Assembly (NCBI RefSeq): GCF_009223885.1
Contig: NZ_CP045144.1
Location: 3,832,001 to 3,896,000, forward strand
DNA from: Ancylobacter sp. TS-1
GTDB taxonomy: Bacteria > Pseudomonadota > Alphaproteobacteria > Rhizobiales > Xanthobacteraceae
DNA: 64,000 nucleotides
Reading direction: 5' to 3'
The translations under genes and the position numbers were made by a program. Below are positions 1 to 64,000 of this stretch, one piece after another; the stretch's first letter is position 1; every line of letters starts with the position of its first letter. The notes below the pieces were generated by a model that saw only the letters and a program-made list of their open reading frames with translations, searched no databases and had not been told where the DNA came from.

Positions 1-42
1 GGGGAGAGGAATGCTCGCCGCGTGGCTGTTTCAGGTGACACG

Positions 43-1473
43 ATGACCGAACCCACCCGGCAGACCTTCTCCCTGCCCACGCTCACCGCCATGGTGGTCG
101 GCTCCATGGTCGGGGCCGGCATCTTCTCGCTGCCGCAGACCTTCGGCCGCGTCACCGGCGGCCTCGGCGCGCTGATCGCCTGGGGGATCGCCGGCGGCGG
201 CATGCTGATGCTGGCCTATGTCTTCCAGACGCTCTCGCGCCGCCGGCCCGATCTCGACGCGGGCGTCTATGCCTATGCCAAGGCCGGCTTCGGCAACTAT
301 CCCGGCTTCCTCTCGGCGCTGGGCTACTGGACCGTCTGCTGCCTCGGCAACGTGTCCTACTGGGTGCTGGTCAAGTCGACCTGGGGCGCGCTGTTTCCCG
401 CCCTCGGCGACGGCAACACCGTGCTGGCGGTGGCGCTGTCCTCCGTCGGCGTCTGGGCCTTTCACTTCATGATCCTGCGCGGGGTGAAGGAGGCGGCGTT
501 CATCAACACCGTCGTCACCGTCGCCAAGATCATCCCGATCCTGCTCTTCCTCGTCTTCGTGGGGTTCGGCTTCAAGGCCGACATCTTCGCGGCGAATTTC
601 TACGGCGGGCCGGGGCTGGAGGCGGCCGGGCTGTTCACGCAGGTGCGCGGCACCATGCTGGTGACGGTGTTCGTCTTCGTCGGCATCGAGGGCGCCAGCG
701 TCTATTCGCGCTATGCCCGCAAGCGCTCGGATGTCGGCCTTGCGACCCTGCTCGGCTTCCTCGGCGTGCTGTGCCTGCTCGTGCTGGTGACGATGCTTTC
801 CTATGGCGTGCTGCTGCGGCCGGAACTGGCGGAACTGCGCAACCCGTCCATGGCCGGGGTGCTGCGGGCGGTGGTCGGGCCGTGGGGGGCGCTGTTCATC
901 AGCGCCGGGCTGATCGTCTCGGTGCTCGGCGCCTATCTCTCCTGGTCGCTGCTGGCGGCCGAGGTGCTGTACTCGGCGGCGAAGATGGAGAGCATGCCGG
1001 CCTTCCTCGCCACCGAGAACCGCAACGGCGTGCCGGCGGCCGCACTGTGGATGACCAACATCCTCGTCCAGTGCTTCCTGATCCTGACGCTGTTCGCCGA
1101 GCAGGCCTTCCTGCTGGCGCTCAAGCTCACCTCGTCGATGATCCTGCTGCCGTACCTGCTGACGGCGGCCTATGCGCTCACGCTCGCCTGGCGCGGCGAG
1201 ACCTATGAGGGGCAGGCGCGCGAGCGGCGTGTGGATCTGGTGCGCGCCGGCATCGCCACCTTCTACGCGACCTGGCTCGTCTTCGCCGGCGGCGTGTACT
1301 TCCTGTTGCTGTCGCTGGTGATCTACGCGCCGGGAACGATCCTGTTCGCGATCGCCCAGAAGGAGCGCGGGCACCGGGTGTTCACGGGGCCGGAGCGGGT
1401 GCTGTTCGCGATGGCGGCGGCCGGCGCGGTGCTCGCCGTCTACGGGCTGGCCACCGGACGCATCGCGGTCTGA
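43..1473 (+). CDS. APC-family basic amino acid antiporter (arginine:ornithine-type permease)
   Basis: Integral inner-membrane permease of the amino acid-polyamine-organocation superfamily, closest in appearance to basic amino acid/polyamine antiporters of the ArcD type. The N-terminus carries the GSMVGAGIFSLP stretch, which forms the substrate-binding unwound helix in this family. About 12 hydrophobic segments follow, and the 476-aa length is normal. I chose ATG 43 because the family core starts just after it and AGGTGA lies 4 nt upstream; an in-frame GTG at 22 would add 7 residues. No arginine deiminase or decarboxylase gene is visible nearby, so the substrate (arginine/ornithine, lysine or a polyamine) is inferred from family only. 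It converges with oxyR, leaving about 10 nt between the stops. Confidence 0.85.
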   Translation: MTEPTRQTFSLPTLTAMVVGSMVGAGIFSLPQTFGRVTGGLGALIAWGIAGGGMLMLAYVFQTLSRRRPDLDAGVYAYAKAGFGNYPGFLSALGYWTVCCLGNVSYWVLVKSTWGALFPALGDGNTVLAVALSSVGVWAFHFMILRGVKEAAFINTVVTVAKIIPILLFLVFVGFGFKADIFAANFYGGPGLEAAGLFTQVRGTMLVTVFVFVGIEGASVYSRYARKRSDVGLATLLGFLGVLCLLVLVTMLSYGVLLRPELAELRNPSMAGVLRAVVGPWGALFISAGLIVSVLGAYLSWSLLAAEVLYSAAKMESMPAFLATENRNGVPAAALWMTNILVQCFLILTLFAEQAFLLALKLTSSMILLPYLLTAAYALTLAWRGETYEGQARERRVDLVRAGIATFYATWLVFAGGVYFLLLSLVIYAPGTILFAIAQKERGHRVFTGPERVLFAMAAAGAVLAVYGLATGRIAV

Positions 1474-1483
1474 CGCGGGGACA

Positions 1484-2386
1484 TTACCGGGTCGCCAGCG
1501 CGCTCTCGCGGACGGCGCCGGAGATCGCGGCGAACTGCCGGGCGAGCGGGTTGGTCTTGCGCCAGACCATGCCGATGGTGCGCGAGGGCTGGGGATCGCG
1601 GAAGCGCACCACCGAAACCGAGGCGGAACGGGTCTCGACCGCCACCGCCATTTCGGGAATCAGCGTCACCCCCATGCCGGCGTCGACCATCTGCACCAGC
1701 GTCGACAGCGAGCTGGCGTCCAGCAGGTCGCGCGGGGGCAGGGCAGGGGGGCTCTTGTTGCAGAAGGAAAGCGCCTGTTCGCGGAAGCAGTGGCCTTCCT
1801 CCAGCAGCAGGAGGCGCATCTCCCGCAGGGCGTCCGGGTTGGGCGGGGGCTTGCCCTCGTCCTCGCGCGGGCGCACCAGCAGGAAATTCTCGGTGAACAG
1901 CGGCGTCTCGGTCAGCGAGGGCTCGTGCACCGGCAGGGCGACGATGGCCATGTCGAGCCGCCCCTCGCCAAGCTCCTGCACCAGCCGGGGCGTCAGCGTC
2001 TCGCGCACATGGATGTCGAGCCCGTTGTGCAGGCGCTTGAGGCTGGCGATGACGTTCGGCAGCAGATAGGGCGCCACGGTCGGGATCACGCCGATCCGCA
2101 ACCGGCCGACCATGCCGTCGCGCGAGGCGCGCGCATAATCCTCAAGGCCGTCGACCGCGCGTAATATGTCCGCCGCGCGCAGCATGACCTCCTCGCCGAA
2201 GCTGGTCAGCCGCACCTGCCGGCGGTCGCGCTCGAACAGCTCGGCGCCCAGTTCCTGCTCCAGCGCCTTGATCTGCATCGACAGCGCCGGCTGCGAAATC
2301 GCGCAGTCCTCGGCGGCGCGGCCGAAATGGCCGTGGCGCGCCAGAGCCTCGAAATAGCGAAGCTGCTTGAGTGTCAGGTTTGTCAT
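1484..2386 (-). CDS. oxyR: OxyR, LysR-family peroxide-sensing regulator
   Basis: LysR-type regulator with an N-terminal winged helix (about residues 5-63) and a substrate-like regulatory domain. The diagnostic feature is LEEGHCFREQALSFC, which places Cys200 and Cys209 where E. coli OxyR has its redox pair Cys199/Cys208. This residue pair, together with the divergent katG, makes the OxyR assignment strong. At 300 aa it has normal length. In the family, peroxide oxidises the cysteines to a disulfide and the protein then activates catalase/peroxidase promoters. An ATAA-N7-TTAT inverted repeat overlaps its own start codon, which suggests autoregulation. Confidence 0.93.
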   Translation of the reverse strand: MTNLTLKQLRYFEALARHGHFGRAAEDCAISQPALSMQIKALEQELGAELFERDRRQVRLTSFGEEVMLRAADILRAVDGLEDYARASRDGMVGRLRIGVIPTVAPYLLPNVIASLKRLHNGLDIHVRETLTPRLVQELGEGRLDMAIVALPVHEPSLTETPLFTENFLLVRPREDEGKPPPNPDALREMRLLLLEEGHCFREQALSFCNKSPPALPPRDLLDASSLSTLVQMVDAGMGVTLIPEMAVAVETRSASVSVVRFRDPQPSRTIGMVWRKTNPLARQFAAISGAVRESALATR

Positions 2387-2431
2387 AATCTCAACTTATC
2401 GTGGCGATCAGAAAATCGGAATTAATATAAT
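2385..2431 (+). promoter_or_regulatory. Putative OxyR operator and katG -10 element
   Basis: ATAATCTCAACTTAT (2385-2399) is an inverted repeat ATAA-N7-TTAT with the T-N11-A spacing typical of LysR-type sites. A weaker pair (ATCA at 2407) follows at the next 7-nt phase, as in tandem OxyR sites. A perfect TATAAT lies at 2426-2431 with no good -35 at 17 nt; the operator occupies that position, as expected of an activator-dependent promoter. The predicted katG 5' UTR is about 120 nt. The assignment is inference from spacing and context. Confidence 0.55.
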
Positions 2432-2552
2432 GAAAGAGCTTTGCTAAGACGGTGCCGACCCAGGCTGGGAGCCCGCGCGCCTTCCGGCCGCGCGCAGGCG
2501 GGTGCACACGAACCGGCAAGCCGAAGACAGGGCGCGTTCCGCGCAGCGATGA

Positions 2553-4745
<2,193 letters not shown>

Positions 4746-4759
4746 TCGCGACACCGACG

Positions 4760-4791
4760 GGTCCGGCGGCCGCCTGCGTGGCTGCCGGACC
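4760..4791 (+). terminator. Hairpin after katG
   Basis: Arms GGTCCGGCGGCC and GGCTGCCGGACC pair over 12 nt with one mismatch around an 8-nt loop, starting 15 nt after the katG stop. There is no T-tract, so this is a terminator-like or mRNA-protecting stem rather than a clear intrinsic terminator. Confidence 0.5.
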
Positions 4792-4894
4792 TGCGCGCTC
4801 TCCCCCTCGCCCTGCGTCGCATCGGGGGCTGGATTCGAGGGCGCTCCCCGGCCTATACGGTGCTTCGCGCAGCCGGGCCGGAGTGGGGAGCGTC

Positions 4895-5107
4895 ATGGAC
4901 GGGGATGAGCTGAGAAAGATCCTGTGCCGGCTTGAGACCGGAATGGTCCTCACCGTGCCGGACGAATGGATCGACCGCACCATCGCCGGATCCAATGTCA
5001 CCCGCGCCCGCCTCGTCGGCGAGATCGCGCGGCAGTTCTTCTGCATCCACCGGCAGGATTTCGGCGCGCAGCGCTTCGAGAAACAGGAAGTGCCGTTCAC
5101 CGGCTGA
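4895..5107 (+). CDS. Small hypothetical protein (70 aa)
   Basis: A 70-aa frame begins at ATG 4895 with a strong GGGGAG ribosome site (4885-4890) four nt upstream. The protein starts MDGDELRKILCRLETGM and is a mixed-charge soluble peptide with no membrane segment; the middle (VPDEWIDRTIAG, then TRARLVGEIARQFFC) looks like short helices. I do not recognise a family. Support comes from the ribosome site, and from normal composition for a real soluble protein, unlike the arginine- and proline-rich shadow frames here. It lies between the katG hairpin and the glycan group and may have its own promoter. Confidence 0.6.
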   Translation: MDGDELRKILCRLETGMVLTVPDEWIDRTIAGSNVTRARLVGEIARQFFCIHRQDFGAQRFEKQEVPFTG

Positions 5108-5249
5108 GGGCGTGGCGCCTCCCCCGGCGTGCCATGGCACCCGGCCGGCGGATGCGGGGGTGGTTGAATGAGGCGTGCTCGGGCATGATGGGATGGCTGT
5201 CCGTCCAGGGGACGCCGTGCGCGCCAAGGTTCCGCATGGCGGAAATCCG

Positions 5250-6179
5250 ATGACCGCGCCACGCTGGCTTGCCCGCCTTGATCCCGAACGGGAACGCGCC
5301 CGGCGCGCGGCGGAGGATCGCGCGCTCGTCGCCGCCTCCGGTCTGTTCGATCCCGCCTTCTATCTGTCGCGGCATCCCGAGGCGGCGGACGATCCGCTGG
5401 GACATTTCCTTGAGGTCGGCGGGCCGCAGGGCGCCGCCCCGAGCGCGCATTTCGACGCCGACTGGTATCTCGCGACCAATCCGGACCCTCACCCGAGCCG
5501 CCGCAATCCGCTCGTGCACTATCTGCGCCGGGGCAAGTGGCTCGGCCTCCAGCCGCAGCGCGGTTTCGCGCCGGATGCCGTGCGCGCCCTTGCCCGTGAT
5601 CAGGCGATGGTGGTGGGAGAGGAGGAAACGGGCACGGCGCAGGCCCTCGCCGGCCTGAGCGGACGGGCCGACACGCTGCCGAGCCATTCGAGCACCCGTG
5701 GCGGGGCGTTCGTCACGGCGTGGTGCACATTCGTCGGCCAGCTTGCCGTGCCGCCCGACCGGCTGATTGTCGGGGAGCGCCTGCCCGCCAGCCTGCCGGC
5801 CTGCGCGCGGCTGGCCGGCCTGGAGGCGGGCGACGCCACATCGCCGGGCCTGCTGGTGCTCGATCTGGTCTCCGGCGGTCGGCGCAACCGGGCCAGTGCT
5901 CTCGCGCGGTCGCCCCAGGCGTCGCCGATCGTGCTGGAACGGCTGGCACTTTCCGAACGTTTCGAATTCGCCGAGCTGGCCGTGCGGGCGCTGGAAATCC
6001 GGCAGGTGATCCTGATCGACTCGCCGGCGACCCACACGCTGTGGCAGCACTATCTCCAAACCCCGCCCCCCATCATGGCCGGGGTGACGATCGTGCGGCC
6101 CGGCGCCTGGGTACGGATGCGCCGCGACGGCATCGAGGCGTGGGAGATCGTGAGGCGGTGGCTGGGCCTGACCGTCTAA
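5250..6179 (+). CDS. Hypothetical protein with two glycosyltransferase-associated FDxxxYL repeats
   Basis: 309-aa protein of unknown catalytic function. Its N-terminal part has two copies of a repeat often found beside or inside glycosyltransferases and rhamnan-synthesis-type proteins. The first (about residues 31-58) includes FDPAFYLSRHPEA and PLGHFLEVG; the second (67-95) includes FDADWYLATNPDP and PLVHYLRRG. The remaining 200 residues have no motif I recognise and no membrane segment. I chose ATG 5250 (weak GGCGGAAA upstream) because the repeats follow it closely; in-frame starts at 5175 and 5193 would add unrelated sequence. It is followed after about 40 nt by a GT2 gene and then a carbamoyltransferase, which suggests a role in surface glycan assembly. 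Confidence 0.75.
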   Translation: MTAPRWLARLDPERERARRAAEDRALVAASGLFDPAFYLSRHPEAADDPLGHFLEVGGPQGAAPSAHFDADWYLATNPDPHPSRRNPLVHYLRRGKWLGLQPQRGFAPDAVRALARDQAMVVGEEETGTAQALAGLSGRADTLPSHSSTRGGAFVTAWCTFVGQLAVPPDRLIVGERLPASLPACARLAGLEAGDATSPGLLVLDLVSGGRRNRASALARSPQASPIVLERLALSERFEFAELAVRALEIRQVILIDSPATHTLWQHYLQTPPPIMAGVTIVRPGAWVRMRRDGIEAWEIVRRWLGLTV

Positions 6180-6220
6180 AATCCCGCCGCGCCTGCGCCT
6201 TCCCTGCATGCCCGCGCGGC

Positions 6221-6982
6221 ATGCGTGTTTCTGCCAAGGACCGTTCTGCGTTGGATATCACCGCCGTCATCAACACCCATCGCGAGGGCGCGATCCTCCG
6301 GCCCACGCTGGCCAGCGCCCGGGCGGCGGCGGTGTATGCCGCCTCGCGCGGGGTGGAGGTCGAAATCGTGGTGGTGCTGGACAGCGCCGACGACGCCACG
6401 CGGCAGGTCGTCGCCGAGGCTGCGCGGGAGGGCCCGCTGCGGCGGCTCGATCTCGACGTCGACGATCTCGGGGAGGCGCGCAACTGCGCGGCGGCGGCGG
6501 CGCGCGGACGGTGGATTTCCTTCCTCGACGGCGACGACCTGTGGGGCCGGGACTGGCTGTACGAGGCCTTCCGCAGGGGCTCCCGGGAGCCCCGGCTCAG
6601 CGTCTGGCACCCGGAACTGTCCGTCTATTTCGGCGGCGTCGAGAAGGTCTTCATCCATCGCGACATGGACGATCCCGACTACGACGTGGCGGCGCTGGCG
6701 GCGCAGAACCAGTGGACCGCGCTCGGCTTCGCCCCGGCCGATCTGGTCCGGGAGGTTCGCTTCTCGAGCACGGACTTCCGCTCCGGGCGCGGCTATGAGG
6801 ACTGGGCGTGGAACATGGCGGCCGTTGCCCATGGCGCGGTCCACAAGGTGGTGCCGGGCACCGCCCACCTCATCCGCGTGCGGCCGGATTCGCTCGGCAC
6901 CCGCACCATCCGCAGCGGCAGCCGCCCTGTCGTGCCGCAGGGATTCTTCCGCAGTCTGATCGGACGTGCCGCGCGGCGGTGA
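6221..6982 (+). CDS. Family 2 glycosyltransferase
   Basis: GT-A fold, GT2-type glycosyltransferase of about 253 aa. The N-terminal nucleotide-sugar half begins ITAVINTHREG and continues to the metal-binding LDGDD (residues 102-106). Downstream, GYEDWAW resembles the ED motif that supplies the catalytic base. There is no transmembrane segment, so it is probably a cytoplasmic or peripheral enzyme. The start is uncertain: ATG 6221 lacks a clear ribosome site, while TTG 6251 has AAGGA 10 nt upstream and begins just before the conserved core. Donor and acceptor cannot be read from the sequence. It belongs with the repeat protein before it and the carbamoyltransferase after it. Confidence 0.82.
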   Translation: MRVSAKDRSALDITAVINTHREGAILRPTLASARAAAVYAASRGVEVEIVVVLDSADDATRQVVAEAAREGPLRRLDLDVDDLGEARNCAAAAARGRWISFLDGDDLWGRDWLYEAFRRGSREPRLSVWHPELSVYFGGVEKVFIHRDMDDPDYDVAALAAQNQWTALGFAPADLVREVRFSSTDFRSGRGYEDWAWNMAAVAHGAVHKVVPGTAHLIRVRPDSLGTRTIRSGSRPVVPQGFFRSLIGRAARR

Positions 6983-7175
6983 GCCGGCGGCACGAGGTCA
7001 TACATTGTTGGCGAATTGCCGGTAATGTCGGATGAAAGCAGGTGGCGGGCGACGCGGGCGTCGTCGTGCGGCCCGTCGGCGATTCCATGTGCCGTGCACG
7101 TGGTTCGTCCCGCAGCTGGACAGCCATTGATCCCGGCCGGCCCCTTCATGTCGGCGCCAACGATATAGTGGCCCT

Positions 7176-8888
7176 ATGACAATTCTCGGCGTTTCCGACT
7201 CCCACAATGCTGCCGCCGCCCTGCTCACCCCGGAGGGGGCGCTGGAGGCGCTGCAGGAGGAGCGGCCCCGCCGCATCAAGAACTACCACGGCATCCCCAC
7301 GCACTCGATCGACTGGCTGCTCGGCCGGCACGGGCTGAAGCCCGATCAGGTCGAGGTCGTCGCGCTGGCGGGGCACCTGCCCATTCCGCCGATGGACCGC
7401 GAGGAGTGCATCGCCTTCTTCCGGCGCTGCGGCCAGCTTCCCGGCCGGGTGCGCGCTCTGCTGCGGCACACGCCGCTGCGCCTTCTCGTCCATGCCGACA
7501 AGAAGCGGCGCCGGCGCGAGGCCTTTATCGGTCTCGGCTTCCGGCCGGAGGCGATCCGCACCTTCGAGCATCACGAATGCCACGCCGCCACCGCCTATTA
7601 CGGGCAGGGCGAGCGCGACGCACCGATGCTGCTGATCACGGTGGACGGCTCGGGCGACGAACTGTGCTCGACCGTCAGCCTCGGGCGCGGCAACCGCATC
7701 GAGCGCCTGTTCAGCACCGACTGGAGCCATTCCTTCGGCACCATGTACGGCGTCGTCACCTACATGATGGGGATGGTGCCGAACGAGCACGAATACAAGC
7801 TGATGGGCATGGCGCCCTACGCCTCGCCCAGCGCCTCGCGCCGCATCGCCGACCGCCTGCACGGCCTGTTCGCATGGGCGCCGGACGGCGCGCCGACCTG
7901 GCACCGCACCTCGGGCGTGCCGCACACGCTGCACATGCAGCCGACGCTGGAGGCCCTGTTCTTCGAGCAGCGCTTCGACGCCATCATGGGCGGGCTCCAG
8001 CTCTTCACCGAGGAAATGCTGTGCGAGCTGGTGCGCCGCGCCGTGAAGGCGACCGGCGTGCGCCGGATCGCGCTTTCCGGCGGCGTCTTCATGAACGTCA
8101 AGGCCAACAAGCGGATCATGGAGCTCGACGAGGTCGACGAGCTTTTCGTCTTCCCCTCCTGCGGCGACGAGACCAACGCGCTCGGCGCGGCCTATCTCGC
8201 GCAGGCCGAACTGCGCGGCGGCGGGGCGGTCAAGCCGATCTCCTCCTTCTATCTCGGCCCCGACTGGAGCGCCGAGGCGATCGAGGCGGACCTCGCGCCC
8301 CATCTGGCGGCGCATGAGATCGCCATCGAGCGGCCGGCCTCGATCAACGACGCGGTGGCCGCGCTGCTGGTCGAGGGACGGGTGATCGGGCGCTTCGCGG
8401 GACCGGAGGAGTTTGGCGCCCGCTCACTCGGCAACCGCGCCATCATCGCCGATCCCCGCAATCCTGAGGTCATCCGCGTCATCAACGAGATGGTGAAGAG
8501 CCGTGACTTCTGGATGCCCTTCGCCTCCTCGGTGCTGGCCGAGCGCGCCGACGACTATCTGGTCAACCCCAAGCATGTCGCCGCGCCCTACATGATCCTG
8601 TCCTTCGACACCACGGAGGCGGGGTGGAACGACCTGAAGGCGGGCAGCCATCCCTATGACCGCACCTGCCGGCCGCAGGTGGTGACGCGCGAGGCCAATC
8701 CCGACTACTGGGACCTGCTCATGACATTCCAGCGGCTGTCGGGCGTCGGCGGGGTGCTCAACACCTCGCTCAACCTGCACGGCCTGCCGCTGGTCCATCG
8801 CCCGCAGGACGCGGTGCACGTGCTGCTGAATTCCGGCCTCGACACGCTCGCCATTGGCCCCTTCCTGGTGACGAAGAAGGCGCCCTGA
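7176..8888 (+). CDS. O-carbamoyltransferase (NodU/CmcH/TobZ family)
   Basis: 570-aa carbamoyltransferase that in this family moves a carbamoyl group from carbamoyl phosphate to a hydroxyl on a sugar or natural product, using ATP and a metal. The N-terminal Kae1-like domain starts ILGVSDSHNAAAALL and contains EHHECHAATAYY, TVDGSGDE, HEYKLMGMAPY and LSGGVFMNVKANKR. The C-terminal YrdC-like domain contains FAGPEEFGARSLGNRAI, DFWMPFASS and GGVLNTSLNLHG. All signature blocks are intact and the length is normal. No nod genes are nearby; next to a GT2 gene the likely target is a surface polysaccharide or glycolipid sugar. A 193-nt gap separates it from the GT2 gene, so it may be transcribed on its own. 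Confidence 0.9.
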   Translation: MTILGVSDSHNAAAALLTPEGALEALQEERPRRIKNYHGIPTHSIDWLLGRHGLKPDQVEVVALAGHLPIPPMDREECIAFFRRCGQLPGRVRALLRHTPLRLLVHADKKRRRREAFIGLGFRPEAIRTFEHHECHAATAYYGQGERDAPMLLITVDGSGDELCSTVSLGRGNRIERLFSTDWSHSFGTMYGVVTYMMGMVPNEHEYKLMGMAPYASPSASRRIADRLHGLFAWAPDGAPTWHRTSGVPHTLHMQPTLEALFFEQRFDAIMGGLQLFTEEMLCELVRRAVKATGVRRIALSGGVFMNVKANKRIMELDEVDELFVFPSCGDETNALGAAYLAQAELRGGGAVKPISSFYLGPDWSAEAIEADLAPHLAAHEIAIERPASINDAVAALLVEGRVIGRFAGPEEFGARSLGNRAIIADPRNPEVIRVINEMVKSRDFWMPFASSVLAERADDYLVNPKHVAAPYMILSFDTTEAGWNDLKAGSHPYDRTCRPQVVTREANPDYWDLLMTFQRLSGVGGVLNTSLNLHGLPLVHRPQDAVHVLLNSGLDTLAIGPFLVTKKAP

Positions 8889-8890
8889 GA

Positions 8891-9376
8891 TCAGGCGACC
8901 TTTCCCCGGCGGGCCGAGAGGAAGCCGATGATCACCGCCACCGCCAGCACGACGAGCTGGGCGACGAGGAAGGGCGGCTCGCTCTGCGTCGGCGCGAGCG
9001 GCTGCAATGCCGGCAGCTTCTGGAACGACTGCACCACCAGCACAACCAGATTGAGATAGAGCGCGAGCGTCGCCGTCACCGCATAGACGATGGTGGCGAT
9101 GCGGCGTGTGGCGCGGGAGGGCAGGGCGGCGGCGGCGAGCGCCAGCAGGGCCATCGAGACCACGCCGAACAGGAAGGCCGGCGTGACCCCGCTGAAGGGG
9201 AACAGGAAGCCGGTGAGGCTGGTCAGCGCGGTGGTGATGAGGAAGGCGGCCTGCCAGCCCCGCAACCAGCGTCCGCCCGCGAGCGCCGCCATGGCGACGA
9301 GGCCGGTAACGATGCCGACAAGGCTGACGCCGACATGGAAGGTCAGCAGCGCTTCAATGGAAAGGCCGGGTATCAC
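8891..9376 (-). CDS. Hypothetical four-helix membrane protein
   Basis: 161-aa very hydrophobic protein with about four or five membrane segments and a short charged C-terminus (SARRGKVA). The start is taken as GTG 9376, preceded by AGGAG about 8 nt upstream; the reading frame further upstream has poor composition and is probably untranslated. No family is recognised. It converges with the carbamoyltransferase gene (stops 2 nt apart) and is divergent from the DUF2177 gene. Confidence 0.7.
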   Translation of the reverse strand: MIPGLSIEALLTFHVGVSLVGIVTGLVAMAALAGGRWLRGWQAAFLITTALTSLTGFLFPFSGVTPAFLFGVVSMALLALAAAALPSRATRRIATIVYAVTATLALYLNLVVLVVQSFQKLPALQPLAPTQSEPPFLVAQLVVLAVAVIIGFLSARRGKVA

Positions 9377-9747
9377 GATGCGGCTCCTGGGGCGAGCGGG
9401 ACGGCGGGTCCCGGAGTGAACGAGGCTGCATGAGTGAGGATGGAGGGGCGCGAGGCCCGTCGGGCGGCATGCTGTCGGCAAAGGCGCGGCGGCCGGCGCT
9501 GGACCGATTCCGCCGGGTCCGCGCGAGCCATGATCGGCACTCTCGGAAACCTTCCAGACAAGGTGCTTCACAATCCTCGCCTTTGCCAGTGCCAAGTCGC
9601 CGGCGCGCGCGATTTAGGCGCATGCGTCAGGCAGGGTCGGGAGCTGCCGCCTGCGCACGCTTTTCGCCAATGTGGCGCCCCGCGCAGATCCATGGCCCGC
9701 CCGCGTCCGTAGAGGACAGGGACAACGGCTTGAGCCAGGGTGGACCG
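9377..9747. other. Gene-free divergent region
   Basis: About 370 nt between two divergent membrane-protein genes. Open frames cross it but are arginine- and proline-rich without credible ribosome sites. It should hold the promoters of both neighbours. A TGATCG near 9531 resembles the -35 of group-11 ECF promoters, but I could not pair it with a convincing -10. Confidence 0.4.
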
Positions 9748-10158
9748 ATGGCGTTCCTCATCAGCTACGTTTCGACCGGCATCGTCTTCCTCGCGATCGA
9801 TGCCGTCTGGCTCAGCCTCATGGCGAGCCGGCTCTACCGGCCGCTGATCGGCGGCCTGATGGCCGACGGGCTCAATCTCGCGCCGGCCATCCTGTTCTAT
9901 CTGCTCTATGTGGCGGGCATCGTCGTCTTCGCCGTGCAGCCCGCGCTCGGCTCCGGGCGCTGGACCACGGCGCTCATGCTGGGGGGCTTCCTCGGCCTCG
10001 TCGCCTACGGCACCTACGACCTCACCAACCATGCGACGCTGCGCGACTGGCCGGCGCTGATCACCATCGCCGACCTCGCCTGGGGAACGGTGCTCACCGC
10101 CGCTTCCGCCACCGCCGGCATGCTCATCACCCGGCTGTTCGTCGGCACGTCCGGCTGA
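9748..10158 (+). CDS. DUF2177 family membrane protein
   Basis: 136-aa inner-membrane protein with four predicted helices, matching the DUF2177 pattern: AIDAVWLSLMASRLYRP near the N-terminus, then GLVAYGTYDLTNHATLRDW, then IADLAWGTVLTAASA. Biochemical function is unknown for the family; it often sits near lipid-modifying and stress-response genes, as here. ATG 9748 follows GGTGGA by a few nt. It ends 30 nt before the convergent methyltransferase gene of the sigma-factor operon. Confidence 0.85.
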   Translation: MAFLISYVSTGIVFLAIDAVWLSLMASRLYRPLIGGLMADGLNLAPAILFYLLYVAGIVVFAVQPALGSGRWTTALMLGGFLGLVAYGTYDLTNHATLRDWPALITIADLAWGTVLTAASATAGMLITRLFVGTSG

Positions 10159-10188
10159 TCGCGACGGCCCGCGCGCAAAACCCTCACC

Positions 10189-11217
10189 TCAGTCGCGCGG
10201 GCGCAGCAGATAGTGGCTGACGCCCCATTCCTCGCCGCCGCGATGCCCGAACAGGCCCGCCGTGGCGAGGTAGAACAGCCGCCAGCGCCGCCGCCACATG
10301 GCCGCGTCCGCGCCGTAGACGTCGCGCAGCACCTCGTCGATCCGGGCGCGGTTGGCGTCGAAATTGGCCAGCCAGTCCTCGGCGGTGCGCGCATAGTGCC
10401 GGCCGCTCCAGCGCCATTCCTGCTCGACGGTGAAACGGTCGGTGACGCAGCGGACGAGCCCTTCGCTCGGCATGATGCCGCCGGTGAAGAAGTGCCGGGC
10501 GATCCAGTCCTCCGCGTCGGCATGGTCGAAGCGGTAGGGCATGGCACGGTGCGTGAAGACATGCAGGAACATCCGTCCCTCCGGCGCCAGCCAGCCCCTG
10601 GCCCGCTCCAGCAGGGCGCGCCAGTTGGCCATGTGCTCGAACATCTCGACCGAGACGATACGCTCGAACGTCTCCGGCGTGTCGAAGCCGTTCATGTCGG
10701 CGGTGATCACGCGCACATTGGAGAGGCCGAGGGTCCGGGCCCGTGCCTCGATATGCAGACGCTGCGGGGCGGAGTTGGACACCGCCACGATCCGCGCCGC
10801 CGGGAAGCGTTCGGCCATGAACAGGGTGAGCGATCCCCAGCCGCAGCCGAGTTCGAGGATGCGCTGGCCATCGGCGAGGTGGGCATGGGCGAGGGTCTCC
10901 TCCAGCGCGCGGATCTCGGCCTGTTCGAGCGTCGCGGCGCCGCCGTCATAGAGGCAGCAGGAATATTTGCGGCGCGGGCCGAGGGTGAGCGCGAAGAATT
11001 CCGGCGGCAGCTCGTAATGCTGGTCGTTGGCGCGCTCGGGATGTTCGGCGATGGGCCGCGCGGCCATCTCCTCGGCGAAGCGGTGCACGGTCTCCGGCGG
11101 CAGGCTCGCCAGCACGCGGCGGGTGCGCCCGACCAGCATGTCGATGCCGAGGCGCGTCACGGGATCGGGCAGCGGCAGGCGCTCGGCGACACGGCCGGCG
11201 GCGGCGATGAGGCTCAT
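10189..11217 (-). CDS. CFA-synthase-like SAM-dependent methyltransferase
   Basis: 342-aa class I methyltransferase of the cyclopropane-fatty-acyl-phospholipid synthase family. The SAM site LELGCGWGSLT is clear, followed by VSVEMFEHM and the HFFTGGIMPSE region that corresponds to the CFA-synthase lipid-binding block. It differs clearly from the second family member at 16498: it has YELPPEFFALTLGPRRKYS where the other has the canonical FHYDLGNDFYRLWL. It may therefore methylate rather than cyclopropanate a fatty acyl double bond. It is the last gene of the rpoE-chrR operon, overlapping the preceding DUF1295 stop by 4 nt. Activity on phospholipid acyl chains is inferred from family and context. 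Confidence 0.85.
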   Translation of the reverse strand: MSLIAAAGRVAERLPLPDPVTRLGIDMLVGRTRRVLASLPPETVHRFAEEMAARPIAEHPERANDQHYELPPEFFALTLGPRRKYSCCLYDGGAATLEQAEIRALEETLAHAHLADGQRILELGCGWGSLTLFMAERFPAARIVAVSNSAPQRLHIEARARTLGLSNVRVITADMNGFDTPETFERIVSVEMFEHMANWRALLERARGWLAPEGRMFLHVFTHRAMPYRFDHADAEDWIARHFFTGGIMPSEGLVRCVTDRFTVEQEWRWSGRHYARTAEDWLANFDANRARIDEVLRDVYGADAAMWRRRWRLFYLATAGLFGHRGGEEWGVSHYLLRPRD

Positions 11218-12029
11218 GATCGTTCACTCCGCTGACGGCCCGCAGGACCGGGCCAGAAGGCGTTCACCCGCCGCTGGTAGTCGCGGAACGCCTCGCCCCG
11301 CGAGCGCAGCATGTGCGCCTCCGTCGGCGGGATGCCGGAGGCGTGGACCAGCAGCACATAGATGAGGAGAGGGGCGAGCAGCGCGACGGCGCCCCAGGGA
11401 TGGGCGCCGGTGAAGCCGAAGGCGATGGCGGGGTAGGCGAGCCAGCCGAGCCATTCGAAGAAATAATTGGGATGGCGCGTCAGCCCCCACAGGCCGATAT
11501 CGCAGACCCGGCCGCGATTGGCCGGATCGGCCCGGAACCGGGCGAGCTGGAGGTCGGCGACGGCCGCGCCGGCCACCGCCAGCAGCGCGAGCGCGATGCC
11601 CACCCCGTCGCCCCAGCGCCAGTGCGGCGTCGGATTGTGGGCCGCCGCCATCACCGCGACAACGAGGACCAGCGCCGCGAGGGCCTGGACCTGCAAGAAG
11701 AGAAACAGGCGCCGCGACGCCGAGGCGCCCCACTCCCGGCGCAGCTGCGCGTAGCGCGGATCGTCATGCCCCTTCAGCGTCCGCCGCAGGATGTGGCTGC
11801 CGAGCCGCAGCGACCAGAGCCCGACCAGCGCCGCCACCAGTATCTGCCGGGGCATCCAGCATCCCGCGACCGGCAGGAACGCGCCGGCGACCGCGGCAAG
11901 TCCGGTGGCAAAGGACCAGACGGTATCGACCCAGCCATGATTGCCGCTGCGCTCGGCGAGCGCCCAGGCGAAGGCCATGGTGAGCGAAAGACAGGCGGCG
12001 GCAAGCGCTATGGCCGCCCACAGGCTCAC
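11214..12029 (-). CDS. DUF1295 family membrane protein (steroid 5-alpha-reductase/ICMT-like)
   Basis: 271-aa polytopic membrane protein. The C-terminal block GLTRHPNYFFEWLGW, followed by the PTEAHMLRSRGEAFRDYQ motif, is the signature of DUF1295. That family shares its fold with 3-oxo-5-alpha-steroid 4-dehydrogenases and isoprenylcysteine methyltransferases. About seven hydrophobic segments are present. The bacterial substrate is unknown; a lipid or isoprenoid is likely given the flanking CFA-type methyltransferase. It overlaps both neighbours by 4 nt (ATGA), so it is translationally coupled within the rpoE-chrR operon. Confidence 0.85.
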   Translation of the reverse strand: MSLWAAIALAAACLSLTMAFAWALAERSGNHGWVDTVWSFATGLAAVAGAFLPVAGCWMPRQILVAALVGLWSLRLGSHILRRTLKGHDDPRYAQLRREWGASASRRLFLFLQVQALAALVLVVAVMAAAHNPTPHWRWGDGVGIALALLAVAGAAVADLQLARFRADPANRGRVCDIGLWGLTRHPNYFFEWLGWLAYPAIAFGFTGAHPWGAVALLAPLLIYVLLVHASGIPPTEAHMLRSRGEAFRDYQRRVNAFWPGPAGRQRSERS

Positions 12030-12904
12030 GCGGCCCTCTCCCCGGCGGTGACGCGGTGCACGAAGGCAGCAACGTCGTCCAGCGCGGGCGCGATGAAGCG
12101 CAGCGGCCGGGCGAAGGCGCCGAGCACGGTGCGATGATCGGCGCGCTCATAGATGCGTGTCGTCACCTCTCCGCCTTGGGCACGGATGCGGGCGGCCATG
12201 CGCCCGGTGTTGCCGGGATCGACCGCCGTGTCGCGCGCCCCCGTCGCGAGGAAGGCCGGCGGCTCGCGGCCGGTCACGAAGTTGATCGGCTGGCTCAGGG
12301 CCTGCTGCGCTTCCGTGCCGAAGATGTCCTTCAGCGTCGGGCTGCGAAGCGGCAGGAAATCGTAGGGCCCGGCCAGCCCCGCCACGCCGGCGATGTCGCG
12401 TCGCGCGTCGATCCGCTCGCCGGCCAGCCATTTCGGATCGAAGGCCAGCATGGCGGCGATGTGGGCGCCGGCCGAATGGCCGGCGAGCACGAGGCGCGTG
12501 GGGTCTCCGCCGAACCGGGCGGCGTGCTCGCGCGCCCAGCGCACGGCGCGGGCGGCGTCCCGCAGGAAGTCGGGAAAGCGCACCTGCGGATAGACGCGGT
12601 AATCGGGAATGAGGGCGACGATCCCCCGGCTCGCCAGCGCGGCGCCGACGAAGCGGTAATCGGCCCGCTCGCCTTCTTCCCAGCCGCCGCCATAGAAGAA
12701 CACCACCACGGGACGCCCGCCCCCGCTCCCGCGCGGCGCGTAGACGTCGACGCCGTGGCGCGGGCCGTCGGCATAGGCGAGATCGGTCGTCACCACCACG
12801 CCTTCGAGCCGGGACAGCGTGTTCAGTGCCGCGACCGGCGCGACCCAGGCGGTCGCCGTGCCGCCGGCGAGCAAAGTGAGCGCGACGAAGGCAAACTCTC
12901 GCAT
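12026..12904 (-). CDS. Alpha/beta hydrolase (BD-FAE/esterase-like)
   Basis: 292-aa serine hydrolase. Seen: the oxyanion-hole block VVVFFYGGGWEEG (HGGG-like), the nucleophile elbow AGHSAGAH and a late ADH segment (YERADHRTVLG) that supplies the histidine. The first about 25 residues are hydrophobic and could be a signal peptide or membrane anchor, suggesting an envelope esterase. The family includes carboxylesterases and kynurenine formamidase-like enzymes, so the substrate is not predictable. It lies between chrR (7 nt away) and the DUF1295 gene (4-nt overlap), so it should be co-expressed with the stress sigma factor. Confidence 0.85.
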   Translation of the reverse strand: MREFAFVALTLLAGGTATAWVAPVAALNTLSRLEGVVVTTDLAYADGPRHGVDVYAPRGSGGGRPVVVFFYGGGWEEGERADYRFVGAALASRGIVALIPDYRVYPQVRFPDFLRDAARAVRWAREHAARFGGDPTRLVLAGHSAGAHIAAMLAFDPKWLAGERIDARRDIAGVAGLAGPYDFLPLRSPTLKDIFGTEAQQALSQPINFVTGREPPAFLATGARDTAVDPGNTGRMAARIRAQGGEVTTRIYERADHRTVLGAFARPLRFIAPALDDVAAFVHRVTAGERAA

Positions 12905-12911
12905 GCCGGCC

Positions 12912-13580
12912 TCAGAGCCTGACGAAGGGCTGTATCAGGCGGCCGAGCAGGCCGGTGAGCCGCATGCCGCCCTCCAGTGCGGCGAGGCAGATGCATTCGC
13001 CTTCCGGGTCGACGATCGGCTGATGCTCAATCTCATGGCCCATCTCGCTGAGGTCGCCGGGCCTGTAGCGCCCGAAGCCGTCGGAGAAGGAGCCGGCCAG
13101 CACCTGCGTGAACTCGGTGCCGAAATGGCCGTGCTCGGGCAGTTTGCGCCCCGGCCCGACGCGCAGCAGCGTCAGCCGCGCCTCCGGGTCCTCGGGCAGC
13201 CGGAGGGCGCTCGCCCGCACGCCGAGCCCGATCCATCGCCACGGGCCCATCTCGCAATCGCGCAGCGGCTCCGGGATCGGTATGCCGCCCGGCAGCAGGG
13301 CCGGGGAGCGGCCGGGACGGGCGGGCGTCTGCGCCGCGCGGGACATGCCGTCCTCGGCCTCGATGATGCGCAGGGCCGCCGCGAAGGAATCGGGCGCCAT
13401 CGGCTCGGGGGAGGTCTGCTCCAGCAGCGCGCCGCCGACGGCCTCGAAGGCGGCCAGGCGGGTGCGGCAGGTGGTGCAGCCGGCGAGGTGCACGGCGACC
13501 ACGCGCGCGGGCGCCGCCGGCAGGTGGCCGGCCGCGTAGCGCATCAGCGTTTCATCGGTCGCGTGATGATGTACGGTCAT
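12912..13580 (-). CDS. chrR: ChrR-type zinc anti-sigma factor with cupin domain
   Basis: 222-aa anti-sigma factor. The N-terminal zinc-binding anti-sigma domain has His6, His31, Cys35 and Cys38 (HLAGCTTC). As I recall them, these are the four zinc ligands, with the same numbering, of Rhodobacter sphaeroides ChrR. The C-terminal half is a cupin with LPEHGHFGTEF, which supplies the His-x-His-x3-Glu metal site, and a later histidine in EMGHEIEHQ. In the described system ChrR sequesters the ECF sigma RpoE until singlet oxygen triggers release. The start overlaps the rpoE stop by 4 nt, typical of sigma/anti-sigma pairs. Confidence 0.92.
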   Translation of the reverse strand: MTVHHHATDETLMRYAAGHLPAAPARVVAVHLAGCTTCRTRLAAFEAVGGALLEQTSPEPMAPDSFAAALRIIEAEDGMSRAAQTPARPGRSPALLPGGIPIPEPLRDCEMGPWRWIGLGVRASALRLPEDPEARLTLLRVGPGRKLPEHGHFGTEFTQVLAGSFSDGFGRYRPGDLSEMGHEIEHQPIVDPEGECICLAALEGGMRLTGLLGRLIQPFVRL

Positions 13581-14227
13581 GATTGAGCATCCAGCAGTGC
13601 GCGCAGTCGCCCGAGGGCGAGGCGCACGCGCGATTTGACGGTGCCCAGCGGCAGGCCGAGCTCACGTGCGATTTCCGAATGCGGTTTGTCACTGAAGAAG
13701 GACAGGCGCACCACGGCAGCCTGTTCCTCGGACAGCGACTTCAGCGCGGCGCGCACGCGGGTTTCGCGTTCGGCGGTCAGCAGCAGCGTCTCGCCGGACG
13801 GGGCTGCTTCTTCCTCCGGCGGGATCTCGTTCTCGGCGGCATTGGCGACCCGCAGGCGCCGCAGATGGTCGATCCGCTGGTTGCGGGCAATGGTGAAGAT
13901 CCAGGTCGACGCGCCGGCCCGCGCGGGATCGAAATAGGAGGCCTTGCGCCAGACGCTGAGCATCGTCTCCTGCGCGATCTCCTCGGCCGCCGCGGGCGGC
14001 AGGCCGGCCTTGCGCAGAAACCCGTTCAGGCGCGGCGCGAAATAGCTGTAGAGCCGTGCATAGGCCTGCCGGTCGCGATCCGTGGCGACCTTGCGGATCA
14101 GCCCCGCGAGTTCGTCCCCGTCCGGCACCGGCTTTTCCTCCATGAGATGCGTCACGACGGTCCCCCGCCGGGCCTGCCGGAGGCCGGAAGACGTCTCGGA
14201 TCGGGAATGGTCGAGCAGCGCATTCAT
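13577..14227 (-). CDS. rpoE: ECF sigma factor RpoE (ECF11/singlet-oxygen type)
   Basis: RNA polymerase sigma factor with only regions 2 and 4. Region 2 runs through YFAPRLNGFLRKAG, EEIAQETMLSVWRKA and ARNQRIDHLRR; region 4 through LSEEQAAVVRLSF and GLPLGTVKSRVRLALGRLR. Next to a ChrR anti-sigma factor, this makes it the group-11 RpoE that drives the singlet-oxygen response in R. sphaeroides. The start is unsettled: ATG 14227 (AAGGG just upstream) gives 216 aa, ATG 14263 gives 228, and GTG 14155 or ATG 14143 would give about the usual 180-190 aa. It heads a five-gene operon ending with the methyltransferase at 10189. Confidence 0.9.
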   Translation of the reverse strand: MNALLDHSRSETSSGLRQARRGTVVTHLMEEKPVPDGDELAGLIRKVATDRDRQAYARLYSYFAPRLNGFLRKAGLPPAAAEEIAQETMLSVWRKASYFDPARAGASTWIFTIARNQRIDHLRRLRVANAAENEIPPEEEAAPSGETLLLTAERETRVRAALKSLSEEQAAVVRLSFFSDKPHSEIARELGLPLGTVKSRVRLALGRLRALLDAQS

Positions 14228-14275
14228 GAACCCTTCTACGCGCGGTCCCCGGCGCCGGATCATTCATGGTTGAGG

Positions 14276-14305
14276 TGATCCGGCGAACGGGGCGCCGCGT
14301 ACAGC
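14276..14305 (+). promoter_or_regulatory. Candidate ECF11 (RpoE) promoter for the FAD-oxidase operon
   Basis: TGATCC at 14276-14281 matches the -35 core recognised by RpoE-ChrR-type sigmas. TACAGC at 14300-14305 lies 18 nt downstream as a possible -10. A second TGATC element in the opposite orientation (TGATCG, minus strand, 14334-14339) could serve the rpoE operon, though its -10 is not obvious. This is inference from motif and context. Confidence 0.45.
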
Positions 14306-14353
14306 CTAGACCAAGGTGGGGCGTTCGCTCCACCGATCAGGAAACCGCGCGGC

Positions 14354-15703
14354 ATGAACATTCGTCAGGACTTCGCGCCCGGCTCCGGAGGACGGATCGC
14401 CGTCGTCGGCGCCGGCATTTCCGGCCTCTCGGCCGCGTGGCTGCTCTCCCAGCGCCACGACGTCACCCTGTTCGAATCCGATAGCCGGCTCGGCGGGCAT
14501 TCGAACACGGTGGAGGTCGCCGGTCTTGCCGTCGATACCGGCTTCATCGTCTACAACGAGAAGACCTACCCCAACCTCACCGCGCTGTTCGCCCATATCG
14601 GGGTCGAGACGCGCGCGACCGAGATGTCCTTCGCGGTGTCGCTCGACGGCGGGCGGCTGGAATATTCCGGCTCGGGCCTGCGCGGCCTGTACGCGCAGCC
14701 GGGAAATCTCCTCTCGCCGCGCTTCGGCTCGATGCTGAAGGACCTGCTGCGCTTCTACCGCAACGCCCCGCGCGACCTCACTTCGCTCGGGCTGGACAGT
14801 CTCGATAGCTATCTCGACGCCAATCGCTACGGCGCGGCCTTCCGCGACGATCATCTCTACCCGATGGCGGCGGCGATCTGGTCGACACCGGCCGCCGAGG
14901 TCGGGCGCTATCCGGCGGCGGCCTTCGTGCGCTTCTGCGACAATCACGGGCTGCTCCAGCTTGCCGACCGCCCGGCCTGGCGCACGGTGGACGGCGGCAG
15001 CCGCCGCTATGTCGAGCGCCTGCGCCGCCGTTTTCAGGGCCGCATCGAATCCGGCTGCCCCGTGCGCGCAATCCGGCGGCACGCGGACGGCGTGACGGTG
15101 CACACGGGCGACGGCACGGAGTGGCCTTTCGATCACGTGGTGGTGGCGACCCATGCCGATCAGGCGCTGGCTCTGGTCGAGCGGCCGAGCCGGGCGGAGC
15201 AGGAACTGCTCGGCGCCTTCCGCTACAGCCGCAACGAGGCGGTGCTGCATTCCGACCCGGGCCTGATGCCGCGCCGCCGCGCGGCGTGGGCGGCGTGGAA
15301 CTACCTCGCCGACCGGCGCGGCGATCCCCGGCTCTGCGTGACCTACTGGATGAACCGGCTTCAGCACCTGCCCGAGTCGCATCCCCTCTTCGTCACGCTC
15401 AACCCGATCGAGCCGCCCTCAAGCGACAGCGTCGCCTACCGCACGAGCTACGAGCATCCCCTGTTCGACACGGACGCCATGGCGGCGCAGGAACGGCTAT
15501 GGTCGCTGCAGGGGGATGGCGGCCTCTGGTATTGCGGCGCCTATTTCGGGGCCGGCTTCCACGAGGACGGCCTGCAGGCCGGCCTTGCCGTGGCGGAGGC
15601 TCTGGGCGGCGTGCGTCGCCCGTGGCGGGTGGCCGATGAATCGGGCCGCATCGCGCTGCCTCCGGGCGGGGCCGCGCCGCATCTGTGGGAGCGTGTGTCA
15701 TGA
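14354..15703 (+). CDS. FAD-dependent amine-oxidase-fold oxidoreductase
   Basis: 449-aa flavoprotein. An N-terminal Rossmann motif VVGAGISGL (GAGISG at residues 19-24) is followed by FESDSRLGGHSNT and VDTGFIVYNEKTYPN. This marks the NAD/FAD-binding amine oxidase/desaturase family repeatedly encoded beside DUF1365 and cyclopropane fatty acid synthase genes. No signal peptide or membrane span is evident. It probably acts on unsaturated or methylated fatty acyl chains of phospholipids as a desaturase or oxidase. That role is inferred from the gene neighbourhood, not from motifs. It is first in the operon and overlaps DUF1365 by 4 nt. Confidence 0.87.
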   Translation: MNIRQDFAPGSGGRIAVVGAGISGLSAAWLLSQRHDVTLFESDSRLGGHSNTVEVAGLAVDTGFIVYNEKTYPNLTALFAHIGVETRATEMSFAVSLDGGRLEYSGSGLRGLYAQPGNLLSPRFGSMLKDLLRFYRNAPRDLTSLGLDSLDSYLDANRYGAAFRDDHLYPMAAAIWSTPAAEVGRYPAAAFVRFCDNHGLLQLADRPAWRTVDGGSRRYVERLRRRFQGRIESGCPVRAIRRHADGVTVHTGDGTEWPFDHVVVATHADQALALVERPSRAEQELLGAFRYSRNEAVLHSDPGLMPRRRAAWAAWNYLADRRGDPRLCVTYWMNRLQHLPESHPLFVTLNPIEPPSSDSVAYRTSYEHPLFDTDAMAAQERLWSLQGDGGLWYCGAYFGAGFHEDGLQAGLAVAEALGGVRRPWRVADESGRIALPPGGAAPHLWERVS

Positions 15704-16485
15704 GCACGATGCATTCCGCGCTCTACGCCGGCTCCGTTCTCCATGTGCGCCTGAAGCCGCGCGTGCATCGGCTGGCCTACCGCATCTTCTCACTGCTGCT
15801 CGATCTCGACGAATTGGGCGCGCTCGACCGGCGCCTGCGCCTCTTCTCGCTCAACCGTTTCAACCTGTTCAGCTTCTTTGAGCGCGACCATGGCGCCGGC
15901 ACCGATGTGCCCCTGAAGCAGCAGGTGCAGGACCTGCTGGACGCGGCCGGGCTGGAGCCGGATGGCGGGGCGGTGCGGCTGCTGACCATGCCGCGCCTGC
16001 TCGGCTACGCCTTCAACCCGCTGAGCGTCTATTTCTGCCACCGGCGGGACGGGTCGCTGCGGGCGATCCTGTACGAGGTGAACAACACCTTCGGGCAGCG
16101 CCATTCCTATCTGATCCCGGTCGGGCGCGATGCGGCCGCCCCGCTGCGCCAGAGCGCGGAGAAGCACTTCTACGTCTCGCCCTTCATGGACATGGACCTG
16201 ACCTATGCCTTCCGGGTGGATCCTCCCGGCGAGACGCTGCGCATCGGCATCCTCGCCAGCGATAGCGAGGGGCCGGTGCTGAGCGCGGTGCATGCCGCGC
16301 GGCGGCGGCCGCTGACCGACGGGCAGCTCGGCCGCGCGCTCGTGGCCTACCCCATGCTCACGCTGAAGGTCGTCGCCGGCATCCATTGGGAGGCGCTGCG
16401 GATCTGGGCCAAGGGAATCGGCCTGCGCCCGCGCCCGCCCTCGCCGGACCGGCCCGTCACCGTCTCGCCCACGACGCGTTCCTGA
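15700..16485 (+). CDS. DUF1365 family protein
   Basis: 261-aa protein with the DUF1365 hallmarks HSALYAGSVLHVRLKPRVH at the N-terminus and PRLLGYAFNPLSVYFCHR in the middle, then EVNNTFGQRHSYLIP. The ATG overlaps the preceding stop as ATGA, so the longer in-frame start at 15685 is unlikely. Function is not established. The gene is almost always between the FAD oxidase and a CFA synthase, and genes of this kind belong to the RpoE regulon in R. sphaeroides. A role in acyl-chain modification or in sensing singlet-oxygen damage is therefore plausible. Confidence 0.87.
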   Translation: MSTMHSALYAGSVLHVRLKPRVHRLAYRIFSLLLDLDELGALDRRLRLFSLNRFNLFSFFERDHGAGTDVPLKQQVQDLLDAAGLEPDGGAVRLLTMPRLLGYAFNPLSVYFCHRRDGSLRAILYEVNNTFGQRHSYLIPVGRDAAAPLRQSAEKHFYVSPFMDMDLTYAFRVDPPGETLRIGILASDSEGPVLSAVHAARRRPLTDGQLGRALVAYPMLTLKVVAGIHWEALRIWAKGIGLRPRPPSPDRPVTVSPTTRS

Positions 16486-16497
16486 GGACAGATTCCG

Positions 16498-17730
16498 ATG
16501 CGTATCGACGCCGACCGTCTCACCGATCTCCCGCGCGACACGGAGGCAAGCGCCCCGCGTCTCCTGCTGCGCGAGGCGGTTCTCTCCCGGCTGCTCGGCC
16601 AGTTGTCCATCGGCCATATCACCGTGGTGACGCCGGAGGGGCGCCGCCTGTCGGGCCGGGGGGCAAGGCCGGGGCCGGACGCGACGCTGGTGCTGCATCG
16701 CTGGCGGGCGCTGCGCCGCCTGCTCATCGGCGGCGACGTCGCCTTCTCGGATGCCTACATCGCCGGCGACTGGTCGAGCCCCGATTTGCCGGCGCTGATC
16801 GAGTTCGCTGCGCACAACCTGCCCGACCTGTCGGCGCGCTTCGCCGCCCTGCCGCCGGTGCGGGCGTGGAACCGGCTCCGGCATGCGCTGCGCCGCAACT
16901 CCCGGGCCGGCAGCCGGCGCAACATCGCGTTCCACTACGATCTCGGCAATGATTTCTACCGGCTCTGGCTGGACGAGGGGATGAACTATTCCTCCGCCAT
17001 CGCCATCGCGCCGGGCCAGAGCCTGGAGGACGCGCAGGCGGCCCGGCTGGCCCGCATCGCCGACATGCTCGAGGTCGAGCCCGGCCAGAATGTGCTGGAG
17101 ATCGGCTGCGGCTGGGGGGCGCTGGCCGGCGCCCTGGCGCGGCGCGGGGCCGAAGTGACCGGCATCACCCTGTCGCGCGAGCAGCTCGCCTATGGCCGGC
17201 AGGCGCTCGCGGCGGAGCCGGAACTGGCGGCGCGCGCGCAACTGCACCTTCAGGACTACCGCGACGTGAGCGGCCGGTACGACCGCATCGTCTCCATCGA
17301 GATGCTGGAGGCCGTCGGCGAGGCGTTCTGGCCGGTCTATTTCGCCAAGCTGCGCGCCTGCCTCGAGCGCGGCGGGGTGGCGGTGCTTCAGGTCATCACC
17401 ATCGCCGAGGACCGTTTCGAGGACTACCGGCGCAACACCGATTTCATCCAGCGCCACATCTTCCCGGGCGGCATGCTGCCCACCCGCACGCACATCGCCG
17501 AGCAGGCCGGCGCCGCCGGTCTCGAACTTGTGGCGAGCGAGACCTTCGGGCACGGCTACGCGCAGACGCTGGCGGCATGGCGCGAGCGTTACAACGACGC
17601 CCGCGCGCGCATCGAGCCGCTCGGCTTCGGCCCGGATTTCCACCGCCTGTGGGAATACTATCTCAGCTATTGCGAGGGCGGGTTCCGGGCCGGCGCCATC
17701 GACGTCGGCCTCTACAAGCTGCGCGGTTAG
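16498..17730 (+). CDS. cfa: Cyclopropane-fatty-acyl-phospholipid synthase
   Basis: 410-aa SAM-dependent enzyme that adds a methylene bridge to cis double bonds of phospholipid acyl chains at the inner membrane. The canonical blocks are all present: AFHYDLGNDFYRLWLD, SAM site VLEIGCGWGALAGALA, VSIEMLEAVGE and FIQRHIFPGGMLP. Length is close to the family norm. It follows DUF1365 by 12 nt and ends the FAD oxidase-DUF1365-cfa operon. With the more divergent methyltransferase at 10189, the locus encodes two CFA-family enzymes probably under the same stress sigma factor. Confidence 0.93.
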   Translation: MRIDADRLTDLPRDTEASAPRLLLREAVLSRLLGQLSIGHITVVTPEGRRLSGRGARPGPDATLVLHRWRALRRLLIGGDVAFSDAYIAGDWSSPDLPALIEFAAHNLPDLSARFAALPPVRAWNRLRHALRRNSRAGSRRNIAFHYDLGNDFYRLWLDEGMNYSSAIAIAPGQSLEDAQAARLARIADMLEVEPGQNVLEIGCGWGALAGALARRGAEVTGITLSREQLAYGRQALAAEPELAARAQLHLQDYRDVSGRYDRIVSIEMLEAVGEAFWPVYFAKLRACLERGGVAVLQVITIAEDRFEDYRRNTDFIQRHIFPGGMLPTRTHIAEQAGAAGLELVASETFGHGYAQTLAAWRERYNDARARIEPLGFGPDFHRLWEYYLSYCEGGFRAGAIDVGLYKLRG

Positions 17731-17738
17731 GGCATCGC

Positions 17739-17767
17739 GCCCAACGGACGGTCTCCGTCCGTTGGGC
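17739..17767. terminator. Perfect hairpin between convergent cfa and DUF2147 genes
   Basis: GCCCAACGGACGG and its exact reverse complement CCGTCCGTTGGGC form a 13-bp stem with a TCT loop, 8 nt after the cfa stop. It lies between two convergent genes and can fold in either transcript. There is no T-tract. Confidence 0.6.
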
Positions 17768-17788
17768 AAACCTGCCCCGACGCGCCGA

Positions 17789-18163
17789 TCATTCGGCGCG
17801 CGACCACGTCACCGACTTGCAGAGCATGTCCGCGAGAATGCAGCCCCGGGTGTGGAGCCGCTGGCTTTCCACCCGCATCTGCATCGAATAGGTCAGGTTG
17901 CGCTGGGGATCGTAGGCGGTGCCCGCCAGCGTGGAGCCGTCCTTGGCGGCGAGGGTGAGGACCAGACGGTCGCCCACCGACTCCCCGCCGGACGTGTCGC
18001 CGATCCACAGATTGGTCGCGCAGATCTTGTCGCCGCAGGCGGCGATGCGCACCCGCGCATTGCCGTCGCCGCGCATCCAGACGCCGGCGGGATCGGGCGA
18101 GCCGGCCGACGCGGCGGCGGGGGCGAGGGCGAGAAGGGCGGCGAGCGCAAGGCGGCGGTTCAT
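17789..18163 (-). CDS. Exported DUF2147-type small protein
   Basis: 124-aa secreted protein with a clear signal peptide (MNRRLALAALLALAPAAASA, cleavage probably after ASA). The mature part starts PDPAGVWMRGDGNARVRI and has CGDKICATNLWIGD, LAGTAYDPQRNLTYS and C-terminal cysteines in GCILADMLC, as in DUF2147 proteins. Four cysteines suggest two disulfides in the periplasm. GGGAGGATGTC precedes the ATG. Function is unknown; lipocalin-like lipid binding is possible and would fit the lipid-modification context. It may be co-regulated with the neighbouring stress genes. Confidence 0.82.
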   Translation of the reverse strand: MNRRLALAALLALAPAAASAGSPDPAGVWMRGDGNARVRIAACGDKICATNLWIGDTSGGESVGDRLVLTLAAKDGSTLAGTAYDPQRNLTYSMQMRVESQRLHTRGCILADMLCKSVTWSRAE

Positions 18164-18233
18164 GACATCCTCCCGGGCGGAAGTGGCGCGATGAGCGTCC
18201 TACGCATCCCGGGATCGGTCGGATCGCTCCGCC

Positions 18234-18923
18234 CTACTGGCGGTCGAGCAGCTTGCGCTCCACCGTCTGCAGATGGCTGCGCATCGCGGCGGCCGCGCCG
18301 GCGATGTCGCGATGCTCGATGGCGTCGACGATGGCCTCGTGCTCGGCGAAGCTGTGATGGTCCGGCAGCGGCTTGAGCGGCTCGGTGCGCAGCCGTCCCC
18401 ATGTCACGGCCCGGCGCACGGCGTTCAGCGTGTCGAACAGGCCGAGCAGCAGGGTGTTCTGGCTGGCCTCGGCGATGGTGCGGTGAAGGCGCGTGTCCCA
18501 CGCCTCGTACTGGCGCCAGGTCTCGGCCTGCCGCGAGCGTGCGAGGCACATGCGCATCTCGGCGATGTCGGCGGGCGTGGCGGTGAAGGCGGCGGCGCGG
18601 GCGATTTCCGGCTCCATCACGATGCGCGCGCGCATGACCTCGGCCGGGTTGCTGCGCCGTGCGAGCGCGGCGATGTCGGCGAAGGTGTCGAGCGGCCGGC
18701 TGCCCATGAAGGTGCCCTTGCCGACATGGCGCCAGAGCTGGCCTTCCGCCTCCAGCACGTCGAGCGCCTTGCGCAGCTCGGCGCGCGAGACCCCCAGCGC
18801 CGCCGACAATTCGCGCTCGGGCGGCAGGCGGCCATCGTCGGGCAGGTCGATCTGGGCGAGGTATCCGCGCAGCTGGGTGACAATTCCCTTTTCCAGATGC
18901 GCGTCGGCAGGAGGCGTAAGCAT
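18234..18923 (-). CDS. FadR-subfamily GntR regulator
   Basis: 229-aa GntR regulator. The winged helix is at the N-terminus (LPPERELSAALGVSRAELRKALDVLEAEG, interrupted only by normal family spacing), and an all-helical FCD ligand domain follows. ATG 18923 is preferred to the longer TTG 18959 frame because that extension would run through a palindromic operator. Divergent from the NitT/TauT ABC operon, it is its likely regulator. FCD-domain regulators usually respond to carboxylic acids, consistent with an operon containing a fumarylacetoacetate-hydrolase-type enzyme. Confidence 0.9.
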   Translation of the reverse strand: MLTPPADAHLEKGIVTQLRGYLAQIDLPDDGRLPPERELSAALGVSRAELRKALDVLEAEGQLWRHVGKGTFMGSRPLDTFADIAALARRSNPAEVMRARIVMEPEIARAAAFTATPADIAEMRMCLARSRQAETWRQYEAWDTRLHRTIAEASQNTLLLGLFDTLNAVRRAVTWGRLRTEPLKPLPDHHSFAEHEAIVDAIEHRDIAGAAAAMRSHLQTVERKLLDRQ

Positions 18924-18936
18924 GGATGTCCGGCTC

Positions 18937-18988
18937 AACCAAAGTTCGAATTGGTTCAATCTATGAAGCGTGCATACGGCGCGGTCAA
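18937..18988 (-). promoter_or_regulatory. Promoter and operator of the FadR-type regulator
   Basis: On the minus strand, TTGACC (18988-18983), 17 nt, then CATAGA (18965-18960) forms a sigma-70-like promoter. AACCAA-N8-TTGGTT at 18937-18956 lies just downstream of the -10, at the expected transcription start. A repressor site there would give autoregulation. Confidence 0.55.
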
Positions 18989-19000
18989 GCCATTCCGCCC

Positions 19001-19043
19001 TTGACCGACCTGTCTAGCCAATATAAACCAAAATGAAATTGGT
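19001..19043 (+). promoter_or_regulatory. Promoter and operator of the NitT/TauT ABC operon
   Basis: TTGACC at 19001-19006 and TATAAA at 19022-19027 (15-nt spacer) resemble a sigma-70 promoter. AACCAA-N7-TTGGT at 19026-19043 overlaps the -10 and repeats the sequence found in front of the divergent regulator. This is probably the same operator. Confidence 0.5.
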
Positions 19044-19103
19044 ATCCAACCTCGCGGGTTGGTCAGCGGCGGATTCAACCGCCCCGCTCATGGGAGACTG
19101 GAA

Positions 19104-20108
19104 ATGCTCAAGGACTTTACGAGGAGATTGCGCGGTCTTTCCGGCACGGCCCTGGCCGTCGGATTCGGACTGGCCCTCGCGGCGGCGTCGCAGGCGGAGG
19201 CGAAGGTCCGCGTCGCCTATGGCGACATTGCGAGCGTCGAGAACCTGCATCTTCTGGCGGCCTTCGAACTGGCCAAGCAGAAGGGCGTCGAGATCGAGAT
19301 GACGTACCTCAAGTCCGAGGACATCGCCGCGCAGGCGGTGGTGAGCGGACAGGCCGACATCGGCGTCGGCGGCCCCTACGCCCTGATGCAGAAGGTGAAG
19401 GTGCCGGTGCGCATCTTCCTTCAGCTTTCCACGCTGCGCTTCTACCCGGCCGTGAACGCCGAGTTCTACAAGACGTGGAAGGATCTCAACGGTCAGGAAG
19501 TCGCGGTGCATTCGCGCGGCTCGGGCACCGAGGCGATCATGAAGCTGATGGAGGACAAGCAGGGCATCAAGTTCTCCAAGATCAGCTACATCCCCGGCTC
19601 CGAGGTGCGCACGGGCGCGCTGCTGCAGGGCAATGTGAAGGCGACGATCGTGGATTCGGCGGGTCGCCGCCTGCTGCAGGAAAAGGCGCCCGGCAAGTTC
19701 ATCATCCTGCCGCTCGACGGCGTGAACGCCACCGACGAGGCGCTGTTCGCCCGCCAGGACTTTCTCGACAAGAATCCGAAGGACGTCGACGTCATCGTCG
19801 AGTCGGTGCTGACCACCTGGCGCGAGGTGACGAAGAACCCGGCGATCGTCGCCGAGTGGCGCGCCAAGTACAAGCTGCTGCCCGATCTGCCGGCCGATCA
19901 GGTGGCGGAGATCACGCCCTATTTCACCGAGCTGGCGCAGGGCAAGGCGTTCCCGCCCAATGGCGGCGGCGAGGCGGCGGCTAAGGACGACTTCGCCTTC
20001 TACACCCTCTCCGGCCAACTCCAGGGCGATCCCGCGAGCCTCAAGGTCGAGGATTTCTGGGCGCTCGAGCCGCTGAATCGCGCGCTCGGCAAGGTCGGCA
20101 CCAACTGA
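19104..20108 (+). CDS. NitT/TauT-family ABC substrate-binding protein
   Basis: 334-aa periplasmic binding protein. The signal peptide has basic FTRRLRG then a hydrophobic core, with cleavage expected after QAEA. The mature part opens VRVAYGDIASVENLHLL and has the GQADIGVGGPYALMQ block typical of binding proteins for nitrate, sulfonates, thiamin-precursor analogues and aromatic acids. ATG 19104 is preceded by GGGAGA six nt upstream. It heads an operon of SBP, permease, ATPase, permease and FAH-type hydrolase. The ligand is unknown; a carboxylate degraded through an acylpyruvate-like intermediate is suggested by the last gene. Confidence 0.88.
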   Translation: MLKDFTRRLRGLSGTALAVGFGLALAAASQAEAKVRVAYGDIASVENLHLLAAFELAKQKGVEIEMTYLKSEDIAAQAVVSGQADIGVGGPYALMQKVKVPVRIFLQLSTLRFYPAVNAEFYKTWKDLNGQEVAVHSRGSGTEAIMKLMEDKQGIKFSKISYIPGSEVRTGALLQGNVKATIVDSAGRRLLQEKAPGKFIILPLDGVNATDEALFARQDFLDKNPKDVDVIVESVLTTWREVTKNPAIVAEWRAKYKLLPDLPADQVAEITPYFTELAQGKAFPPNGGGEAAAKDDFAFYTLSGQLQGDPASLKVEDFWALEPLNRALGKVGTN

Positions 20109-20118
20109 GGCCGGGGGG

Positions 20119-20949
20119 ATGACCTTCCCGGCGCAGGCGAACGGCTCCCCTCGGGCCGTTCGCCCCTCCGAGGCTTCCTTCATCTGGAGGAAGCTCTCGG
20201 AGCACCGCACGGCCCTCTGGCGCACCGCGTCGATCGGCCTGTTCTTCCTCATCTGGGAAATCGCCGGCCGCATACCGATCAGCTTCGCCTTCCCGACCTT
20301 TCTGGAGACGCTGCGCGCCTTCGTGACGATGACGCTCGATGGCTCCTTCGTCGCCGCCTATGCGCAGACGCTGCAGCCGCTCGTCATCGGTATCGCGATC
20401 TCCGCCCTCATCGGCATCGGGCTCGGCATCGTCATGGGCCTCTCGCGCTTCGCCGAGTGGCTGGTGGCGCCGGTCTTCATCGTCGTGCAGGCCGCGCCCA
20501 TGGCCGCGCTGATCCCGCTCATCACCTTCGTCTACGGCATCGGCCTGGTGTCGAAGACGCTGGCGGTGATCATGCTCGCCCTGCCGGTGATCGCGCTCAA
20601 CGGCTACAAGGCGGTGCGCAATGCCAATCCGTCATTGGTTGCGATGTGCTACTCGTTCCAGGGCACATGGTGGCAGCGCATCACCAAGATCATCATACCG
20701 GACGCCAGCCCGGTCATCTTCGCGGGGCTGCGGCTGGGTCTGGCCGCCGGTTTCATCGGCGTCATCCTCGCCGAACTGCTGATCACCCCGACAGGCATCG
20801 GCGATCTCATCACCTATCACCGCTCGGTGGCGGACTACCCGGAAATGTACGCCGCGGTGGTCTCCATCATCCTCGTGTCCACCCTCACGCTCGCCGCGCT
20901 TGAGGCTTTCGAGCTTCGCGTGCTGCGTCCCGAGAAGAGGAAGTCCTGA
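20119..20949 (+). CDS. ABC transporter permease (NitT/TauT type)
   Basis: 276-aa inner-membrane permease with about six spans and the BPD_transp_1 coupling-loop region (ALPVIALNGYKAVRNANPS, then GLRLGLAAGFIGVILAELL). The first 30 residues are a hydrophilic N-terminal extension. It begins 10 nt after the binding-protein stop and is followed after 2 nt by the ATPase. Together with the permease at 21770 it forms a heterodimeric membrane domain, whereas many NitT/TauT systems use a single permease gene. Confidence 0.9.
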   Translation: MTFPAQANGSPRAVRPSEASFIWRKLSEHRTALWRTASIGLFFLIWEIAGRIPISFAFPTFLETLRAFVTMTLDGSFVAAYAQTLQPLVIGIAISALIGIGLGIVMGLSRFAEWLVAPVFIVVQAAPMAALIPLITFVYGIGLVSKTLAVIMLALPVIALNGYKAVRNANPSLVAMCYSFQGTWWQRITKIIIPDASPVIFAGLRLGLAAGFIGVILAELLITPTGIGDLITYHRSVADYPEMYAAVVSIILVSTLTLAALEAFELRVLRPEKRKS

Positions 20950-20951
20950 AC

Positions 20952-21758
20952 ATGCGGAACATCACCGCCGAGGCGGCCACCGCCGCCACCCGGACCGCCG
21001 GCTCCGACGTCGCCGTCGAGGTCCGGGGCATCTGCAAAATGTATAACGAGGTCGAGGCGCTGCGCTCCATCGACCTCGACTTCCCCGCCGGCAAGCTCAC
21101 CACGCTGCTCGGGCCTTCCGGCTGCGGCAAGACCACGCTGCTCAAGATCATCGCCGGCCTCATCCCGGCGACGGCGGGCGAGATCCGCGTGAACGGCAAG
21201 ACCGTCACCGGCCCCGGCCCCGAGCGCGCCTTCGTCTTCCAGGACTTCGCGCTGATGCCTTGGGCGACGGTGATGCGCAACGTCGCCTTCGGCCTCGAAC
21301 TGAAGGGCATGGGCAAGGACGAGCGCCAGGCGATCGCCCATAAATACATCGCCGAGGTCGGCCTCTCCGGCTTCGAGAGCAAGTTCCCGCACGAGCTTTC
21401 CGGCGGCATGCGCCAGCGTGTCGGCCTCGCCCGCGCCTTCGCGGTGAACGCCGACGTGCTCCTCCTCGACGAGCCGTTCTCGGCGGTGGACGAGCAGAAC
21501 CGCCGCAAGTTCCAGGAGGACCTGCTCGAACTGGTGGAGAAGGAGAAGAAGACCTTCATCTTCGTCACCCATTCCATCGAGGAGGCGGTCTACTGCTCGG
21601 ACCGCATCGTCATCCTGTCGCGCCGGCCCGGCCGCATCGCGCAGATCATCGAGCCGGAGATCGACCGCTCCGCCTCTCCCGACGCCATCCGCCGCGACCA
21701 GGGCTATCTCGACACCGTCGAGGAGATCTGGCAGGGCCTCAAGCGCTACGTCGACTAG
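20952..21758 (+). CDS. ABC transporter ATP-binding protein (NitT/TauT type)
   Basis: 268-aa nucleotide-binding subunit. Walker A is GPSGCGKTT (residues 54-62), the Q-loop is in FVFQDFALMPW, the ABC signature is LSGGMRQRV, Walker B is VLLLDEPFSAVD, and the switch histidine is in FVTHSIEEA. All elements are intact. The FQDFALMPWATV sequence is typical of nitrate/sulfonate-family ATPases. It is cytoplasmic and partners the two permeases on either side. Confidence 0.94.
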   Translation: MRNITAEAATAATRTAGSDVAVEVRGICKMYNEVEALRSIDLDFPAGKLTTLLGPSGCGKTTLLKIIAGLIPATAGEIRVNGKTVTGPGPERAFVFQDFALMPWATVMRNVAFGLELKGMGKDERQAIAHKYIAEVGLSGFESKFPHELSGGMRQRVGLARAFAVNADVLLLDEPFSAVDEQNRRKFQEDLLELVEKEKKTFIFVTHSIEEAVYCSDRIVILSRRPGRIAQIIEPEIDRSASPDAIRRDQGYLDTVEEIWQGLKRYVD

Positions 21759-21769
21759 GGGAGGACGGC

Positions 21770-22522
21770 ATGACCCTTTTCGGTTTTCGCGTCCCGATGA
21801 TGGCCTCGCTGGTTGTCTGGTGCGTCGTGTGGGAGATCGTGGGGCGCTCCGGGGCGATGTTCCTCATTCCCCCGCTCTCGAATGTGCTGGTGGCGGCCGT
21901 GGCGCTGGTGCAGACCGGCACCTGGCAGGCGGCGGCGCTCACCACACTGAACAGCTTCCTCGTCGGAATGGCGTTCGCGATCGTCGCCGGCGTCGCCATC
22001 GGCGTGCTCATGGGGCGCTCGAAGACGGCGGACAACCTGCTCGGCATCTGGGTGAACATCTTCGTCTCGGCGCCGCTCTCGGCGCTGGTGCCGGTGCTGA
22101 TGATCCTGTTCGGCATGGGCGAGACCACCGTCGTCGTCACCGTCTTCCTGTTCGCGGTCTGGATCATCGTGCTGGACACGCGGGCCGGCGTTCAGGGCGT
22201 GCCGCCCTCGCTGATCGAGATGGGCCGCAGCTACGGCGCCTCGCGCGCCACGCTCTATGGCAAGATCATCCTTCTGGCCGCGCTGCCGGAAATCCTCGCC
22301 GGCATCCGGCTTGGCGTGGTGCGCGGCGTGAAGGGCGTGGTGATCGGCCAGTTGCTGGTGTCGATCATCGGCTATGGCGAGTTGTTCGAGCTTTACTCGC
22401 GCAATTTCGACATGGAAAACTTCTGGGCACTGACGATCATCCTCTTCGCTGCGGCGATGGGATTGTCGGCCCTGATCGAAAGCATTGAAAAACGCGTCGA
22501 CTATTATGCAGGAGTACGCTGA
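21770..22522 (+). CDS. ABC transporter permease (NitT/TauT type, second subunit)
   Basis: 250-aa inner-membrane permease with about six helices and the family coupling region (SLIEMGRSYGASRATLYGKI, then GIRLGVVRGVKGVVIGQLL). It begins 11 nt after the ATPase stop. Its last base is shared with the first base of the hydrolase gene (A of the downstream ATG), so the two are tightly coupled. It probably pairs with the permease at 20119. Confidence 0.9.
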   Translation: MTLFGFRVPMMASLVVWCVVWEIVGRSGAMFLIPPLSNVLVAAVALVQTGTWQAAALTTLNSFLVGMAFAIVAGVAIGVLMGRSKTADNLLGIWVNIFVSAPLSALVPVLMILFGMGETTVVVTVFLFAVWIIVLDTRAGVQGVPPSLIEMGRSYGASRATLYGKIILLAALPEILAGIRLGVVRGVKGVVIGQLLVSIIGYGELFELYSRNFDMENFWALTIILFAAAMGLSALIESIEKRVDYYAGVR

Positions 22523-23226
22523 TGAACGCGCCCATCGATAATTCCGCCTACGTGATCACGCCTCCTGGCATTCCGACGCTTCCCGTCGAAGGCTCGGACA
22601 AGCTGTTCCCGATCCACCGCATCTACTGTGTCGGCCGCAACTACGCCGAGCACGCCATCGAAATGGGGCACGATCCCGACAAGGAGCCGCCCTTCTTCTT
22701 CCAGAAGAACCCCGACAACGTCATTACCGACGGCACCTTCCCCTATCCCGACAAGTCGAAGGACGTGCATTACGAGCTCGAAATGCTCGTCGCCATCGGC
22801 AAGGGCGGCGTCAACATCCCGGTCGAGAAGGCGATGGAGCACGTCTGGGGCTACGGCATCGGGCTCGACATGACCCGTCGCGACCTGCAGGGCGAGGCCA
22901 AGAAGCTCGGCCGCCCGTGGGAAGTGGGCAAGGCGTTCGAGGCCTCCGCGCCCTGTTCGGCGCTGGTGCCGGCGGCGAAGATCGGCCATCCCACCGACGG
23001 CAAGGTGTGGCTGAACGTGAACGGCACCCCGCGCCAGCTCGGCGACCTCAACCAGATGATCTGGAAGGTGCCGGAGATGATCTCCTACCTCTCCGGCCTG
23101 TTCGTGCTCCAGCCGGGCGACGTCATCATGTCCGGCACGCCGGCCGGCGTCGGCGCCATCGTGCGCGGCGACCTGCTCGAAGGCGGGGTCGACGGCGTCG
23201 GCACCCTGACCGTCAAGGTGGTCTGA
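22522..23226 (+). CDS. Fumarylacetoacetate hydrolase family protein (fumarylpyruvate hydrolase-like)
   Basis: 234-aa single-domain FAH-fold enzyme. [16 protein letters not shown] is the classic N-terminal block, followed by the metal-binding [26 protein letters not shown] and the C-terminal [11 protein letters not shown]. Family members cleave C-C bonds in acylpyruvates such as fumarylpyruvate, or decarboxylate oxaloacetate. The sequence is closest to fumarylpyruvate/maleylpyruvate hydrolases, but no gentisate dioxygenase or isomerase is present here. It is the last gene of the ABC operon, so it probably acts on a breakdown product of the imported compound. Confidence 0.88.
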
Positions 23227-23241
23227 GGTTCGTTCAGGCGT

Positions 23242-23265
23242 ACCCCGGCGGCGCGCCGCCGGGGT
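23242..23265. repeat. Perfect 24-bp GC palindrome
   Basis: A perfect inverted repeat with no unpaired centre (half-site ACCCCGGCGGCG) lies 15 nt after the hydrolase stop and about 30 nt before the icd start. It can form a strong stem and probably ends or protects the ABC-operon mRNA. No T-tract follows. Confidence 0.6.
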
Positions 23266-23296
23266 CGTCCGCGACGTGGTTTTCAGGAGCGTTCCG

Positions 23297-24510
23297 GTGG
23301 CAAAGATCAAAGTGGCAAACCCCGTCGTCGAGCTCGACGGGGACGAGATGACGCGCATCATCTGGGGGCTGATCAAGGACAAGCTGATCCACCCCTATCT
23401 CAACATCGATCTCGAATATTACGACCTCGGCGTCGAGAACCGCGACGCGACCGACGATCAGGTCACGGTGGATGCCGCGCACGCGATCAAGCGGGTGGGT
23501 GTGGGCATCAAATGCGCCACCATCACCCCCGATGCCGGCCGCGTTGAAGAATTCGGCCTCAAGAAGATGTGGCGCTCGCCGAACGGCACCATCCGCAACA
23601 TCCTCGGCGGCGTGATCTTCCGCGAGCCGATCATCTGCAAGAACGTACCGCGCCTCGTGCCCGGCTGGACGCAGCCGATCATCGTCGGCCGCCACGCCTT
23701 CGGCGACCAGTACCGCGCCACCGACTTCCTGTTCCCGGGCAAGGGCACGCTCTCGATCAAGTTCGTCGGCGACGACGGGCAGGTCATCGAGCACGAGGTC
23801 TACAAGGCCCCGGGCGCCGGCGTCGCCATGGCGATGTACAATCTCGACGAGGCGATCGTCGAATTCGCCCGCGCCTCGCTCAATTACGGCCTTGCCCGGC
23901 GCTATCCGGTCTACCTCTCCACCAAGGACACCATCCTCAAGCAGTATGACGGCCGCTTCCGCAGGATCTTCGAGGAGATCTATGCCAGCGAGTTCAAGGC
24001 CGAGTTCGAGAAGCACAAGATCTGGTACGAGCACCGGCTGATCGACGACATGGTGGCTTCGGCGCTGAAATGGTCGGGCGGCTATGTCTGGGCCTGCAAG
24101 AACTATGACGGCGACGTGCAGTCCGACATCGTGGCGCAGGGCTTCGGCTCGCTGGGTCTGATGACCTCGGTACTGATGACCCCGGACGGCCGCACGCTGG
24201 AATCGGAAGCGGCCCACGGCACGGTGACGCGCCACTATCGCGAGCACCAGAAGGGCAAGGAGACCTCGACCAACTCCATCGCCTCGATCTTCGCCTGGAC
24301 ACGCGGCCTCGCCCATCGCGCCAAGCTCGACGACAATGCCGACCTCGCCGCCTTTGCGAGCACGCTGGAGAAGGTGTGCGTCGACACGGTGGAGGGCGGC
24401 GACATGACCAAGGACCTCGACTCCTCGTGGGCCCGGACCAGAAATGGCTGTCGACCACCGGCTTCATCGACCGGATCGACCAGAATCTGAAGCTGGCAAT
24501 GGCGGGCTGA
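23297..24510 (+). CDS. icd: NADP-dependent isocitrate dehydrogenase, frame broken near the 3' end
   Basis: TCA-cycle enzyme converting isocitrate to 2-oxoglutarate, of the dimeric eukaryote-like type of about 405 aa used by alphaproteobacteria. It starts at GTG 23297 (AGGAG seven nt upstream) with [20 protein letters not shown]. The blocks LDKMTKD-like end (GGDMTKDL), [20 protein letters not shown] and [20 protein letters not shown] are intact. After GDMTKDL, around 24419-24426, the frame shifts and the first frame ends at 24490 with a nonsense tail. The other frame carries the canonical C-terminus ([14 protein letters not shown], then [14 protein letters not shown]) to the stop at 24508-24510. 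One missing base explains it: GACTCCTC has 8 nt where 9 are expected for Ala-Leu-Leu. Confidence 0.9.
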
Positions 24511-24540
24511 TCGCCTCCTGATCGCCTCGCATGGATGGAG

Positions 24541-24574
24541 ACGGGCGGGGCGGCGGCGGGCCGCGCCCGCCCGT
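24541..24574 (+). terminator. Hairpin after icd
   Basis: ACGGGCGGG and CCCGCCCGT pair perfectly at the base of a GC-rich hairpin with inner pairing, followed by TTGCGTT. It lies 30 nt after the restored icd stop, as a likely terminator. Confidence 0.55.
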
Positions 24575-24653
24575 TTGCGTTCCGACGGCCTGCCGCGCCG
24601 CCTCCCACCCCCGGTTCGGGCGTCACGCCCTTGCGCCCCGGTCCGCGATCTGG

Positions 24654-24667
24654 TTTGTTATAACAAA
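24654..24667. promoter_or_regulatory. Palindromic operator before the GntR gene
   Basis: TTTGTTATAACAAA is a perfect 14-bp palindrome ending 32 nt before the GntR start codon. Its core TGTTATAACA recurs at 25446-25455 before the dehydratase operon. A-T symmetric sites of this type are typical of FCD-domain GntR repressors. Confidence 0.65.
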
Positions 24668-24699
24668 TAGCGGTCGCGGAATCGGAAAGGCCCGGGTGC

Positions 24700-25389
24700 A
24701 TGAAGCTGCAGCAACTCTTTCAGGAGCCGTTGCACGAACAGGCCTATGCCGCACTGCGGGAAGCCTTGCGGACCGGGCGTTTCAAGCCCGGACAGGCGAT
24801 GACGATCCGCGGGCTCGGCAAGGATCTGGGCATCTCGGCGACACCCGTGCGCGAGGCGTTGCAGCGCCTCATCGCCTCGCAGGCGCTGCAATTGCAGCCC
24901 AACCGCACCATCATCGTGCCGGTGCTCACCCGCCGCCGTTTCCAGGAGATCACCAAGGTCCGGGTGCGGCTGGAAGGGCTGGCGGCGCTCGAGGCGGCGC
25001 CGCGCCTCACCGGCCGCGACATCGCCGAGCTGGAGGCCCTGTCGGCGGCGATGACGGCGGATATCCGCGACCGGCGCTTCAACGACTATCTCGCTAATAA
25101 TGAGCGGTTCCATTTCCGCATCTATGAGGCATCGGGCATGGGTTTCCTGCGCGAACTCATTGATCTTGCTTGGCTTCAGACGGGGCCTTGGCTGAACGCG
25201 CTGGCTAGCGAGGGGCGCTTCCACGCCATCGCCAACACCGTTCACGATGAAATCATCGGCCTTGCCTCGGCCGGCGACGCCAATGGCGTGAGCGAAGCGG
25301 TGCAACGCGATATTCTCGAAGCCGCGCGCCTGCTCATGCGCTTCCTCGACGACGAGGAGGACATCCGCCCGCTGGCCGTGGCCGGCTAG
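24700..25389 (+). CDS. GntR-family regulator (FCD type) of the dehydratase operon
   Basis: 229-aa GntR regulator. The N-terminal winged helix includes ALREALRTGRFKPGQAMTIR and LGISATPVREALQRLIASQ, and the C-terminal FCD domain is helical with metal/ligand residues of the usual kind (NERFHFRIYEAS and an H near NTVHDEIIG). Length is normal. It sits directly upstream of and co-oriented with the ABC/diol dehydratase operon. The same palindrome core precedes both, so it most likely represses itself and that operon until a pathway ligand binds. The ligand is unknown. Confidence 0.9.
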   Translation: MKLQQLFQEPLHEQAYAALREALRTGRFKPGQAMTIRGLGKDLGISATPVREALQRLIASQALQLQPNRTIIVPVLTRRRFQEITKVRVRLEGLAALEAAPRLTGRDIAELEALSAAMTADIRDRRFNDYLANNERFHFRIYEASGMGFLRELIDLAWLQTGPWLNALASEGRFHAIANTVHDEIIGLASAGDANGVSEAVQRDILEAARLLMRFLDDEEDIRPLAVAG

Positions 25390-25418
25390 GGCTAGACCGT
25401 CGACGGGCGATTTTTCGC

Positions 25419-25462
25419 TTGCCACGGCCGCTACGTGCCCAATATTGTTATAACATATAACA
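25419..25462 (+). promoter_or_regulatory. Promoter and GntR operator of the diol dehydratase operon
   Basis: TTGCCA (25419-25424) and TATTGT (25443-25448, 18-nt spacer) form a possible sigma-70 promoter. The palindrome TGTTATAACA at 25446-25455 overlaps the -10, and an extra ATAACA half-site ends at 25462. This geometry fits repression by the upstream GntR protein. Confidence 0.55.
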
Positions 25463-25484
25463 TCGATCGCAGCGGAGACCCAGG

Positions 25485-26309
25485 ATGGTCGGCGAGTCTC
25501 GATGGGTGCAGTGGGCATCCCACCTCATTCTGGGCAGCGCCTCGGCGATGGTGCTGCTGCCGCTGGTGTGGGTCCTGCGCACCTCCTTCGCCGACAAGGT
25601 GGTGGCCTATCAGATGCCGCCCGACCTGTTCTTCGCGCCCACGCTCGACAATTACCGCGACGTGCTGCTGCGCTTCGATTTCGGCTCCTTCTTCCTGAAC
25701 AGCCTGATCGTCGCGCTGCTCACCACCGCCATCGCCCTGCTGCTCGGCGCGCTCGCCGCCTATGCGATCGACCGCTTCCGCACCGGCGGGGCGGTGATGC
25801 CGCTGGCCATACTCGCCACGCAGATGATGCCGCCCATCGTCCTCGTCATTCCGTTTTTTCTCATCTTCAAGCGGCTCGGCCTCGCCGACAGCCATGCCGG
25901 CCTCGTCATCACCTACCTGACCTTCAACCTGCCCTATGTGGTCTGGCTGCTGGTGAGCTTCTTCAAGCGGGTGCCGCGCGAGCTTGACGAGGCGGCGCTG
26001 ATCGACGGTGCCGGCCCGTTCACCGTGTTCTGGCGCATCGTGCTGCCGGCGGCGCTGCCGGGCATCGGCGCGGCGGCGGTGCTCTCCTTCGTGCTGTGCT
26101 GGAACGAGTTCCTGTTCGCCCTGATGCTCACCGGACAGCAGACCAAGACGCTGCCGGTCGCCATTTCCAGCCTGGTGACGCAACAGGGCACGGCCATCGG
26201 CGCGGTGTGCGCCTCCACCATGCTCGCCATCGCGCCGATGGTGCTCATCTACTTCGCGATCCGAAAGCTTCTCGTTGCCGGGCTCAGCCTCGGCGCGGTG
26301 AAGGGCTGA
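25485..26309 (+). CDS. Carbohydrate/polyol ABC permease (MalG type)
   Basis: 274-aa inner-membrane permease with six helices and the EAA-type coupling loop PRELDEAALIDGAGPFTVFW, then the conserved VLCWNEFLFALML. It belongs to the MalG/SmoG branch of sugar and polyol importers. The gene order is unusual: this inner permease comes first, before the binding protein, and the MalF-type partner follows at 27745. It has its own operator-controlled promoter, so it is the first gene of the operon running to 35656. Confidence 0.9.
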   Translation: MVGESRWVQWASHLILGSASAMVLLPLVWVLRTSFADKVVAYQMPPDLFFAPTLDNYRDVLLRFDFGSFFLNSLIVALLTTAIALLLGALAAYAIDRFRTGGAVMPLAILATQMMPPIVLVIPFFLIFKRLGLADSHAGLVITYLTFNLPYVVWLLVSFFKRVPRELDEAALIDGAGPFTVFWRIVLPAALPGIGAAAVLSFVLCWNEFLFALMLTGQQTKTLPVAISSLVTQQGTAIGAVCASTMLAIAPMVLIYFAIRKLLVAGLSLGAVKG

Positions 26310-26366
26310 CGAACAAGCCCGACCGGACAAACCGGCCTTCCAGCCTCACGACAAAAGGGAACTGTC

Positions 26367-27665
26367 ATGACACGCGTGAAATTCGGCACCAGTGCCGCCG
26401 TGCTCGCCTTTCTCGCCGCCGCCTCGCCGGCCTTTGCCGCCAGCGACGTCTGCAAGGGCTCCGACATCAACATCCTGATGGAGACGGTGCCGGACACCGA
26501 GGCGCTCCAGGCCATCAAGGGCGATTTCGAGAAGCAGTTCGGCGCCAAGGTCAACATCGAGGCGGTCAACTACTCGCTGATGCACGAGAAGCTGGTGCCC
26601 AGCCTGACCGCCCCCACCTCCAGCTACGACGTGCTGGTGGTCGACAGCTACTGGGTCGGCGAGTTCAAGACCGCCGGCTGGATCAGGGATCTGGACGCGT
26701 GGATCGCCCGCGACAAGATCGACACCAGCCTCTATTTCCCCGCCCTGATGGCGCTGAACGGCACGGTGCAGGGCAAGACCTACATGCTGCCCTTCTGGCA
26801 GTACGCGATGGGCATCCTCTACCGGAAGGACATCGTCGAGGACCCGACCTTCCAGGCGGCCTACAAGGAACAGTTCAAGCGCGACTGGCGGATTCCGGCC
26901 ACGCTGGAGGAGTTCGCCGAGGTCGTGAAGTGGTCCGGCAAGCAGAAGGACATGTACGGCATCGCCATGGCCGCCCAGCGCGCCGACCCGGTGGTGATGG
27001 AAGCCACCAACTACCTGTTCGCCGAGGGCGGCGACTTCTACGACCGCAAGACGTGGAAGCCGACCATGGACACGCCGGAGGCGGCCAAGGCCGTCACCAT
27101 CTATGCGGACCTCATCAACAGCGCCGCCCAGCCGGGCGCGCTCGGCGCCAATTTCGACGACGTCGCCAACACGCTGAAGCAGGGCAAGGCGATCTTCGCG
27201 ATCAGCTACCTGTTCCTGTTCCCGACGCTGGAAGACCCCAAGGACTCCACCGTCGTCGGCAAGATGGCCTTCGCCCCCGTGCCCGGCAAGGACAGCTTCC
27301 TCGGTGCCTGGGGCTGGGCCGTGCCGACCAACGCCAAGAACCCGGACTGCTCTTGGGAATTCCTGAAGTGGGTCGAGTCCAAGGACGTCGCCTACAAGCG
27401 CGCCCTTGCCGGCGGCCAGCCGACGCAGATGTGGATCTACGAGGACGCCGACTTCATCAAGAAGTGGCCGGCCATGTCGCAGGTCGGCAACGCGCTCGCG
27501 CACTCGAAGGGCCTGCCGATCATGTCGCGCTCCACCCAGCTGGTGGAGACCTTCGCCGAGGTGATGGGCTCGGTCCTGGCCAACAACGTGCCTCCGGCGA
27601 CGGCGCTGGCGGATTCGCAGGACAAGTTCGGCCGTCTCGTGAAGGGCGATCCGCTGCTCAAGTGA
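26367..27665 (+). CDS. Polyol/sugar ABC substrate-binding protein (family 1)
   Basis: 432-aa periplasmic binding protein. The signal peptide is MTRVKFGTSAAVLAFLAAAS plus AFA, with cleavage before ASDVCKG. The mature part has INILMETVPDTEALQAIK and LMHEKLVPSLTA, typical of sorbitol/mannitol-type (SmoE/MtlE-like) binding proteins. The second binding protein in the window (36685) has the same N-terminal architecture (MEDVPETQIIEKLLPEF), so they are paralogues with probably different ligands. A stem-loop after the gene may raise its expression above the downstream genes. The ligand is presumably the substrate or precursor of the diol dehydratase. Confidence 0.9.
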   Translation: MTRVKFGTSAAVLAFLAAASPAFAASDVCKGSDINILMETVPDTEALQAIKGDFEKQFGAKVNIEAVNYSLMHEKLVPSLTAPTSSYDVLVVDSYWVGEFKTAGWIRDLDAWIARDKIDTSLYFPALMALNGTVQGKTYMLPFWQYAMGILYRKDIVEDPTFQAAYKEQFKRDWRIPATLEEFAEVVKWSGKQKDMYGIAMAAQRADPVVMEATNYLFAEGGDFYDRKTWKPTMDTPEAAKAVTIYADLINSAAQPGALGANFDDVANTLKQGKAIFAISYLFLFPTLEDPKDSTVVGKMAFAPVPGKDSFLGAWGWAVPTNAKNPDCSWEFLKWVESKDVAYKRALAGGQPTQMWIYEDADFIKKWPAMSQVGNALAHSKGLPIMSRSTQLVETFAEVMGSVLANNVPPATALADSQDKFGRLVKGDPLLK

Positions 27666-27689
27666 GCGGACCCTTCAGCGCGCCATCCC

Positions 27690-27714
27690 GCCCCGGGGGC
27701 CTGCCTCCCGGGGC
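27690..27714 (+). terminator. Intra-operon stem-loop after the binding-protein gene
   Basis: GCCCCGGG and CCCGGGGC enclose a 9-nt loop 24 nt after the stop. Stems in this position commonly stabilise the binding-protein mRNA or partly attenuate transcription into the permease gene. Confidence 0.5.
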
Positions 27715-27744
27715 CCGTGCCTCACGACATCAGGGTCGCGACCG

Positions 27745-28635
27745 ATGACCACCGCCACGATGAGGGCCGGTTCCCCCGGCCGCCGCCGCAATCTCGCGCA
27801 GTACGTCTTCGTCGCTCCGGCGGTGATCGTGCTGGCGCTGGTTGTCGCCGCGCCCCTGCTGTACTCGATCTATCTGAGCTTCCAAGAATACATCATCACC
27901 TACGGCATGGGCGACTTCGCCGGCTTCGCCAATTATCTGGCGGTGCTGTCGGACGACTTCGCCCATGTGTCATGGGTGACGCTGAAGCTCACCGTGCTGT
28001 GCGTGGTCTTCGAGTTTGTCATCGCCTTCGGCCTCGCCTTGCTGCTCAACCAGCCGCATCTGCCGGGGCGCTCCTTCTACCTCATCGTGCTGATGATCCC
28101 GGTGCTGATGACGCCGGTGGCGGTCGCGCTGATGTTCCGGCTGATGTTCAACCCGAGCCTCGGCATCGTGAACTGGCTCATCAGCCTCGTCGGCATTCCG
28201 CCGCAGGGCTGGTTCGGCGACCCCCATCTGGCGCTCGCCACCGTCATCTTCGTCGACATCTGGCACGAGACCTCGCTGATGCTGCTCATGCTCTATGCCG
28301 GGCTCAAGGCGATGCCGAGCGAGCCGGTCGAGGCCGCGCGCATCGACGGCGCCAGCCGGCTCCAGATCCTGCGCTACGTGACGTGGCCGCTGATGAAGCC
28401 GATCATCATGGTCACGCTGATGATCCGCATGATCGCGGCGCTCAAGAGCTACGACCTCATCTACATGCTGACCCAGGGCGGCCCCGGCAAGGCGACGGAG
28501 ACCATCTCCTTCTATGCCTACCGCCTCGGCTTCCGCTTCCTCGACATCGGGCAGGCGGCCGCCGTCTCCTTCATCCTTCTGATCGTCGTCACCCTGCTGA
28601 CGCTGGTGCTGCTGCGCACCATGCGGGAGAACTGA
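27745..28635 (+). CDS. Carbohydrate/polyol ABC permease (MalF type)
   Basis: 296-aa inner-membrane permease with six helices. The coupling loop is PSEPVEAARIDGASRLQILR and the C-terminal region has YMLTQGGPGKATETISFYAY, the hallmark of MalF/SmoF-type subunits. It pairs with the permease at 25485. It ends one nt before the dehydratase start, which ties import directly to the catabolic enzyme. Confidence 0.91.
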   Translation: MTTATMRAGSPGRRRNLAQYVFVAPAVIVLALVVAAPLLYSIYLSFQEYIITYGMGDFAGFANYLAVLSDDFAHVSWVTLKLTVLCVVFEFVIAFGLALLLNQPHLPGRSFYLIVLMIPVLMTPVAVALMFRLMFNPSLGIVNWLISLVGIPPQGWFGDPHLALATVIFVDIWHETSLMLLMLYAGLKAMPSEPVEAARIDGASRLQILRYVTWPLMKPIIMVTLMIRMIAALKSYDLIYMLTQGGPGKATETISFYAYRLGFRFLDIGQAAAVSFILLIVVTLLTLVLLRTMREN

Positions 28636-28636
28636 G

Positions 28637-30943
28637 ATGAGCGACGCACGCAAGGACGGCGCGGCCCCGGCCAGCAACCGCTGGCGCCGTTTCGGCGAAT
28701 GGGATGCCCGCCCGCTGCGGCAGGACCTGTTCGCCGCCGAGAACCCGGAGGCGGGCTTCTCGGTCTTCCACAGCCCATACGATCCCGCGCCGTCGCTGAC
28801 CATCGAGGGCGGGCGCGTGAGCGTCATGGACGGCAAGGCCGCCGGCGATTTCGACATCATCGACGCCTTCATCGCCGCCCATCACATCGACCCGGAGATG
28901 GCCCCGGTCGCGATGGCGATGGACCCGGGCGCCATCGCCCGGAAGCTGGTCGATATCAACGTGCCCCGACAGGAACTTGAGGCGCTCGCCCGCGGTCTGA
29001 CGCCGGCGCGCCTCGCCGAGGTCGTGGGCCGGTTGTCCGCGCTTGAGATCACTTTCGCCTACGCGAAGATGCGCCAGCGCCAGAGCCCCGGCAATCAGGC
29101 CCACGTCACCAACGCCAAGGACGACCCGCTCCAGCTTGCCGCCGATTCCGCGACCGCCGTCGCGCTCGGCTTCGACGAGATCGAGACGACGATGCGGGTC
29201 GCCTCCAATGGCTGGGCCAACGCGCTCGCCTGCACGGTGGGCGCGGCGGTCGGGCGGGGAGGGGTGCTGTTCCAGTGCTCCATCGAGGAGGCGGAGGAGC
29301 TTCAGATCGGCCTCGCCGGGCTGGCCTCCTATGCCGAGACGGTGTCGGTCTACGGCACCGAACGCGCCTTCATCGACGGCGACGACACGCCTTGGTCGAA
29401 GGCGCTGCTGACCGCCGCCTATGCCTCGCGCGGCATCAAGGCGCGCTGCACCTCCGGCGCGGCGGCCGAACTCCTGATGGGCTTTCACGAACAGCGTTCG
29501 CTGCTCTACCTCGAAGCGCGCTGCCTGTGCCTCCAGCGCGCCATGGGCGTGCAGGGCACGCAGAATGGCGGCATCGACGGCGCCCCGCTCACCGCCTCCA
29601 TGGCGGGTGGCGTGCGCGAACTGATGGCGGAGAACCTCATCGCCGTCTGGCTCGGGTTGGAGTGCGCCTCCGGCAACGACACCCGCACCAGCGAATCCGA
29701 GATCCGCGTCGGCGCCAAGATCACGCCCTATCTGCTGGCCGGCTCGGACCTCATCTGCTCGGGCTTCGGCTCGATCAAGAAATACGACAACTCGTTCAAC
29801 CCCTCGCTCTTCAACGGTGAGGAGATCGAGGACTATCTCGTCCTCCAGCGCGACTTCCAGACCGATGGCGGGCTCACCCCCGTCGACGAGGATCAGGTGC
29901 TCGGCGTGCGCATGCACGCGGTGGAGGCGCTGGCCGACGTGCTGGACGAACTCGGTCTTGCCAAGGTCGGGCGGGAGCGGCTGCTGTCGGTGGTGTTCGC
30001 CTCCGGCTCGGAGGAGACGCAGAGCTACACCGCCGGCGAGGTGACGCCGATCAGCGCCGCCATCAAGGCGCGTGGCCTCACCGCGCTCGACGTGGTGCGG
30101 GCGCTGGCCAGGCGCGGCTACGCCGAGGAAGCGGAAAACCTCCTGCTGATGCTGCGCCAGCGCATTTCCGGCGACTATCTCCAGACCTCCGCTTTGGTGC
30201 GCGACGGGCGGGTGATGAGCGCCGTCAACGATCCCAACGACTATCGCGGCCCCGGAACCGGCTACCGCATGCCGCAGAAGCGCTGGCAGCAGGTGCAGGG
30301 CATCCGCAACGTGCTCACCCGCGAGCGCGTGCTGGCGGCGGAGAATGTCGCCGCCGATGCGGCGGGGGATGCCGACTGGCTGGTGCCCGCCGGCGTGGCG
30401 GCGAAGGGTGCCGACCCGCATGAGGTGGTGATCGGCGTCAGCCCCGCCTTTGCCCGCCAGCTGCACCAGACCACGGCCGGCCATGCGCTGGCGGACGTGG
30501 TGGCGGCCCTCGTTGGCGGCATCGAGGACGGCGGCGGCACGGCGCGGTTGGTGCGGATGGTGCACACCGCCGACACCTCCTTCCTCGGCCTCGCCGCCGC
30601 CCGGCTGTCGGGCTCGGGTTTCGGAATCGGCATTCAGGCCAAGGGCACGACGGTGCTGCACCAGGCCGACCGCATGCCGCACATGAACCTCGAACTGTTT
30701 TCCAACGCCCCCCTCGCCGGGCTCGACCATTATCGCGCGCTCGGCCGCAACGCCGCCCGCCACACCTTCGGCGAGGCGCCCGAGCCGGTGGTGGTGCCCA
30801 CCCATGGCGAAGCGCTGGGCGCGCGCTTCCATGTGCGGGTGGCGCTGCTCTACGCCATCGAGACCGGTCTCATCGAACCGACGGGCCACCCCATCGAACT
30901 CACCTACCACCCCGAAAAGCGTGCGCCGGAGGCTGCGCAATGA
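28637..30943 (+). CDS. B12-dependent diol/glycerol dehydratase, fused large and medium subunits
   Basis: 768-aa fusion. Residues to about 560 form the large subunit and about 595-755 the medium subunit (from EVVIGVSPAF through SGSGFGIGIQAKGTTVLHQ and MNLELFSNAPL). It aligns without gaps, offset 13, to Klebsiella oxytoca diol dehydratase as I recall it. The catalytic residues Q141, H143, E170, E221, Q296, D335 and S362 appear as Q154, H156, E183, E234, Q309, D348 and S375. Two substrate-pocket positions differ: S301 is Asp314 and Q336 is Thr349. The enzyme should use adenosylcobalamin to turn a vicinal diol (or related compound) into an aldehyde, but probably not propanediol. The stop overlaps the small-subunit ATG. 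No reactivase gene is nearby. Confidence 0.93.
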   Translation: MSDARKDGAAPASNRWRRFGEWDARPLRQDLFAAENPEAGFSVFHSPYDPAPSLTIEGGRVSVMDGKAAGDFDIIDAFIAAHHIDPEMAPVAMAMDPGAIARKLVDINVPRQELEALARGLTPARLAEVVGRLSALEITFAYAKMRQRQSPGNQAHVTNAKDDPLQLAADSATAVALGFDEIETTMRVASNGWANALACTVGAAVGRGGVLFQCSIEEAEELQIGLAGLASYAETVSVYGTERAFIDGDDTPWSKALLTAAYASRGIKARCTSGAAAELLMGFHEQRSLLYLEARCLCLQRAMGVQGTQNGGIDGAPLTASMAGGVRELMAENLIAVWLGLECASGNDTRTSESEIRVGAKITPYLLAGSDLICSGFGSIKKYDNSFNPSLFNGEEIEDYLVLQRDFQTDGGLTPVDEDQVLGVRMHAVEALADVLDELGLAKVGRERLLSVVFASGSEETQSYTAGEVTPISAAIKARGLTALDVVRALARRGYAEEAENLLLMLRQRISGDYLQTSALVRDGRVMSAVNDPNDYRGPGTGYRMPQKRWQQVQGIRNVLTRERVLAAENVAADAAGDADWLVPAGVAAKGADPHEVVIGVSPAFARQLHQTTAGHALADVVAALVGGIEDGGGTARLVRMVHTADTSFLGLAAARLSGSGFGIGIQAKGTTVLHQADRMPHMNLELFSNAPLAGLDHYRALGRNAARHTFGEAPEPVVVPTHGEALGARFHVRVALLYAIETGLIEPTGHPIELTYHPEKRAPEAAQ

Positions 30944-31371
30944 GTGCGAAACCCGTCAGCGACCTCGACCTATATCCCGTCTCGGAAAAGGCGCCCGAGC
31001 GGGTGAAGACCCCCACGGGCAAGCCGCTTTCCGCCCTCACGCTGGAGGCCGTGCTTTCCGGCGAGGTCGGCAATGAGGATATCGCCATCACGCCGGAGGC
31101 ACTGCTGCTTCAGGCGCGCATCGCCCGCGCCGCCGGGCGCGCCACGCTGGCGGAGAATTTCGAGCGCGCGGCCGATCTCGTCCGCGTGCCGCAGGAACTG
31201 ATCCTCGACACCTATGAGCTGCTGCGGCCGGGCCGTGCCCGCGACGCGCAGCAGCTTCTCGACCGCGCGGCGCAGCTTCGCCGCGACTATGGCGCCGCGC
31301 GCGTCGCCGCCCTGATCGAGGAGGCCGCCGCCGTCTATACGCGCCGCGGCCTGTTCGTGAAGAGATACTGA
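30940..31371 (+). CDS. Diol dehydratase small subunit
   Basis: 143-aa gamma subunit of the B12-dependent dehydratase. Family features seen: GKPLSALTLEAVLSGEVGNED near the start, LQARIARAAGRATLAENFER in the middle, and the C-terminal VAALIEEAAAVYTRRGL. Its ATG overlaps the stop of the fused large/medium gene by 4 nt, so subunits are made in fixed ratio. Together they would form an (alpha-beta fused, gamma)2 complex in the cytosol. It is followed after 14 nt by the ABC ATPase gene. Confidence 0.92.
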   Translation: MSAKPVSDLDLYPVSEKAPERVKTPTGKPLSALTLEAVLSGEVGNEDIAITPEALLLQARIARAAGRATLAENFERAADLVRVPQELILDTYELLRPGRARDAQQLLDRAAQLRRDYGAARVAALIEEAAAVYTRRGLFVKRY

Positions 31372-31385
31372 GCAGGAGCAAGGAC

Positions 31386-32474
31386 TTGGCAGGCGTTACA
31401 ATTCGGCAGGTCTCCAAGCATTTCGGGCCCGTGCGCGTGCTCGACGGGCTGGACCTCGCGATCGATGACGGGGAGTTCGTGGTGCTCGTCGGCCCGTCGG
31501 GCTGCGGCAAGACCACGCTTCTGCGCATGATCGCCGGCCTTGAATCGGTCTCCGGCGGCCAGATCATGATCGGCGAGCGGGACGTCACCTGGATGGCGCC
31601 CAAGGACCGCGACATCGCCATGGTGTTCCAGTCCTACGCGCTCTACCCGCATATGAGCGCGGCCGAGAACATGTCCTTCGGCCTCAAGCTCAACAAGACG
31701 CCCAAGCCCGAGATCGACGCGCGCGTGGCCGAGGCGGCCCGCATGCTGAAGATCGAGCATCTGCTGGAGCGCAAGCCGCGCGAGCTTTCCGGCGGCCAGC
31801 GCCAGCGCGTGGCGATGGGACGCGCCATCGTGCGCCGCCCGGCGCTCTATCTGTTCGACGAGCCGCTCTCCAATCTCGACGCGCAGCTGCGCACCAGCAT
31901 GCGCACCGAGATCAAGCGCATGCACCTCGCCGAGAAGAAGACGGTCGTCTACGTCACCCACGACCAGATCGAGGCGCTCACCCTCGCCGACCGCATCGTC
32001 GCCATGAACAAGGGCGACATCCAGCAGATCGGCACCCCGGACGATCTTTATCGCCGCCCGGCCTCGGTGTTCGTCGCCTCCTTCATCGGCTCGCCGGCGA
32101 TGAGCTTCCTGTGCGGCACGCTGACGGCGGCCGGAGCGGTGGCGCTGGAAGGCGTTGGCACCGCCCTGATGCTTCCCCCCTCATGGGCCGGCGTCGCCGC
32201 CGCGTCGGGTTCGACGGTGCTGCTCGGCCTGCGGCCGGAAGCCTTTGTCTACGCGCCCGGCGATGAGGGGCGCTTCGGCTTCGACGTGCAGGTCAACGTC
32301 GTCGAGCCCTGCGGCGCCGAGGTCTATGTGGTCGGCGAGGTCGCCGGGCAGGAAGTCACCATCCGCTGCGCGCCCGGCCATGTGCCCCCGCTCGGCACGA
32401 CGGCCCGCTTCGCGGTCGATTTCGACGGCATCCACCTGTTCGATGCCGCCACCGAACGGAGCCTGCGGCCATGA
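31386..32474 (+). CDS. Polyol ABC transporter ATP-binding protein (UgpC/MalK type)
   Basis: 362-aa MalK-type ATPase. Walker A GPSGCGKTT is at residues 36-44, then MVFQSYALYPHM, signature LSGGQRQRV, Walker B YLFDEPLSNLD, and a C-terminal TOBE regulatory domain. TTG 31386 is the likely start (AGGAGCAAGGAC upstream), since MalK-type proteins begin at this point (AGVTIRQVSKHFG). It energises the permeases at 25485 and 27745. Its location after the dehydratase genes rather than beside the permeases shows that import and catabolism share one transcript. Confidence 0.93.
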   Translation: MAGVTIRQVSKHFGPVRVLDGLDLAIDDGEFVVLVGPSGCGKTTLLRMIAGLESVSGGQIMIGERDVTWMAPKDRDIAMVFQSYALYPHMSAAENMSFGLKLNKTPKPEIDARVAEAARMLKIEHLLERKPRELSGGQRQRVAMGRAIVRRPALYLFDEPLSNLDAQLRTSMRTEIKRMHLAEKKTVVYVTHDQIEALTLADRIVAMNKGDIQQIGTPDDLYRRPASVFVASFIGSPAMSFLCGTLTAAGAVALEGVGTALMLPPSWAGVAAASGSTVLLGLRPEAFVYAPGDEGRFGFDVQVNVVEPCGAEVYVVGEVAGQEVTIRCAPGHVPPLGTTARFAVDFDGIHLFDAATERSLRP

Positions 32475-33244
32475 TCCTCAAGGACCGCATCGCCATCGTC
32501 ACCGCCGCCGGCTCAGGGATAGGCCGGGCGGTGGCCATCGCCTTCGCGCGCGAGGGCGCGCTCGTCTACGCCACCGACCGCGACGGCGCCGCCGCCAGCG
32601 CGAGCGCCGAACTGGCCGGGAACGGCGCGCAGTCGCGCGCGCTCGACGTCGCCGATGCCGCCGCCATCGAGGTGCTGATCGCCGAGGTACAGGCCCTGCA
32701 CGGGCGGATCGACATCCTGCACAACCATGCCGGGCTCCAGGTCGCCGGCGGGCTGGAGGAGATCGACGGCGGCCAACTCGACCGCTCCTGGGCGATCAAC
32801 GTCCACGCCCAGTTCGCCGCCTGCCGGGCGGCGATGCCGATCATGAAGGCGCAGGGCGGCGGCGTCATCCTCAACACGGCGTCGAATGCCGGCGTGTTCC
32901 TCGACAAGGGCATGCTGGCCTACATCACCACCAAGTCGGCGGTCATCACCATGACCAAGCAGATCGCGCTCGACTATGCCCGCTTCGGCATAAGGGTGAA
33001 CGCCATCTGTCCGGGCTGGGTCGATACCGCCTTCAACGATCCCTACACCGCCCAGCTTGGCGGGCGCGGGGCGCTGGAGAAGGTGGTGTCGGGCATGGTG
33101 CCGATGGGGCGCTTCGGCCGGCCGGAGGAGATCGCCGAGGCGGCGGTGTTCCTGGTCTGCGACCGCTCCTCCTACATCACCGGCCATGCGCTGGTGATCG
33201 ATGGCGGCGAATGCCTGGCCGGCGGCGCCAACTCGACGCCGTGA
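32471..33244 (+). CDS. Short-chain dehydrogenase/reductase
   Basis: 257-aa classical SDR. Cofactor motif TAAGSGIG is at residues 11-18, and the catalytic residues are Ser138, Tyr151 and Lys155 (YITTK). The usual NNAG motif reads HNHAG. ATDRD after the second strand suggests NAD preference (acidic Asp after the beta-strand). It probably oxidises a secondary alcohol of the imported polyol or reduces the aldehyde or ketone made by the operon's other enzymes. It overlaps the ATPase stop by 4 nt. Confidence 0.9.
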   Translation: MILKDRIAIVTAAGSGIGRAVAIAFAREGALVYATDRDGAAASASAELAGNGAQSRALDVADAAAIEVLIAEVQALHGRIDILHNHAGLQVAGGLEEIDGGQLDRSWAINVHAQFAACRAAMPIMKAQGGGVILNTASNAGVFLDKGMLAYITTKSAVITMTKQIALDYARFGIRVNAICPGWVDTAFNDPYTAQLGGRGALEKVVSGMVPMGRFGRPEEIAEAAVFLVCDRSSYITGHALVIDGGECLAGGANSTP

Positions 33245-33276
33245 CCGTTGCCCCGCGTGCAGGTGTGAGTTTTCCG

Positions 33277-34335
33277 ATGTCCCACGTCCTGACGACCGCC
33301 CCGCGGGCGGATGCGCTCGCGACGCCGTCGCCCTCGCTTACCGCCGGCCGGATCGAGCGGATTCTCCGCGAGCAGTACGGGCTCGACGGCGAAGCGCGGC
33401 TGCTCACCTCCGAGCGGGACCAGAATTTCCATTTCGCCACGCCCGCCGGCGAGGCGCTGGTGATCAAGGTCACCAACCCGGCCGAGGACCGGCTGGTCAC
33501 CGATTTCCAGACCAGGGCGCTGCTGCACATCGAGGCGCGCGATCCCGCGCTTCCCGTTCCCTGTCTGCGCCGCACCCGCACGGGCGAGGCCGCCTTCGTG
33601 CTGGAAGAGGACGGCACGAGCATGGTGGTGCGCGCGCTGAGCTGGCTCGACGGCGTGCCGCTCTATCAGGTCGAGCGCACCGCCCGCCAGCGGCAGGAGC
33701 TGGGGGCGGCGCTGGCGCGCATGGGGCTGGCGCTGCGCGACTTCGGCCACCCGGCCGCCGGGCATTTCCTGCAATGGGACATCCAGCACGCCGCGAAGCT
33801 GCGCCCGCTGCTGGCGCATATCGAGGACCCGGCGCGGCGCGCGCTGGCGACCGAGTTCCTCGACCGCTTCGATGCCGAGGTGGCGCCCGTCCTGCCGCGC
33901 CTGCGCCGGCAGATCGTCCATAACGACCTCAACCCGTTCAACGTGCTGGTCGCCGCGCACGACCACGACCGGGTGACCGGCATCTTCGATTTCGGCGATA
34001 TGGTCGAGACGGCGCTCGTCAACGACGTCGCCGTCGCCTGCAGCTACCAGCTCGCGGCCGGCGACGACCCGCTGGCTGGCGTCGCCGACTTCGCCGCCGC
34101 CTATTGCCGGGTGCGCCCGCTCGACGAGACCGAGCTGAGCCTGCTGTTCGATCTCACCGCCGCGCGCATGCTGACCACGGTCGCGATCACCAACTGGCGC
34201 GCGCTGCGCTACCCCGAGAACCGCGCCTACATCCTGCGCAACAGCCCTTCCGCCTGGGACGGGCTGGAACGCTTCGCCGTCATCGGCCCCGCGCGCGCCC
34301 GCGCGCGGCTCGTGGCCGCCTGCCTGGGGAAATAG
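33277..34335 (+). CDS. APH/hydroxylysine-kinase-like small-molecule kinase
   Basis: 352-aa kinase of the aminoglycoside phosphotransferase/choline kinase fold. Seen: the ATP-lysine block EALVIKVTNP (Lys64), the catalytic Brenner motif VHNDLNPFNV (His215, Asp217, Asn222) and the metal-binding IFDFGDM (Asp238). Family members phosphorylate hydroxyls of small molecules including choline, homoserine and hydroxylysine. Directly followed by a class III PLP enzyme, it resembles the kinase plus phospho-lyase pairs that degrade amino alcohols. ATG 33277 is chosen; GTG 33241, overlapping the SDR stop, would add 12 residues. Resistance to aminoglycosides is unlikely in this setting. Confidence 0.85.
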   Translation: MSHVLTTAPRADALATPSPSLTAGRIERILREQYGLDGEARLLTSERDQNFHFATPAGEALVIKVTNPAEDRLVTDFQTRALLHIEARDPALPVPCLRRTRTGEAAFVLEEDGTSMVVRALSWLDGVPLYQVERTARQRQELGAALARMGLALRDFGHPAAGHFLQWDIQHAAKLRPLLAHIEDPARRALATEFLDRFDAEVAPVLPRLRRQIVHNDLNPFNVLVAAHDHDRVTGIFDFGDMVETALVNDVAVACSYQLAAGDDPLAGVADFAAAYCRVRPLDETELSLLFDLTAARMLTTVAITNWRALRYPENRAYILRNSPSAWDGLERFAVIGPARARARLVAACLGK

Positions 34336-34339
34336 CCAT

Positions 34340-35656
34340 ATGTCGATGGTCAATGCGTTCGATCCCGAAGCTGCCGCCGCCCTGCCGGAGGCGGAGAAGG
34401 ATCTGATCCGCCGCCGCGAGAAGCTGCTCGGCCCGGCCTACCGGCTGTTCTACCAGCAGCCGGTCCATATCGTGCGCGGCGAGGGCGTGTGGCTCTACGA
34501 TCCCGCCGGCAACGCCTATCTCGACGTCTACAACAACGTCGCCTCGGTCGGGCACTGCCACCCCCGGGTGGTCGAGGCGCTGGCGCGGCAGGCGTCGATC
34601 CTCAACACGCATACGCGCTACCTGCACGAGACCATCCTCGACTATGCCGAGCGGCTGCTGGCCAAGGTGCCGGCCGGGCTCGGCCACATCATGTTCACCT
34701 GCACCGGTTCGGAGGCGAACGACCTCGCGCTGCGCATCACCCGCGCCTATACCGGCCGGCAGGGCATGATCGTCACGCGCCTCGCCTATCACGGCCTCAC
34801 CAGCGCGGTGTCCGAGCTTTCGCCCTCTCTGGGCGACTATGTGCAGCCCGGCCCGCATGTGCGCTTCGTCGCGCCGCCGGACGGCTATCGCGGCGCCGCC
34901 GAAGTGGGCGCCGCCTTCGCCGCCGGGGTGCGCGCGGCCATCGCCGACATGCGCGCGCAGGGCATCGAGCCGGCAGCGCTGCTGGTCGACACCATCTTCT
35001 CCTCCGACGGCGTGTTCGCCGATCCGCCCGGCTTCCTCGAGGAGGCGGTCGCGGCGATCCGCGAGGCGGGCGGCCTGTTCATCGCCGACGAGGTGCAGCC
35101 CGGCTTCGGACGCGTCGGGCCGCAGTTCTGGGGCTTCGCCCGCCACGGGCTGGTGCCCGACATGGTGACGGTCGGCAAGCCGATGGGCAACGGCCACCCC
35201 ATGGCGGGGGTCATCATGAAGCCGCATCTGGTCGAGGAATTCGGCCGCAAGGCGCGCTATTTCAACACCTTCGGCGGCAATCCGGTGGCCTGCGCGGTCG
35301 GCCTCGCCGTGCTCGACGTGATGGAGGGCGAGGGCCTGCCGGAGCGCGCGCGCGAGGTGGGCGACTATATGCGCGCGGGGCTGCGCGATCTCGCCGGCCG
35401 CTATGAGGCGATCGGCGACGTGCGCGGGGCGGGGCAGTTCACCGGGCTGGAACTGGTGGAGGACCGCGCCACCAGGGCGCCGGATGCCGCCCTCACCAGC
35501 CGCATCGTCAACGGCCTGCGCGAGCGCCGCGTGCTGATCAGCGCCACCGGGCCGGGCGCCAACATCCTGAAGATCCGCCCGCCGCTCGCCTTCGCCCGCG
35601 AGCATGCCGATATCTTCCTCGATCGCTTCGCCGACGTGCTCAAGGCGAATGCCTGA
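34340..35656 (+). CDS. Class III PLP-dependent aminotransferase or phospho-lyase
   Basis: 438-aa fold-type I PLP enzyme. Seen: TCTGSEANDLALRI (phosphate-binding), IADEVQPGFGRVG with Asp250 for the pyridine nitrogen, and Lys280 in VTVGKPMGNG as the PLP Schiff base. The class includes omega-aminotransferases and the ethanolamine-phosphate and phosphohydroxylysine phospho-lyases. A kinase gene 4 nt upstream makes phospho-lyase activity (loss of phosphate and ammonia to give an aldehyde) an attractive reading, but ordinary transamination cannot be excluded from sequence. It is the last gene of the operon. Confidence 0.87.
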   Translation: MSMVNAFDPEAAAALPEAEKDLIRRREKLLGPAYRLFYQQPVHIVRGEGVWLYDPAGNAYLDVYNNVASVGHCHPRVVEALARQASILNTHTRYLHETILDYAERLLAKVPAGLGHIMFTCTGSEANDLALRITRAYTGRQGMIVTRLAYHGLTSAVSELSPSLGDYVQPGPHVRFVAPPDGYRGAAEVGAAFAAGVRAAIADMRAQGIEPAALLVDTIFSSDGVFADPPGFLEEAVAAIREAGGLFIADEVQPGFGRVGPQFWGFARHGLVPDMVTVGKPMGNGHPMAGVIMKPHLVEEFGRKARYFNTFGGNPVACAVGLAVLDVMEGEGLPERAREVGDYMRAGLRDLAGRYEAIGDVRGAGQFTGLELVEDRATRAPDAALTSRIVNGLRERRVLISATGPGANILKIRPPLAFAREHADIFLDRFADVLKANA

Positions 35657-35687
35657 CAACGCCGCCGGGGGGGGGCGTCGCCGCCGG

Positions 35688-36566
35688 CTAGCGGCGCCGC
35701 TCCAGCGTGGCGAAGAACAGCACGGTCAGGCCCAGCACGATCAGCAGCAGCACGAAGGACGCCGCCGCGCCCTCGTTGAGGTGCAGCCCGAGAAAGGCGC
35801 GGCGATAGGCGAAGAAGCTCAGCACCTCGGTGGAGGTGCCCGGTCCGCCCTTGGTCAGGATGTAGGGCAGGTCATAGGTGCGGAATTCGTTGATGAGCTG
35901 GATGATGACCGCGATGGCGGCGACCGGCCGCAGCATCGGCAGGGTGATGTACCAGAACTGCTGGAGGGGCGACGCCCCGTCGACCTCGGCCGCCTCATAG
36001 GGGTCGCGCGGCAGCGAGGCGAGGCCGGCGGCGAGGATCAGCACGACGAAGGAGGTCTGCTGCCAGATGTCGATCCCGGCCATGGTCCACAGCGCGAGGT
36101 CGGCATTGCCGAGCCAGTCGACGCGCGGCAGGCCGACCGCTTCCAGCGTGTGGTTGACGATGCCGAGATTGGGCTGGAGCAGCATGCGCCAGATCAGCGC
36201 CACGCTCACCGGCGACATCGCCATGGGAATGGTGAGCACGGCGAAATAGACCGGCTTCATCGTCACGGTGCGGTTGATCATGAGCGCCACCGCCAGCCCG
36301 ATGACGAACTCGCCGGCCACCGTGACGAGGGAATATTTGATGGTCAGCCACAGCGCGCCCCAGAACAGGGGATCGTTCATCATCGCCGCGTAGTTGGCGA
36401 AGCCGACGAACGGGGTGAGGGAGGGGCGCAGCAAGGTGAGCGAGGAGACCGAGATCACCGCCGCATAGACCAGCGGAAAGCCCATGACGATCGCCAGCAT
36501 CAAGAGGCCCGGCGCCGCGAAGGCCCAGCCGTTCCGCCAGTCCCGATCCATGAGGGCCGCGCGCAT
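35688..36566 (-). CDS. Carbohydrate/polyol ABC permease (MalF type), second system
   Basis: 292-aa inner-membrane permease with six helices, the coupling loop PRDPYEAAEVDGASPLQQFW and the MalF-type ending LTKGGPGTSTEVLSFFAY. ATG 36566 is preferred; the frame runs further upstream without a good ribosome site. It is a paralogue of the permease at 27745. It is the last gene of the minus-strand cluster and converges with the class III PLP gene. Confidence 0.9.
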   Translation of the reverse strand: MRAALMDRDWRNGWAFAAPGLLMLAIVMGFPLVYAAVISVSSLTLLRPSLTPFVGFANYAAMMNDPLFWGALWLTIKYSLVTVAGEFVIGLAVALMINRTVTMKPVYFAVLTIPMAMSPVSVALIWRMLLQPNLGIVNHTLEAVGLPRVDWLGNADLALWTMAGIDIWQQTSFVVLILAAGLASLPRDPYEAAEVDGASPLQQFWYITLPMLRPVAAIAVIIQLINEFRTYDLPYILTKGGPGTSTEVLSFFAYRRAFLGLHLNEGAAASFVLLLIVLGLTVLFFATLERRR

Positions 36567-36684
36567 CGTGTCGTTCCGTCTCGTTCGCCTGCCGGCGGTC
36601 GGTGAAAGGGATGGAGCCCCGCCCGGAGGCGGGGCTCCGACGCTCACACGTTGAGGGGTCGGGCGTGAGCGTTTCTCGCTCGCC

Positions 36685-37959
36685 TTACTTGGCGAGGAGC
36701 TGGGTCAGGCCGTCGGCCGCCGCCTTGAGGGCGTCCTCGGGCTTGGCCTGTCCGCCGGCCGCCAGCGAGAGCTGGGCGCCGAGCACGTCCTCGTACTGCG
36801 CGGAATAGGCGAAGATCGGGAACGACTTGCCCGAGGCGACGACATCCAGCGCGGTCTTGTAGAAGGGATACTTCGCCAGCACCGCCGGGTCGGTGTAGAC
36901 GTCCGAGCGCACCGGCGCGTGGCCTTCCATGGCGCGGGCGACCGAGATCTTCTTGCCCTGCACCCATTCGATGAACTTCCAGGCTGCGGCCTTGGATTCA
37001 TCCGAGGTGTTCTTCGGGATGCCCCAGCCCCAACCGCCGCTTTCGCCATGGCCGCCCGGCATCACCGACAGCGCCAGCTTGCCGGCGACCTTCGGGCACT
37101 TCTCCTTGTTGTCGAGCTGCGGCAGCATCCACCAGTAGGTGACCATGCTGAAGGCGTCGCCGGCGCACATCAGGCGCATCGTGTCGTCGAGCGTGGCGGA
37201 GAGGGCGCCCTGCTGCGCGCCGTTCTGCACGTTGTCGGCGTAGAGCTTGAGCGCGGTGAGGCCCTCGGGGCTGTTCAGCGCCACCTTGCGGCCGGCATCG
37301 AGATAGGCGCCGCCGGCGGAGAACAGGTAGTTGGAGAATTCCATCGCGTTCGGGTCGCCGCGCTGGCCCTGCATGGCCGCGCCGACCACGCCGCCGCCCG
37401 CCTTGAAGAACTTCGACAGCTCGACATATTCGGCGAGCGTCTTCGGCAGAGCGAGTTCCTTGCCGGTCTTGGCCTTGTAGGCCGCCTTGACCTTGGCGTC
37501 TTCCAGCAGGTCCGTGCGGTAGATCAGGCCCATCGAGTAATTGTACATGGGCAGGATCGGCGTCGCGTCCTTGGTCTGGCCGAGCAGGTCCAGCATGGAC
37601 GGGATGAAGGGCTTCAGGTCGAAGCCGGACTTGGCGATATAGGGGTTGAGGTCTTCCAGCCAGCCGGCGGTGGGGAACTCGCCGGCCCACAGGAAGTCGA
37701 CCTCGAGCAGGTTGTAGTAGCTCTCCGGCGAGACGAGCTGGGCGACCAGCTTGTCGTGCATGTCGCCATAGCCGATCTTCTCGAACTCGACCCTGATGCC
37801 GGTCTCCTTCTCGAATTCCGGCAGCAGCTTCTCGATGATCTGGGTCTCCGGCACGTCCTCCATCAGGGCGCGCAGGGTGACGGACTGGGCATAGGCGGGG
37901 GCGGCGGCCAGCAGCGTGGCGCCGAGGAGGGCCGCCTTCAGGCTACACTTCAACTGCAT
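36685..37959 (-). CDS. Polyol/sugar ABC substrate-binding protein, second system
   Basis: 424-aa periplasmic family-1 binding protein. The signal peptide begins MQLKCSLKAALLGATLLAAA and cleaves after AYA, before QSVTLRALMED. GYGDMHDKLVAQLVS, PAIL-like loop DATPILPMYNYSMGLIYRTD and GGWGWGIPKN are typical of sorbitol/mannitol-type binding proteins. AGGAGAACGAG precedes the ATG. It is homologous over its length to the binding protein at 26367. It sits between the two permease genes of its system, a different order from the first system. Confidence 0.9.
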   Translation of the reverse strand: MQLKCSLKAALLGATLLAAAPAYAQSVTLRALMEDVPETQIIEKLLPEFEKETGIRVEFEKIGYGDMHDKLVAQLVSPESYYNLLEVDFLWAGEFPTAGWLEDLNPYIAKSGFDLKPFIPSMLDLLGQTKDATPILPMYNYSMGLIYRTDLLEDAKVKAAYKAKTGKELALPKTLAEYVELSKFFKAGGGVVGAAMQGQRGDPNAMEFSNYLFSAGGAYLDAGRKVALNSPEGLTALKLYADNVQNGAQQGALSATLDDTMRLMCAGDAFSMVTYWWMLPQLDNKEKCPKVAGKLALSVMPGGHGESGGWGWGIPKNTSDESKAAAWKFIEWVQGKKISVARAMEGHAPVRSDVYTDPAVLAKYPFYKTALDVVASGKSFPIFAYSAQYEDVLGAQLSLAAGGQAKPEDALKAAADGLTQLLAK

Positions 37960-38043
37960 CTCGTTCTCCTGTTCCTCTGGTTCGGGCATCGCCCGACGGC
38001 GCACCCGTTCGGTCGTTCGCACCCATCGGGCGCGGCGGCGGCG

Positions 38044-38841
38044 TCACTTCACGCTGCCGAAGGTCAGTCCCTGCACGATGAATCGCTGGATGAAGCGCGA
38101 GGCGATCACCAACGGGAGGATGGCCAACACCACGCCGGCGGAGACCTTGGCGATCTGCACGCCGTTCGATGTCTGCAAGGATGAGAGCGCCACCGGCACG
38201 GTGGCCGTCTGTGGACCGCTCAGCACCAGCGCGAACAGGAACTCGTTCCAGGTGAGGATGAAGCCGAGCACGCCGGCCGCCGCGATGCCCGGCAGCGACA
38301 CCGGCAGCACCACCCGCCAGAAGGCGCCCCAGGCGCTCGCCCCGTCGGTCTGCGCCGCCCATTCGAGATCGACCGGAATGCCTTCGAAGAAGCCCATCAG
38401 GATCCAGATCAGGAAGGGCAGGTTGAGCGCGGCATAGACGACGATCAGGCCGGTCAGCGAATTGGTGAGGCCGACGGTGCGGAACAGCGCGAAGGCCGGC
38501 AGCACGATGGCCACAGGCGGCAGCATCTGGGTGGCGAGCACCGCGAAGCGCCCGCCCTTGCCGCTGGTCTTGAAGCGGGCGAAGGCGTAGCCGGTCATCG
38601 CCGCGAAGGGCAGGGCGATCACCACCGAGCCGGTCGCCACGATCAGGCTGTTCAGATAGGAGCGCCCGTAACGGGTGCTGGTGAACAGGTCGACATAGTT
38701 GTCGAGGGTGAAGGCCGGCAGCAGGTCGGAGGAGTAGGACAGCGGCTCGGGCAGGAAGCTGGTGCGCACGACCCAGAGCAGGGGCAGGAGGATGACGGCG
38801 CAGACGAGAAGCAGTCCGAGGTGAAGAGCGAGGCGCCGCAT
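38044..38841 (-). CDS. Carbohydrate/polyol ABC permease (MalG type), second system
   Basis: 265-aa permease with six spans, coupling loop PVDLEWAAQTDGASAWGAFW and the conserved LTWNEFLFALVLSG. GAGGAGG precedes the ATG, and the upstream extension of the frame is not translated. It is paralogous to the permease at 25485 and pairs with the one at 35688. It follows the ATPase gene by 19 nt. Confidence 0.9.
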   Translation of the reverse strand: MRRLALHLGLLLVCAVILLPLLWVVRTSFLPEPLSYSSDLLPAFTLDNYVDLFTSTRYGRSYLNSLIVATGSVVIALPFAAMTGYAFARFKTSGKGGRFAVLATQMLPPVAIVLPAFALFRTVGLTNSLTGLIVVYAALNLPFLIWILMGFFEGIPVDLEWAAQTDGASAWGAFWRVVLPVSLPGIAAAGVLGFILTWNEFLFALVLSGPQTATVPVALSSLQTSNGVQIAKVSAGVVLAILPLVIASRFIQRFIVQGLTFGSVK

Positions 38842-38860
38842 GCCGTTTCCTCCTCGGGGC

Positions 38861-40003
<1,143 letters not shown>

Positions 40004-40110
40004 AGATATTCCCTGGGTCTTTCCTGCGGCTCCCGGCCGTGCTCTCCCGCGCTGCGCAGCTGGGAGTGTCGGCGGGCAGGGTCGTAAACAAACAAGTTCG
40101 AACGTAATGC

Positions 40111-40140
40111 GAAAATACGAACGCCGGCATCCGCCGGCGT
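40111..40140 (-). terminator. Terminator after the SDR gene
   Basis: On the minus strand, ACGCCGGC and GCCGGCGT form a perfect 8-bp stem with a 4-nt loop, followed by TCGTATTTTC, starting 7 nt after the SDR stop. It may separate the SDR from the ABC genes or partly attenuate. Confidence 0.6.
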
Positions 40141-40146
40141 CGAGCC

Positions 40147-40947
40147 TCAGGTCGTGTAGACGCCTCCGGTCACGTTGACGCCCTGGCCGGTCATGAAGCG
40201 GGCCTGCTCCGAGCACAGGAAGGCCACCACGTCGGCGACGTCCTCCGGCTGTTCGAGGCGGCCGAGCGGGGTCATGCCGATATAGTCCTCGATCACCCGC
40301 TCGGGGGTGACGCCGCGCAGCTTGGCTTCCCATTCGACTTCGCGGGTCTGCATGCTGGTCGCCACGAAGCCGGGGCAGACGGCGTTGACGCGGATACCCT
40401 TGGGCGCCAGCTCGCGGGCGAACGCCTGCGTCCAGCCGAGCACGGCGAATTTCGAGGCCGAGTAATGCGCCAGCAGCGGCGCGCCGACCTTGGCGGCGAG
40501 CGAGGCAGTGTTGACGATGCAGCCCTTGCCCTTGGCGACGAAATGCCTTGCAGCGACTTGATTCGTCAGGAACACGCCGCGCGTGTTCACGTCGAAATTG
40601 AAGTTCCATTCCTCGTCGGTGAGGTCGAGCGCGGGGTTCATGGTGGAGACGCCGGCATTGGCGATCAGCAGGTCGCAGCCGCCGAGCTTCTCCAGCACCG
40701 ACTGGAAGCCCGCTTCCACCGAGGCGCGCTCGCGCACGTCGATGGCGATCGCCGCGGCCCCTTCGCCGACCTCGCCGGCGGCGCGCTCGGCCGCCGCGAG
40801 ATTGATGTCGCCGATCGCCACCCGCACGCCCTGACGCGCCAGCGCGCCGACGATGGCCCGGCCGATGCCCGTCGCGCCGCCGGTGACGAGGGCGCGACGG
40901 CCCGCGAGTTCGGGGTAGGTCGGCGTCGGTGCGGCGCTGGCGGGCAT
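40147..40947 (-). CDS. Short-chain dehydrogenase/reductase, second system
   Basis: 266-aa classical SDR. The cofactor motif VTGGATGIG is near residue 21, NAGVS is in place of NNAG, and the catalytic Ser149, Tyr162 and Lys166 (YSASK) are intact. GDIN after the second strand suggests NAD use. GAGGAG lies upstream of the ATG. It probably oxidises the polyol brought in by the neighbouring ABC system to a ketose, the expected substrate of the FGGY kinase encoded divergently. Confidence 0.9.
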   Translation of the reverse strand: MPASAAPTPTYPELAGRRALVTGGATGIGRAIVGALARQGVRVAIGDINLAAAERAAGEVGEGAAAIAIDVRERASVEAGFQSVLEKLGGCDLLIANAGVSTMNPALDLTDEEWNFNFDVNTRGVFLTNQVAARHFVAKGKGCIVNTASLAAKVGAPLLAHYSASKFAVLGWTQAFARELAPKGIRVNAVCPGFVATSMQTREVEWEAKLRGVTPERVIEDYIGMTPLGRLEQPEDVADVVAFLCSEQARFMTGQGVNVTGGVYTT

Positions 40948-40973
40948 CTGTGCAACTCCTCTGTTGGGAGTCG

Positions 40974-41001
40974 ACTTTATCCAAACATCATCACACATCA
41001 A
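40974..41001 (-). promoter_or_regulatory. Putative SDR promoter
   Basis: On the minus strand TTGATG (41001-40996), 16 nt, then TAAAGT (40979-40974) resembles a sigma-70 promoter upstream of the SDR ribosome site. Confidence 0.4.
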
Positions 41002-41015
41002 GCGGAAATGTATGT

Positions 41016-41044
41016 TTGATCTTGTTCGTTTTCTGCGCTAGACA
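41016..41044 (+). promoter_or_regulatory. Putative deoR-operon promoter
   Basis: TTGATC (41016-41021), 17 nt, TAGACA (41039-41044). The spacer contains TTCGTTTTC, similar to the TTCG/CGAA elements near 40097-40121 and a plausible DeoR-family half-site. Confidence 0.45.
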
Positions 41045-41106
41045 GAGCCAGCCGGGTTTGCGCACAAGGCTGTGAGGCAGGGCTGCGCAACCGGCGAGGG
41101 GCAGAG

Positions 41107-41967
41107 ATGAGCGACGACGTGTCATTTCCGGACAGGACGGGCATTGAGGCCGGCGGCGGCGAGGAGCGCCAGCGCATGCTCTCGCATGTGCGCCATGCGC
41201 GCATTCTCGATCAGCTCAGCCAGTCCGGCACCATCACCGTCACCGCCATCGCCGCCGATCTCGGCGTCTCCGACATGACCATCCGCCGCGATCTCGTCGA
41301 GCTGGAGCGCGAGGGGCGCCTCGTGCGCGTGCATGGCGGCGCGGTGCTTTCCGAGGCGCCGGCCAGCGTCGCCATGGACAGCGAGGAGCCGCGCTTCGAC
41401 GCGCGCCTGCGCCGTGGCGCCGACGCCAAGAGCGCCATCGCCGCCTATGCCGCCAATCTCGTCACCGGCTACCGCACCCTCGCCATGGATGTCGGCACCA
41501 CCACCTATCTGATGGCGGGCCATCTGCGCGAACTCGGCCATCTCAAGATATTCACCAACAGCCTGCGCATCTCCACCCTGCTCGATGGCGGCGCGCCCGA
41601 GGTCTATGTCGCCGGCGGGCGGGTGCGGCCGGAGGAGATGTCGGTGCACGGCCCCACCGCCATCGCGCAGTTCGAGAAGCTGTGGTTCGACGCCGCCGTC
41701 ATCGGCACCTCGGGCATCACCGCCGAGGGCTTCTTCGACTATTCCTTCGAGGACACCGACATGAAGCGCGTCTATCTGCGCCGGTCGGGCCTCAAGATCC
41801 TGCTGTGCGATTCCGCCAAGTTCCAGCGCATGTCGCTGGTGCAGGTCGGCGCCTTCAGCGAGATCGGCATGCTGGTCACCGATGCCGAGCCGCCCCCGCG
41901 CATTGCCGCCGCGCTCGCCGCCGCGCGGGTCGACGTGCGCATCGTCTCTCCCCTTTCCGGAAACTGA
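41107..41967 (+). CDS. DeoR-family transcriptional regulator
   Basis: 286-aa repressor-type regulator. The N-terminal HTH includes RHARILDQLSQSGTITVTAI and SDMTIRRDLVELEREGRLV, then VHGGAVL, the standard DeoR signature. The C-terminal sugar-phosphate sensor has DVGTTTYLMAGHLRE, AVIGTSGITAEGFF and LLCDSAKFQR. It has an extra 35 residues at the N-terminus compared with typical members. Family proteins usually sense a phosphorylated sugar intermediate; here that could be the product of the FGGY kinase. It is divergent from the SDR/ABC cluster and first in the BtpA-kinase-HAD operon, so it probably controls both. Confidence 0.92.
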   Translation: MSDDVSFPDRTGIEAGGGEERQRMLSHVRHARILDQLSQSGTITVTAIAADLGVSDMTIRRDLVELEREGRLVRVHGGAVLSEAPASVAMDSEEPRFDARLRRGADAKSAIAAYAANLVTGYRTLAMDVGTTTYLMAGHLRELGHLKIFTNSLRISTLLDGGAPEVYVAGGRVRPEEMSVHGPTAIAQFEKLWFDAAVIGTSGITAEGFFDYSFEDTDMKRVYLRRSGLKILLCDSAKFQRMSLVQVGAFSEIGMLVTDAEPPPRIAAALAAARVDVRIVSPLSGN

Positions 41968-42007
41968 CGCGCGCGCGTCGCGCAACCGCCCTCAAGGAGT
42001 AGCGAGA

Positions 42008-42808
42008 ATGGTATTCGAGTGTTTTGGCGACAAGAAGAAGGTCGTCATCGCCATGGCCCACATCGGAGCCCTGCCGGGCGCTCCGCTCTATGATGCCGAT
42101 GGCGGCCTCGACAAGCTGATCGAGGGCGTGCTGGCCGATGTCGAGAAGCTGCAGGCGGGCGGCGTCGACGCCATCATGTTCGGCAATGAGAACGACCGCC
42201 CCTACGTCTTCAAGGGCTCGCCCGCCTCGGTCGCGGCGATGAGTGCCATCGTGCGGGCGGTGAAGCCGCATCTGAAGGTGCCGTTCGGCGTCAACTATCT
42301 CTGGGATCCGGTCGCCACCGTCGCCATCGGCGCGGTCAACGGCGCCAGCTTCGTGCGCGAGATCTTCACCGGCCTGTTCGCCTCCGACATGGGCCTGTGG
42401 GAGCCCAACTGCGCCGAGGCGGCGCGCCTGCGCCACGATCTCGGCCGCGACGACATGAAGATGCTGTTCAACATCAATGCCGAGTTTGCCCACTCGCTCG
42501 ACCAGCGCCCGATCGAGCTGCGCGCCAAGAGCGCGGTATTCTCCTCGCTCGCCGACGCTATCCTGGTCTCCGGCCCGATCACCGGCCAGCCGGCGGACCA
42601 GTCGCATCTGCGCAAGGTGGCCGAGACCGTCAAGGACGTGCCGATCTTCGCCAATACCGGCGTCAACATCGACAATATCCGCGACATCTTCTCCGTCGCC
42701 TCGGGCGTGGTGATCGGCACCCATTTCAAGGTCGACGGCAACACCTGGAACCCGGTCGAGGCCGCCCGCGTGTCGCGCTTCATGGATGTGGTGAATTCCA
42801 TCCGCTGA
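42008..42808 (+). CDS. BtpA/SgcQ family protein
   Basis: 266-aa TIM-barrel-like protein of the BtpA family. Seen: VVIAMAHIGALPGAPLYD at the N-terminus, GVDAIMFGNENDRPY, FGVNYLWDPVATVAIG and GVVIGTHFKVDG at the end. AAGGAG lies 8 nt upstream of ATG 42008. In cyanobacteria BtpA affects photosystem I assembly. Bacterial homologues such as SgcQ occur in sugar operons with no established reaction. A phosphosugar aldolase or epimerase-like activity is possible from the fold but unproven. It sits between the regulator and a sugar kinase. Confidence 0.88.
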   Translation: MVFECFGDKKKVVIAMAHIGALPGAPLYDADGGLDKLIEGVLADVEKLQAGGVDAIMFGNENDRPYVFKGSPASVAAMSAIVRAVKPHLKVPFGVNYLWDPVATVAIGAVNGASFVREIFTGLFASDMGLWEPNCAEAARLRHDLGRDDMKMLFNINAEFAHSLDQRPIELRAKSAVFSSLADAILVSGPITGQPADQSHLRKVAETVKDVPIFANTGVNIDNIRDIFSVASGVVIGTHFKVDGNTWNPVEAARVSRFMDVVNSIR

Positions 42809-42844
42809 CCGCGCCGTCCTCCACGTCAGAAGGGTTTCCGCTCC

Positions 42845-44347
42845 ATGGCCTATGTTCTCGGCCTCGACATCGGCACGACCTCGACCATCGGCCTGCTGCT
42901 GCGTCTGCCCGGCGAGATCGTCGCGGTGACGTCGCGGCCGGTGACGCTGTCGTCGCCCCATGCCGGATGGGCGGAGGAGGACACCGCGCAATGGTGGGCG
43001 AATGTGTGCTCCATCACGCGCGAACTGGTCGGCTCGGCGGGGATCGACCCCGCCGGGATCGCCGCGGTCGGCGTCACCGGCATGCTGCCGGCCGTCGTGC
43101 TGCTCGACGCGGAGGGGGCGGTGCTGCGCCCCTCCATCCAGCAGAGCGACGGGCGCTGCGGCGCCGAGGTCGCCGAGCTGCGCGCCGAGAAGGACGAGGC
43201 GTCCTTCATCGCCAAGGCTGGCAACGGCATCAACCAGCAACTCGTTACCGCCAAGCTGCGCTGGATCGCCCGGCATGAGCCGGATGTCTTCGCGCGCATC
43301 GAGACGGTGTTCGGCTCCTACGACTATGTGAACTGGCGGCTCACCGGCGAGAAGGCGGTGGAGCAGAACTGGGCGCTGGAGGCCGGCTTCGTCGACGTCT
43401 CCCGCCATGAGATCGACGACGAACTCGTCGCCTGGGCCGGCATCGCGCGCAGCGCCATCCCGCGCAAGACCGCCTCGCACGAGGTGATGGGCCGGGTCAG
43501 CGCCGCCGGCGCGGCCGAGACGGGACTCACTGAGGGTACGCCTGTCATCGGCGGCGCCGCCGACATGATCGCCTCGGCGCTGGGCGCCGGCGTCACCGGC
43601 AAGGGCGACATATTGCTGAAATTCGGCGGCGCTATCGACATCCTCGTCGCCACCGATCAGGTGAAGCCCGATCCGCGGATGTATCTCGACTACCACCTGA
43701 TTCCCGGCCTGTTCATGCCCAATGGCTGCATGTCGACCGGCGGTTCCGGGCTCAACTGGTTCGTGCGCAATTTCGCCGGCGGCGAGGCGGTTGAAGCTGC
43801 GCGCGAAGGCGTCAGCGTCCATCAGCATCTCGACCAGCTCGCCGCCGCGCGACCGGCTGGCGCCGACGGGCTGACGGTGCTGCCCTATTTCCTCGGCGAG
43901 AAGACCCCGTTGCACGATCCCGCCGCGCGCGGCGTGTTCGACGGGCTCACCCTCTCGCACGACATCGGCCATCTCTGGCGGGCGCTGCTGGAAGCCTATG
44001 CCTATGCCTGCGCCCACCATGTCGAGGTGCTGCGCGACATGGGCCATTCCGCCGCGCGCGTGCTGGTGTCGGATGGCGGCTCGCATTCGCGCGTGTGGAT
44101 GCAGATCGTCGCCGATGTGCTCGGCCAGCCCGTCCACCGCCTCAAGGGCCATCCCGGCTCCTCGCTCGGCGCCGCCTGGACGGCGGCGGTGGGCGTCGGC
44201 CTCGCCGACTGGGCGGGTATCGCCCGCTTCGTGCAGCAGGACGAGGTGCTCCAGCCCAACCCCGCCCATGCCGACACCTATGCGGCCGGCTACGCGCGCT
44301 ATCGCGCCCTCTACCGCACGCTCGAAGCCGCGCGGGAGCCGGCATGA
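42845..44347 (+). CDS. FGGY-family carbohydrate kinase
   Basis: 500-aa sugar kinase of the xylulokinase/ribulokinase family. The N-terminal ATPase fold begins YVLGLDIGTTSTIGLLL and contains GVTGMLPAVVLLD; the C-terminal half has GGAADMIASALGAG and VSDGGSHSRVWMQIVADVLG. Length is normal. It should phosphorylate a ketose or polyol derived from the ABC substrate, but the sugar cannot be named. The stop overlaps the HAD gene by ATGA. Its relation to the SDR (polyol to ketose) and DeoR (phosphosugar sensing) forms a coherent sugar-alcohol route. Confidence 0.9.
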   Translation: MAYVLGLDIGTTSTIGLLLRLPGEIVAVTSRPVTLSSPHAGWAEEDTAQWWANVCSITRELVGSAGIDPAGIAAVGVTGMLPAVVLLDAEGAVLRPSIQQSDGRCGAEVAELRAEKDEASFIAKAGNGINQQLVTAKLRWIARHEPDVFARIETVFGSYDYVNWRLTGEKAVEQNWALEAGFVDVSRHEIDDELVAWAGIARSAIPRKTASHEVMGRVSAAGAAETGLTEGTPVIGGAADMIASALGAGVTGKGDILLKFGGAIDILVATDQVKPDPRMYLDYHLIPGLFMPNGCMSTGGSGLNWFVRNFAGGEAVEAAREGVSVHQHLDQLAAARPAGADGLTVLPYFLGEKTPLHDPAARGVFDGLTLSHDIGHLWRALLEAYAYACAHHVEVLRDMGHSAARVLVSDGGSHSRVWMQIVADVLGQPVHRLKGHPGSSLGAAWTAAVGVGLADWAGIARFVQQDEVLQPNPAHADTYAAGYARYRALYRTLEAAREPA

Positions 44348-44994
44348 GCCCGATCGCCGGAGCCTTCCGCGCCGTCGCCTGGGATATCGACGGAACGCTG
44401 GTCGACAGCGAGCCGCTGCACCACCGCGCCCTGCTCGCCGCCTGCCGGGCGCTGGGCTCGGATGTCTCCGACCTGCCGGACCAGGCCTTTCGCGGCATCC
44501 ACATGCACGATGTATGGACGCAGATTTCGCCGCGCCTCGCCGCCGAGGTACGGGAGGCGGAATGGATCGCGCGCATCAACGCCCACTACGTCGAGAACCG
44601 CGACTCGCTGGTGAGCCTGCCGCAGGCGGTGGCGACGATCCGCGCGCTGGAGAAGATCGGCATCGCGCAGGCCTGCGTGTCCAATTCCAGCCGCAGCGTG
44701 GTCGACGCCAATATCGACGCGCTGGGCATCGCCGATGCGCTCTCCTTCTCGCTGAGCCTCGATGACGTCGCGCGCGGCAAGCCCGATCCCGAGCCCTATC
44801 TCGCCGCCTGCCGGCGCCTCGGCCTCGCCCCGGAGAGGGTCGTCGCCGTCGAGGACAGCCGCTCCGGCGTGCTCTCCGCCCGCGCCGCCGGCCTCTTCGT
44901 GGTCGGCTATCGCCCGAGCGGCGGCGGTTTCGGCGATGCCGATCTTGAGATCGACCGGCTCGACGAGGTGATCGCGCTCTTCGCGACGGGATAA
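44344..44994 (+). CDS. HAD-superfamily phosphatase/phosphoglucomutase-like hydrolase
   Basis: 216-aa HAD subfamily IA enzyme. Motif I is AWDIDGTLVDSEPLHHRAL, motif II is SNSSRSV, the motif III lysine is in VARGKPDPEPY and motif IV is VAVEDSRSGVLSA. It resembles beta-phosphoglucomutases and sugar phosphatases. Motif I reads DIDGT, with the second Asp of DxD retained. It may dephosphorylate or isomerise an intermediate of the kinase pathway. It is translationally coupled to the kinase and is the last gene of the operon, 5 nt from the convergent mdcH stop. Confidence 0.9.
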   Translation: MSPIAGAFRAVAWDIDGTLVDSEPLHHRALLAACRALGSDVSDLPDQAFRGIHMHDVWTQISPRLAAEVREAEWIARINAHYVENRDSLVSLPQAVATIRALEKIGIAQACVSNSSRSVVDANIDALGIADALSFSLSLDDVARGKPDPEPYLAACRRLGLAPERVVAVEDSRSGVLSARAAGLFVVGYRPSGGGFGDADLEIDRLDEVIALFATG

Positions 44995-44999
44995 TTCCC

Positions 45000-45935
45000 T
45001 CAACCCGCCTGCTGACGGGTGCGCTCGATCCATTTGAGAAGCCCCGATGTCGAGCGGAAATCCTCGAAGGGACGCACCGGCACGTCGGGCAGGATCTCCG
45101 CGCACAGCCGCGTCAGGCTGTGGCCGGGGCCGATTTCAACGGCGAAGCGCGCCCCGCGCTCGCCCGCCAGTTCCAGGCAGCGGCGGAAATCGAGCCTTGT
45201 ATGAAGCTGCTCGGCGAGCGCGTCGGCGGCCTCCTCCGGGGTGCGCAGGACCCGCCCGTCTATCCCCGACAGCATGTGGCGCCGCGCCCGGCGCAGCGGC
45301 GCCCGGGCGAGCACGTCGCGGAAAGCCGGCCCGGCCGCCGCGATGAAGCGCGTATGCGAGGCGACCCGCACCGGCAGGCGCTTCACCGTGCGGGCACCCT
45401 GCGCCGCCAGTTCGGCCTCGATGCGCTCGAGCGTGCCCGCCGCGCCGCCGAGCACCACATGGTCGGACCCGTTGACGATGGCGACGGCAAGGTCGGCCGC
45501 CTCGGCCAGCGCGGCGATCCGTGCCAGCGGAAGGCCGATCACTGCCATCATGGACTGTTCCAGCCCGCTGTCGCGGCGCGCCTCGTCCATGCAGCGCACG
45601 CGGGCGTCGATGACGTCGAACGCCGCGACCGGATCGAGGCCGCCGGCGCAGGCGAGCGCCGCGATCTCGCCGACGCTGTAGCCGATGCAGATATCGCCGG
45701 TTTCCTCGCCGAGCACGGCATGCACCGCGAGGCAGTGCGCGGTGAGCAGGATCTGCGCGGTCCGGTTGTCGGCATAGTCGAGCCGATCCTCCGCGCTGCC
45801 GAGCCGGCGCAGGTCGATGCCGAGCCGCGCCGAGGCAAGGTCGAGGATCGGCCGCGCGGCGGCCTCGTCGACGAGCCGCTCGAACATGGCCGGGTGCTGG
45901 TTGCCCTGCCCGGGACATAGCAGCATCAGCGCCAT
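45000..45935 (-). CDS. mdcH: Malonate decarboxylase malonyl-ACP transacylase MdcH
   Basis: 311-aa acyltransferase that loads malonyl from malonyl-CoA onto the thiol prosthetic group of the MdcC carrier, starting the catalytic cycle. The N-terminus LMLLCPGQGNQHPAMF is the FabD-like start, the nucleophile Ser87 is in IGYSVGEIAALA, and VRVASHTRF supplies the catalytic histidine. It overlaps mdcB by 10 nt and is the last gene of the operon, converging with the HAD gene. Confidence 0.93.
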   Translation of the reverse strand: MALMLLCPGQGNQHPAMFERLVDEAAARPILDLASARLGIDLRRLGSAEDRLDYADNRTAQILLTAHCLAVHAVLGEETGDICIGYSVGEIAALACAGGLDPVAAFDVIDARVRCMDEARRDSGLEQSMMAVIGLPLARIAALAEAADLAVAIVNGSDHVVLGGAAGTLERIEAELAAQGARTVKRLPVRVASHTRFIAAAGPAFRDVLARAPLRRARRHMLSGIDGRVLRTPEEAADALAEQLHTRLDFRRCLELAGERGARFAVEIGPGHSLTRLCAEILPDVPVRPFEDFRSTSGLLKWIERTRQQAG

Positions 45936-46828
45936 GGCAGTGCCCGCCCCGGAACAAGCCCGGCCATGGCCGCGAGGAAGAAGGCGGCCGCGACCAGATC
46001 GGCCGCGCCGCCCGGGCTGAGACGGCGGGCGACGAAGCTCTCGTGCAGCGCCCGGGCCCGCCCGTATCCTTCGCCCACCAGCATGCCGCCGGCCGCCATG
46101 AAGTCCCCGGCGGACTGCCGGGCGAAAGCGAGGCCGTCGGGACCGGCTCGGTACAGCAGGTTGTTGTCGTCGAGCACCGCGACGGTGGCGTAGAAGGCGT
46201 GCAGGCCCGCCGCCTCCACGCTGGCGCCCCGCCGGCAGGCGAGGGCGAAGGCCGGCAACGTGTGGCGCCGCAGCACCGGGAAGCCGGCCGCCGCCTGTTC
46301 GCGCGCGCCGGCCGCGCCATAGCGCGCCCGTACCTGCGCGCCGTGGCTGGCATCGACGGGCGGGCGGGCGGCGAGGATGTCGGGACCCCACAGGCCGACC
46401 CGCTCGCAGAGGCGCAGGCCATGTTCCAGCGCGTCGGCGCCTTCGTCCCGAAGATCGCTGCGGCCCGCCGAGGCGGCCAGCAGACCGAGCGAGAACACCG
46501 CGCCGCGATGGGTGTTGATGCCGCCCGTCGCCCGGAACATGCGTGCCTCCGCCGCCATGCCGAGCGCCTTGAGTTCGGCGAAGCGCGCGCCGGCGGCGCC
46601 CGCCTCGGCCATGCCGCCGAAATAGCCCTCCAGAGCGGCGGCGCTGCGCCGGAAGGTGGCGGCGTCCATGTCGCGATGGCTGCCCGTATCGACGAAGCTC
46701 ACCAGCCCGGCCTTGGGATAGAGCCGCAGTTCCATGCCGAGCGCCCAGAGCGCGCAGCGGTCGATCTCGGCGGCCACCCCGGCCGCCAGCGGCGGGTCGG
46801 CCCGATGCGCGCGTGCGTTGGTCAGCAT
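45926..46828 (-). CDS. mdcB: Triphosphoribosyl-dephospho-CoA synthase MdcB
   Basis: 300-aa enzyme that makes 2'-(5''-triphosphoribosyl)-3'-dephospho-CoA from ATP and dephospho-CoA, the precursor of the MdcC prosthetic group. Family motifs: LVSFVDTGSHRDMDAATF and TGGINTHRGAVFSLG. Length is typical (CitG/MdcB family). It lies between mdcG and mdcH and overlaps both, which differs from the more usual position directly after mdcA. Confidence 0.93.
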   Translation of the reverse strand: MLTNARAHRADPPLAAGVAAEIDRCALWALGMELRLYPKAGLVSFVDTGSHRDMDAATFRRSAAALEGYFGGMAEAGAAGARFAELKALGMAAEARMFRATGGINTHRGAVFSLGLLAASAGRSDLRDEGADALEHGLRLCERVGLWGPDILAARPPVDASHGAQVRARYGAAGAREQAAAGFPVLRRHTLPAFALACRRGASVEAAGLHAFYATVAVLDDNNLLYRAGPDGLAFARQSAGDFMAAGGMLVGEGYGRARALHESFVARRLSPGGAADLVAAAFFLAAMAGLVPGRALPWR

Positions 46829-47565
46829 GCCGCGACGCCCGGCTCAAGCAGGCGATGCACGCTCTCCCGCGACACGAGGGAGAGTTCGTCGAGCCCGCGC
46901 ACGAGCACCTCGGGCGTGTCGGTGAACAGCTCGCGCCACGCGACGCGGCGGTCGGGGGCGAGGGTGATCTCGCCATCGAGGCGTGGGCAGTCGTGGGCGC
47001 TGGCGTCGGACAGCACGGCGAGCAGCCGCTCGATATCCGCCCCGGGACCCGGCTCGATCAGAAGGTCGATGTCGGAAGCGGGGTGGAGATAGGGCTCGCC
47101 GGTCAGATGCTGCCAGCCGAGCGAGCCATAGGTGCGCACCGCCGCGCCGCTGCCGGACAGTTGCCGGCAAAGCTGGCGCAGGGAGCGGCGCCAGCCGGAG
47201 AAGGCGGCGTCGCAGGCGTCCGCCAGCAGCGGCATGGAGCCGGTTCGCAGCACTACTTCGCGCGGCGCGCGAAGCGCGAGGCGGCGGCGGTCGAGCCGGC
47301 TCGGCAGCGGCAGGCCGAGGGCGAGCCATCCGGCAGAGGCGAGGGCGCTCGCGGCGTCCTCCCGCCGGACCACGAAGGGGCGGCCGGCGCGTACCCACGC
47401 GGCGGCCAGTTCCCGGTCCGGCTCGCGCGCGGCCAGCAGGCGCGCCGGGGCCTCCACCGGGTCGAGCCAGACCAGATCGTGGCGGGCGAGGGCGGGCCAC
47501 GGCCTCGCGGCCCCGCGCGGCAGGGCGGGGGCGGCGCCGATCCACGAACGGGCGGCCGGACGCAT
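46822..47565 (-). CDS. mdcG: Phosphoribosyl-dephospho-CoA transferase MdcG
   Basis: About 247-aa nucleotidyltransferase that attaches the prosthetic group made by MdcB to the serine of MdcC. The characteristic block YGSLGWQHLTG, followed by HPASDIDLLIEP with its two aspartates, is intact. Two starts are possible: ATG 47565 (GGGAG 10 nt upstream), or GTG 47574, which overlaps the mdcE stop as GTGA. It overlaps mdcB by 7 nt. Confidence 0.9.
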   Translation of the reverse strand: MRPAARSWIGAAPALPRGAARPWPALARHDLVWLDPVEAPARLLAAREPDRELAAAWVRAGRPFVVRREDAASALASAGWLALGLPLPSRLDRRRLALRAPREVVLRTGSMPLLADACDAAFSGWRRSLRQLCRQLSGSGAAVRTYGSLGWQHLTGEPYLHPASDIDLLIEPGPGADIERLLAVLSDASAHDCPRLDGEITLAPDRRVAWRELFTDTPEVLVRGLDELSLVSRESVHRLLEPGVAAC

Positions 47566-47570
47566 CGCCG

Positions 47571-48308
47571 TCACGCTCCCGCACGCACCTGGGCGGCGAC
47601 GTCGCGCGCCAGTGCGCGTCCGCCGCGCTCCTGGCCGAGGGCGCGGCGGGTGTCCGCGCCGGCCGGCGCCTCGGTCAGCGCCTCGCGCAGATGCGCCCGC
47701 AGATCGCCGGACCAGATCGCGCGCAGGGCGCCGACGCGCAGGAAGTTCTCCACCCCCGGCCCCAGCACGGGCGAGGTCGCGCACAGCTCGGTCAGCCGGT
47801 CGAGCGGCACTTTGGTGACACGCGCCATGGCGTTCAGCGCCATCACCCGGACTTCCGCCGCCGGCAGCGCGTAGCAGGCGTCGGTCGCCATGCCGAGGGC
47901 CATGAACCCGGCGCTGACCGCCAGTTCGTTGACGAGGCCGATGACGAGGTGCCCGCGCCGGCGCGCGGCGTAGAGGCAGGCGGCCAGATGGGCGAGGCAG
48001 CCATTATTGCCCATCAGCTCGTCCCAGCGGCCGAGACGATGGCCGCTATTGTCGACGATGATCAGGATCGGGCGTCCCGGCGCGTCGTGCATGACGTCGA
48101 GCACATAGCGGGACATGGCGAGGGCGAGGTCGGCGCCGACATAGGTGCGCTCGGCGGTCGCGAGGATGGCGACCTGCTGCCCGTCGAGCGTGCCGACGCC
48201 CGTCACCAGCGCGCCGGTGCGGGTGACGCGGGCGTCCTCGAACAGCGTATCGATCAGGCGTTCCGTGGAGGAGGCGCCGGCGGTCGCGGCAGCGGCATCG
48301 GCCTTCAT
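47571..48308 (-). CDS. mdcE: Malonate decarboxylase gamma subunit MdcE
   Basis: 245-aa crotonase-fold subunit that, with MdcD, decarboxylates malonyl-S-ACP to acetyl-S-ACP. Seen: YVGADLALAMSRYVLD, ILIIVDNSGHRLGRWDE, GLVNELAVSAGFMALGMATD and YALPAAEVRVMALNAMARV, which matches the family. ATG 48308 overlaps the mdcD stop as ATGA, giving coupled translation. No biotin carrier or membrane pump gene (madB-like) is present, so this is the soluble biotin-independent type. Confidence 0.93.
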   Translation of the reverse strand: MKADAAAATAGASSTERLIDTLFEDARVTRTGALVTGVGTLDGQQVAILATAERTYVGADLALAMSRYVLDVMHDAPGRPILIIVDNSGHRLGRWDELMGNNGCLAHLAACLYAARRRGHLVIGLVNELAVSAGFMALGMATDACYALPAAEVRVMALNAMARVTKVPLDRLTELCATSPVLGPGVENFLRVGALRAIWSGDLRAHLREALTEAPAGADTRRALGQERGGRALARDVAAQVRAGA

Positions 48309-49201
48309 GGGCGGGTTCCTTCCAGAACGGCGACGAGGCGGTTGAATTCGTCCGCCTCGATGTCGGACACACGGTCGGGATCGTTGACCCCGAGCGCGGC
48401 CCAGATCTCGCGGGCATCCTTCACGCCCTCGAAGCGGGCGAGGCGGGTGGCGAGGCGCGCATGCTCGGCCTCCAGCGCGTCGAGGTCGAGCGCCCGCGCG
48501 TCGTCGAGCGCGGCGGCGACGGCGCCGCGGAACGCCTCGATGTCGTCGGCGACGATGGTGTCGATCTCGCCGATCAGCCGGCGGTGCTTGGCGCCCATGG
48601 TGCGCCAGACCAGCGCGCGGTCCTGGGCATCGAATTCCTCGATGCCTTCTACCGCTTCGATCACCTCGGGGCCGGACACCGAGAGGCGCCCCTCCTCGCT
48701 GGCGACGATGCGGTCGCAGGAGCGTGCGATCATCGAGGTGCCGCCATAGCAGCCATTGCGTCCCCCGATCACCGCGATGACAGGAATGCCGGCGGCGCGG
48801 ACGTCGAAGACGGCGCGCTGGATCTCGCCCATGGCGATCAGCCCGGCATTGGCCTCGTGCAGGCGCACGCCGCCGCTGTCGAGCAGCAGCACCACCGCAT
48901 CCGGGCGGGTGTCGAGCGCGCGCTCCAGAAGGCCGGCGAGCTTGGCGCCGTGCACCTCGCCGACCGCCCCGCCCATGAAGCCGCCTTCCTGCGCGGCGGC
49001 GAGCACCGGGCGGCCCTCGATCGCGCCCTCGCCGACGACGATGCCGTCGTCGAAGGCGACCGGCATGCCAAGCGCCGGCAGATGCGGGCTGGTGAGGCGC
49101 CGGGAGGGACCGCAGAACTCGCGGAACGAGCCGGCGTCGAGCAGGCCGCGCAGCCGGGCGCGGGCGCTTGCTTCCAGAAAACTGTGGCGGGCCGGAATCA
49201 T
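48305..49201 (-). CDS. mdcD: Malonate decarboxylase beta subunit MdcD
   Basis: 298-aa crotonase-fold partner of MdcE. Typical blocks: SFLEASARARLRGLLD, GIVVGEGAIEGRPVLAAAQE, GGFMGGAVGEVHGAKLAGLL, LLLDSGGVRLHEANAGL and SGPEVIEAVEGIEEFD. It overlaps mdcC and mdcE by 4 nt each, which keeps subunit ratios even. Confidence 0.94.
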   Translation of the reverse strand: MIPARHSFLEASARARLRGLLDAGSFREFCGPSRRLTSPHLPALGMPVAFDDGIVVGEGAIEGRPVLAAAQEGGFMGGAVGEVHGAKLAGLLERALDTRPDAVVLLLDSGGVRLHEANAGLIAMGEIQRAVFDVRAAGIPVIAVIGGRNGCYGGTSMIARSCDRIVASEEGRLSVSGPEVIEAVEGIEEFDAQDRALVWRTMGAKHRRLIGEIDTIVADDIEAFRGAVAAALDDARALDLDALEAEHARLATRLARFEGVKDAREIWAALGVNDPDRVSDIEADEFNRLVAVLEGTRP

Positions 49202-49518
49202 GCGCCGGTCTCCTCAAGGTCCGCCCAGGCCTGGTCCAGCCGCAGCATCACCACGGCCGGCGTGGCGCCGCCGTCATTGATCGAGAGGCGGATATTGGCG
49301 AGGCCGAGCCGGGCGACGAAATCGCCGAGCACCTGCTCCCAGGTCTCGCCGAAGCCACGGATCGAGGTATCGACCACCGCGTGGCAGCCGCCGCCGAGAT
49401 CGGCGCGCTCGATCATCACTTCCAGATTGCCCGAGCCCACCACGCCCACCAGCGCCTCGCCGCCGGCGGCGAGAGGGGTGCCGGGCCGGCCGGCGAAACG
49501 AAATTCCAGACGCTCCAT
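49198..49518 (-). CDS. mdcC: Malonate decarboxylase acyl carrier protein MdcC
   Basis: 106-aa delta subunit carrying the phosphoribosyl-dephospho-CoA thiol arm. Ser29 in VVGSGNLEVMIE is the expected attachment residue, as in citrate lyase and Klebsiella MdcC. The ATG at 49518 has AGGAGGG upstream; the long frame before it runs through mdcA and is not used. It lies 11 nt after mdcA. Confidence 0.93.
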   Translation of the reverse strand: MERLEFRFAGRPGTPLAAGGEALVGVVGSGNLEVMIERADLGGGCHAVVDTSIRGFGETWEQVLGDFVARLGLANIRLSINDGGATPAVVMLRLDQAWADLEETGA

Positions 49519-49529
49519 GCCGCGCCCTC

Positions 49530-51188
49530 CTACCAGTTCTTGAAACGCGCCGGCGGCGCATAAAGACCCCCGGACCAGCGTACGAGGTCCTTGATCGAGC
49601 GGGCGGCCAGCAGGTCGCGGCTCGCCAGCCTTTTGTCGACGCCGATATCCTCGGGATAGACGATGGCGCCGCGCTCGCGCAGCGCCTCCACCATCCGGCG
49701 GTCGCGCTTGCGGCCGACCTCGGTGTAGCCGGCGACGCCCCGGATCGCCTGCGCCCGCTCGGCGAGCGTGTCGCACAGCAGGAGGTTGGCGATGCCCTCC
49801 TCAGTCACGATGTGGGTGAGGTCGTCGCCATAGACCATGACCGGGGGCAGCGGCAGGTCGAACGTGTCCATCAGGTCCCAGGCGTCGAGCCGCTCGACGA
49901 AGGTCGGCGACAGCCCTTCCTTGAAGGTCTCGACCATCTGCACCACCAGCTTGCGCCCGCGCGGCATGCCCTCGCGATGGGCCTCCTGTCCCGCGCGCAG
50001 CCAGGCCGGGCTGCCATGGCGCCGCCCGCGCGATTCCGAGCCGAAATTTGGCGCGCCGCCGAAGCCGGTCATGCGGGCATGGGTGGCGGTGGAGGAATTG
50101 CCCTCAAGGTCGATCTGCAATGTCGAGCCAATGAACAGGTCGGCATAGTGGCCGGCAAGCTGGCAGAAGACGCGGTTGGAGCGCATCGTGCCGTCGCGGC
50201 CGATGAAGAACACGTCGGAGCGTTCGGAGACGTAGTGCTCCATGCCGAGTTCCGAGCCGGCGCAGTGGATCGCCTCGATGAAGCCGGACTCGATGGCGGG
50301 GATCAAGGTGGGGCAGGGGTTCACCGACATGTAGCGGCAGATCTTGCCGCGCAGCCCGAGTTCCTCGGCATAGGTCGGCAGGATCAGTTCGATGGCGGCG
50401 GTATCGAAGCCGATGCCGTGATTGAGCCGGGTGACGCCGTATTTCTCGTAGATGCCGCGTATCACCATCATCGCCATCAGCACCTGAATGTCGGTGATGG
50501 CGCCGGGGTCGCGGGTGAAGATCGGCTCGATGTAATGGGGCTTGGGCGCCTCGACGACGAAGCTCACCCAGTCGCCCGGCACGTCGACCCTCGGCACCTT
50601 GTCGACGATGCGGTTGACCTGGGCGATCAGCACGCCGGAGCGGAACGCCGTCGCCTCGACGATGGCCGGCGTGTCCTCGGTGTTGGGGCCGGTATAGAGG
50701 TTGCCGTCGCGGTCCGCCGCCTCCGCCGCGATCAGGCTCACACGGGGCGTCAGGTCTCCGAAATAGCGGCTGTAGAGTTCCAGATAGGTATGGATCGCGC
50801 CGACCTCGACCTTGCCGGCCTTCACCAGCTGGGCGAGGCGCAGCCCCTGCGGGCCGGCGTAGCAGAAGTCGAGTTTCCGGGCGATGCCGCTCTCGAAAAT
50901 GTCGAGATGTGGCGCCAGCGCGATGTTCGACTGCACCACGTGCAGGTCGTGAACCCGTTCGGGCGCCACGTCGGCGAGGGCGCGTGAGAGAAAATCGGCA
51001 TGCTTCTGGTTGTTGCCCTCGATGCAGATCCGGTCGCCCGGCTCGATCACCGCTTCCATCAGTGCGGTCGTCTGCGCGGCGGGCACCACCTTGGAGCCGG
51101 CGAGCGCGAGGCCACGGGCGATGCGGGCCTCGTAGTTGCGGGCCAGCGTGTCCCAGCTGCCGCGCACGGAATGGGTCGACGCGTCCAT
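49530..51188 (-). CDS. mdcA: Malonate decarboxylase alpha subunit MdcA
   Basis: About 552-aa acetyl-S-ACP:malonate ACP transferase, which swaps acetyl for malonate on the carrier. Seen: WDTLARNYEARIARGLALAG, the EPGDRICIEGNNQKHADF block, GFIEAIHCAGSELGMEHYVS and GGAPNFGSESRGRRHGSPAW. ATG 51188 gives the family-like N-terminus (MDASTHSVRGSWDTLARN), but its ribosome site is weak (GAGG). A 25-codon frame with a much stronger site ends 10 nt upstream. In-frame starts at 51239 and 51230 would add arginine-rich sequence. It is the first structural gene of the operon. Confidence 0.94.
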   Translation of the reverse strand: MDASTHSVRGSWDTLARNYEARIARGLALAGSKVVPAAQTTALMEAVIEPGDRICIEGNNQKHADFLSRALADVAPERVHDLHVVQSNIALAPHLDIFESGIARKLDFCYAGPQGLRLAQLVKAGKVEVGAIHTYLELYSRYFGDLTPRVSLIAAEAADRDGNLYTGPNTEDTPAIVEATAFRSGVLIAQVNRIVDKVPRVDVPGDWVSFVVEAPKPHYIEPIFTRDPGAITDIQVLMAMMVIRGIYEKYGVTRLNHGIGFDTAAIELILPTYAEELGLRGKICRYMSVNPCPTLIPAIESGFIEAIHCAGSELGMEHYVSERSDVFFIGRDGTMRSNRVFCQLAGHYADLFIGSTLQIDLEGNSSTATHARMTGFGGAPNFGSESRGRRHGSPAWLRAGQEAHREGMPRGRKLVVQMVETFKEGLSPTFVERLDAWDLMDTFDLPLPPVMVYGDDLTHIVTEEGIANLLLCDTLAERAQAIRGVAGYTEVGRKRDRRMVEALRERGAIVYPEDIGVDKRLASRDLLAARSIKDLVRWSGGLYAPPARFKNW

Positions 51189-51198
51189 CAGGCGCGCC

Positions 51199-51276
51199 TC
51201 AGCGAGAGGCGGGCGCCGACGGCGCGCCATTGCCCCCACGGCAGCCGGACCGGGCTGCGCCGATTACTGTATCCAT
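51199..51276 (-). CDS. Possible 25-aa leader peptide upstream of mdcA
   Basis: ATG 51276 is preceded by AGGAGGAAGCGCA, the best ribosome site in the region. It opens a 25-codon frame (MDTVIGAARSGCRGG, ending SAPASR) in a different frame from mdcA, which stops 10 nt before the chosen mdcA start. It could be a translationally coupled leader. It has no similarity to known MdcA N-termini. Alternatively, the strong site reflects a sequencing frameshift near the mdcA start. Confidence 0.35.
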   Translation of the reverse strand: MDTVIGAARSGCRGGNGAPSAPASR

Positions 51277-51297
51277 TGCGCTTCCTCCTGATATATT

Positions 51298-51312
51298 TTT
51301 TGCATGGCAAAA
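51298..51312. promoter_or_regulatory. Palindrome upstream of mdcA
   Basis: TTTTGC-ATG-GCAAAA, an inverted repeat with 6-bp arms, lies 22 nt before the leader ATG and close to where mdc transcription should start. It is a plausible repressor site; which regulator binds is unknown. Confidence 0.4.
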
Positions 51313-51436
51313 GTGCCTGACGCCCCGCCGGACCCTTCATGCGCCGGCTTCCGCAGGGTGCGGTGCATTGCCCTCAGCTTGGCACGATAACGGCAGGAAC
51401 GCATTGATCGCAACTAGAATATCTGAAATATATGAG

Positions 51437-51465
51437 TTGCACATCATACTGTTTTGATCCAGTAT
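51437..51465 (+). promoter_or_regulatory. tctC promoter with overlapping operator
   Basis: TTGCAC (51437-51442), 17 nt, CAGTAT (51460-51465) gives a sigma-70-like promoter. ATACTG-N8-CAGTAT (51446-51465) is a perfect inverted repeat covering the -10, so a bound repressor would block transcription of the transporter. The GntR gene at 55856 is the nearest candidate regulator. Confidence 0.55.
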
Positions 51466-51526
51466 CATTCTAAGGCGCGGAAACACGCGCCAGCCAGAAC
51501 GCATCCCACACCCTGGAGGAACGCCA

Positions 51527-52510
51527 ATGAAACAAGCCGCCCTTGCCGGCGCAGTTCTGCTGCTGTCGACATTTGCCGCCTCGGCCTGGGAGCCGACCAA
51601 ATCCGTCGAAATCATCGTGCCGTTCGGTCCGGGCGGCGCGTCCGACCAGATGGCGCGCACCATGCAGGCCATCATCCAGAAGCACGGCCTGTCGAAGGAG
51701 TCGTTCATCGTCGTCAACAAGCCGGCCGCGACCGGCGGCGAGGCGATGATGGACATCAAGAAGTCCAAGGGTGACCCGCACAAGCTGCTGACCACCTCGA
51801 GCACCATCTACATGACGCCGCTCGCCACCAAGATTCCGGTGACCTGGCACGATTTCACGCCGGTCGGGATGGTGGCGCAGGACGAATTCGGCCTGTGGGT
51901 GAACAATGAATCCCCCCTCAAGAACGTCAGCGACCTGAAGGCGGCGGCCAAGGCGGCGAACCCGCCGATCAAGGTCGGCGGCGGCGGCTCCAAGCGCGAG
52001 GATGAGCTGATCACCTTCGGCGTATCGACCGAGCTCGGCGTGCCGGTCGCCTACATCCCCTATAAGAGCGGCGGCGAGGCTTCGACCCAGCTCGCCGGCA
52101 ATCACGTGGTGTTGGAGACCAACAACCCCTCCGAGGACGTCGCCAACTGGCGCGCCGGCCTCACCCGGCCGCTCTGCGTGCTCTCGCCCAAGCGCATCGC
52201 CTATACCGCCAAGGTCACGGCCGACAAGGCGTGGAGCGACGTGCCGACCTGCGGCGAGCAGGGGCTGAACTTCACCTACAACATGCTGCGCGGGCTGTTC
52301 ATGCCCGGCGACGTCACCCCCGAGCAGCAGGCCTATTACGTCGACCTGCTCGGCAAGATCACCGCCACGCCCGAGTGGAAGGAATATCTCGAGCGTAACG
52401 CGCTGCTCTCCGACGTGCGCACCGGTCAGGCCTATGTCGACTTCCTGACGGCCGACGAGGCCAAGCACAAGGAACTGATGGCCAAGGCCGGTTTCCTGCC
52501 GACCAACTGA
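51527..52510 (+). CDS. tctC: Tripartite tricarboxylate transporter binding protein TctC (Bug family)
   Basis: 327-aa periplasmic receptor. The signal peptide is MKQAALAGAVLLLSTFAASA, then WEPTKSVEIIVPFGPGGASDQ, the standard Bug N-terminus, and later AYIPYKSGGEASTQLAGNHV and MLRGLFMPGDVTPEQ. GGAGGA precedes the ATG. Bug proteins bind carboxylates; divergent from the malonate decarboxylase operon, malonate is the likely ligand (inference). A T-tailed hairpin follows the gene. Confidence 0.93.
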   Translation: MKQAALAGAVLLLSTFAASAWEPTKSVEIIVPFGPGGASDQMARTMQAIIQKHGLSKESFIVVNKPAATGGEAMMDIKKSKGDPHKLLTTSSTIYMTPLATKIPVTWHDFTPVGMVAQDEFGLWVNNESPLKNVSDLKAAAKAANPPIKVGGGGSKREDELITFGVSTELGVPVAYIPYKSGGEASTQLAGNHVVLETNNPSEDVANWRAGLTRPLCVLSPKRIAYTAKVTADKAWSDVPTCGEQGLNFTYNMLRGLFMPGDVTPEQQAYYVDLLGKITATPEWKEYLERNALLSDVRTGQAYVDFLTADEAKHKELMAKAGFLPTN

Positions 52511-52524
52511 GCGCAGCTCGCAAC

Positions 52525-52561
52525 GCGGCCCGCTTCTCACGGGGCGGGCCGCTCCCTTTTT
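52525..52561 (+). terminator. Intrinsic terminator/attenuator after tctC
   Basis: GCGGCCCGC and GCGGGCCGC form a 9-bp stem with a 10-nt loop, followed by TCCCTTTTT. It lies within the tct operon, so it probably lets only part of the transcripts continue into tctB and tctA. That gives excess binding protein. Confidence 0.7.
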
Positions 52562-52604
52562 CGATCGCGGCGCAAGGGCCCGATCCATGCGCCTGGAGTG
52601 GCCC

Positions 52605-53102
52605 ATGTCATCCCTAGAACCCTATGAGACCGAGCCCGGCCTCTCGCGCCGGGCGGTCGAATGCGTCGTCGCGGCCCTGCTCTGCGCCTTCGCCGTTGCA
52701 GTGCTGTGGGACAGCTACGGCCGGGGAGCCGGCTGGCAGGGCGGCCCGCAGAGCGGCTTCTTCCCGGCGCGCCTCGCCTGGCTCCTTCTGGCCTCCTCGG
52801 CGGTGGTCTTCGTGCAGGGCATGCGGGCCGAGAGCCGCGTGCTCGTGACCTGGGCGCAGCTCAAGCAGGTCAGCCTCGTCCTGCTGCCTCTTACCGTCTA
52901 CGTCTTCGCCATCGGCTATCTCGGCATCTATCTGGCCTCGGCCCTCTTCCTCGGCGGTTTCATGATCGCCTTCGGCTCGTTCCGCTGGTGGTCGATCCTC
53001 GCCGCCGCCGTGCTCATCCCGCTCGTCACCTTCTGGGTGTTCGAGATGCAGTTCGAGGTGCCGCTTCCCAAGGGCCCGCTCGAAGCCATGCTCGGATTCT
53101 GA
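52605..53102 (+). CDS. tctB: Tripartite tricarboxylate transporter small membrane subunit TctB
   Basis: About 165-aa protein with four membrane helices, matching TctB by size and by SGFFPARLAWLLLASSAVV and IYLASALFLGGFMIAFG. ATG 52605 has GGAG 8 nt upstream; ATG 52587 would add six residues. It forms the membrane complex with TctA and begins about 90 nt after tctC. Confidence 0.88.
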   Translation: MSSLEPYETEPGLSRRAVECVVAALLCAFAVAVLWDSYGRGAGWQGGPQSGFFPARLAWLLLASSAVVFVQGMRAESRVLVTWAQLKQVSLVLLPLTVYVFAIGYLGIYLASALFLGGFMIAFGSFRWWSILAAAVLIPLVTFWVFEMQFEVPLPKGPLEAMLGF

Positions 53103-53111
53103 GAGGGCCCC

Positions 53112-54623
53112 ATGGAAAATATCGGTTATCTCATCGACGGCTTTCAGGTCGCCCTGACCGTCCACAACGTCCTGTTCATGTTCATCGGCGTGCTGCTCGG
53201 CATCGTGGTGGGCGTGCTTCCGGGGCTTGGCGGGCCGAACGGCGTGGCGATCCTGCTGCCGCTGACCTTCGGCATGGACCCGACCAGCGCCATCATCCTT
53301 CTGACCTCGATCTACTGGGGCGCGCTCTTCGGCGGGGCGATCACCGCCGTTCTGTTCAACATTCCCGGCGAGCCCTGGTCGGTGGCGACCACCTTCGACG
53401 GCTACCCGATGGCCCAGCAGGGCCGGGCCGGCGAGGCGCTGACGGCGGCCTTCACCGCCTCCTTCGTCGGCGCCATCGCCGGCGTGGTGCTGATCACCTT
53501 CCTGGCGCCGCTGGTGGCGAAGTTCGCCCTGCGCTTCGGGCCGGCGGAGTTCTTCGCGGTCTTCTTCCTCACCTTCTGCAGCTTCATCGGCATGGGCAAG
53601 GAGAACAAGGCGAAGATCATCGTGTCGCTGTCCTTCGGCTTCATCCTCGCCGGCGTCGGCATCGACACCATCTCCGGCGACATGCGCATGACCTTCGGCG
53701 TTCCCGAGCTCATGAGCGGGGTGGACTTCCTCGTCGTCGTCATCGGCATGTTCGGCATCTCCGAGATCCTGATGACCCTCGAGGAGGGCATGAGCTTCAA
53801 GGGCAAGAAGGCGAAGATCGACCTGATGGTGGTTCTGCGCACCTGGGCCGAGATGCCGCGCTATTTCATGACCTTCATCCGCTCCTGCATCGCCGGCATC
53901 TGGCTCGGCATCTCGCCGGGCGGCGCCGTGGCGGCCTCGTTCATGGGCTATGGCCTCGCCAAGCGGTTCTCCCCGCGCGGCGCCCGCTTCGGCACCGGCG
54001 AGATGGAGGGCGTGGTGGCGCCGGAGACGGCGGCCCACGCGGCGGGAACGGCGGCGCTGCTGCCCATGCTGGCGCTCGGCATCCCCGGCTCCGCCACCGC
54101 GGCGGTGCTGCTCGGCGGGCTGATGATCTGGGGCCTCCAGCCCGGGCCGCTGCTCTTCGTGGAACAGCGCGACTTCGTGTGGGGCCTGATCGCCTCGATG
54201 TATCTCGGCAACATCGTCGGCCTGCTCGTGGTGCTGTCTACCGTGCCGCTGTTCGCGGCCATCATGCGGATACCTTTCGCGCTGATCGCGCCGGTGATCC
54301 TGATGATGTGCGCCATCGGCGCCTACACGGTCGCCAATACCGAATTCGACATCTGGCTGATGCTGATCTTCGGCGTGGTCGGCTATGCGTTCAAGAAGCT
54401 CGACTACCCGCTGGCGCCCATGGTCCTCGCCCTCGTCCTCGGCGACCGCGCGGAGGATGCGTTCCGGCAGGCGATGATCGGCTCTGCCGGCAATCTCTCG
54501 GTGTTCTGGGAGAACGGTCTCGTTACCAGCCTGATGGTGATTTCCCTGGTGCTGCTGCTCTGGGGACCTGTCGCCGAGGGCCTCGCCCGCCTGCGCCGCC
54601 GCCGGCCGGTCGCCGCCGAATGA
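53112..54623 (+). CDS. tctA: Tripartite tricarboxylate transporter large membrane subunit TctA
   Basis: 503-aa permease with about 11-12 helices. Family motifs: GVLLGIVVGVLPGLGGPNGV, SIYWGALFGGAITAVLFNIP and ALLPMLALGIPGSATAAVL, the repeated glycine/proline loops of TctA. It is probably driven by an ion gradient, as in characterised relatives. Nine nt after tctB and followed by a perfect hairpin, it ends the transporter module proper. Confidence 0.94.
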   Translation: MENIGYLIDGFQVALTVHNVLFMFIGVLLGIVVGVLPGLGGPNGVAILLPLTFGMDPTSAIILLTSIYWGALFGGAITAVLFNIPGEPWSVATTFDGYPMAQQGRAGEALTAAFTASFVGAIAGVVLITFLAPLVAKFALRFGPAEFFAVFFLTFCSFIGMGKENKAKIIVSLSFGFILAGVGIDTISGDMRMTFGVPELMSGVDFLVVVIGMFGISEILMTLEEGMSFKGKKAKIDLMVVLRTWAEMPRYFMTFIRSCIAGIWLGISPGGAVAASFMGYGLAKRFSPRGARFGTGEMEGVVAPETAAHAAGTAALLPMLALGIPGSATAAVLLGGLMIWGLQPGPLLFVEQRDFVWGLIASMYLGNIVGLLVVLSTVPLFAAIMRIPFALIAPVILMMCAIGAYTVANTEFDIWLMLIFGVVGYAFKKLDYPLAPMVLALVLGDRAEDAFRQAMIGSAGNLSVFWENGLVTSLMVISLVLLLWGPVAEGLARLRRRRPVAAE

Positions 54624-54627
54624 GACC

Positions 54628-54660
54628 GGGCGGCGCGCCCGTGCCCCGGTCGCGCCGCCC
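54628..54660 (+). terminator. Hairpin after tctA
   Basis: GGGCGGCGCG and CGCGCCGCCC form a perfect 10-bp stem with a 13-nt loop, 4 nt after the tctA stop. ACTTTCC follows without a real T-tract, so read-through into the next gene is likely. Confidence 0.55.
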
Positions 54661-54689
54661 ACTTTCCACTGCCAGCAAAGAGCAAAGCC

Positions 54690-54986
54690 ATGAAACAGTA
54701 TCGTGGAGACCGCACCATCGACGGCGTTGCCGTCACGGTTGACGGGGCGCCGCTGCCCGAGCGGACCGACCTGCTCGAAATCAGCCGGGACGGCTTCGAG
54801 TGGAGCTATGAGGGCCACGCGCCGGCACAGCTCGCCTTCGCCATGCTGGTCGATCATTTTGGCGATCCGGCCCAGGCCGGGCGGCTCTACGAGCGCTTCA
54901 TGCGCGAGGTGGTCGCCAATTTCGGCAATGAATGGGAATACACCAGCGCCGACATCGACTCCGCTCTGGCGGCCGTTGCCGCCTGA
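54690..54986 (+). CDS. DUF6166-like small protein
   Basis: 98-aa soluble protein starting MKQYRGDRTIDGVAVTVDG with GFEWSYEGHAPAQLAFAML, which fits the DUF6166 pattern. Function is unknown. The position between the transporter and an alpha/beta hydrolase (1 nt to the next start) suggests co-transcription. AAAGAGCAAAG lies upstream of the ATG as a weak ribosome site. Confidence 0.75.
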   Translation: MKQYRGDRTIDGVAVTVDGAPLPERTDLLEISRDGFEWSYEGHAPAQLAFAMLVDHFGDPAQAGRLYERFMREVVANFGNEWEYTSADIDSALAAVAA

Positions 54987-54987
54987 C

Positions 54988-55788
54988 ATGTCGATGCCCG
55001 TGTCCGCCGCCGCGCTGCAGGCCCATCTGCTCGACACCCCGTCCGGCCCGGTCGAGTGGTTCGGACAAGGCGCGGCGGCGGAGCCCGCCCGGGGCTCCCT
55101 CGTGCTGCTGCACGGCATCCAGAGCACGGCGGCGAGCTGGTTCGGCGTCGCCGGCCATCTCGACGCCGCGCGCGCGCTCATCGTCCCGAACCTGCGCGGG
55201 CGCGGCCGCTCGCACCGCCCCGCCACTATGGCCGGCTATGGGCTTGCCGGCTTCGCCGACGACCTTGCCGCCATCCTCGCCATGGCGCCCAAACCCATCA
55301 CGCTCGCCGGTTGGAGCATGGGCGTGCTGGTGACGCTGGCCACCTTCGACCGGCACGGACTGGATGGCGTCAGCCAGATCGTGCTGGCGAGCGGCACGGC
55401 GCGGCCGGGCGGGGAGGCGGTGTGGTTCCGCGCCTCGACGCCGGAGGAACTGGTGACCGAGGCGCAGGCCCGCGCCGCTCGCCTGCGCCTGTCCGAGGCG
55501 GCCGATCCGCTCGCCGTCGCCGGGGCCTGGCTGTCGGTGCGCGACTGCAACCTTGAGTCCGTCCTGCCGCGCATCGGCGTGCCGACGCTGGTCCTTCACG
55601 GCGAGAGTGACGACGAATGCCCGGTGAGCCATGGAAGACGCCTCGCGGCGCTCATTCCGGGCGCGCGCTTCGAGCCGTGGGAGGGCGCCGGGCACCACCT
55701 GATGGCCCATGATCCGCAACGCCTCGCGCGCACATTGCTGCGCCCTTGTGCCGCAGAATTCCCCGCTACGATCGTCGCATCCAAGTGA
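54988..55788 (+). CDS. Alpha/beta hydrolase
   Basis: 266-aa serine hydrolase: oxyanion block LVLLHGIQSTAASWFG, nucleophile elbow LAGWSMGVLV (GWSMG, Ser nucleophile), acid LHGESDDECPV and base GAGHHLMAH. It resembles the esterase and carboxylic-ester/enol-lactone hydrolase families. No signal peptide is seen. In a transporter and malonate setting it could release malonate from an ester or act on a related carboxylate; the sequence does not decide. The ATG at 54988 starts right after the preceding stop. Confidence 0.85.
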   Translation: MSMPVSAAALQAHLLDTPSGPVEWFGQGAAAEPARGSLVLLHGIQSTAASWFGVAGHLDAARALIVPNLRGRGRSHRPATMAGYGLAGFADDLAAILAMAPKPITLAGWSMGVLVTLATFDRHGLDGVSQIVLASGTARPGGEAVWFRASTPEELVTEAQARAARLRLSEAADPLAVAGAWLSVRDCNLESVLPRIGVPTLVLHGESDDECPVSHGRRLAALIPGARFEPWEGAGHHLMAHDPQRLARTLLRPCAAEFPATIVASK

Positions 55789-55855
55789 TATTCCAATAGC
55801 ATTGCAACAGTGCATCACTACCGGCACAATCTCCGCGCAAGGTTCAGGAGTGCTC

Positions 55856-56584
55856 ATGCCGACGGCAGGCGTCAAGCGGGTCAGCAAGTCCGATACGAGG
55901 AAGTCCCCGGCCGCGCGTTCGCGCCGGGCGCGCAAGACAGATACCCAGGATCTGACGCTGACCGACCGCGCCTATCGCGAGCTGGAAGAGCTGATCGCCA
56001 CCCTGCAGTTGCCGCCCGGCACGGTGCTGTCCGAGCAGGTGCTGGTCAACCGGCTCGGCATCGGCCGCACGCCGATCCGCGAGGCCCTGCAGCGCCTCGC
56101 CCGCGACGGGCTGGTGCTGGTGCTGCCGCGCCGCGGCATTCTGGTTTCCGAGATCAACCTGCGCACCCAGCTCCGCCTGCTGGAGACGCGGCGGGTGCTG
56201 GAGCGCCTCATCGCCGAGCTTGCCGCCGAGCGCGCCAATGACGAGGAGCGCGACGCCTTCGCCGAGATCGCGCGCGGCATGCGCGAAGCGGCGGAGCGGG
56301 CCGACGGGCTTCAGTTCATGCGGCTCGATCGTGAGATGAACACGCTGTCCGCCGAGGCCGCGCGCAACGAATTCGCCGCGCGTTCCATGGGCCTGATGCA
56401 CGCGCTCTCGCGCCGCTTCTGGTACCAGCACTACAAGCGCGTCGCCGACCTGCCGCTGGCGGCCAATCTCCACGCCGAGCTTGCCGCCGCCATCGCCCGC
56501 GGCGACCGCGCGGCCGCCGCCGCCGCTTCCGACCGGCTGATCGACTACATCGAATCCTTCACCCGCAAGACGCTGGACGACTGA
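55856..56584 (+). CDS. GntR-family regulator (FCD type) near the malonate locus
   Basis: 242-aa GntR regulator. A basic N-terminal tail of about 35 residues precedes the winged helix (LPPGTVLSEQVLVNRLGIGR, TPIREALQRLARDGLV), followed by a helical FCD domain. TTCAGGAG lies 5 nt before ATG 55856. It is the only regulator in the malonate/TTT region and has the same family type as the malonate regulators MdcY/MatR, so it is the best candidate repressor of the mdc and tct promoters. This is inference. It is followed by a hairpin shared with the convergent dehydrogenase. Confidence 0.9.
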   Translation: MPTAGVKRVSKSDTRKSPAARSRRARKTDTQDLTLTDRAYRELEELIATLQLPPGTVLSEQVLVNRLGIGRTPIREALQRLARDGLVLVLPRRGILVSEINLRTQLRLLETRRVLERLIAELAAERANDEERDAFAEIARGMREAAERADGLQFMRLDREMNTLSAEAARNEFAARSMGLMHALSRRFWYQHYKRVADLPLAANLHAELAAAIARGDRAAAAAASDRLIDYIESFTRKTLDD

Positions 56585-56608
56585 GCCCCGCGCGCCGGCG
56601 AGCGGGGC
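56585..56608. terminator. Hairpin between convergent GntR and alcohol dehydrogenase genes
   Basis: GCCCCGC and GCGGGGC enclose a 10-nt loop directly after the GntR stop and before the stop of the opposite gene. It may act in both directions; no T-tract is seen. Confidence 0.5.
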
Positions 56609-56614
56609 CTGAGT

Positions 56615-57724
56615 TCAGAACATGACGACGCTGCGGATGGTCTCGCCGCGCTTGAGGCCGGCAAAGCCGTCATTGATCTCGTCCAGCGCGATGTGCCGGG
56701 AAATCAGTTCGTCGAGCTTCAGCCGGCCGTCGAGATAGGCCCTTGCCAGCATGGGGAAATCCCGCGCCGGCCGTGCCCCGCCATAGCTCGAACGGCGGAT
56801 GCGTTTCTCGCCCATCAGCGATCCCCAGCGGAAGGCGACGTCCTGGGCGACGTCGATCTTGCCGAGCCAGACGATCTCGCCGCCCGGCCGCACCGCCTCC
56901 GCGCTGGTGCGGAAGACCGCCGGATGGCCGGCCGATTCGATCACCACATCGGCGCCGCGCCCGCCGGTCCGCTCCTTCGCGACATTGGCGGCATCCTGCG
57001 CGGTTGCGTTCACCTGCACGTCGGCGCCCATTAACGCGGCCAGCCTCAGCTTGTCGTCGTTGAGGTCGACCGCGATCACGCTGCCGGCGCCGGCGAGCCG
57101 GGCTCCCTGCACCGCCGCCAGCCCGACCGCGCCGCAGCCCAGCACCATGACGGTGTCGCCGGGGCGGATCGCGGCGACGTTCATCGCCGCGCCGGCGCCC
57201 GTCATCACGCCGCAGCCGATGAGGCAGGCGCGGTCGAAGGGCAGTTCCTTCGGCATGACGATGGCCTGCTGCGCCGGCACCGTGCAGATCTCGGCGAAGG
57301 CGCCGAGATACATGAGTTGGTGGAGCGGGCGCCCGTCTGCCAGCCGTGCCCGCGCCTCGCCGTCGAAGCCGAGCGCCTTCGGACCGTTGGCGAGGTAGCC
57401 CTCGCACAGGATCGGCAGATCGCGCCCGCAATAGAAGCAGCCGCCGCAATGCGGGTTCCAGGACAGCACCACATGGTCGCCTCGGCGGAGCCCTTCCGCC
57501 CCTTCGCCCACCTCCTCGACGACGCCGGCGGCCTCGTGACCGAGCACGATGGGCGTGGGAAAGCGCAGCCCGCCCTCGATCACCTCAAGGTCGGTATGGC
57601 ACAGGCTGGCCGCCTTGATGCGCACGCGCACATCGCCCGGGGCGAGCGGCTCGGCGACCACCGTCTCGATGGCGAGCGGCTCGTGCGGGGCATGCAGTAT
57701 GGCGGCGCGGTAGCTCAGCGGCAC
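56615..57724 (-). CDS. Zinc-dependent alcohol dehydrogenase (MDR family)
   Basis: 369-aa medium-chain dehydrogenase. The catalytic-zinc residues are in AASLCHTDLEV and VLGHEAAGVVEEVG, the four structural-zinc cysteines are in HCGGCFYCGRDLPILC, and the NAD-binding site is VLGCGAVGLAAVQGA with VDLNDDK. It resembles aryl-alcohol/benzyl-alcohol and type III dehydrogenases. GTG 57724 is chosen because GGGAGGA lies 7 nt upstream; the frame extends upstream to 57838 without support. It may oxidise an alcohol linked to the neighbouring regulator, but the substrate is unknown. Confidence 0.9.
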   Translation of the reverse strand: MPLSYRAAILHAPHEPLAIETVVAEPLAPGDVRVRIKAASLCHTDLEVIEGGLRFPTPIVLGHEAAGVVEEVGEGAEGLRRGDHVVLSWNPHCGGCFYCGRDLPILCEGYLANGPKALGFDGEARARLADGRPLHQLMYLGAFAEICTVPAQQAIVMPKELPFDRACLIGCGVMTGAGAAMNVAAIRPGDTVMVLGCGAVGLAAVQGARLAGAGSVIAVDLNDDKLRLAALMGADVQVNATAQDAANVAKERTGGRGADVVIESAGHPAVFRTSAEAVRPGGEIVWLGKIDVAQDVAFRWGSLMGEKRIRRSSYGGARPARDFPMLARAYLDGRLKLDELISRHIALDEINDGFAGLKRGETIRSVVMF

Positions 57725-57890
57725 GGATCGTCCTCCCTGTTTCACCATCTGCGGACCCCGATGTCGCGGGGGTTCGCGGAACGGCACTTGATCTCTGATG
57801 TAGCATTGATATATTAGATGCATCTCAACAGAAGACAAGCGCTCGCCCCAGTTGCGGGCGCGACGGATGGGAAGGCTTCAGGAGGACGAC

Positions 57891-58697
57891 ATGGAACTCT
57901 CTGCCAGCGTCATGACCGACCGCCAGCGCAAATACCGGGCGACCTACAGGGAGCGGGTCGCCGGCTGGTACAATGGTTGGTTGCACATCGCGGTCATCTA
58001 CACGATCGGCTTCACCGCGCTCTACGTGTACGTCTCGAACATCGGCGCCGTGGCGTGGTGGGAATGGCTCACCGTCCCGGTGGTCTTCCTGTTCTGCAAC
58101 TTCTTCGAGTGGGCGCTGCACCGCTACGTGATGCACCGGCCCTCGCGCATCCCGCTCCTGCGCGCGGTCTATAACCGCCACACGCTGATGCACCACCAGT
58201 TCTTCACCGAGGAGGAGATGCGCTTCGCCGACCATCACGACTGGCGCGTCACCTTCTTCCCGCCCTATGCGCTGGTGACGTTCACGCTGATGTCGATCCC
58301 CGGCGCCGTCGTGCTGTCCTGGCTGATCTCGCCCAATGTCGGCTGGCTGTTCATCACCACCACCACGGGCGTGTACCTGCTCTACGAGTTCATGCACTTC
58401 ACCACGCATATCGACGAGAACTGGTTCGTGCGGAACGTGCCGTTCATCAACACCAACCGGCGTCACCATGCCGCGCACCACAACCAGTCGATCATGATGG
58501 AGAGGAACATGAACCTCACCTTCCCGATCATGGACTGGGCGTTCGGCACCTCCGACCTCGACCGCGGCTTCCTCGGCCATCTCTTCAACGGCTACGACAC
58601 CCGCTACATCAAGCGGGACATGCGCAAGACCTCGCGCACCCCGAGGCCCGCCGGCACGGACACCTCCGGCCCGATGACCCAGCAGCCCGCCGAATAG
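57891..58697 (+). CDS. Sterol desaturase/fatty acid hydroxylase family protein
   Basis: 268-aa membrane di-iron enzyme with four helices and histidine clusters HRYVMH, HTLMHHQ, HFTTH and RRHHAAHH, which bind two irons in this family. It hydroxylates or desaturates lipids, carotenoids or fatty acyl chains using O2. ATG 57891 follows AGGAGG. The exact substrate cannot be read. It heads a short operon with two small membrane proteins and is divergent from the alcohol dehydrogenase. Confidence 0.9.
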   Translation: MELSASVMTDRQRKYRATYRERVAGWYNGWLHIAVIYTIGFTALYVYVSNIGAVAWWEWLTVPVVFLFCNFFEWALHRYVMHRPSRIPLLRAVYNRHTLMHHQFFTEEEMRFADHHDWRVTFFPPYALVTFTLMSIPGAVVLSWLISPNVGWLFITTTTGVYLLYEFMHFTTHIDENWFVRNVPFINTNRRHHAAHHNQSIMMERNMNLTFPIMDWAFGTSDLDRGFLGHLFNGYDTRYIKRDMRKTSRTPRPAGTDTSGPMTQQPAE

Positions 58698-58724
58698 CGG
58701 GCCGCCCCCTCCCGTCACCGCCTC

Positions 58725-59132
58725 ATGGAGACCGTCATGGCCGCACTCGAGCCGAACGTCGCCGCACTTGCCTGGTTCGCCTTGTTCTCGACGCTGTGCT
58801 GCGTCGGCTTCCTCATCCTCTCGGGCGCGTTCCCTCTCAACGCCGCCCGCGAGCGCGGGCAGTCCTCCAGCCCGGCGCTGGCGCTCCTCAACGGCGCGCT
58901 GATGCTGGCGCTCGGCGGGCTCACTCTCGCCTTCGGCCTGACCGAGCTGCGCCTGACCAGCGTGATCGTGGTCGCCGGCCTCGCCTTCCTGTTCGCCCCG
59001 GCCTCGTTCGAGATCTGGCCGGAGCGCTGGAAGGACGGGCGCGCCGTGCTCGCCATCATGGCGCTGGCGCAGATCGGCGCGCTCGCTGCGCTCTACCGCA
59101 TCGGGGGCGACGCGCTCGCCCCGGTCGTCTAG
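58725..59132 (+). CDS. Hypothetical four-helix membrane protein
   Basis: 135-aa very hydrophobic protein with four predicted helices (starting LAWFALFSTLCCVGFLILS) and a short charged loop NAARERGQSS. No family is recognised. It starts 27 nt after the hydroxylase gene and is probably co-transcribed. An internal ATG at 58737 is an alternative start. Confidence 0.75.
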   Translation: METVMAALEPNVAALAWFALFSTLCCVGFLILSGAFPLNAARERGQSSSPALALLNGALMLALGGLTLAFGLTELRLTSVIVVAGLAFLFAPASFEIWPERWKDGRAVLAIMALAQIGALAALYRIGGDALAPVV

Positions 59133-59212
59133 GCCGGATCGGGAGGCTCGCGCCATGAGGAACAGCGCCGCCGCCCCCTCCGCAACGTCCTGTCAGTCCA
59201 ACGGAGCCGAAC

Positions 59213-59395
59213 ATGCCCACGAGTGTCAAACTCACCATCTCGCTGATCGTGATACTTGCCGCGGCTGCGGGCTATGTCCTGCAGGCGCATCTCGGTCAGG
59301 TCGGACCGAAATACGCGGTGCTGGCGCTGGGAGCCTTCATGGTGGTCGCCATGTGGCTGTTCCCGGAAGTGTCCCGTAAGGAAATCCGCAAATAG
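59213..59395 (+). CDS. Small two-helix membrane protein (60 aa)
   Basis: 60-aa protein with two hydrophobic segments (LTISLIVILAAAAGYVLQA and YAVLALGAFMVVAMWLF) and a basic C-terminus SRKEIRK. ACGGAG lies upstream of the ATG. It ends 30 nt before a strong terminator, as the last gene of the hydroxylase operon. No family is known to me. Confidence 0.75.
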   Translation: MPTSVKLTISLIVILAAAAGYVLQAHLGQVGPKYAVLALGAFMVVAMWLFPEVSRKEIRK

Positions 59396-59425
59396 CGTCC
59401 ACCTCCTCCTTTGGCACCTTTGCAC

Positions 59426-59460
59426 GCCCGGCCTGAGCCATCAGGCCGGGCTTTGTTTTT
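59426..59460 (+). terminator. Rho-independent terminator
   Basis: GCCCGGCCTGA, loop GCCA, TCAGGCCGGGC, then TTTGTTTTT. It has a perfect 11-bp stem and a T-tract, the clearest intrinsic terminator in the window. It closes the fatty-acid-hydroxylase operon. Confidence 0.93.
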
Positions 59461-59816
59461 GGAGGCATTTGGTTCCTCTGCATGGTAAGGGCCGGGAGAC
59501 CGTCGGCCAGGCGGCCACATCGCCAATCGGGAACTTCGGACTTGCCGCGTTCAATGCCTGCCCACCATCCGCTTCCATCGGCGCCGAGGCCGGATCTCCG
59601 GCCGACCCGAATTCATAAACTTGTTCGATTGTCAGCTTAGTCGATGCCTGCCGGCCGCAATGTCTCGCTACGAGCCATCGCCTTCCGGCGGGGTGACGCC
59701 TTGCGGGTCCGGGGTCCGACCTCGGGTCGGAAATCGTCGCCAATGACGGCGGGGCACGCGAGTTCAGGGACTTTCCCGGCCGTTTCAACGGTGCATCAGA
59801 GATCGGTACGGCGCAG
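59461..59816. other. Gene-free region before the GtrA-GT39 gene
   Basis: About 355 nt with no credible gene: the open frames are short and arginine-rich without ribosome sites. A locally AT-rich patch near 59609-59640 (TTCATAAACTTGTTCGATTG) is a possible promoter region for the next gene. No repeat or RNA motif is recognised. Confidence 0.5.
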
Positions 59817-61772
59817 ATGCTGGCATATGTGACTCGTCTTCTTGGCCCGGCGGGCGGGACGGTATCGGCCACCGGGGCGTGGCGCTTCGCGGCGGTCGGC
59901 CTGGGCGGCATGCTGGTCGACGTCCTGGCGTTCCAGGCACTTTTTGCCCTCGGCGCGGGCCTCACGGCGGCTCATCTCGCCAGCTTCGGCCTCGCCATGG
60001 TCTTCAACTACATCCTGTATTCGCGCTGGGCGTTCGCCGAGGCACGCGATGCCGGGCGCGGGCGCGCGGGGGAGCGCTTTGCCCGCTTCGTCACCGTGTG
60101 CCTGCTGGCGCTCGGCCTGCGCGGCGGCGTCCTGATGGGCGCCATCACCTTCCTCGACCTGCCGGTTCAGGCCGCCATCCTGTTCGCGATCGGCGCGGCG
60201 GCGATCGTGAGCTATCTCGGCGCGGCCTTCTTCGTGTTTCCTTCTGTCGATCCGCTGACCCCTCCCGCTTTGCGCTGGCGCGTCGCCGCCATCGGTGTCG
60301 TCTTCTATGTCGCGGTGTTGCGGCTGCTCTTCCTCGGCCTGATCGATCTCATGCCGCAGGAGGCCTATTACTGGAACTATGCCCAGCATCTCGACATCGG
60401 CTATCTCGACCATCCGCCTCTGGTCGCGTGGCTGATCTGGGCCGGCACCAGCCTGTTCGGCCATAACGAGTTCGGCGTACGGATCGCCGCCTGGCTGTGC
60501 TGGTGGGCCACGGCCTTCTTCAGCTTCCGCCTCGCCGACAACATGTTCGGCCGGTCGGCCGCCTTCGTCAGCCTGCTGCTGGTGGCGGTACTGCCCTTCT
60601 ATTTCGGCATCGGCCTCGTGATGACGCCCGATGCCGCGCTCACGGCGTCCTGGGCCGGCGCGCTGTATTTCCTGGAGCGTGCTTTGCTGGGCCGGCGGCG
60701 TTGGGCCTGGTGGGGCGTGGGCGCCTGCATGGGCCTCGGCATGCTCTCGAAATACACCATCGCGCTGCTGGGGCCCGCCGCGTTGCTGTTCATACTCGTC
60801 GACAGGCCCTCGCGTGACTGGCTGAGACGGCCCGAGCCCTATCTCGCCGCCGTGCTGGCCCTCGTCATCTTCTCGCCGGTGCTCATCTGGAACCTTGAGA
60901 ACGGCCTGGCCTCCTTCGTCTTCCAGAGCGCCCGCCGCATGGAGGCCTTGTCCCGCTTCTCCCTGCCGGCGCTGATCGGCGGCATGGCGGCGCTTCTCAC
61001 GCCCCCCGGCCTGATCGCGGCGCTGGCCGCTGTGTGGGAGCGACTGCGGCTCGCCTTCGCCAGATCGACCGACGCGGACACGAAGCGCCTCTCGTTCTTC
61101 GTCGCGATCTTCACGCTGACGCCTCTGTCCGTCTTCGTCGCCTTCAGCCTGAAGCACACGGTGGAGCTGAACTGGACCGGCCCGCTCTGGCTCGCCGTGC
61201 TTCCGGCGATGTCGGCGACCATCCTGACGGCGGCGGGGCGTGCCTCCGCCTTCCGGCAGCGCATGATCCGGGCGTGGACGCCGACGATCGCGATCACCCT
61301 CGTCATCTATGGAGTTGGGCTCGGCTACCTCGCCAGCGGCCTGCCGGGCCTCGGCTATGTGGCGGGCCTGCCGGAAACGCCGGTGGCCTGGACCGAGTTC
61401 GGCCGCGAGGTCGCCGCCATCGGAGGCGAGGTCAAGAAAGAGACCGGGCAGGAGCCGCTGCTGGTGGGGCTCGACACCTACAAGCTGGCCAGCGAACTCG
61501 CCTTCTATGGCAGCCGCAGCGGGGAGCCCGTATCCAGTTCGGTCGGGCGAGGCGTCGTCGGGCAGACCAGTCTCATGTACGGGTTCTGGTACCCGGAAGC
61601 GCCGCTGCACGGGCGGCCCGCCGTGCTGTTCGCCTTCCGGCGCTACCAGATCGACAATCCATTGCTGGCCGAGCATTTCGCCAGCCTGAGCGCGCCGATG
61701 GAGCGCACGATCCTGAAGGACGGAAAGCCGGCCGGCGCCGTCTATTACCGCGTCGGCTACGGCCTGAAGTGA
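59817..61772 (+). CDS. GtrA-like domain fused to GT39 glycosyltransferase
   Basis: 651-aa polytopic membrane protein. Residues about 20-145 form a four-helix GtrA-like flippase domain (GGMLVDVLAFQAL, NYILYSRWAFAEA). The rest is an ArnT/PMT-like GT-C transferase with the periplasmic acidic motif MPQEAYYWNYAQH, DIGYLDHPPLVAW and MTPDAALTASWAGA. GT39/GT83-type enzymes use polyprenyl-phosphate sugars to modify lipids or proteins on the outer side of the inner membrane. GtrA domains are thought to flip such donors. The fusion would couple flipping to transfer. It converges with the acetyltransferase gene (22 nt between stops). Confidence 0.88.
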   Translation: MLAYVTRLLGPAGGTVSATGAWRFAAVGLGGMLVDVLAFQALFALGAGLTAAHLASFGLAMVFNYILYSRWAFAEARDAGRGRAGERFARFVTVCLLALGLRGGVLMGAITFLDLPVQAAILFAIGAAAIVSYLGAAFFVFPSVDPLTPPALRWRVAAIGVVFYVAVLRLLFLGLIDLMPQEAYYWNYAQHLDIGYLDHPPLVAWLIWAGTSLFGHNEFGVRIAAWLCWWATAFFSFRLADNMFGRSAAFVSLLLVAVLPFYFGIGLVMTPDAALTASWAGALYFLERALLGRRRWAWWGVGACMGLGMLSKYTIALLGPAALLFILVDRPSRDWLRRPEPYLAAVLALVIFSPVLIWNLENGLASFVFQSARRMEALSRFSLPALIGGMAALLTPPGLIAALAAVWERLRLAFARSTDADTKRLSFFVAIFTLTPLSVFVAFSLKHTVELNWTGPLWLAVLPAMSATILTAAGRASAFRQRMIRAWTPTIAITLVIYGVGLGYLASGLPGLGYVAGLPETPVAWTEFGREVAAIGGEVKKETGQEPLLVGLDTYKLASELAFYGSRSGEPVSSSVGRGVVGQTSLMYGFWYPEAPLHGRPAVLFAFRRYQIDNPLLAEHFASLSAPMERTILKDGKPAGAVYYRVGYGLK

Positions 61773-61794
61773 CACGAGGCCGGACGGCCCCTGG

Positions 61795-62286
61795 TCACAG
61801 TTGGCGCGCCATCGTCAGAAGAGCGCCGTGGCGGCCGGTCTCCTCGAAGCCGCACTGACGGCAGAGGGCGATCGACTTCCGGTTGGTCTCGAACACGTCG
61901 AGATACAGGCGCTCCAGCCCCAGCTCGTCCCGGCAGAGATCGAGCAGGTGCGCCACCGCCATTCGCATGATGCCCTTGCCGGAAGCTTCCGGCGCGATCA
62001 GGAAGCGGCCGATTTCGGCGGATCGGGTTGTCCCGTCGAAATGATAGACGGCCGCCTGCCCGACGCGCACACCGTTCGCCTCCACGATGAAGTGCAGGTC
62101 GTCGGCTTTCCGGAGATAGGCCTCGAACCACTGCCGGTGCCCTTCCTCGCTGATCGGCGCGGAGTTTTTGAACCAGATGCGCGCCTCGTCGCGATTCCGC
62201 CATGCCAGGGTCAGCGGCAGGTCGTCGGTGCGGATCGGGCGCAGAAGGATGCCTCTGGAGCCGAACGGAGCGACGGCCGGCTTCAT
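61795..62286 (-). CDS. GNAT-family amino-sugar N-acetyltransferase
   Basis: 163-aa GNAT fold: ILLRPIRTDDLPLTLAWRN at the start, FIVEANGVRVGQAAVYHFD, acetyl-CoA loop IAPEASGKGIMRMAVAHLLD and CRQCGFEETGRHG. It overlaps the DegT aminotransferase stop by 4 nt. Pairs of this type make 4-acetamido-4,6-dideoxy sugars for surface glycans. The family relation is clear; the exact nucleotide sugar is inference. Confidence 0.88.
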   Translation of the reverse strand: MKPAVAPFGSRGILLRPIRTDDLPLTLAWRNRDEARIWFKNSAPISEEGHRQWFEAYLRKADDLHFIVEANGVRVGQAAVYHFDGTTRSAEIGRFLIAPEASGKGIMRMAVAHLLDLCRDELGLERLYLDVFETNRKSIALCRQCGFEETGRHGALLTMARQL

Positions 62287-63410
62287 CGCACGGCGGCTTT
62301 CAGGCAGCGGCTCACGGTGTCGACGTCCGCGCGGCTCAGTTCCAGATGCAGCGGCAGGGAGATGATCGAGGCGCTCGCCCGCGCTGCGCGCGGACAGGTG
62401 CCGGCTGCATGGGCGTACATGGGGTAGTTGGTGTTGTCGTGATAGTGCACGCCGGGATAGATGCCGTCGGCGTTGAGCCGCACCATCACCTCGTCGCGAT
62501 CTGCGACCTCCACCTGCATCAGGTGGCGCGAGGGCTCGCAATCCGGCGCCATTTCCACCATCCGGATCCGTGGGTCACCCGCCAGGTTGGCATGATACCA
62601 GGAGACGATCTCCCGCCGCCGGTCATTGTCTTCGTCGAGATAACGCAGCTGGACGAGGCCGATCGCCGCCATGATCGAATTGCCGTTGTATTTGAAGCCC
62701 ACGTCCTCGACCGTGTAGCGCCAGCGATACGTGCCCTTCTCCTGCGTGCGGGAATAGGTGTCGCGGTTGATGCCCAGCCACGAGAGCTTGCGCGCGCGCT
62801 CGTCGTCGGCCGGGTTGGCGAAGCACACCATGCCGCTGTCGGCGGTCGGCAGGTTCTTCACCGCCTGAAAGCTGAAGACGCAGGCGTCCGCCTCATGCCC
62901 CACCTGACGGCCGCCGACACGCGTACCCGCCATGTGGGCGGCGTCGAGCACCAGACTTAGCCCGTGCGTGCTGCACAGGCTGCGGATGGCGGCGTACTGG
63001 CCGACATTTCCGCCCATCCCGACAAAGATGACGGCGCGAGTCCGCGGCGTGATGCGCTGCGCAACGCTCCGGGGGTCGAGGCACAGATAGTCGTCGACAT
63101 CGGCGAAGACCGGCGTCAGCCCGGCATGCAGGATGACGTGGTTGGTGGAGACGAAGGTGAGCGGCGTGGTGATCACCTCGTCGCCATCCGCCCAGCCGAG
63201 GCGGCGCTTCAGGCACTCGAACGCCAGATGCAGGCCGGATGTGTTCGAGTTCAGGAAATGGGCATGCGGCAGGCCGGCATAGTCTTTGAAGGCCGCCTCG
63301 AACATGAGCGTCTTGTAGCCAATCCCCGTCCATCCCTTTTCGAGGCACTCGCGAATTTCGGCGAGGCACTCGTCGATCCGGAACCTGGGAACGAATAATC
63401 GGGCCGGCAT
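62283..63410 (-). CDS. DegT/DnrJ/EryC1/StrS sugar aminotransferase
   Basis: 375-aa PLP-dependent aminotransferase acting on keto-sugars of nucleotide diphosphates. Asp156 in LVLDAAHMAG and Lys185 in FSFQAVKNLPTADSGMV are the PLP residues; NSNTSGLHLAFE and VITTPLTFVSTNH are typical. The product would be a nucleotide-linked amino sugar that the coupled GNAT enzyme can acetylate. No dehydratase for the keto-sugar substrate is visible in the window, so it must lie elsewhere. Confidence 0.9.
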   Translation of the reverse strand: MPARLFVPRFRIDECLAEIRECLEKGWTGIGYKTLMFEAAFKDYAGLPHAHFLNSNTSGLHLAFECLKRRLGWADGDEVITTPLTFVSTNHVILHAGLTPVFADVDDYLCLDPRSVAQRITPRTRAVIFVGMGGNVGQYAAIRSLCSTHGLSLVLDAAHMAGTRVGGRQVGHEADACVFSFQAVKNLPTADSGMVCFANPADDERARKLSWLGINRDTYSRTQEKGTYRWRYTVEDVGFKYNGNSIMAAIGLVQLRYLDEDNDRRREIVSWYHANLAGDPRIRMVEMAPDCEPSRHLMQVEVADRDEVMVRLNADGIYPGVHYHDNTNYPMYAHAAGTCPRAARASASIISLPLHLELSRADVDTVSRCLKAAVR

Positions 63411-63511
63411 GGCGACACTTCCACGTTAGTCTGACGGTATTATATGGCGACAACAGACCGGATGGTCCACATTTCAGGGGCGTAGCGGACGTAATTTCCC
63501 CTGCCTGTTCC

Positions 63512-64000
63512 TCACTTCAGTTCGAGGCCGAGACGCCACGCCAGCAGACGCAGCCGGCGCCGCAGTCGGTCGAGGCGCGGCTTCATCCGCCCCGCACACC
63601 AGGCCGCGAAGCGGCGGCGCCGCTTCCTGCGCCGGTCCGCGCGAATCCCGCGCCCGAAATGCATGTGGCGCTCGATCACGTCGAGATAGGCCGCGGGATA
63701 GCCGGTCAGGCAGGTTTCCATCTCTTCGAGCGAGGCGAGCCTGCCGACGATGTGGAGCGGCAGACCCAGCGCCCGTATCGCCGCAATGTGAGCCTGCCGG
63801 CGGGAGGAGGCCGGATCGTCCTCCTGCGGCGCAAGCGTCACGAGGCTGAGGCCGGGCTCCAGCCTGTGACCGGCAACGGCGTCCGACAGGGTGGAGGCCG
63901 AGACGGCGAGGAAGGAGATGTCCAGCACGGCGCTGTTGCAATGGGCGAGATGGGAGAGCGCGGTGCGCAGATCATCAGCCGTGTCGACCAGGAAAAGGGC
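63512..64000 (-). CDS. Hypothetical protein, 5' end outside the window
   Basis: The frame is open to the window edge without a stop (ALFLVDTADDLRTALSHLAH at the edge), so the 163 residues seen are a C-terminal part. The seen part has an alpha/beta-like segment (NSAVLDISFLAVSASTL, LSLVTLAP, GLPLHIVGRLASLEEME) and ends with a very basic tail of about 35 residues (IRADRRRKRRRRF and RRRLRLLAWRLGLELK). I do not recognise it. Its position upstream of the amino-sugar genes on the same strand suggests a link with surface glycans. Confidence 0.6.
   Translation of the reverse strand, partial: ALFLVDTADDLRTALSHLAHCNSAVLDISFLAVSASTLSDAVAGHRLEPGLSLVTLAPQEDDPASSRRQAHIAAIRALGLPLHIVGRLASLEEMETCLTGYPAAYLDVIERHMHFGRGIRADRRRKRRRRFAAWCAGRMKPRLDRLRRRLRLLAWRLGLELK

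Follow-up and report, generated by a model that had tools for sequence, protein, structure and literature searches.

A set of nine co-directional genes in Ancylobacter sp. TS-1, together with an adjoining gntR gene, is one unit as judged from a shared operator-like sequence, and we read it, with a probability of about one half, as a single GntR-controlled and shell-less catabolic operon in which two parallel modules would lead to the same type of aldehyde. The window, that is, the whole stretch of DNA analysed, comprises 64,000 nucleotides (contig NZ_CP045144.1, positions 3,832,001 to 3,896,000), and the features concerned are located in it as follows.

24656..24665, unstranded: operator-like, exact palindrome TGTTATAACA, upstream of gntR
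24700..25389, + strand: GntR/FCD transcriptional regulator (PF00392 6.9e-15, PF07729 1.3e-18)
25419..25446, + strand: promoter-like site abutting the operator-like copy (consensus match only)
25446..25455, unstranded: second copy of the operator-like palindrome TGTTATAACA, ahead of permB, the first gene of the operon
25485..26309, + strand: CUT1 ABC permease, permB (PF00528 2.7e-21)
26367..27665, + strand: CUT1 solute-binding protein, SBP (SBP_bac_1 8e-29)
27745..28635, + strand: CUT1 ABC permease, permA (PF00528 9.9e-18)
28637..30943, + strand: fused large and medium subunits of B12-dependent diol dehydratase, LM (PF02286, Dehydratase_LU, 1.4e-207; PF02288, Dehydratase_MU, 3.3e-23)
30940..31371, + strand: diol dehydratase small subunit, S (PF02287, Dehydratase_SU, 4.9e-42)
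31386..32474, + strand: UgpC-like ABC ATPase (NF008653, 473.7 bits against a cut-off of 432)
32471..33244, + strand: SDR oxidoreductase (PF13561, adh_short_C2, 1.2e-55; YxxxK at residue 151)
33277..34335, + strand: APH-fold small-molecule kinase (PF01636, APH, 2.6e-24; motifs HND....N and DFGD)
34340..35656, + strand: class III PLP enzyme, probable amino-alcohol-phosphate phospho-lyase (PF00202, Aminotran_3, 7.9e-73; matches to 5g4i and 6tor)

The nine genes all lie on the + strand between 25485 and 35656 with gaps of -4 to 79 bp, and their order with spacings in bp is permB-57-SBP-79-permA-1-LM-(-4)-S-14-ATP-(-4)-SDR-32-APH-4-PLP. The first-pass annotation had described nine genes on one strand with tiny gaps or overlaps, joining an importer, a fused diol dehydratase, an SDR, an APH-fold kinase and a class III PLP enzyme; the coordinates and strand agree with ours, and each member of this enzyme set has Pfam matches well above cut-off. 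The extent it gave, 25485-35656, holds for the nine genes but is too narrow for the unit, to which the GntR gene and the two operator-like copies outside these limits also belong. The gntR gene is counted in because TGTTATAACA precedes both gntR and permB, and the 11-base form TTGTTATAACA occurs at two places in the 3.96 Mb genome, both of them here. Even if one mismatch is allowed, only 0.08 sites of TGTTATAACA are expected by chance in the window. The palindrome is found 5′ of permB in all seven loci that share this gene set and gene order (type A, the window included), and among 129 loci, many of them short, it is found only in the six other type A loci and in three loci cut from the window itself. 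Each of the seven type A loci also has a GntR gene next to the operon, on its upstream or its downstream side. Between 24450 and 35800 there is one promoter-like place (in two overlapping readings) against 0.7 expected, and it adjoins an operator-like copy, while terminator-like sites, five against an expected 4.3, are about as frequent as chance predicts. We infer from this arrangement one transcript and control by GntR.

The first-pass annotation had also proposed a search for conserved clusters with the same gene set, and this search returned the complete set of nine, with gene order unchanged, in Ancylobacter koreensis (L016), a Parvibaculaceae MAG (L019), Rhizobium vallis (L025), Shinella lacus (L028) and, according to their annotations, in plasmids from Agrobacterium cucumeris (L095) and Shinella zoogloeoides (L096); in the last, the annotation covers just part of the binding-protein gene, and our search did not pick it up whole. 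Because the nine genes recur in this order in six other loci, their grouping is more than chance. Identity of the kinase to the window copy goes down to 48% (L025) and 46% (L028) in an alignment that leaves aside the two plasmids, and among the 120 binding-protein relatives listed out of 250, identity reaches down to 57% and then falls to 48%. Did all these loci descend from one ancestral operon? A single origin of the seven was rejected, since neither the PLP nor the LM tree shows it: the dehydratases do not form one clade, and the PLP genes fall into two, one of which is nearer to free-standing kinase and PLP pairs. Thus, the kinase/PLP module of type A loci may have a history of recruitment or replacement of its own. 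In one comparison of rows, an FAA-hydrolase gene alone decided the context assigned to seven of them, and permA alone that of L007.

A wider survey covered 83 loci (the best 80 of at least 570 confirmed, the two plasmids and the window), so that its counts lean to close relatives. Genes were called by our own codon-usage script, which produced no calls for L041 and L090, and the 54 loci with a length of 20 kb or more were counted, 29 shorter ones being left out. By detection thresholds that we set ourselves, these 54 long fused-dehydratase loci contain the kinase in 29 cases, the PLP enzyme in 27, both in 23 and an SDR of either type sought in 42; kinase and PLP enzyme of the types sought are both absent in 21. 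None of seven unfused control loci (six genomes, one family) has a kinase, PLP enzyme or SDR of these types. Class III PLP genes of such type number one to six per genome in the 12 genomes tested.

The binding protein, two permeases and UgpC/MalK-type ATPase together make up a CUT1 sugar/polyol ABC importer. A re-ranked PDB fold search suggests that the binding protein is of polyol type; PDB 5iai binds ribitol and 4rya a hexitol. The dehydratase has the three subunit domains and the catalytic and K+ residues of B12-dependent diol/glycerol dehydratases (in LM, Q154, H156, E183, E234, Q309, D348 and S375), and with its fusion, changed pocket and missing DDR reactivase, LM belongs to the fused reactivase-less lineage. 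Two pocket codons were placed by alignment.

29576..29578, + strand: codon of Asp314 (Klebsiella GDH Ser302)
29681..29683, + strand: codon of Thr349 (Klebsiella GDH Gln337)

The fused alignment comprises 95 rows, 88 of them distinct, and a genome with its dehydratase in five fragments (G502) was excluded from the unfused set. The Ser302 position is Asp in 94/95 fused rows (one gap; 87/88 distinct) and Ser in 10/10 unfused ones, while the Gln337 position is Thr in 5/5 aligned type A rows, Ala in 33/34 of type C and Gln in 10/10 unfused. At Klebsiella position 338, Arg350 of the window, 86 of the 88 distinct fused sequences have Arg, which may neutralise or pair with Asp314, and for this reason Asp314 was not accepted as showing that the substrate carries an ammonium group. 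The pocket is more polar and probably wider; the substituent R of the substrate is therefore probably hydroxylated, of at least glycerol size, and not the methyl group found in 1,2-propanediol, a substrate against which the pocket changes argue. The reactivase family (PF08841, DDR) has no match in the host genome, and none above cut-off was found in two sets of 14 and 29 fused genomes, which overlap by four as judged on identical dehydratase sequences and thus make 39 distinct ones (G454-G479 have no completeness figures). Sub-cut-off matches of about 9e-4 occur in two Ruegeria genomes, and DDR is present in 4/4 unfused genomes or records. The B12 synthesis marker CbiC is found in 6/6 genomes tested, host included.

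The PLP enzyme is probably an amino-alcohol-phosphate phospho-lyase, to judge from its sequence: compared with the PDB it lies nearer to phospho-lyases than to transaminases, two of the former, 5g4i (1.6e-117) and 6tor (1.1e-110), ranking first with E-values more than 50 powers of ten below the rest, and it has the PLP lysine, Lys280, within GKPMGNGHP, as well as a YNNVxxVGH stretch. The kinase corresponds to the N-terminal portion of PRK06148 (1.3e-84), which is below the cut-off of that full-length model. It has no PDB match at 1e-3; a profile of five kinase sequences has 6ef6 as its top match, at 5.7e-6. The SDR has no PDB match at 1e-45. In L062, the one type C relative tested, the kinase matches 6ef6 (4.5e-86) and the SDR matches 6ci8 (1e-85). 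These structures, 6ef6 and 6ci8/6ci9, are presumably the aminopropanol kinase and aminopropanol dehydrogenase of the M. smegmatis RMM, for which the text of MCPdb gave no confirmation.

How could these genes work together? The importer would take up a hydroxylated, polyol-type compound. In one module, LM and S with coenzyme B12 would convert a 1,2-diol R-CHOH-CH2OH into R-CH2-CHO, around which the SDR might interconvert alcohol and carbonyl. In the other, the kinase would phosphorylate the matching vicinal amino alcohol R-CHOH-CH2NH2 to its O-phosphate, from which the phospho-lyase would release R-CH2-CHO, NH3 and Pi. The substrates, the common aldehyde and the direction of the SDR are assigned here by inference. 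Parallel entries are preferred over a linear path because each module occurs alone in other loci: importer, dehydratase and SDR have no kinase or PLP gene beside them in the stretches L021, L023, L024, L026 and L027, and kinase and PLP enzyme stand without a dehydratase in the stretches L122, L126 and L153-L161, the genome of L126 (G018) having no dehydratase at all. Weighing against our reading are the possible neutralisation of Asp314 by Arg350, the two clades of PLP genes and the scattered LMs of the seven loci, the lack of an aldehyde dehydrogenase gene among the operon genes and the 21 long loci that have neither enzyme of the kinase/PLP pair. A more specific version of the reading is less probable: a "two-door" pathway, also shell-less, for a polyhydroxylated skeleton, in which a B12 dehydratase of new specificity (pocket Asp, wider site, no known reactivase needed) would turn a polyol into a 2-deoxy-aldose-type aldehyde, and kinase and phospho-lyase would give the same aldehyde from the matching 1-amino-polyol.

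This separability is also what stands against a linear path for one amino-polyol, or for a polyol via an amino alcohol, in which kinase and phospho-lyase would remove the amino group at one end and dehydratase and SDR process the rest. Such a path would suit the shared operator-like site, the polyol-type binding protein and a pocket Asp that could hold an ammonium group, and we regard it as rather unlikely. Salvage of a head group seems unlikely as well: here an inactivation-resistant glycerol dehydratase and an ethanolamine kinase/phospho-lyase would share out an imported glycerol-ethanolamine conjugate cleaved elsewhere. The solved relative 6tor is an ethanolamine-phosphate phospho-lyase, the ATPase is UgpC-like, and pocket positions reported to affect glycerol inactivation differ here (passages of PMC7674605). 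Four other loci of Ancylobacter also have an orthologous LM (about 90%) close to a glycerol kinase, and in L015, the sole one tested of the four, GlpK and GlpD are above NCBIfam cut-offs. However, no phosphodiesterase is encoded among the operon genes, and in the tree the glycerol-side LMs nest among operon-type Ancylobacter LMs, so that the glycerol context may be derived; the inference of glycerol from it was set aside.

A shell-less pathway for 1,2-propanediol and 1-amino-2-propanol, giving propionaldehyde by RMM2 chemistry, would account for the same four enzyme classes and for the matches of L062, but the operon's own SDR and kinase lack such matches at the thresholds given above, the pocket residues near substrate C3 are changed and the importer is of sugar type and not of amino-acid type; we hold it for quite improbable. 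Most characterised class III PLP enzymes are transaminases (PMC8154272, in the part consulted), and the one here might be an ordinary one, with a kinase acting on an unrelated alcohol and a grouping by habitat, not by pathway. This is very improbable in view of the two phospho-lyases among its best matches and of the kinase and PLP genes standing side by side in 9/9 stretches picked by kinase alone.

Enzyme sets similar to that of the operon have partly been described. According to passages of Axen 2014 (PMC4207490), RMM2 microcompartment loci pair a diol dehydratase with an aminotransferase, a phosphotransferase and an SDR, and such RMM2 or aminoacetone-utilisation (AUM, Aut) loci are described, in the parts consulted, from Mycobacterium and Rhodococcus (Axen 2014; Ravcheev 2019). 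The first-pass annotation, which knew of no pathway combining a B12 dehydratase and a kinase/phospho-lyase pair with a polyol importer, was thus only partly right: its phospho-lyase logic is probably sound, its absence of precedent is put too strongly, and "first of its kind" has to be dropped. What sets the operon apart is the polyol-type importer, where RMM2 has a GabP-like permease, a kinase and SDR that differ, neither closely resembling the solved enzymes to which RMM-like loci are nearest, the lack of an aldehyde dehydrogenase among its genes and the lack of a shell; it shares with RMM2/AUM the dehydratase, class III PLP enzyme, APH phosphotransferase, SDR and GntR regulator. Shell genes (PF00936) are found neither among the nine genes nor in the host (G000) nor in the type A genomes G455, G457, G462 and G465; in the type B genome G458 they lie on a contig other than that of the locus. 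Mallette and Kimber in 2018 reportedly worked on a system of the RMM2/AUM type.

A fused reactivase-less glycerol dehydratase with an altered active site is described, in the sections seen, from Mesorhizobium, Mycobacterium and Hyphomicrobium (Martins-Pinheiro 2016, PMC4777399; Liu 2010 as cited there), in text that as far as consulted mentions no aminotransferase, ABC or phosphotransferase; the fused enzyme here, in contrast, is part of an operon devoted to polyol import that also encodes kinase and phospho-lyase. Ethanolamine-phosphate and phosphohydroxylysine phospho-lyases likewise adjoin APH-fold kinases, but here the pair stands together with a B12 dehydratase and an importer of polyol type. 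The PDU and dha regulons of Salmonella and Klebsiella share the dehydratase family, while the operon has a different pocket and, among its nine genes, no reactivase, shell or other Pdu enzymes. We recognised no described operon of the same kind among the open-licence papers searched, a weak negative, and the passages seen of a microcompartment catalogue (PMC8217296) treat RMM twice and diol dehydratase not at all.

What, then, does the operon mean for these bacteria? In isolates of Ancylobacter, Shinella, Rhizobium and Agrobacterium, a conserved and compact set of genes that brings its own regulator offers a place to test fused reactivase-less B12 dehydratases, whose reactivation and advantage PMC4777399, in the sections consulted, leaves open. 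The operon also bears on a point left open in passages of Axen 2014, namely, does RMM2 use both its diol dehydratase and its amino-alcohol enzymes? With or without shell genes, a fused dehydratase is accompanied by both kinase and class III PLP enzyme in 23 of the 54 long, alphaproteobacterial-dominated loci.

The nine genes lie on the + strand between 25485 and 35656 separated by -4 to 79 bp, just as the first-pass annotation had read them, and their family assignments are strong by domain profile matches. LM is a single 768-aa protein carrying both the large and the medium domain of a B12 diol dehydratase, and the gene for the small subunit, S, follows directly 3′ with an overlap of 4 bp. 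The host genome, one contig of 3.96 Mb, has the B12 synthesis marker CbiC. The surroundings of the operon are as follows.

24656: operator-like palindrome, first copy, before gntR
24700-25389: GntR/FCD regulator gene, upstream of the nine operon genes
25446: operator-like palindrome, second copy, before the first importer gene
within 35688-44994, - strand: CUT1 importer and SDR
within 35688-44994, + strand: DeoR regulator, BtpA/SgcQ protein, FGGY kinase, HAD phosphatase

The second polyol-type cluster (35688-44994) adjoins the operon, and its FGGY kinase is xylulokinase-like, below the XylB cut-off. Annotation shows a similar set beside the operon in Shinella zoogloeoides (plasmid L096); A. 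koreensis (L016) and Shinella lacus (L028) have parts of it.

At least 570 relatives of the fused dehydratase were confirmed in one-per-species genomes, among which the closest named ones to the window LM come from Ancylobacter; the best 80, two plasmids and the window make up the 83 loci compared. The search for clusters with the same gene set, suggested in the first-pass annotation, was successful: this set (type A) recurs in L016, L019, L025 and L028, whose kinases are 91%, 63%, 48% and 46% identical to that of the window, and, judged by annotation, in the plasmids L095 and L096, the latter with a partially annotated binding-protein gene. Other architectures are these.

Type B (Bradyrhizobium, L020): kinase, PLP enzyme, LM, S, SDR, another ABC importer, amidase
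Type C (Hyphomicrobium, Mesorhizobium, others): LM, S, isochorismatase-like hydrolase, SDR, APH kinase and class III PLP enzyme in varying completeness, with an amino-acid permease or PotABCD-like importer
Type C with shell proteins: BMC_H probe positive in 12 of the 83 loci
Type D: importer, LM, S, SDR
Type E (Ancylobacter, L015, L017, L018, L031): LM and S near glycerol kinase

The isochorismatase-like hydrolase (L062:12692-13387 and relatives) is found 3′ of S in many type C loci, and its probe is positive in 36 of 83 loci. Type E dehydratases, from four Ancylobacter species, are about 90% identical to that of the window, with an FAA hydrolase on the side opposite glycerol kinase. In L015, GlpD and an ABC importer, for whose binding protein no family matched, come next, and an uncharacterised 80-aa protein precedes. 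In the 54 loci from this best-80-based set that span 20 kb or more, the kinase is present in 29, the PLP enzyme in 27, both in 23, neither in 21, and the SDR in 42. No kinase, PLP enzyme or SDR of the sought types was found at seven unfused-dehydratase loci (six genomes, one family).

Can the kinase and PLP enzyme (module 2) stand apart from the dehydratase (module 1)? By sequence comparison, the PLP enzyme matches phospho-lyases far better than transaminases; among solved structures it is closest to a bacterial phospholyase and an ethanolamine-phosphate phospho-lyase. Kinase and PLP enzyme correspond to the N- and C-terminal parts of the fused NCBI family PRK06148, each below its full-length cut-off. 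At 1e-50, the kinase has 23 matches, the window included, in 16 genomes from a draw of 385 genomes of the class. Thirteen are in frames of at least 785 aa and are probably fusions. All nine in frames below 450 aa (L153-L161) have a PLP enzyme beside the kinase, with no dehydratase within any of the nine stretches and no obvious catabolic neighbours among the genes scanned; in G068, one of these genomes, a dehydratase lies at another locus (L162). These PLP enzymes are 43-72% identical to that of the window. A second amino-alcohol locus of the host (L122, G000:C1:2999001-3016000) lacks a dehydratase and carries a PotABCD-like importer together with a kinase and a PLP enzyme, and L126, from a congener genome lacking the dehydratase (G018), has the same three functions and an isochorismatase-like hydrolase. 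L122, with its APH kinase and class III PLP enzyme, also contains a DeoR-like regulator, a proline-iminopeptidase-family hydrolase and an FAA hydrolase. Therefore, module 2 exists without module 1, and at the level of the locus type D has module 1 without module 2. Congeners without dehydratase retain one PLP gene (six of six, 51-53% identity).

In each of the seven type A loci whose upstream regions were compared (window, L016, L019, L025, L028, L095, L096), the palindrome TGTTATAACA lies ahead of the first importer gene; in the window and L016 it also precedes gntR. In the 64-kb window it occurs at 24656 and 25446 only, where 0.08 places are expected even with one mismatch, and TTGTTATAACA is found in the whole host genome at no places but these two (three rows, one place being counted on both strands). 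Among 129 loci, many of them short stretches, nine match: the six other type A members and three stretches taken from the window. No copy is present in type B L020, where a related GntR is encoded. In the window, L016 and L019 the regulator gene lies upstream; the four Rhizobiaceae type A loci have it downstream. Within 24450-35800, the sole promoter-like place directly adjoins the second palindrome, and terminator-like sites do not exceed the expected number. Such an arrangement would be expected of a repressor that controls its own gene and a single target operon, and the palindrome is a candidate operator.

The review PMC7674605 gives Gln142, Glu171, Glu222, Gln297 and Ser363 as K+ ligands of Klebsiella glycerol dehydratase, and states that in the inactivating pose the C3 hydroxyl of glycerol is faced by Ser301 of diol dehydratase. 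The S301A and Q336A variants are less active; their inactivation is slower with glycerol but not with 1,2-propanediol. An alpha-beta fusion is reported slower to inactivate in lysate. In our alignment, the fused family conserves the catalytic and K+ positions (94/95 and one gap for Q142 and D336, 95/95 for the remaining five; Q154, H156, E183, E234, Q309, D348 and S375 in the window LM). At the site of Ser301 (numbered 302 in the Klebsiella plasmid enzyme), all ten unfused rows have Ser; of the 95 fused rows, 94 carry Asp and one has a gap. Gln337, invariant in the ten unfused rows, is kept in two of the 95 fused rows; 92 have Ala, Thr, Cys, Ser or Val instead, and one has a gap. Met374 changes to Ser/Thr/Ala, Leu296 to Thr/Val and Cys303 to Gly. 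Phe362 was rejected as a marker, for it varies among unfused enzymes too (four Phe, six Ser). Position 337 tracks context (34 rows have no assigned type): Thr in 6/6 type A/B and 4/5 type D, Ala in 33/34 type C and 11/12 with shell genes, and Cys in 4/4 type E, a correlation that owes part to shared descent. Within Ancylobacter, nine columns, 337 among them, distinguish three operon-type from 11 glycerol-side LMs. A tree of 39 fused and two unfused rows splits the two with full support and puts most fused rows in two clades, one mainly with CUT1 and the other mainly with amine-type importers; exceptions are L022 (shell genes, PotD-like) in the former and L090 (CUT1-like) in the latter.

The reactivase family PF08841 is over cut-off in 0/14 and 0/29 fused-dehydratase genomes (39 distinct; two sub-cut-off matches near 9e-4 in the set of 29), 0/3 congeners without LM and neither type A plasmid record; all four genomes or records that have unfused enzymes contain it. 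That Mesorhizobium, Mycobacterium and Hyphomicrobium lack it had already been published, as had an altered active site (PMC4777399).

The first-pass annotation called the operon apparently undescribed. Among described systems, Axen et al. (2014; PMC4207490) describe RMM2, judging its microcompartment probably not to use the diol dehydratase, with bifunctional use as an alternative, and Ravcheev et al. (2019; PMC6620236) propose the aminoacetone-utilisation (Aut) pathway. In its logic the operon is close to RMM2, but the host genome has no PF00936 shell gene and the operon's SDR and kinase are not close to the solved enzymes nearest the RMM-like loci; it is therefore not classed as RMM2. A fused dehydratase accompanies a BMC shell protein in L022, L035, L043, L045, L056, L057, L058, L059, L072, L074, L080 and L094, part of which also have an RMM-like kinase/SDR and class III PLP enzyme; these 12 are possible RMM2-like microcompartments in alphaproteobacteria. 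No description of the operon was found among open-licence papers.

The SDR gene is directly 3′ of S in L020 and in 4/5 type D loci, and 5′ of LM in L021, and thus goes with the dehydratase; the SDR therefore probably acts on the diol/ketone or the aldehyde. By the chemistry of these enzyme families, diol dehydration and amino-alcohol-phosphate elimination both yield an R-CH2-CHO-type product. Given one operator-like site, one importer and two separable modules, the simplest reading is a two-entry pathway in which a matching diol and amino alcohol, the predicted substrates, would each enter via its own aldehyde-forming module.
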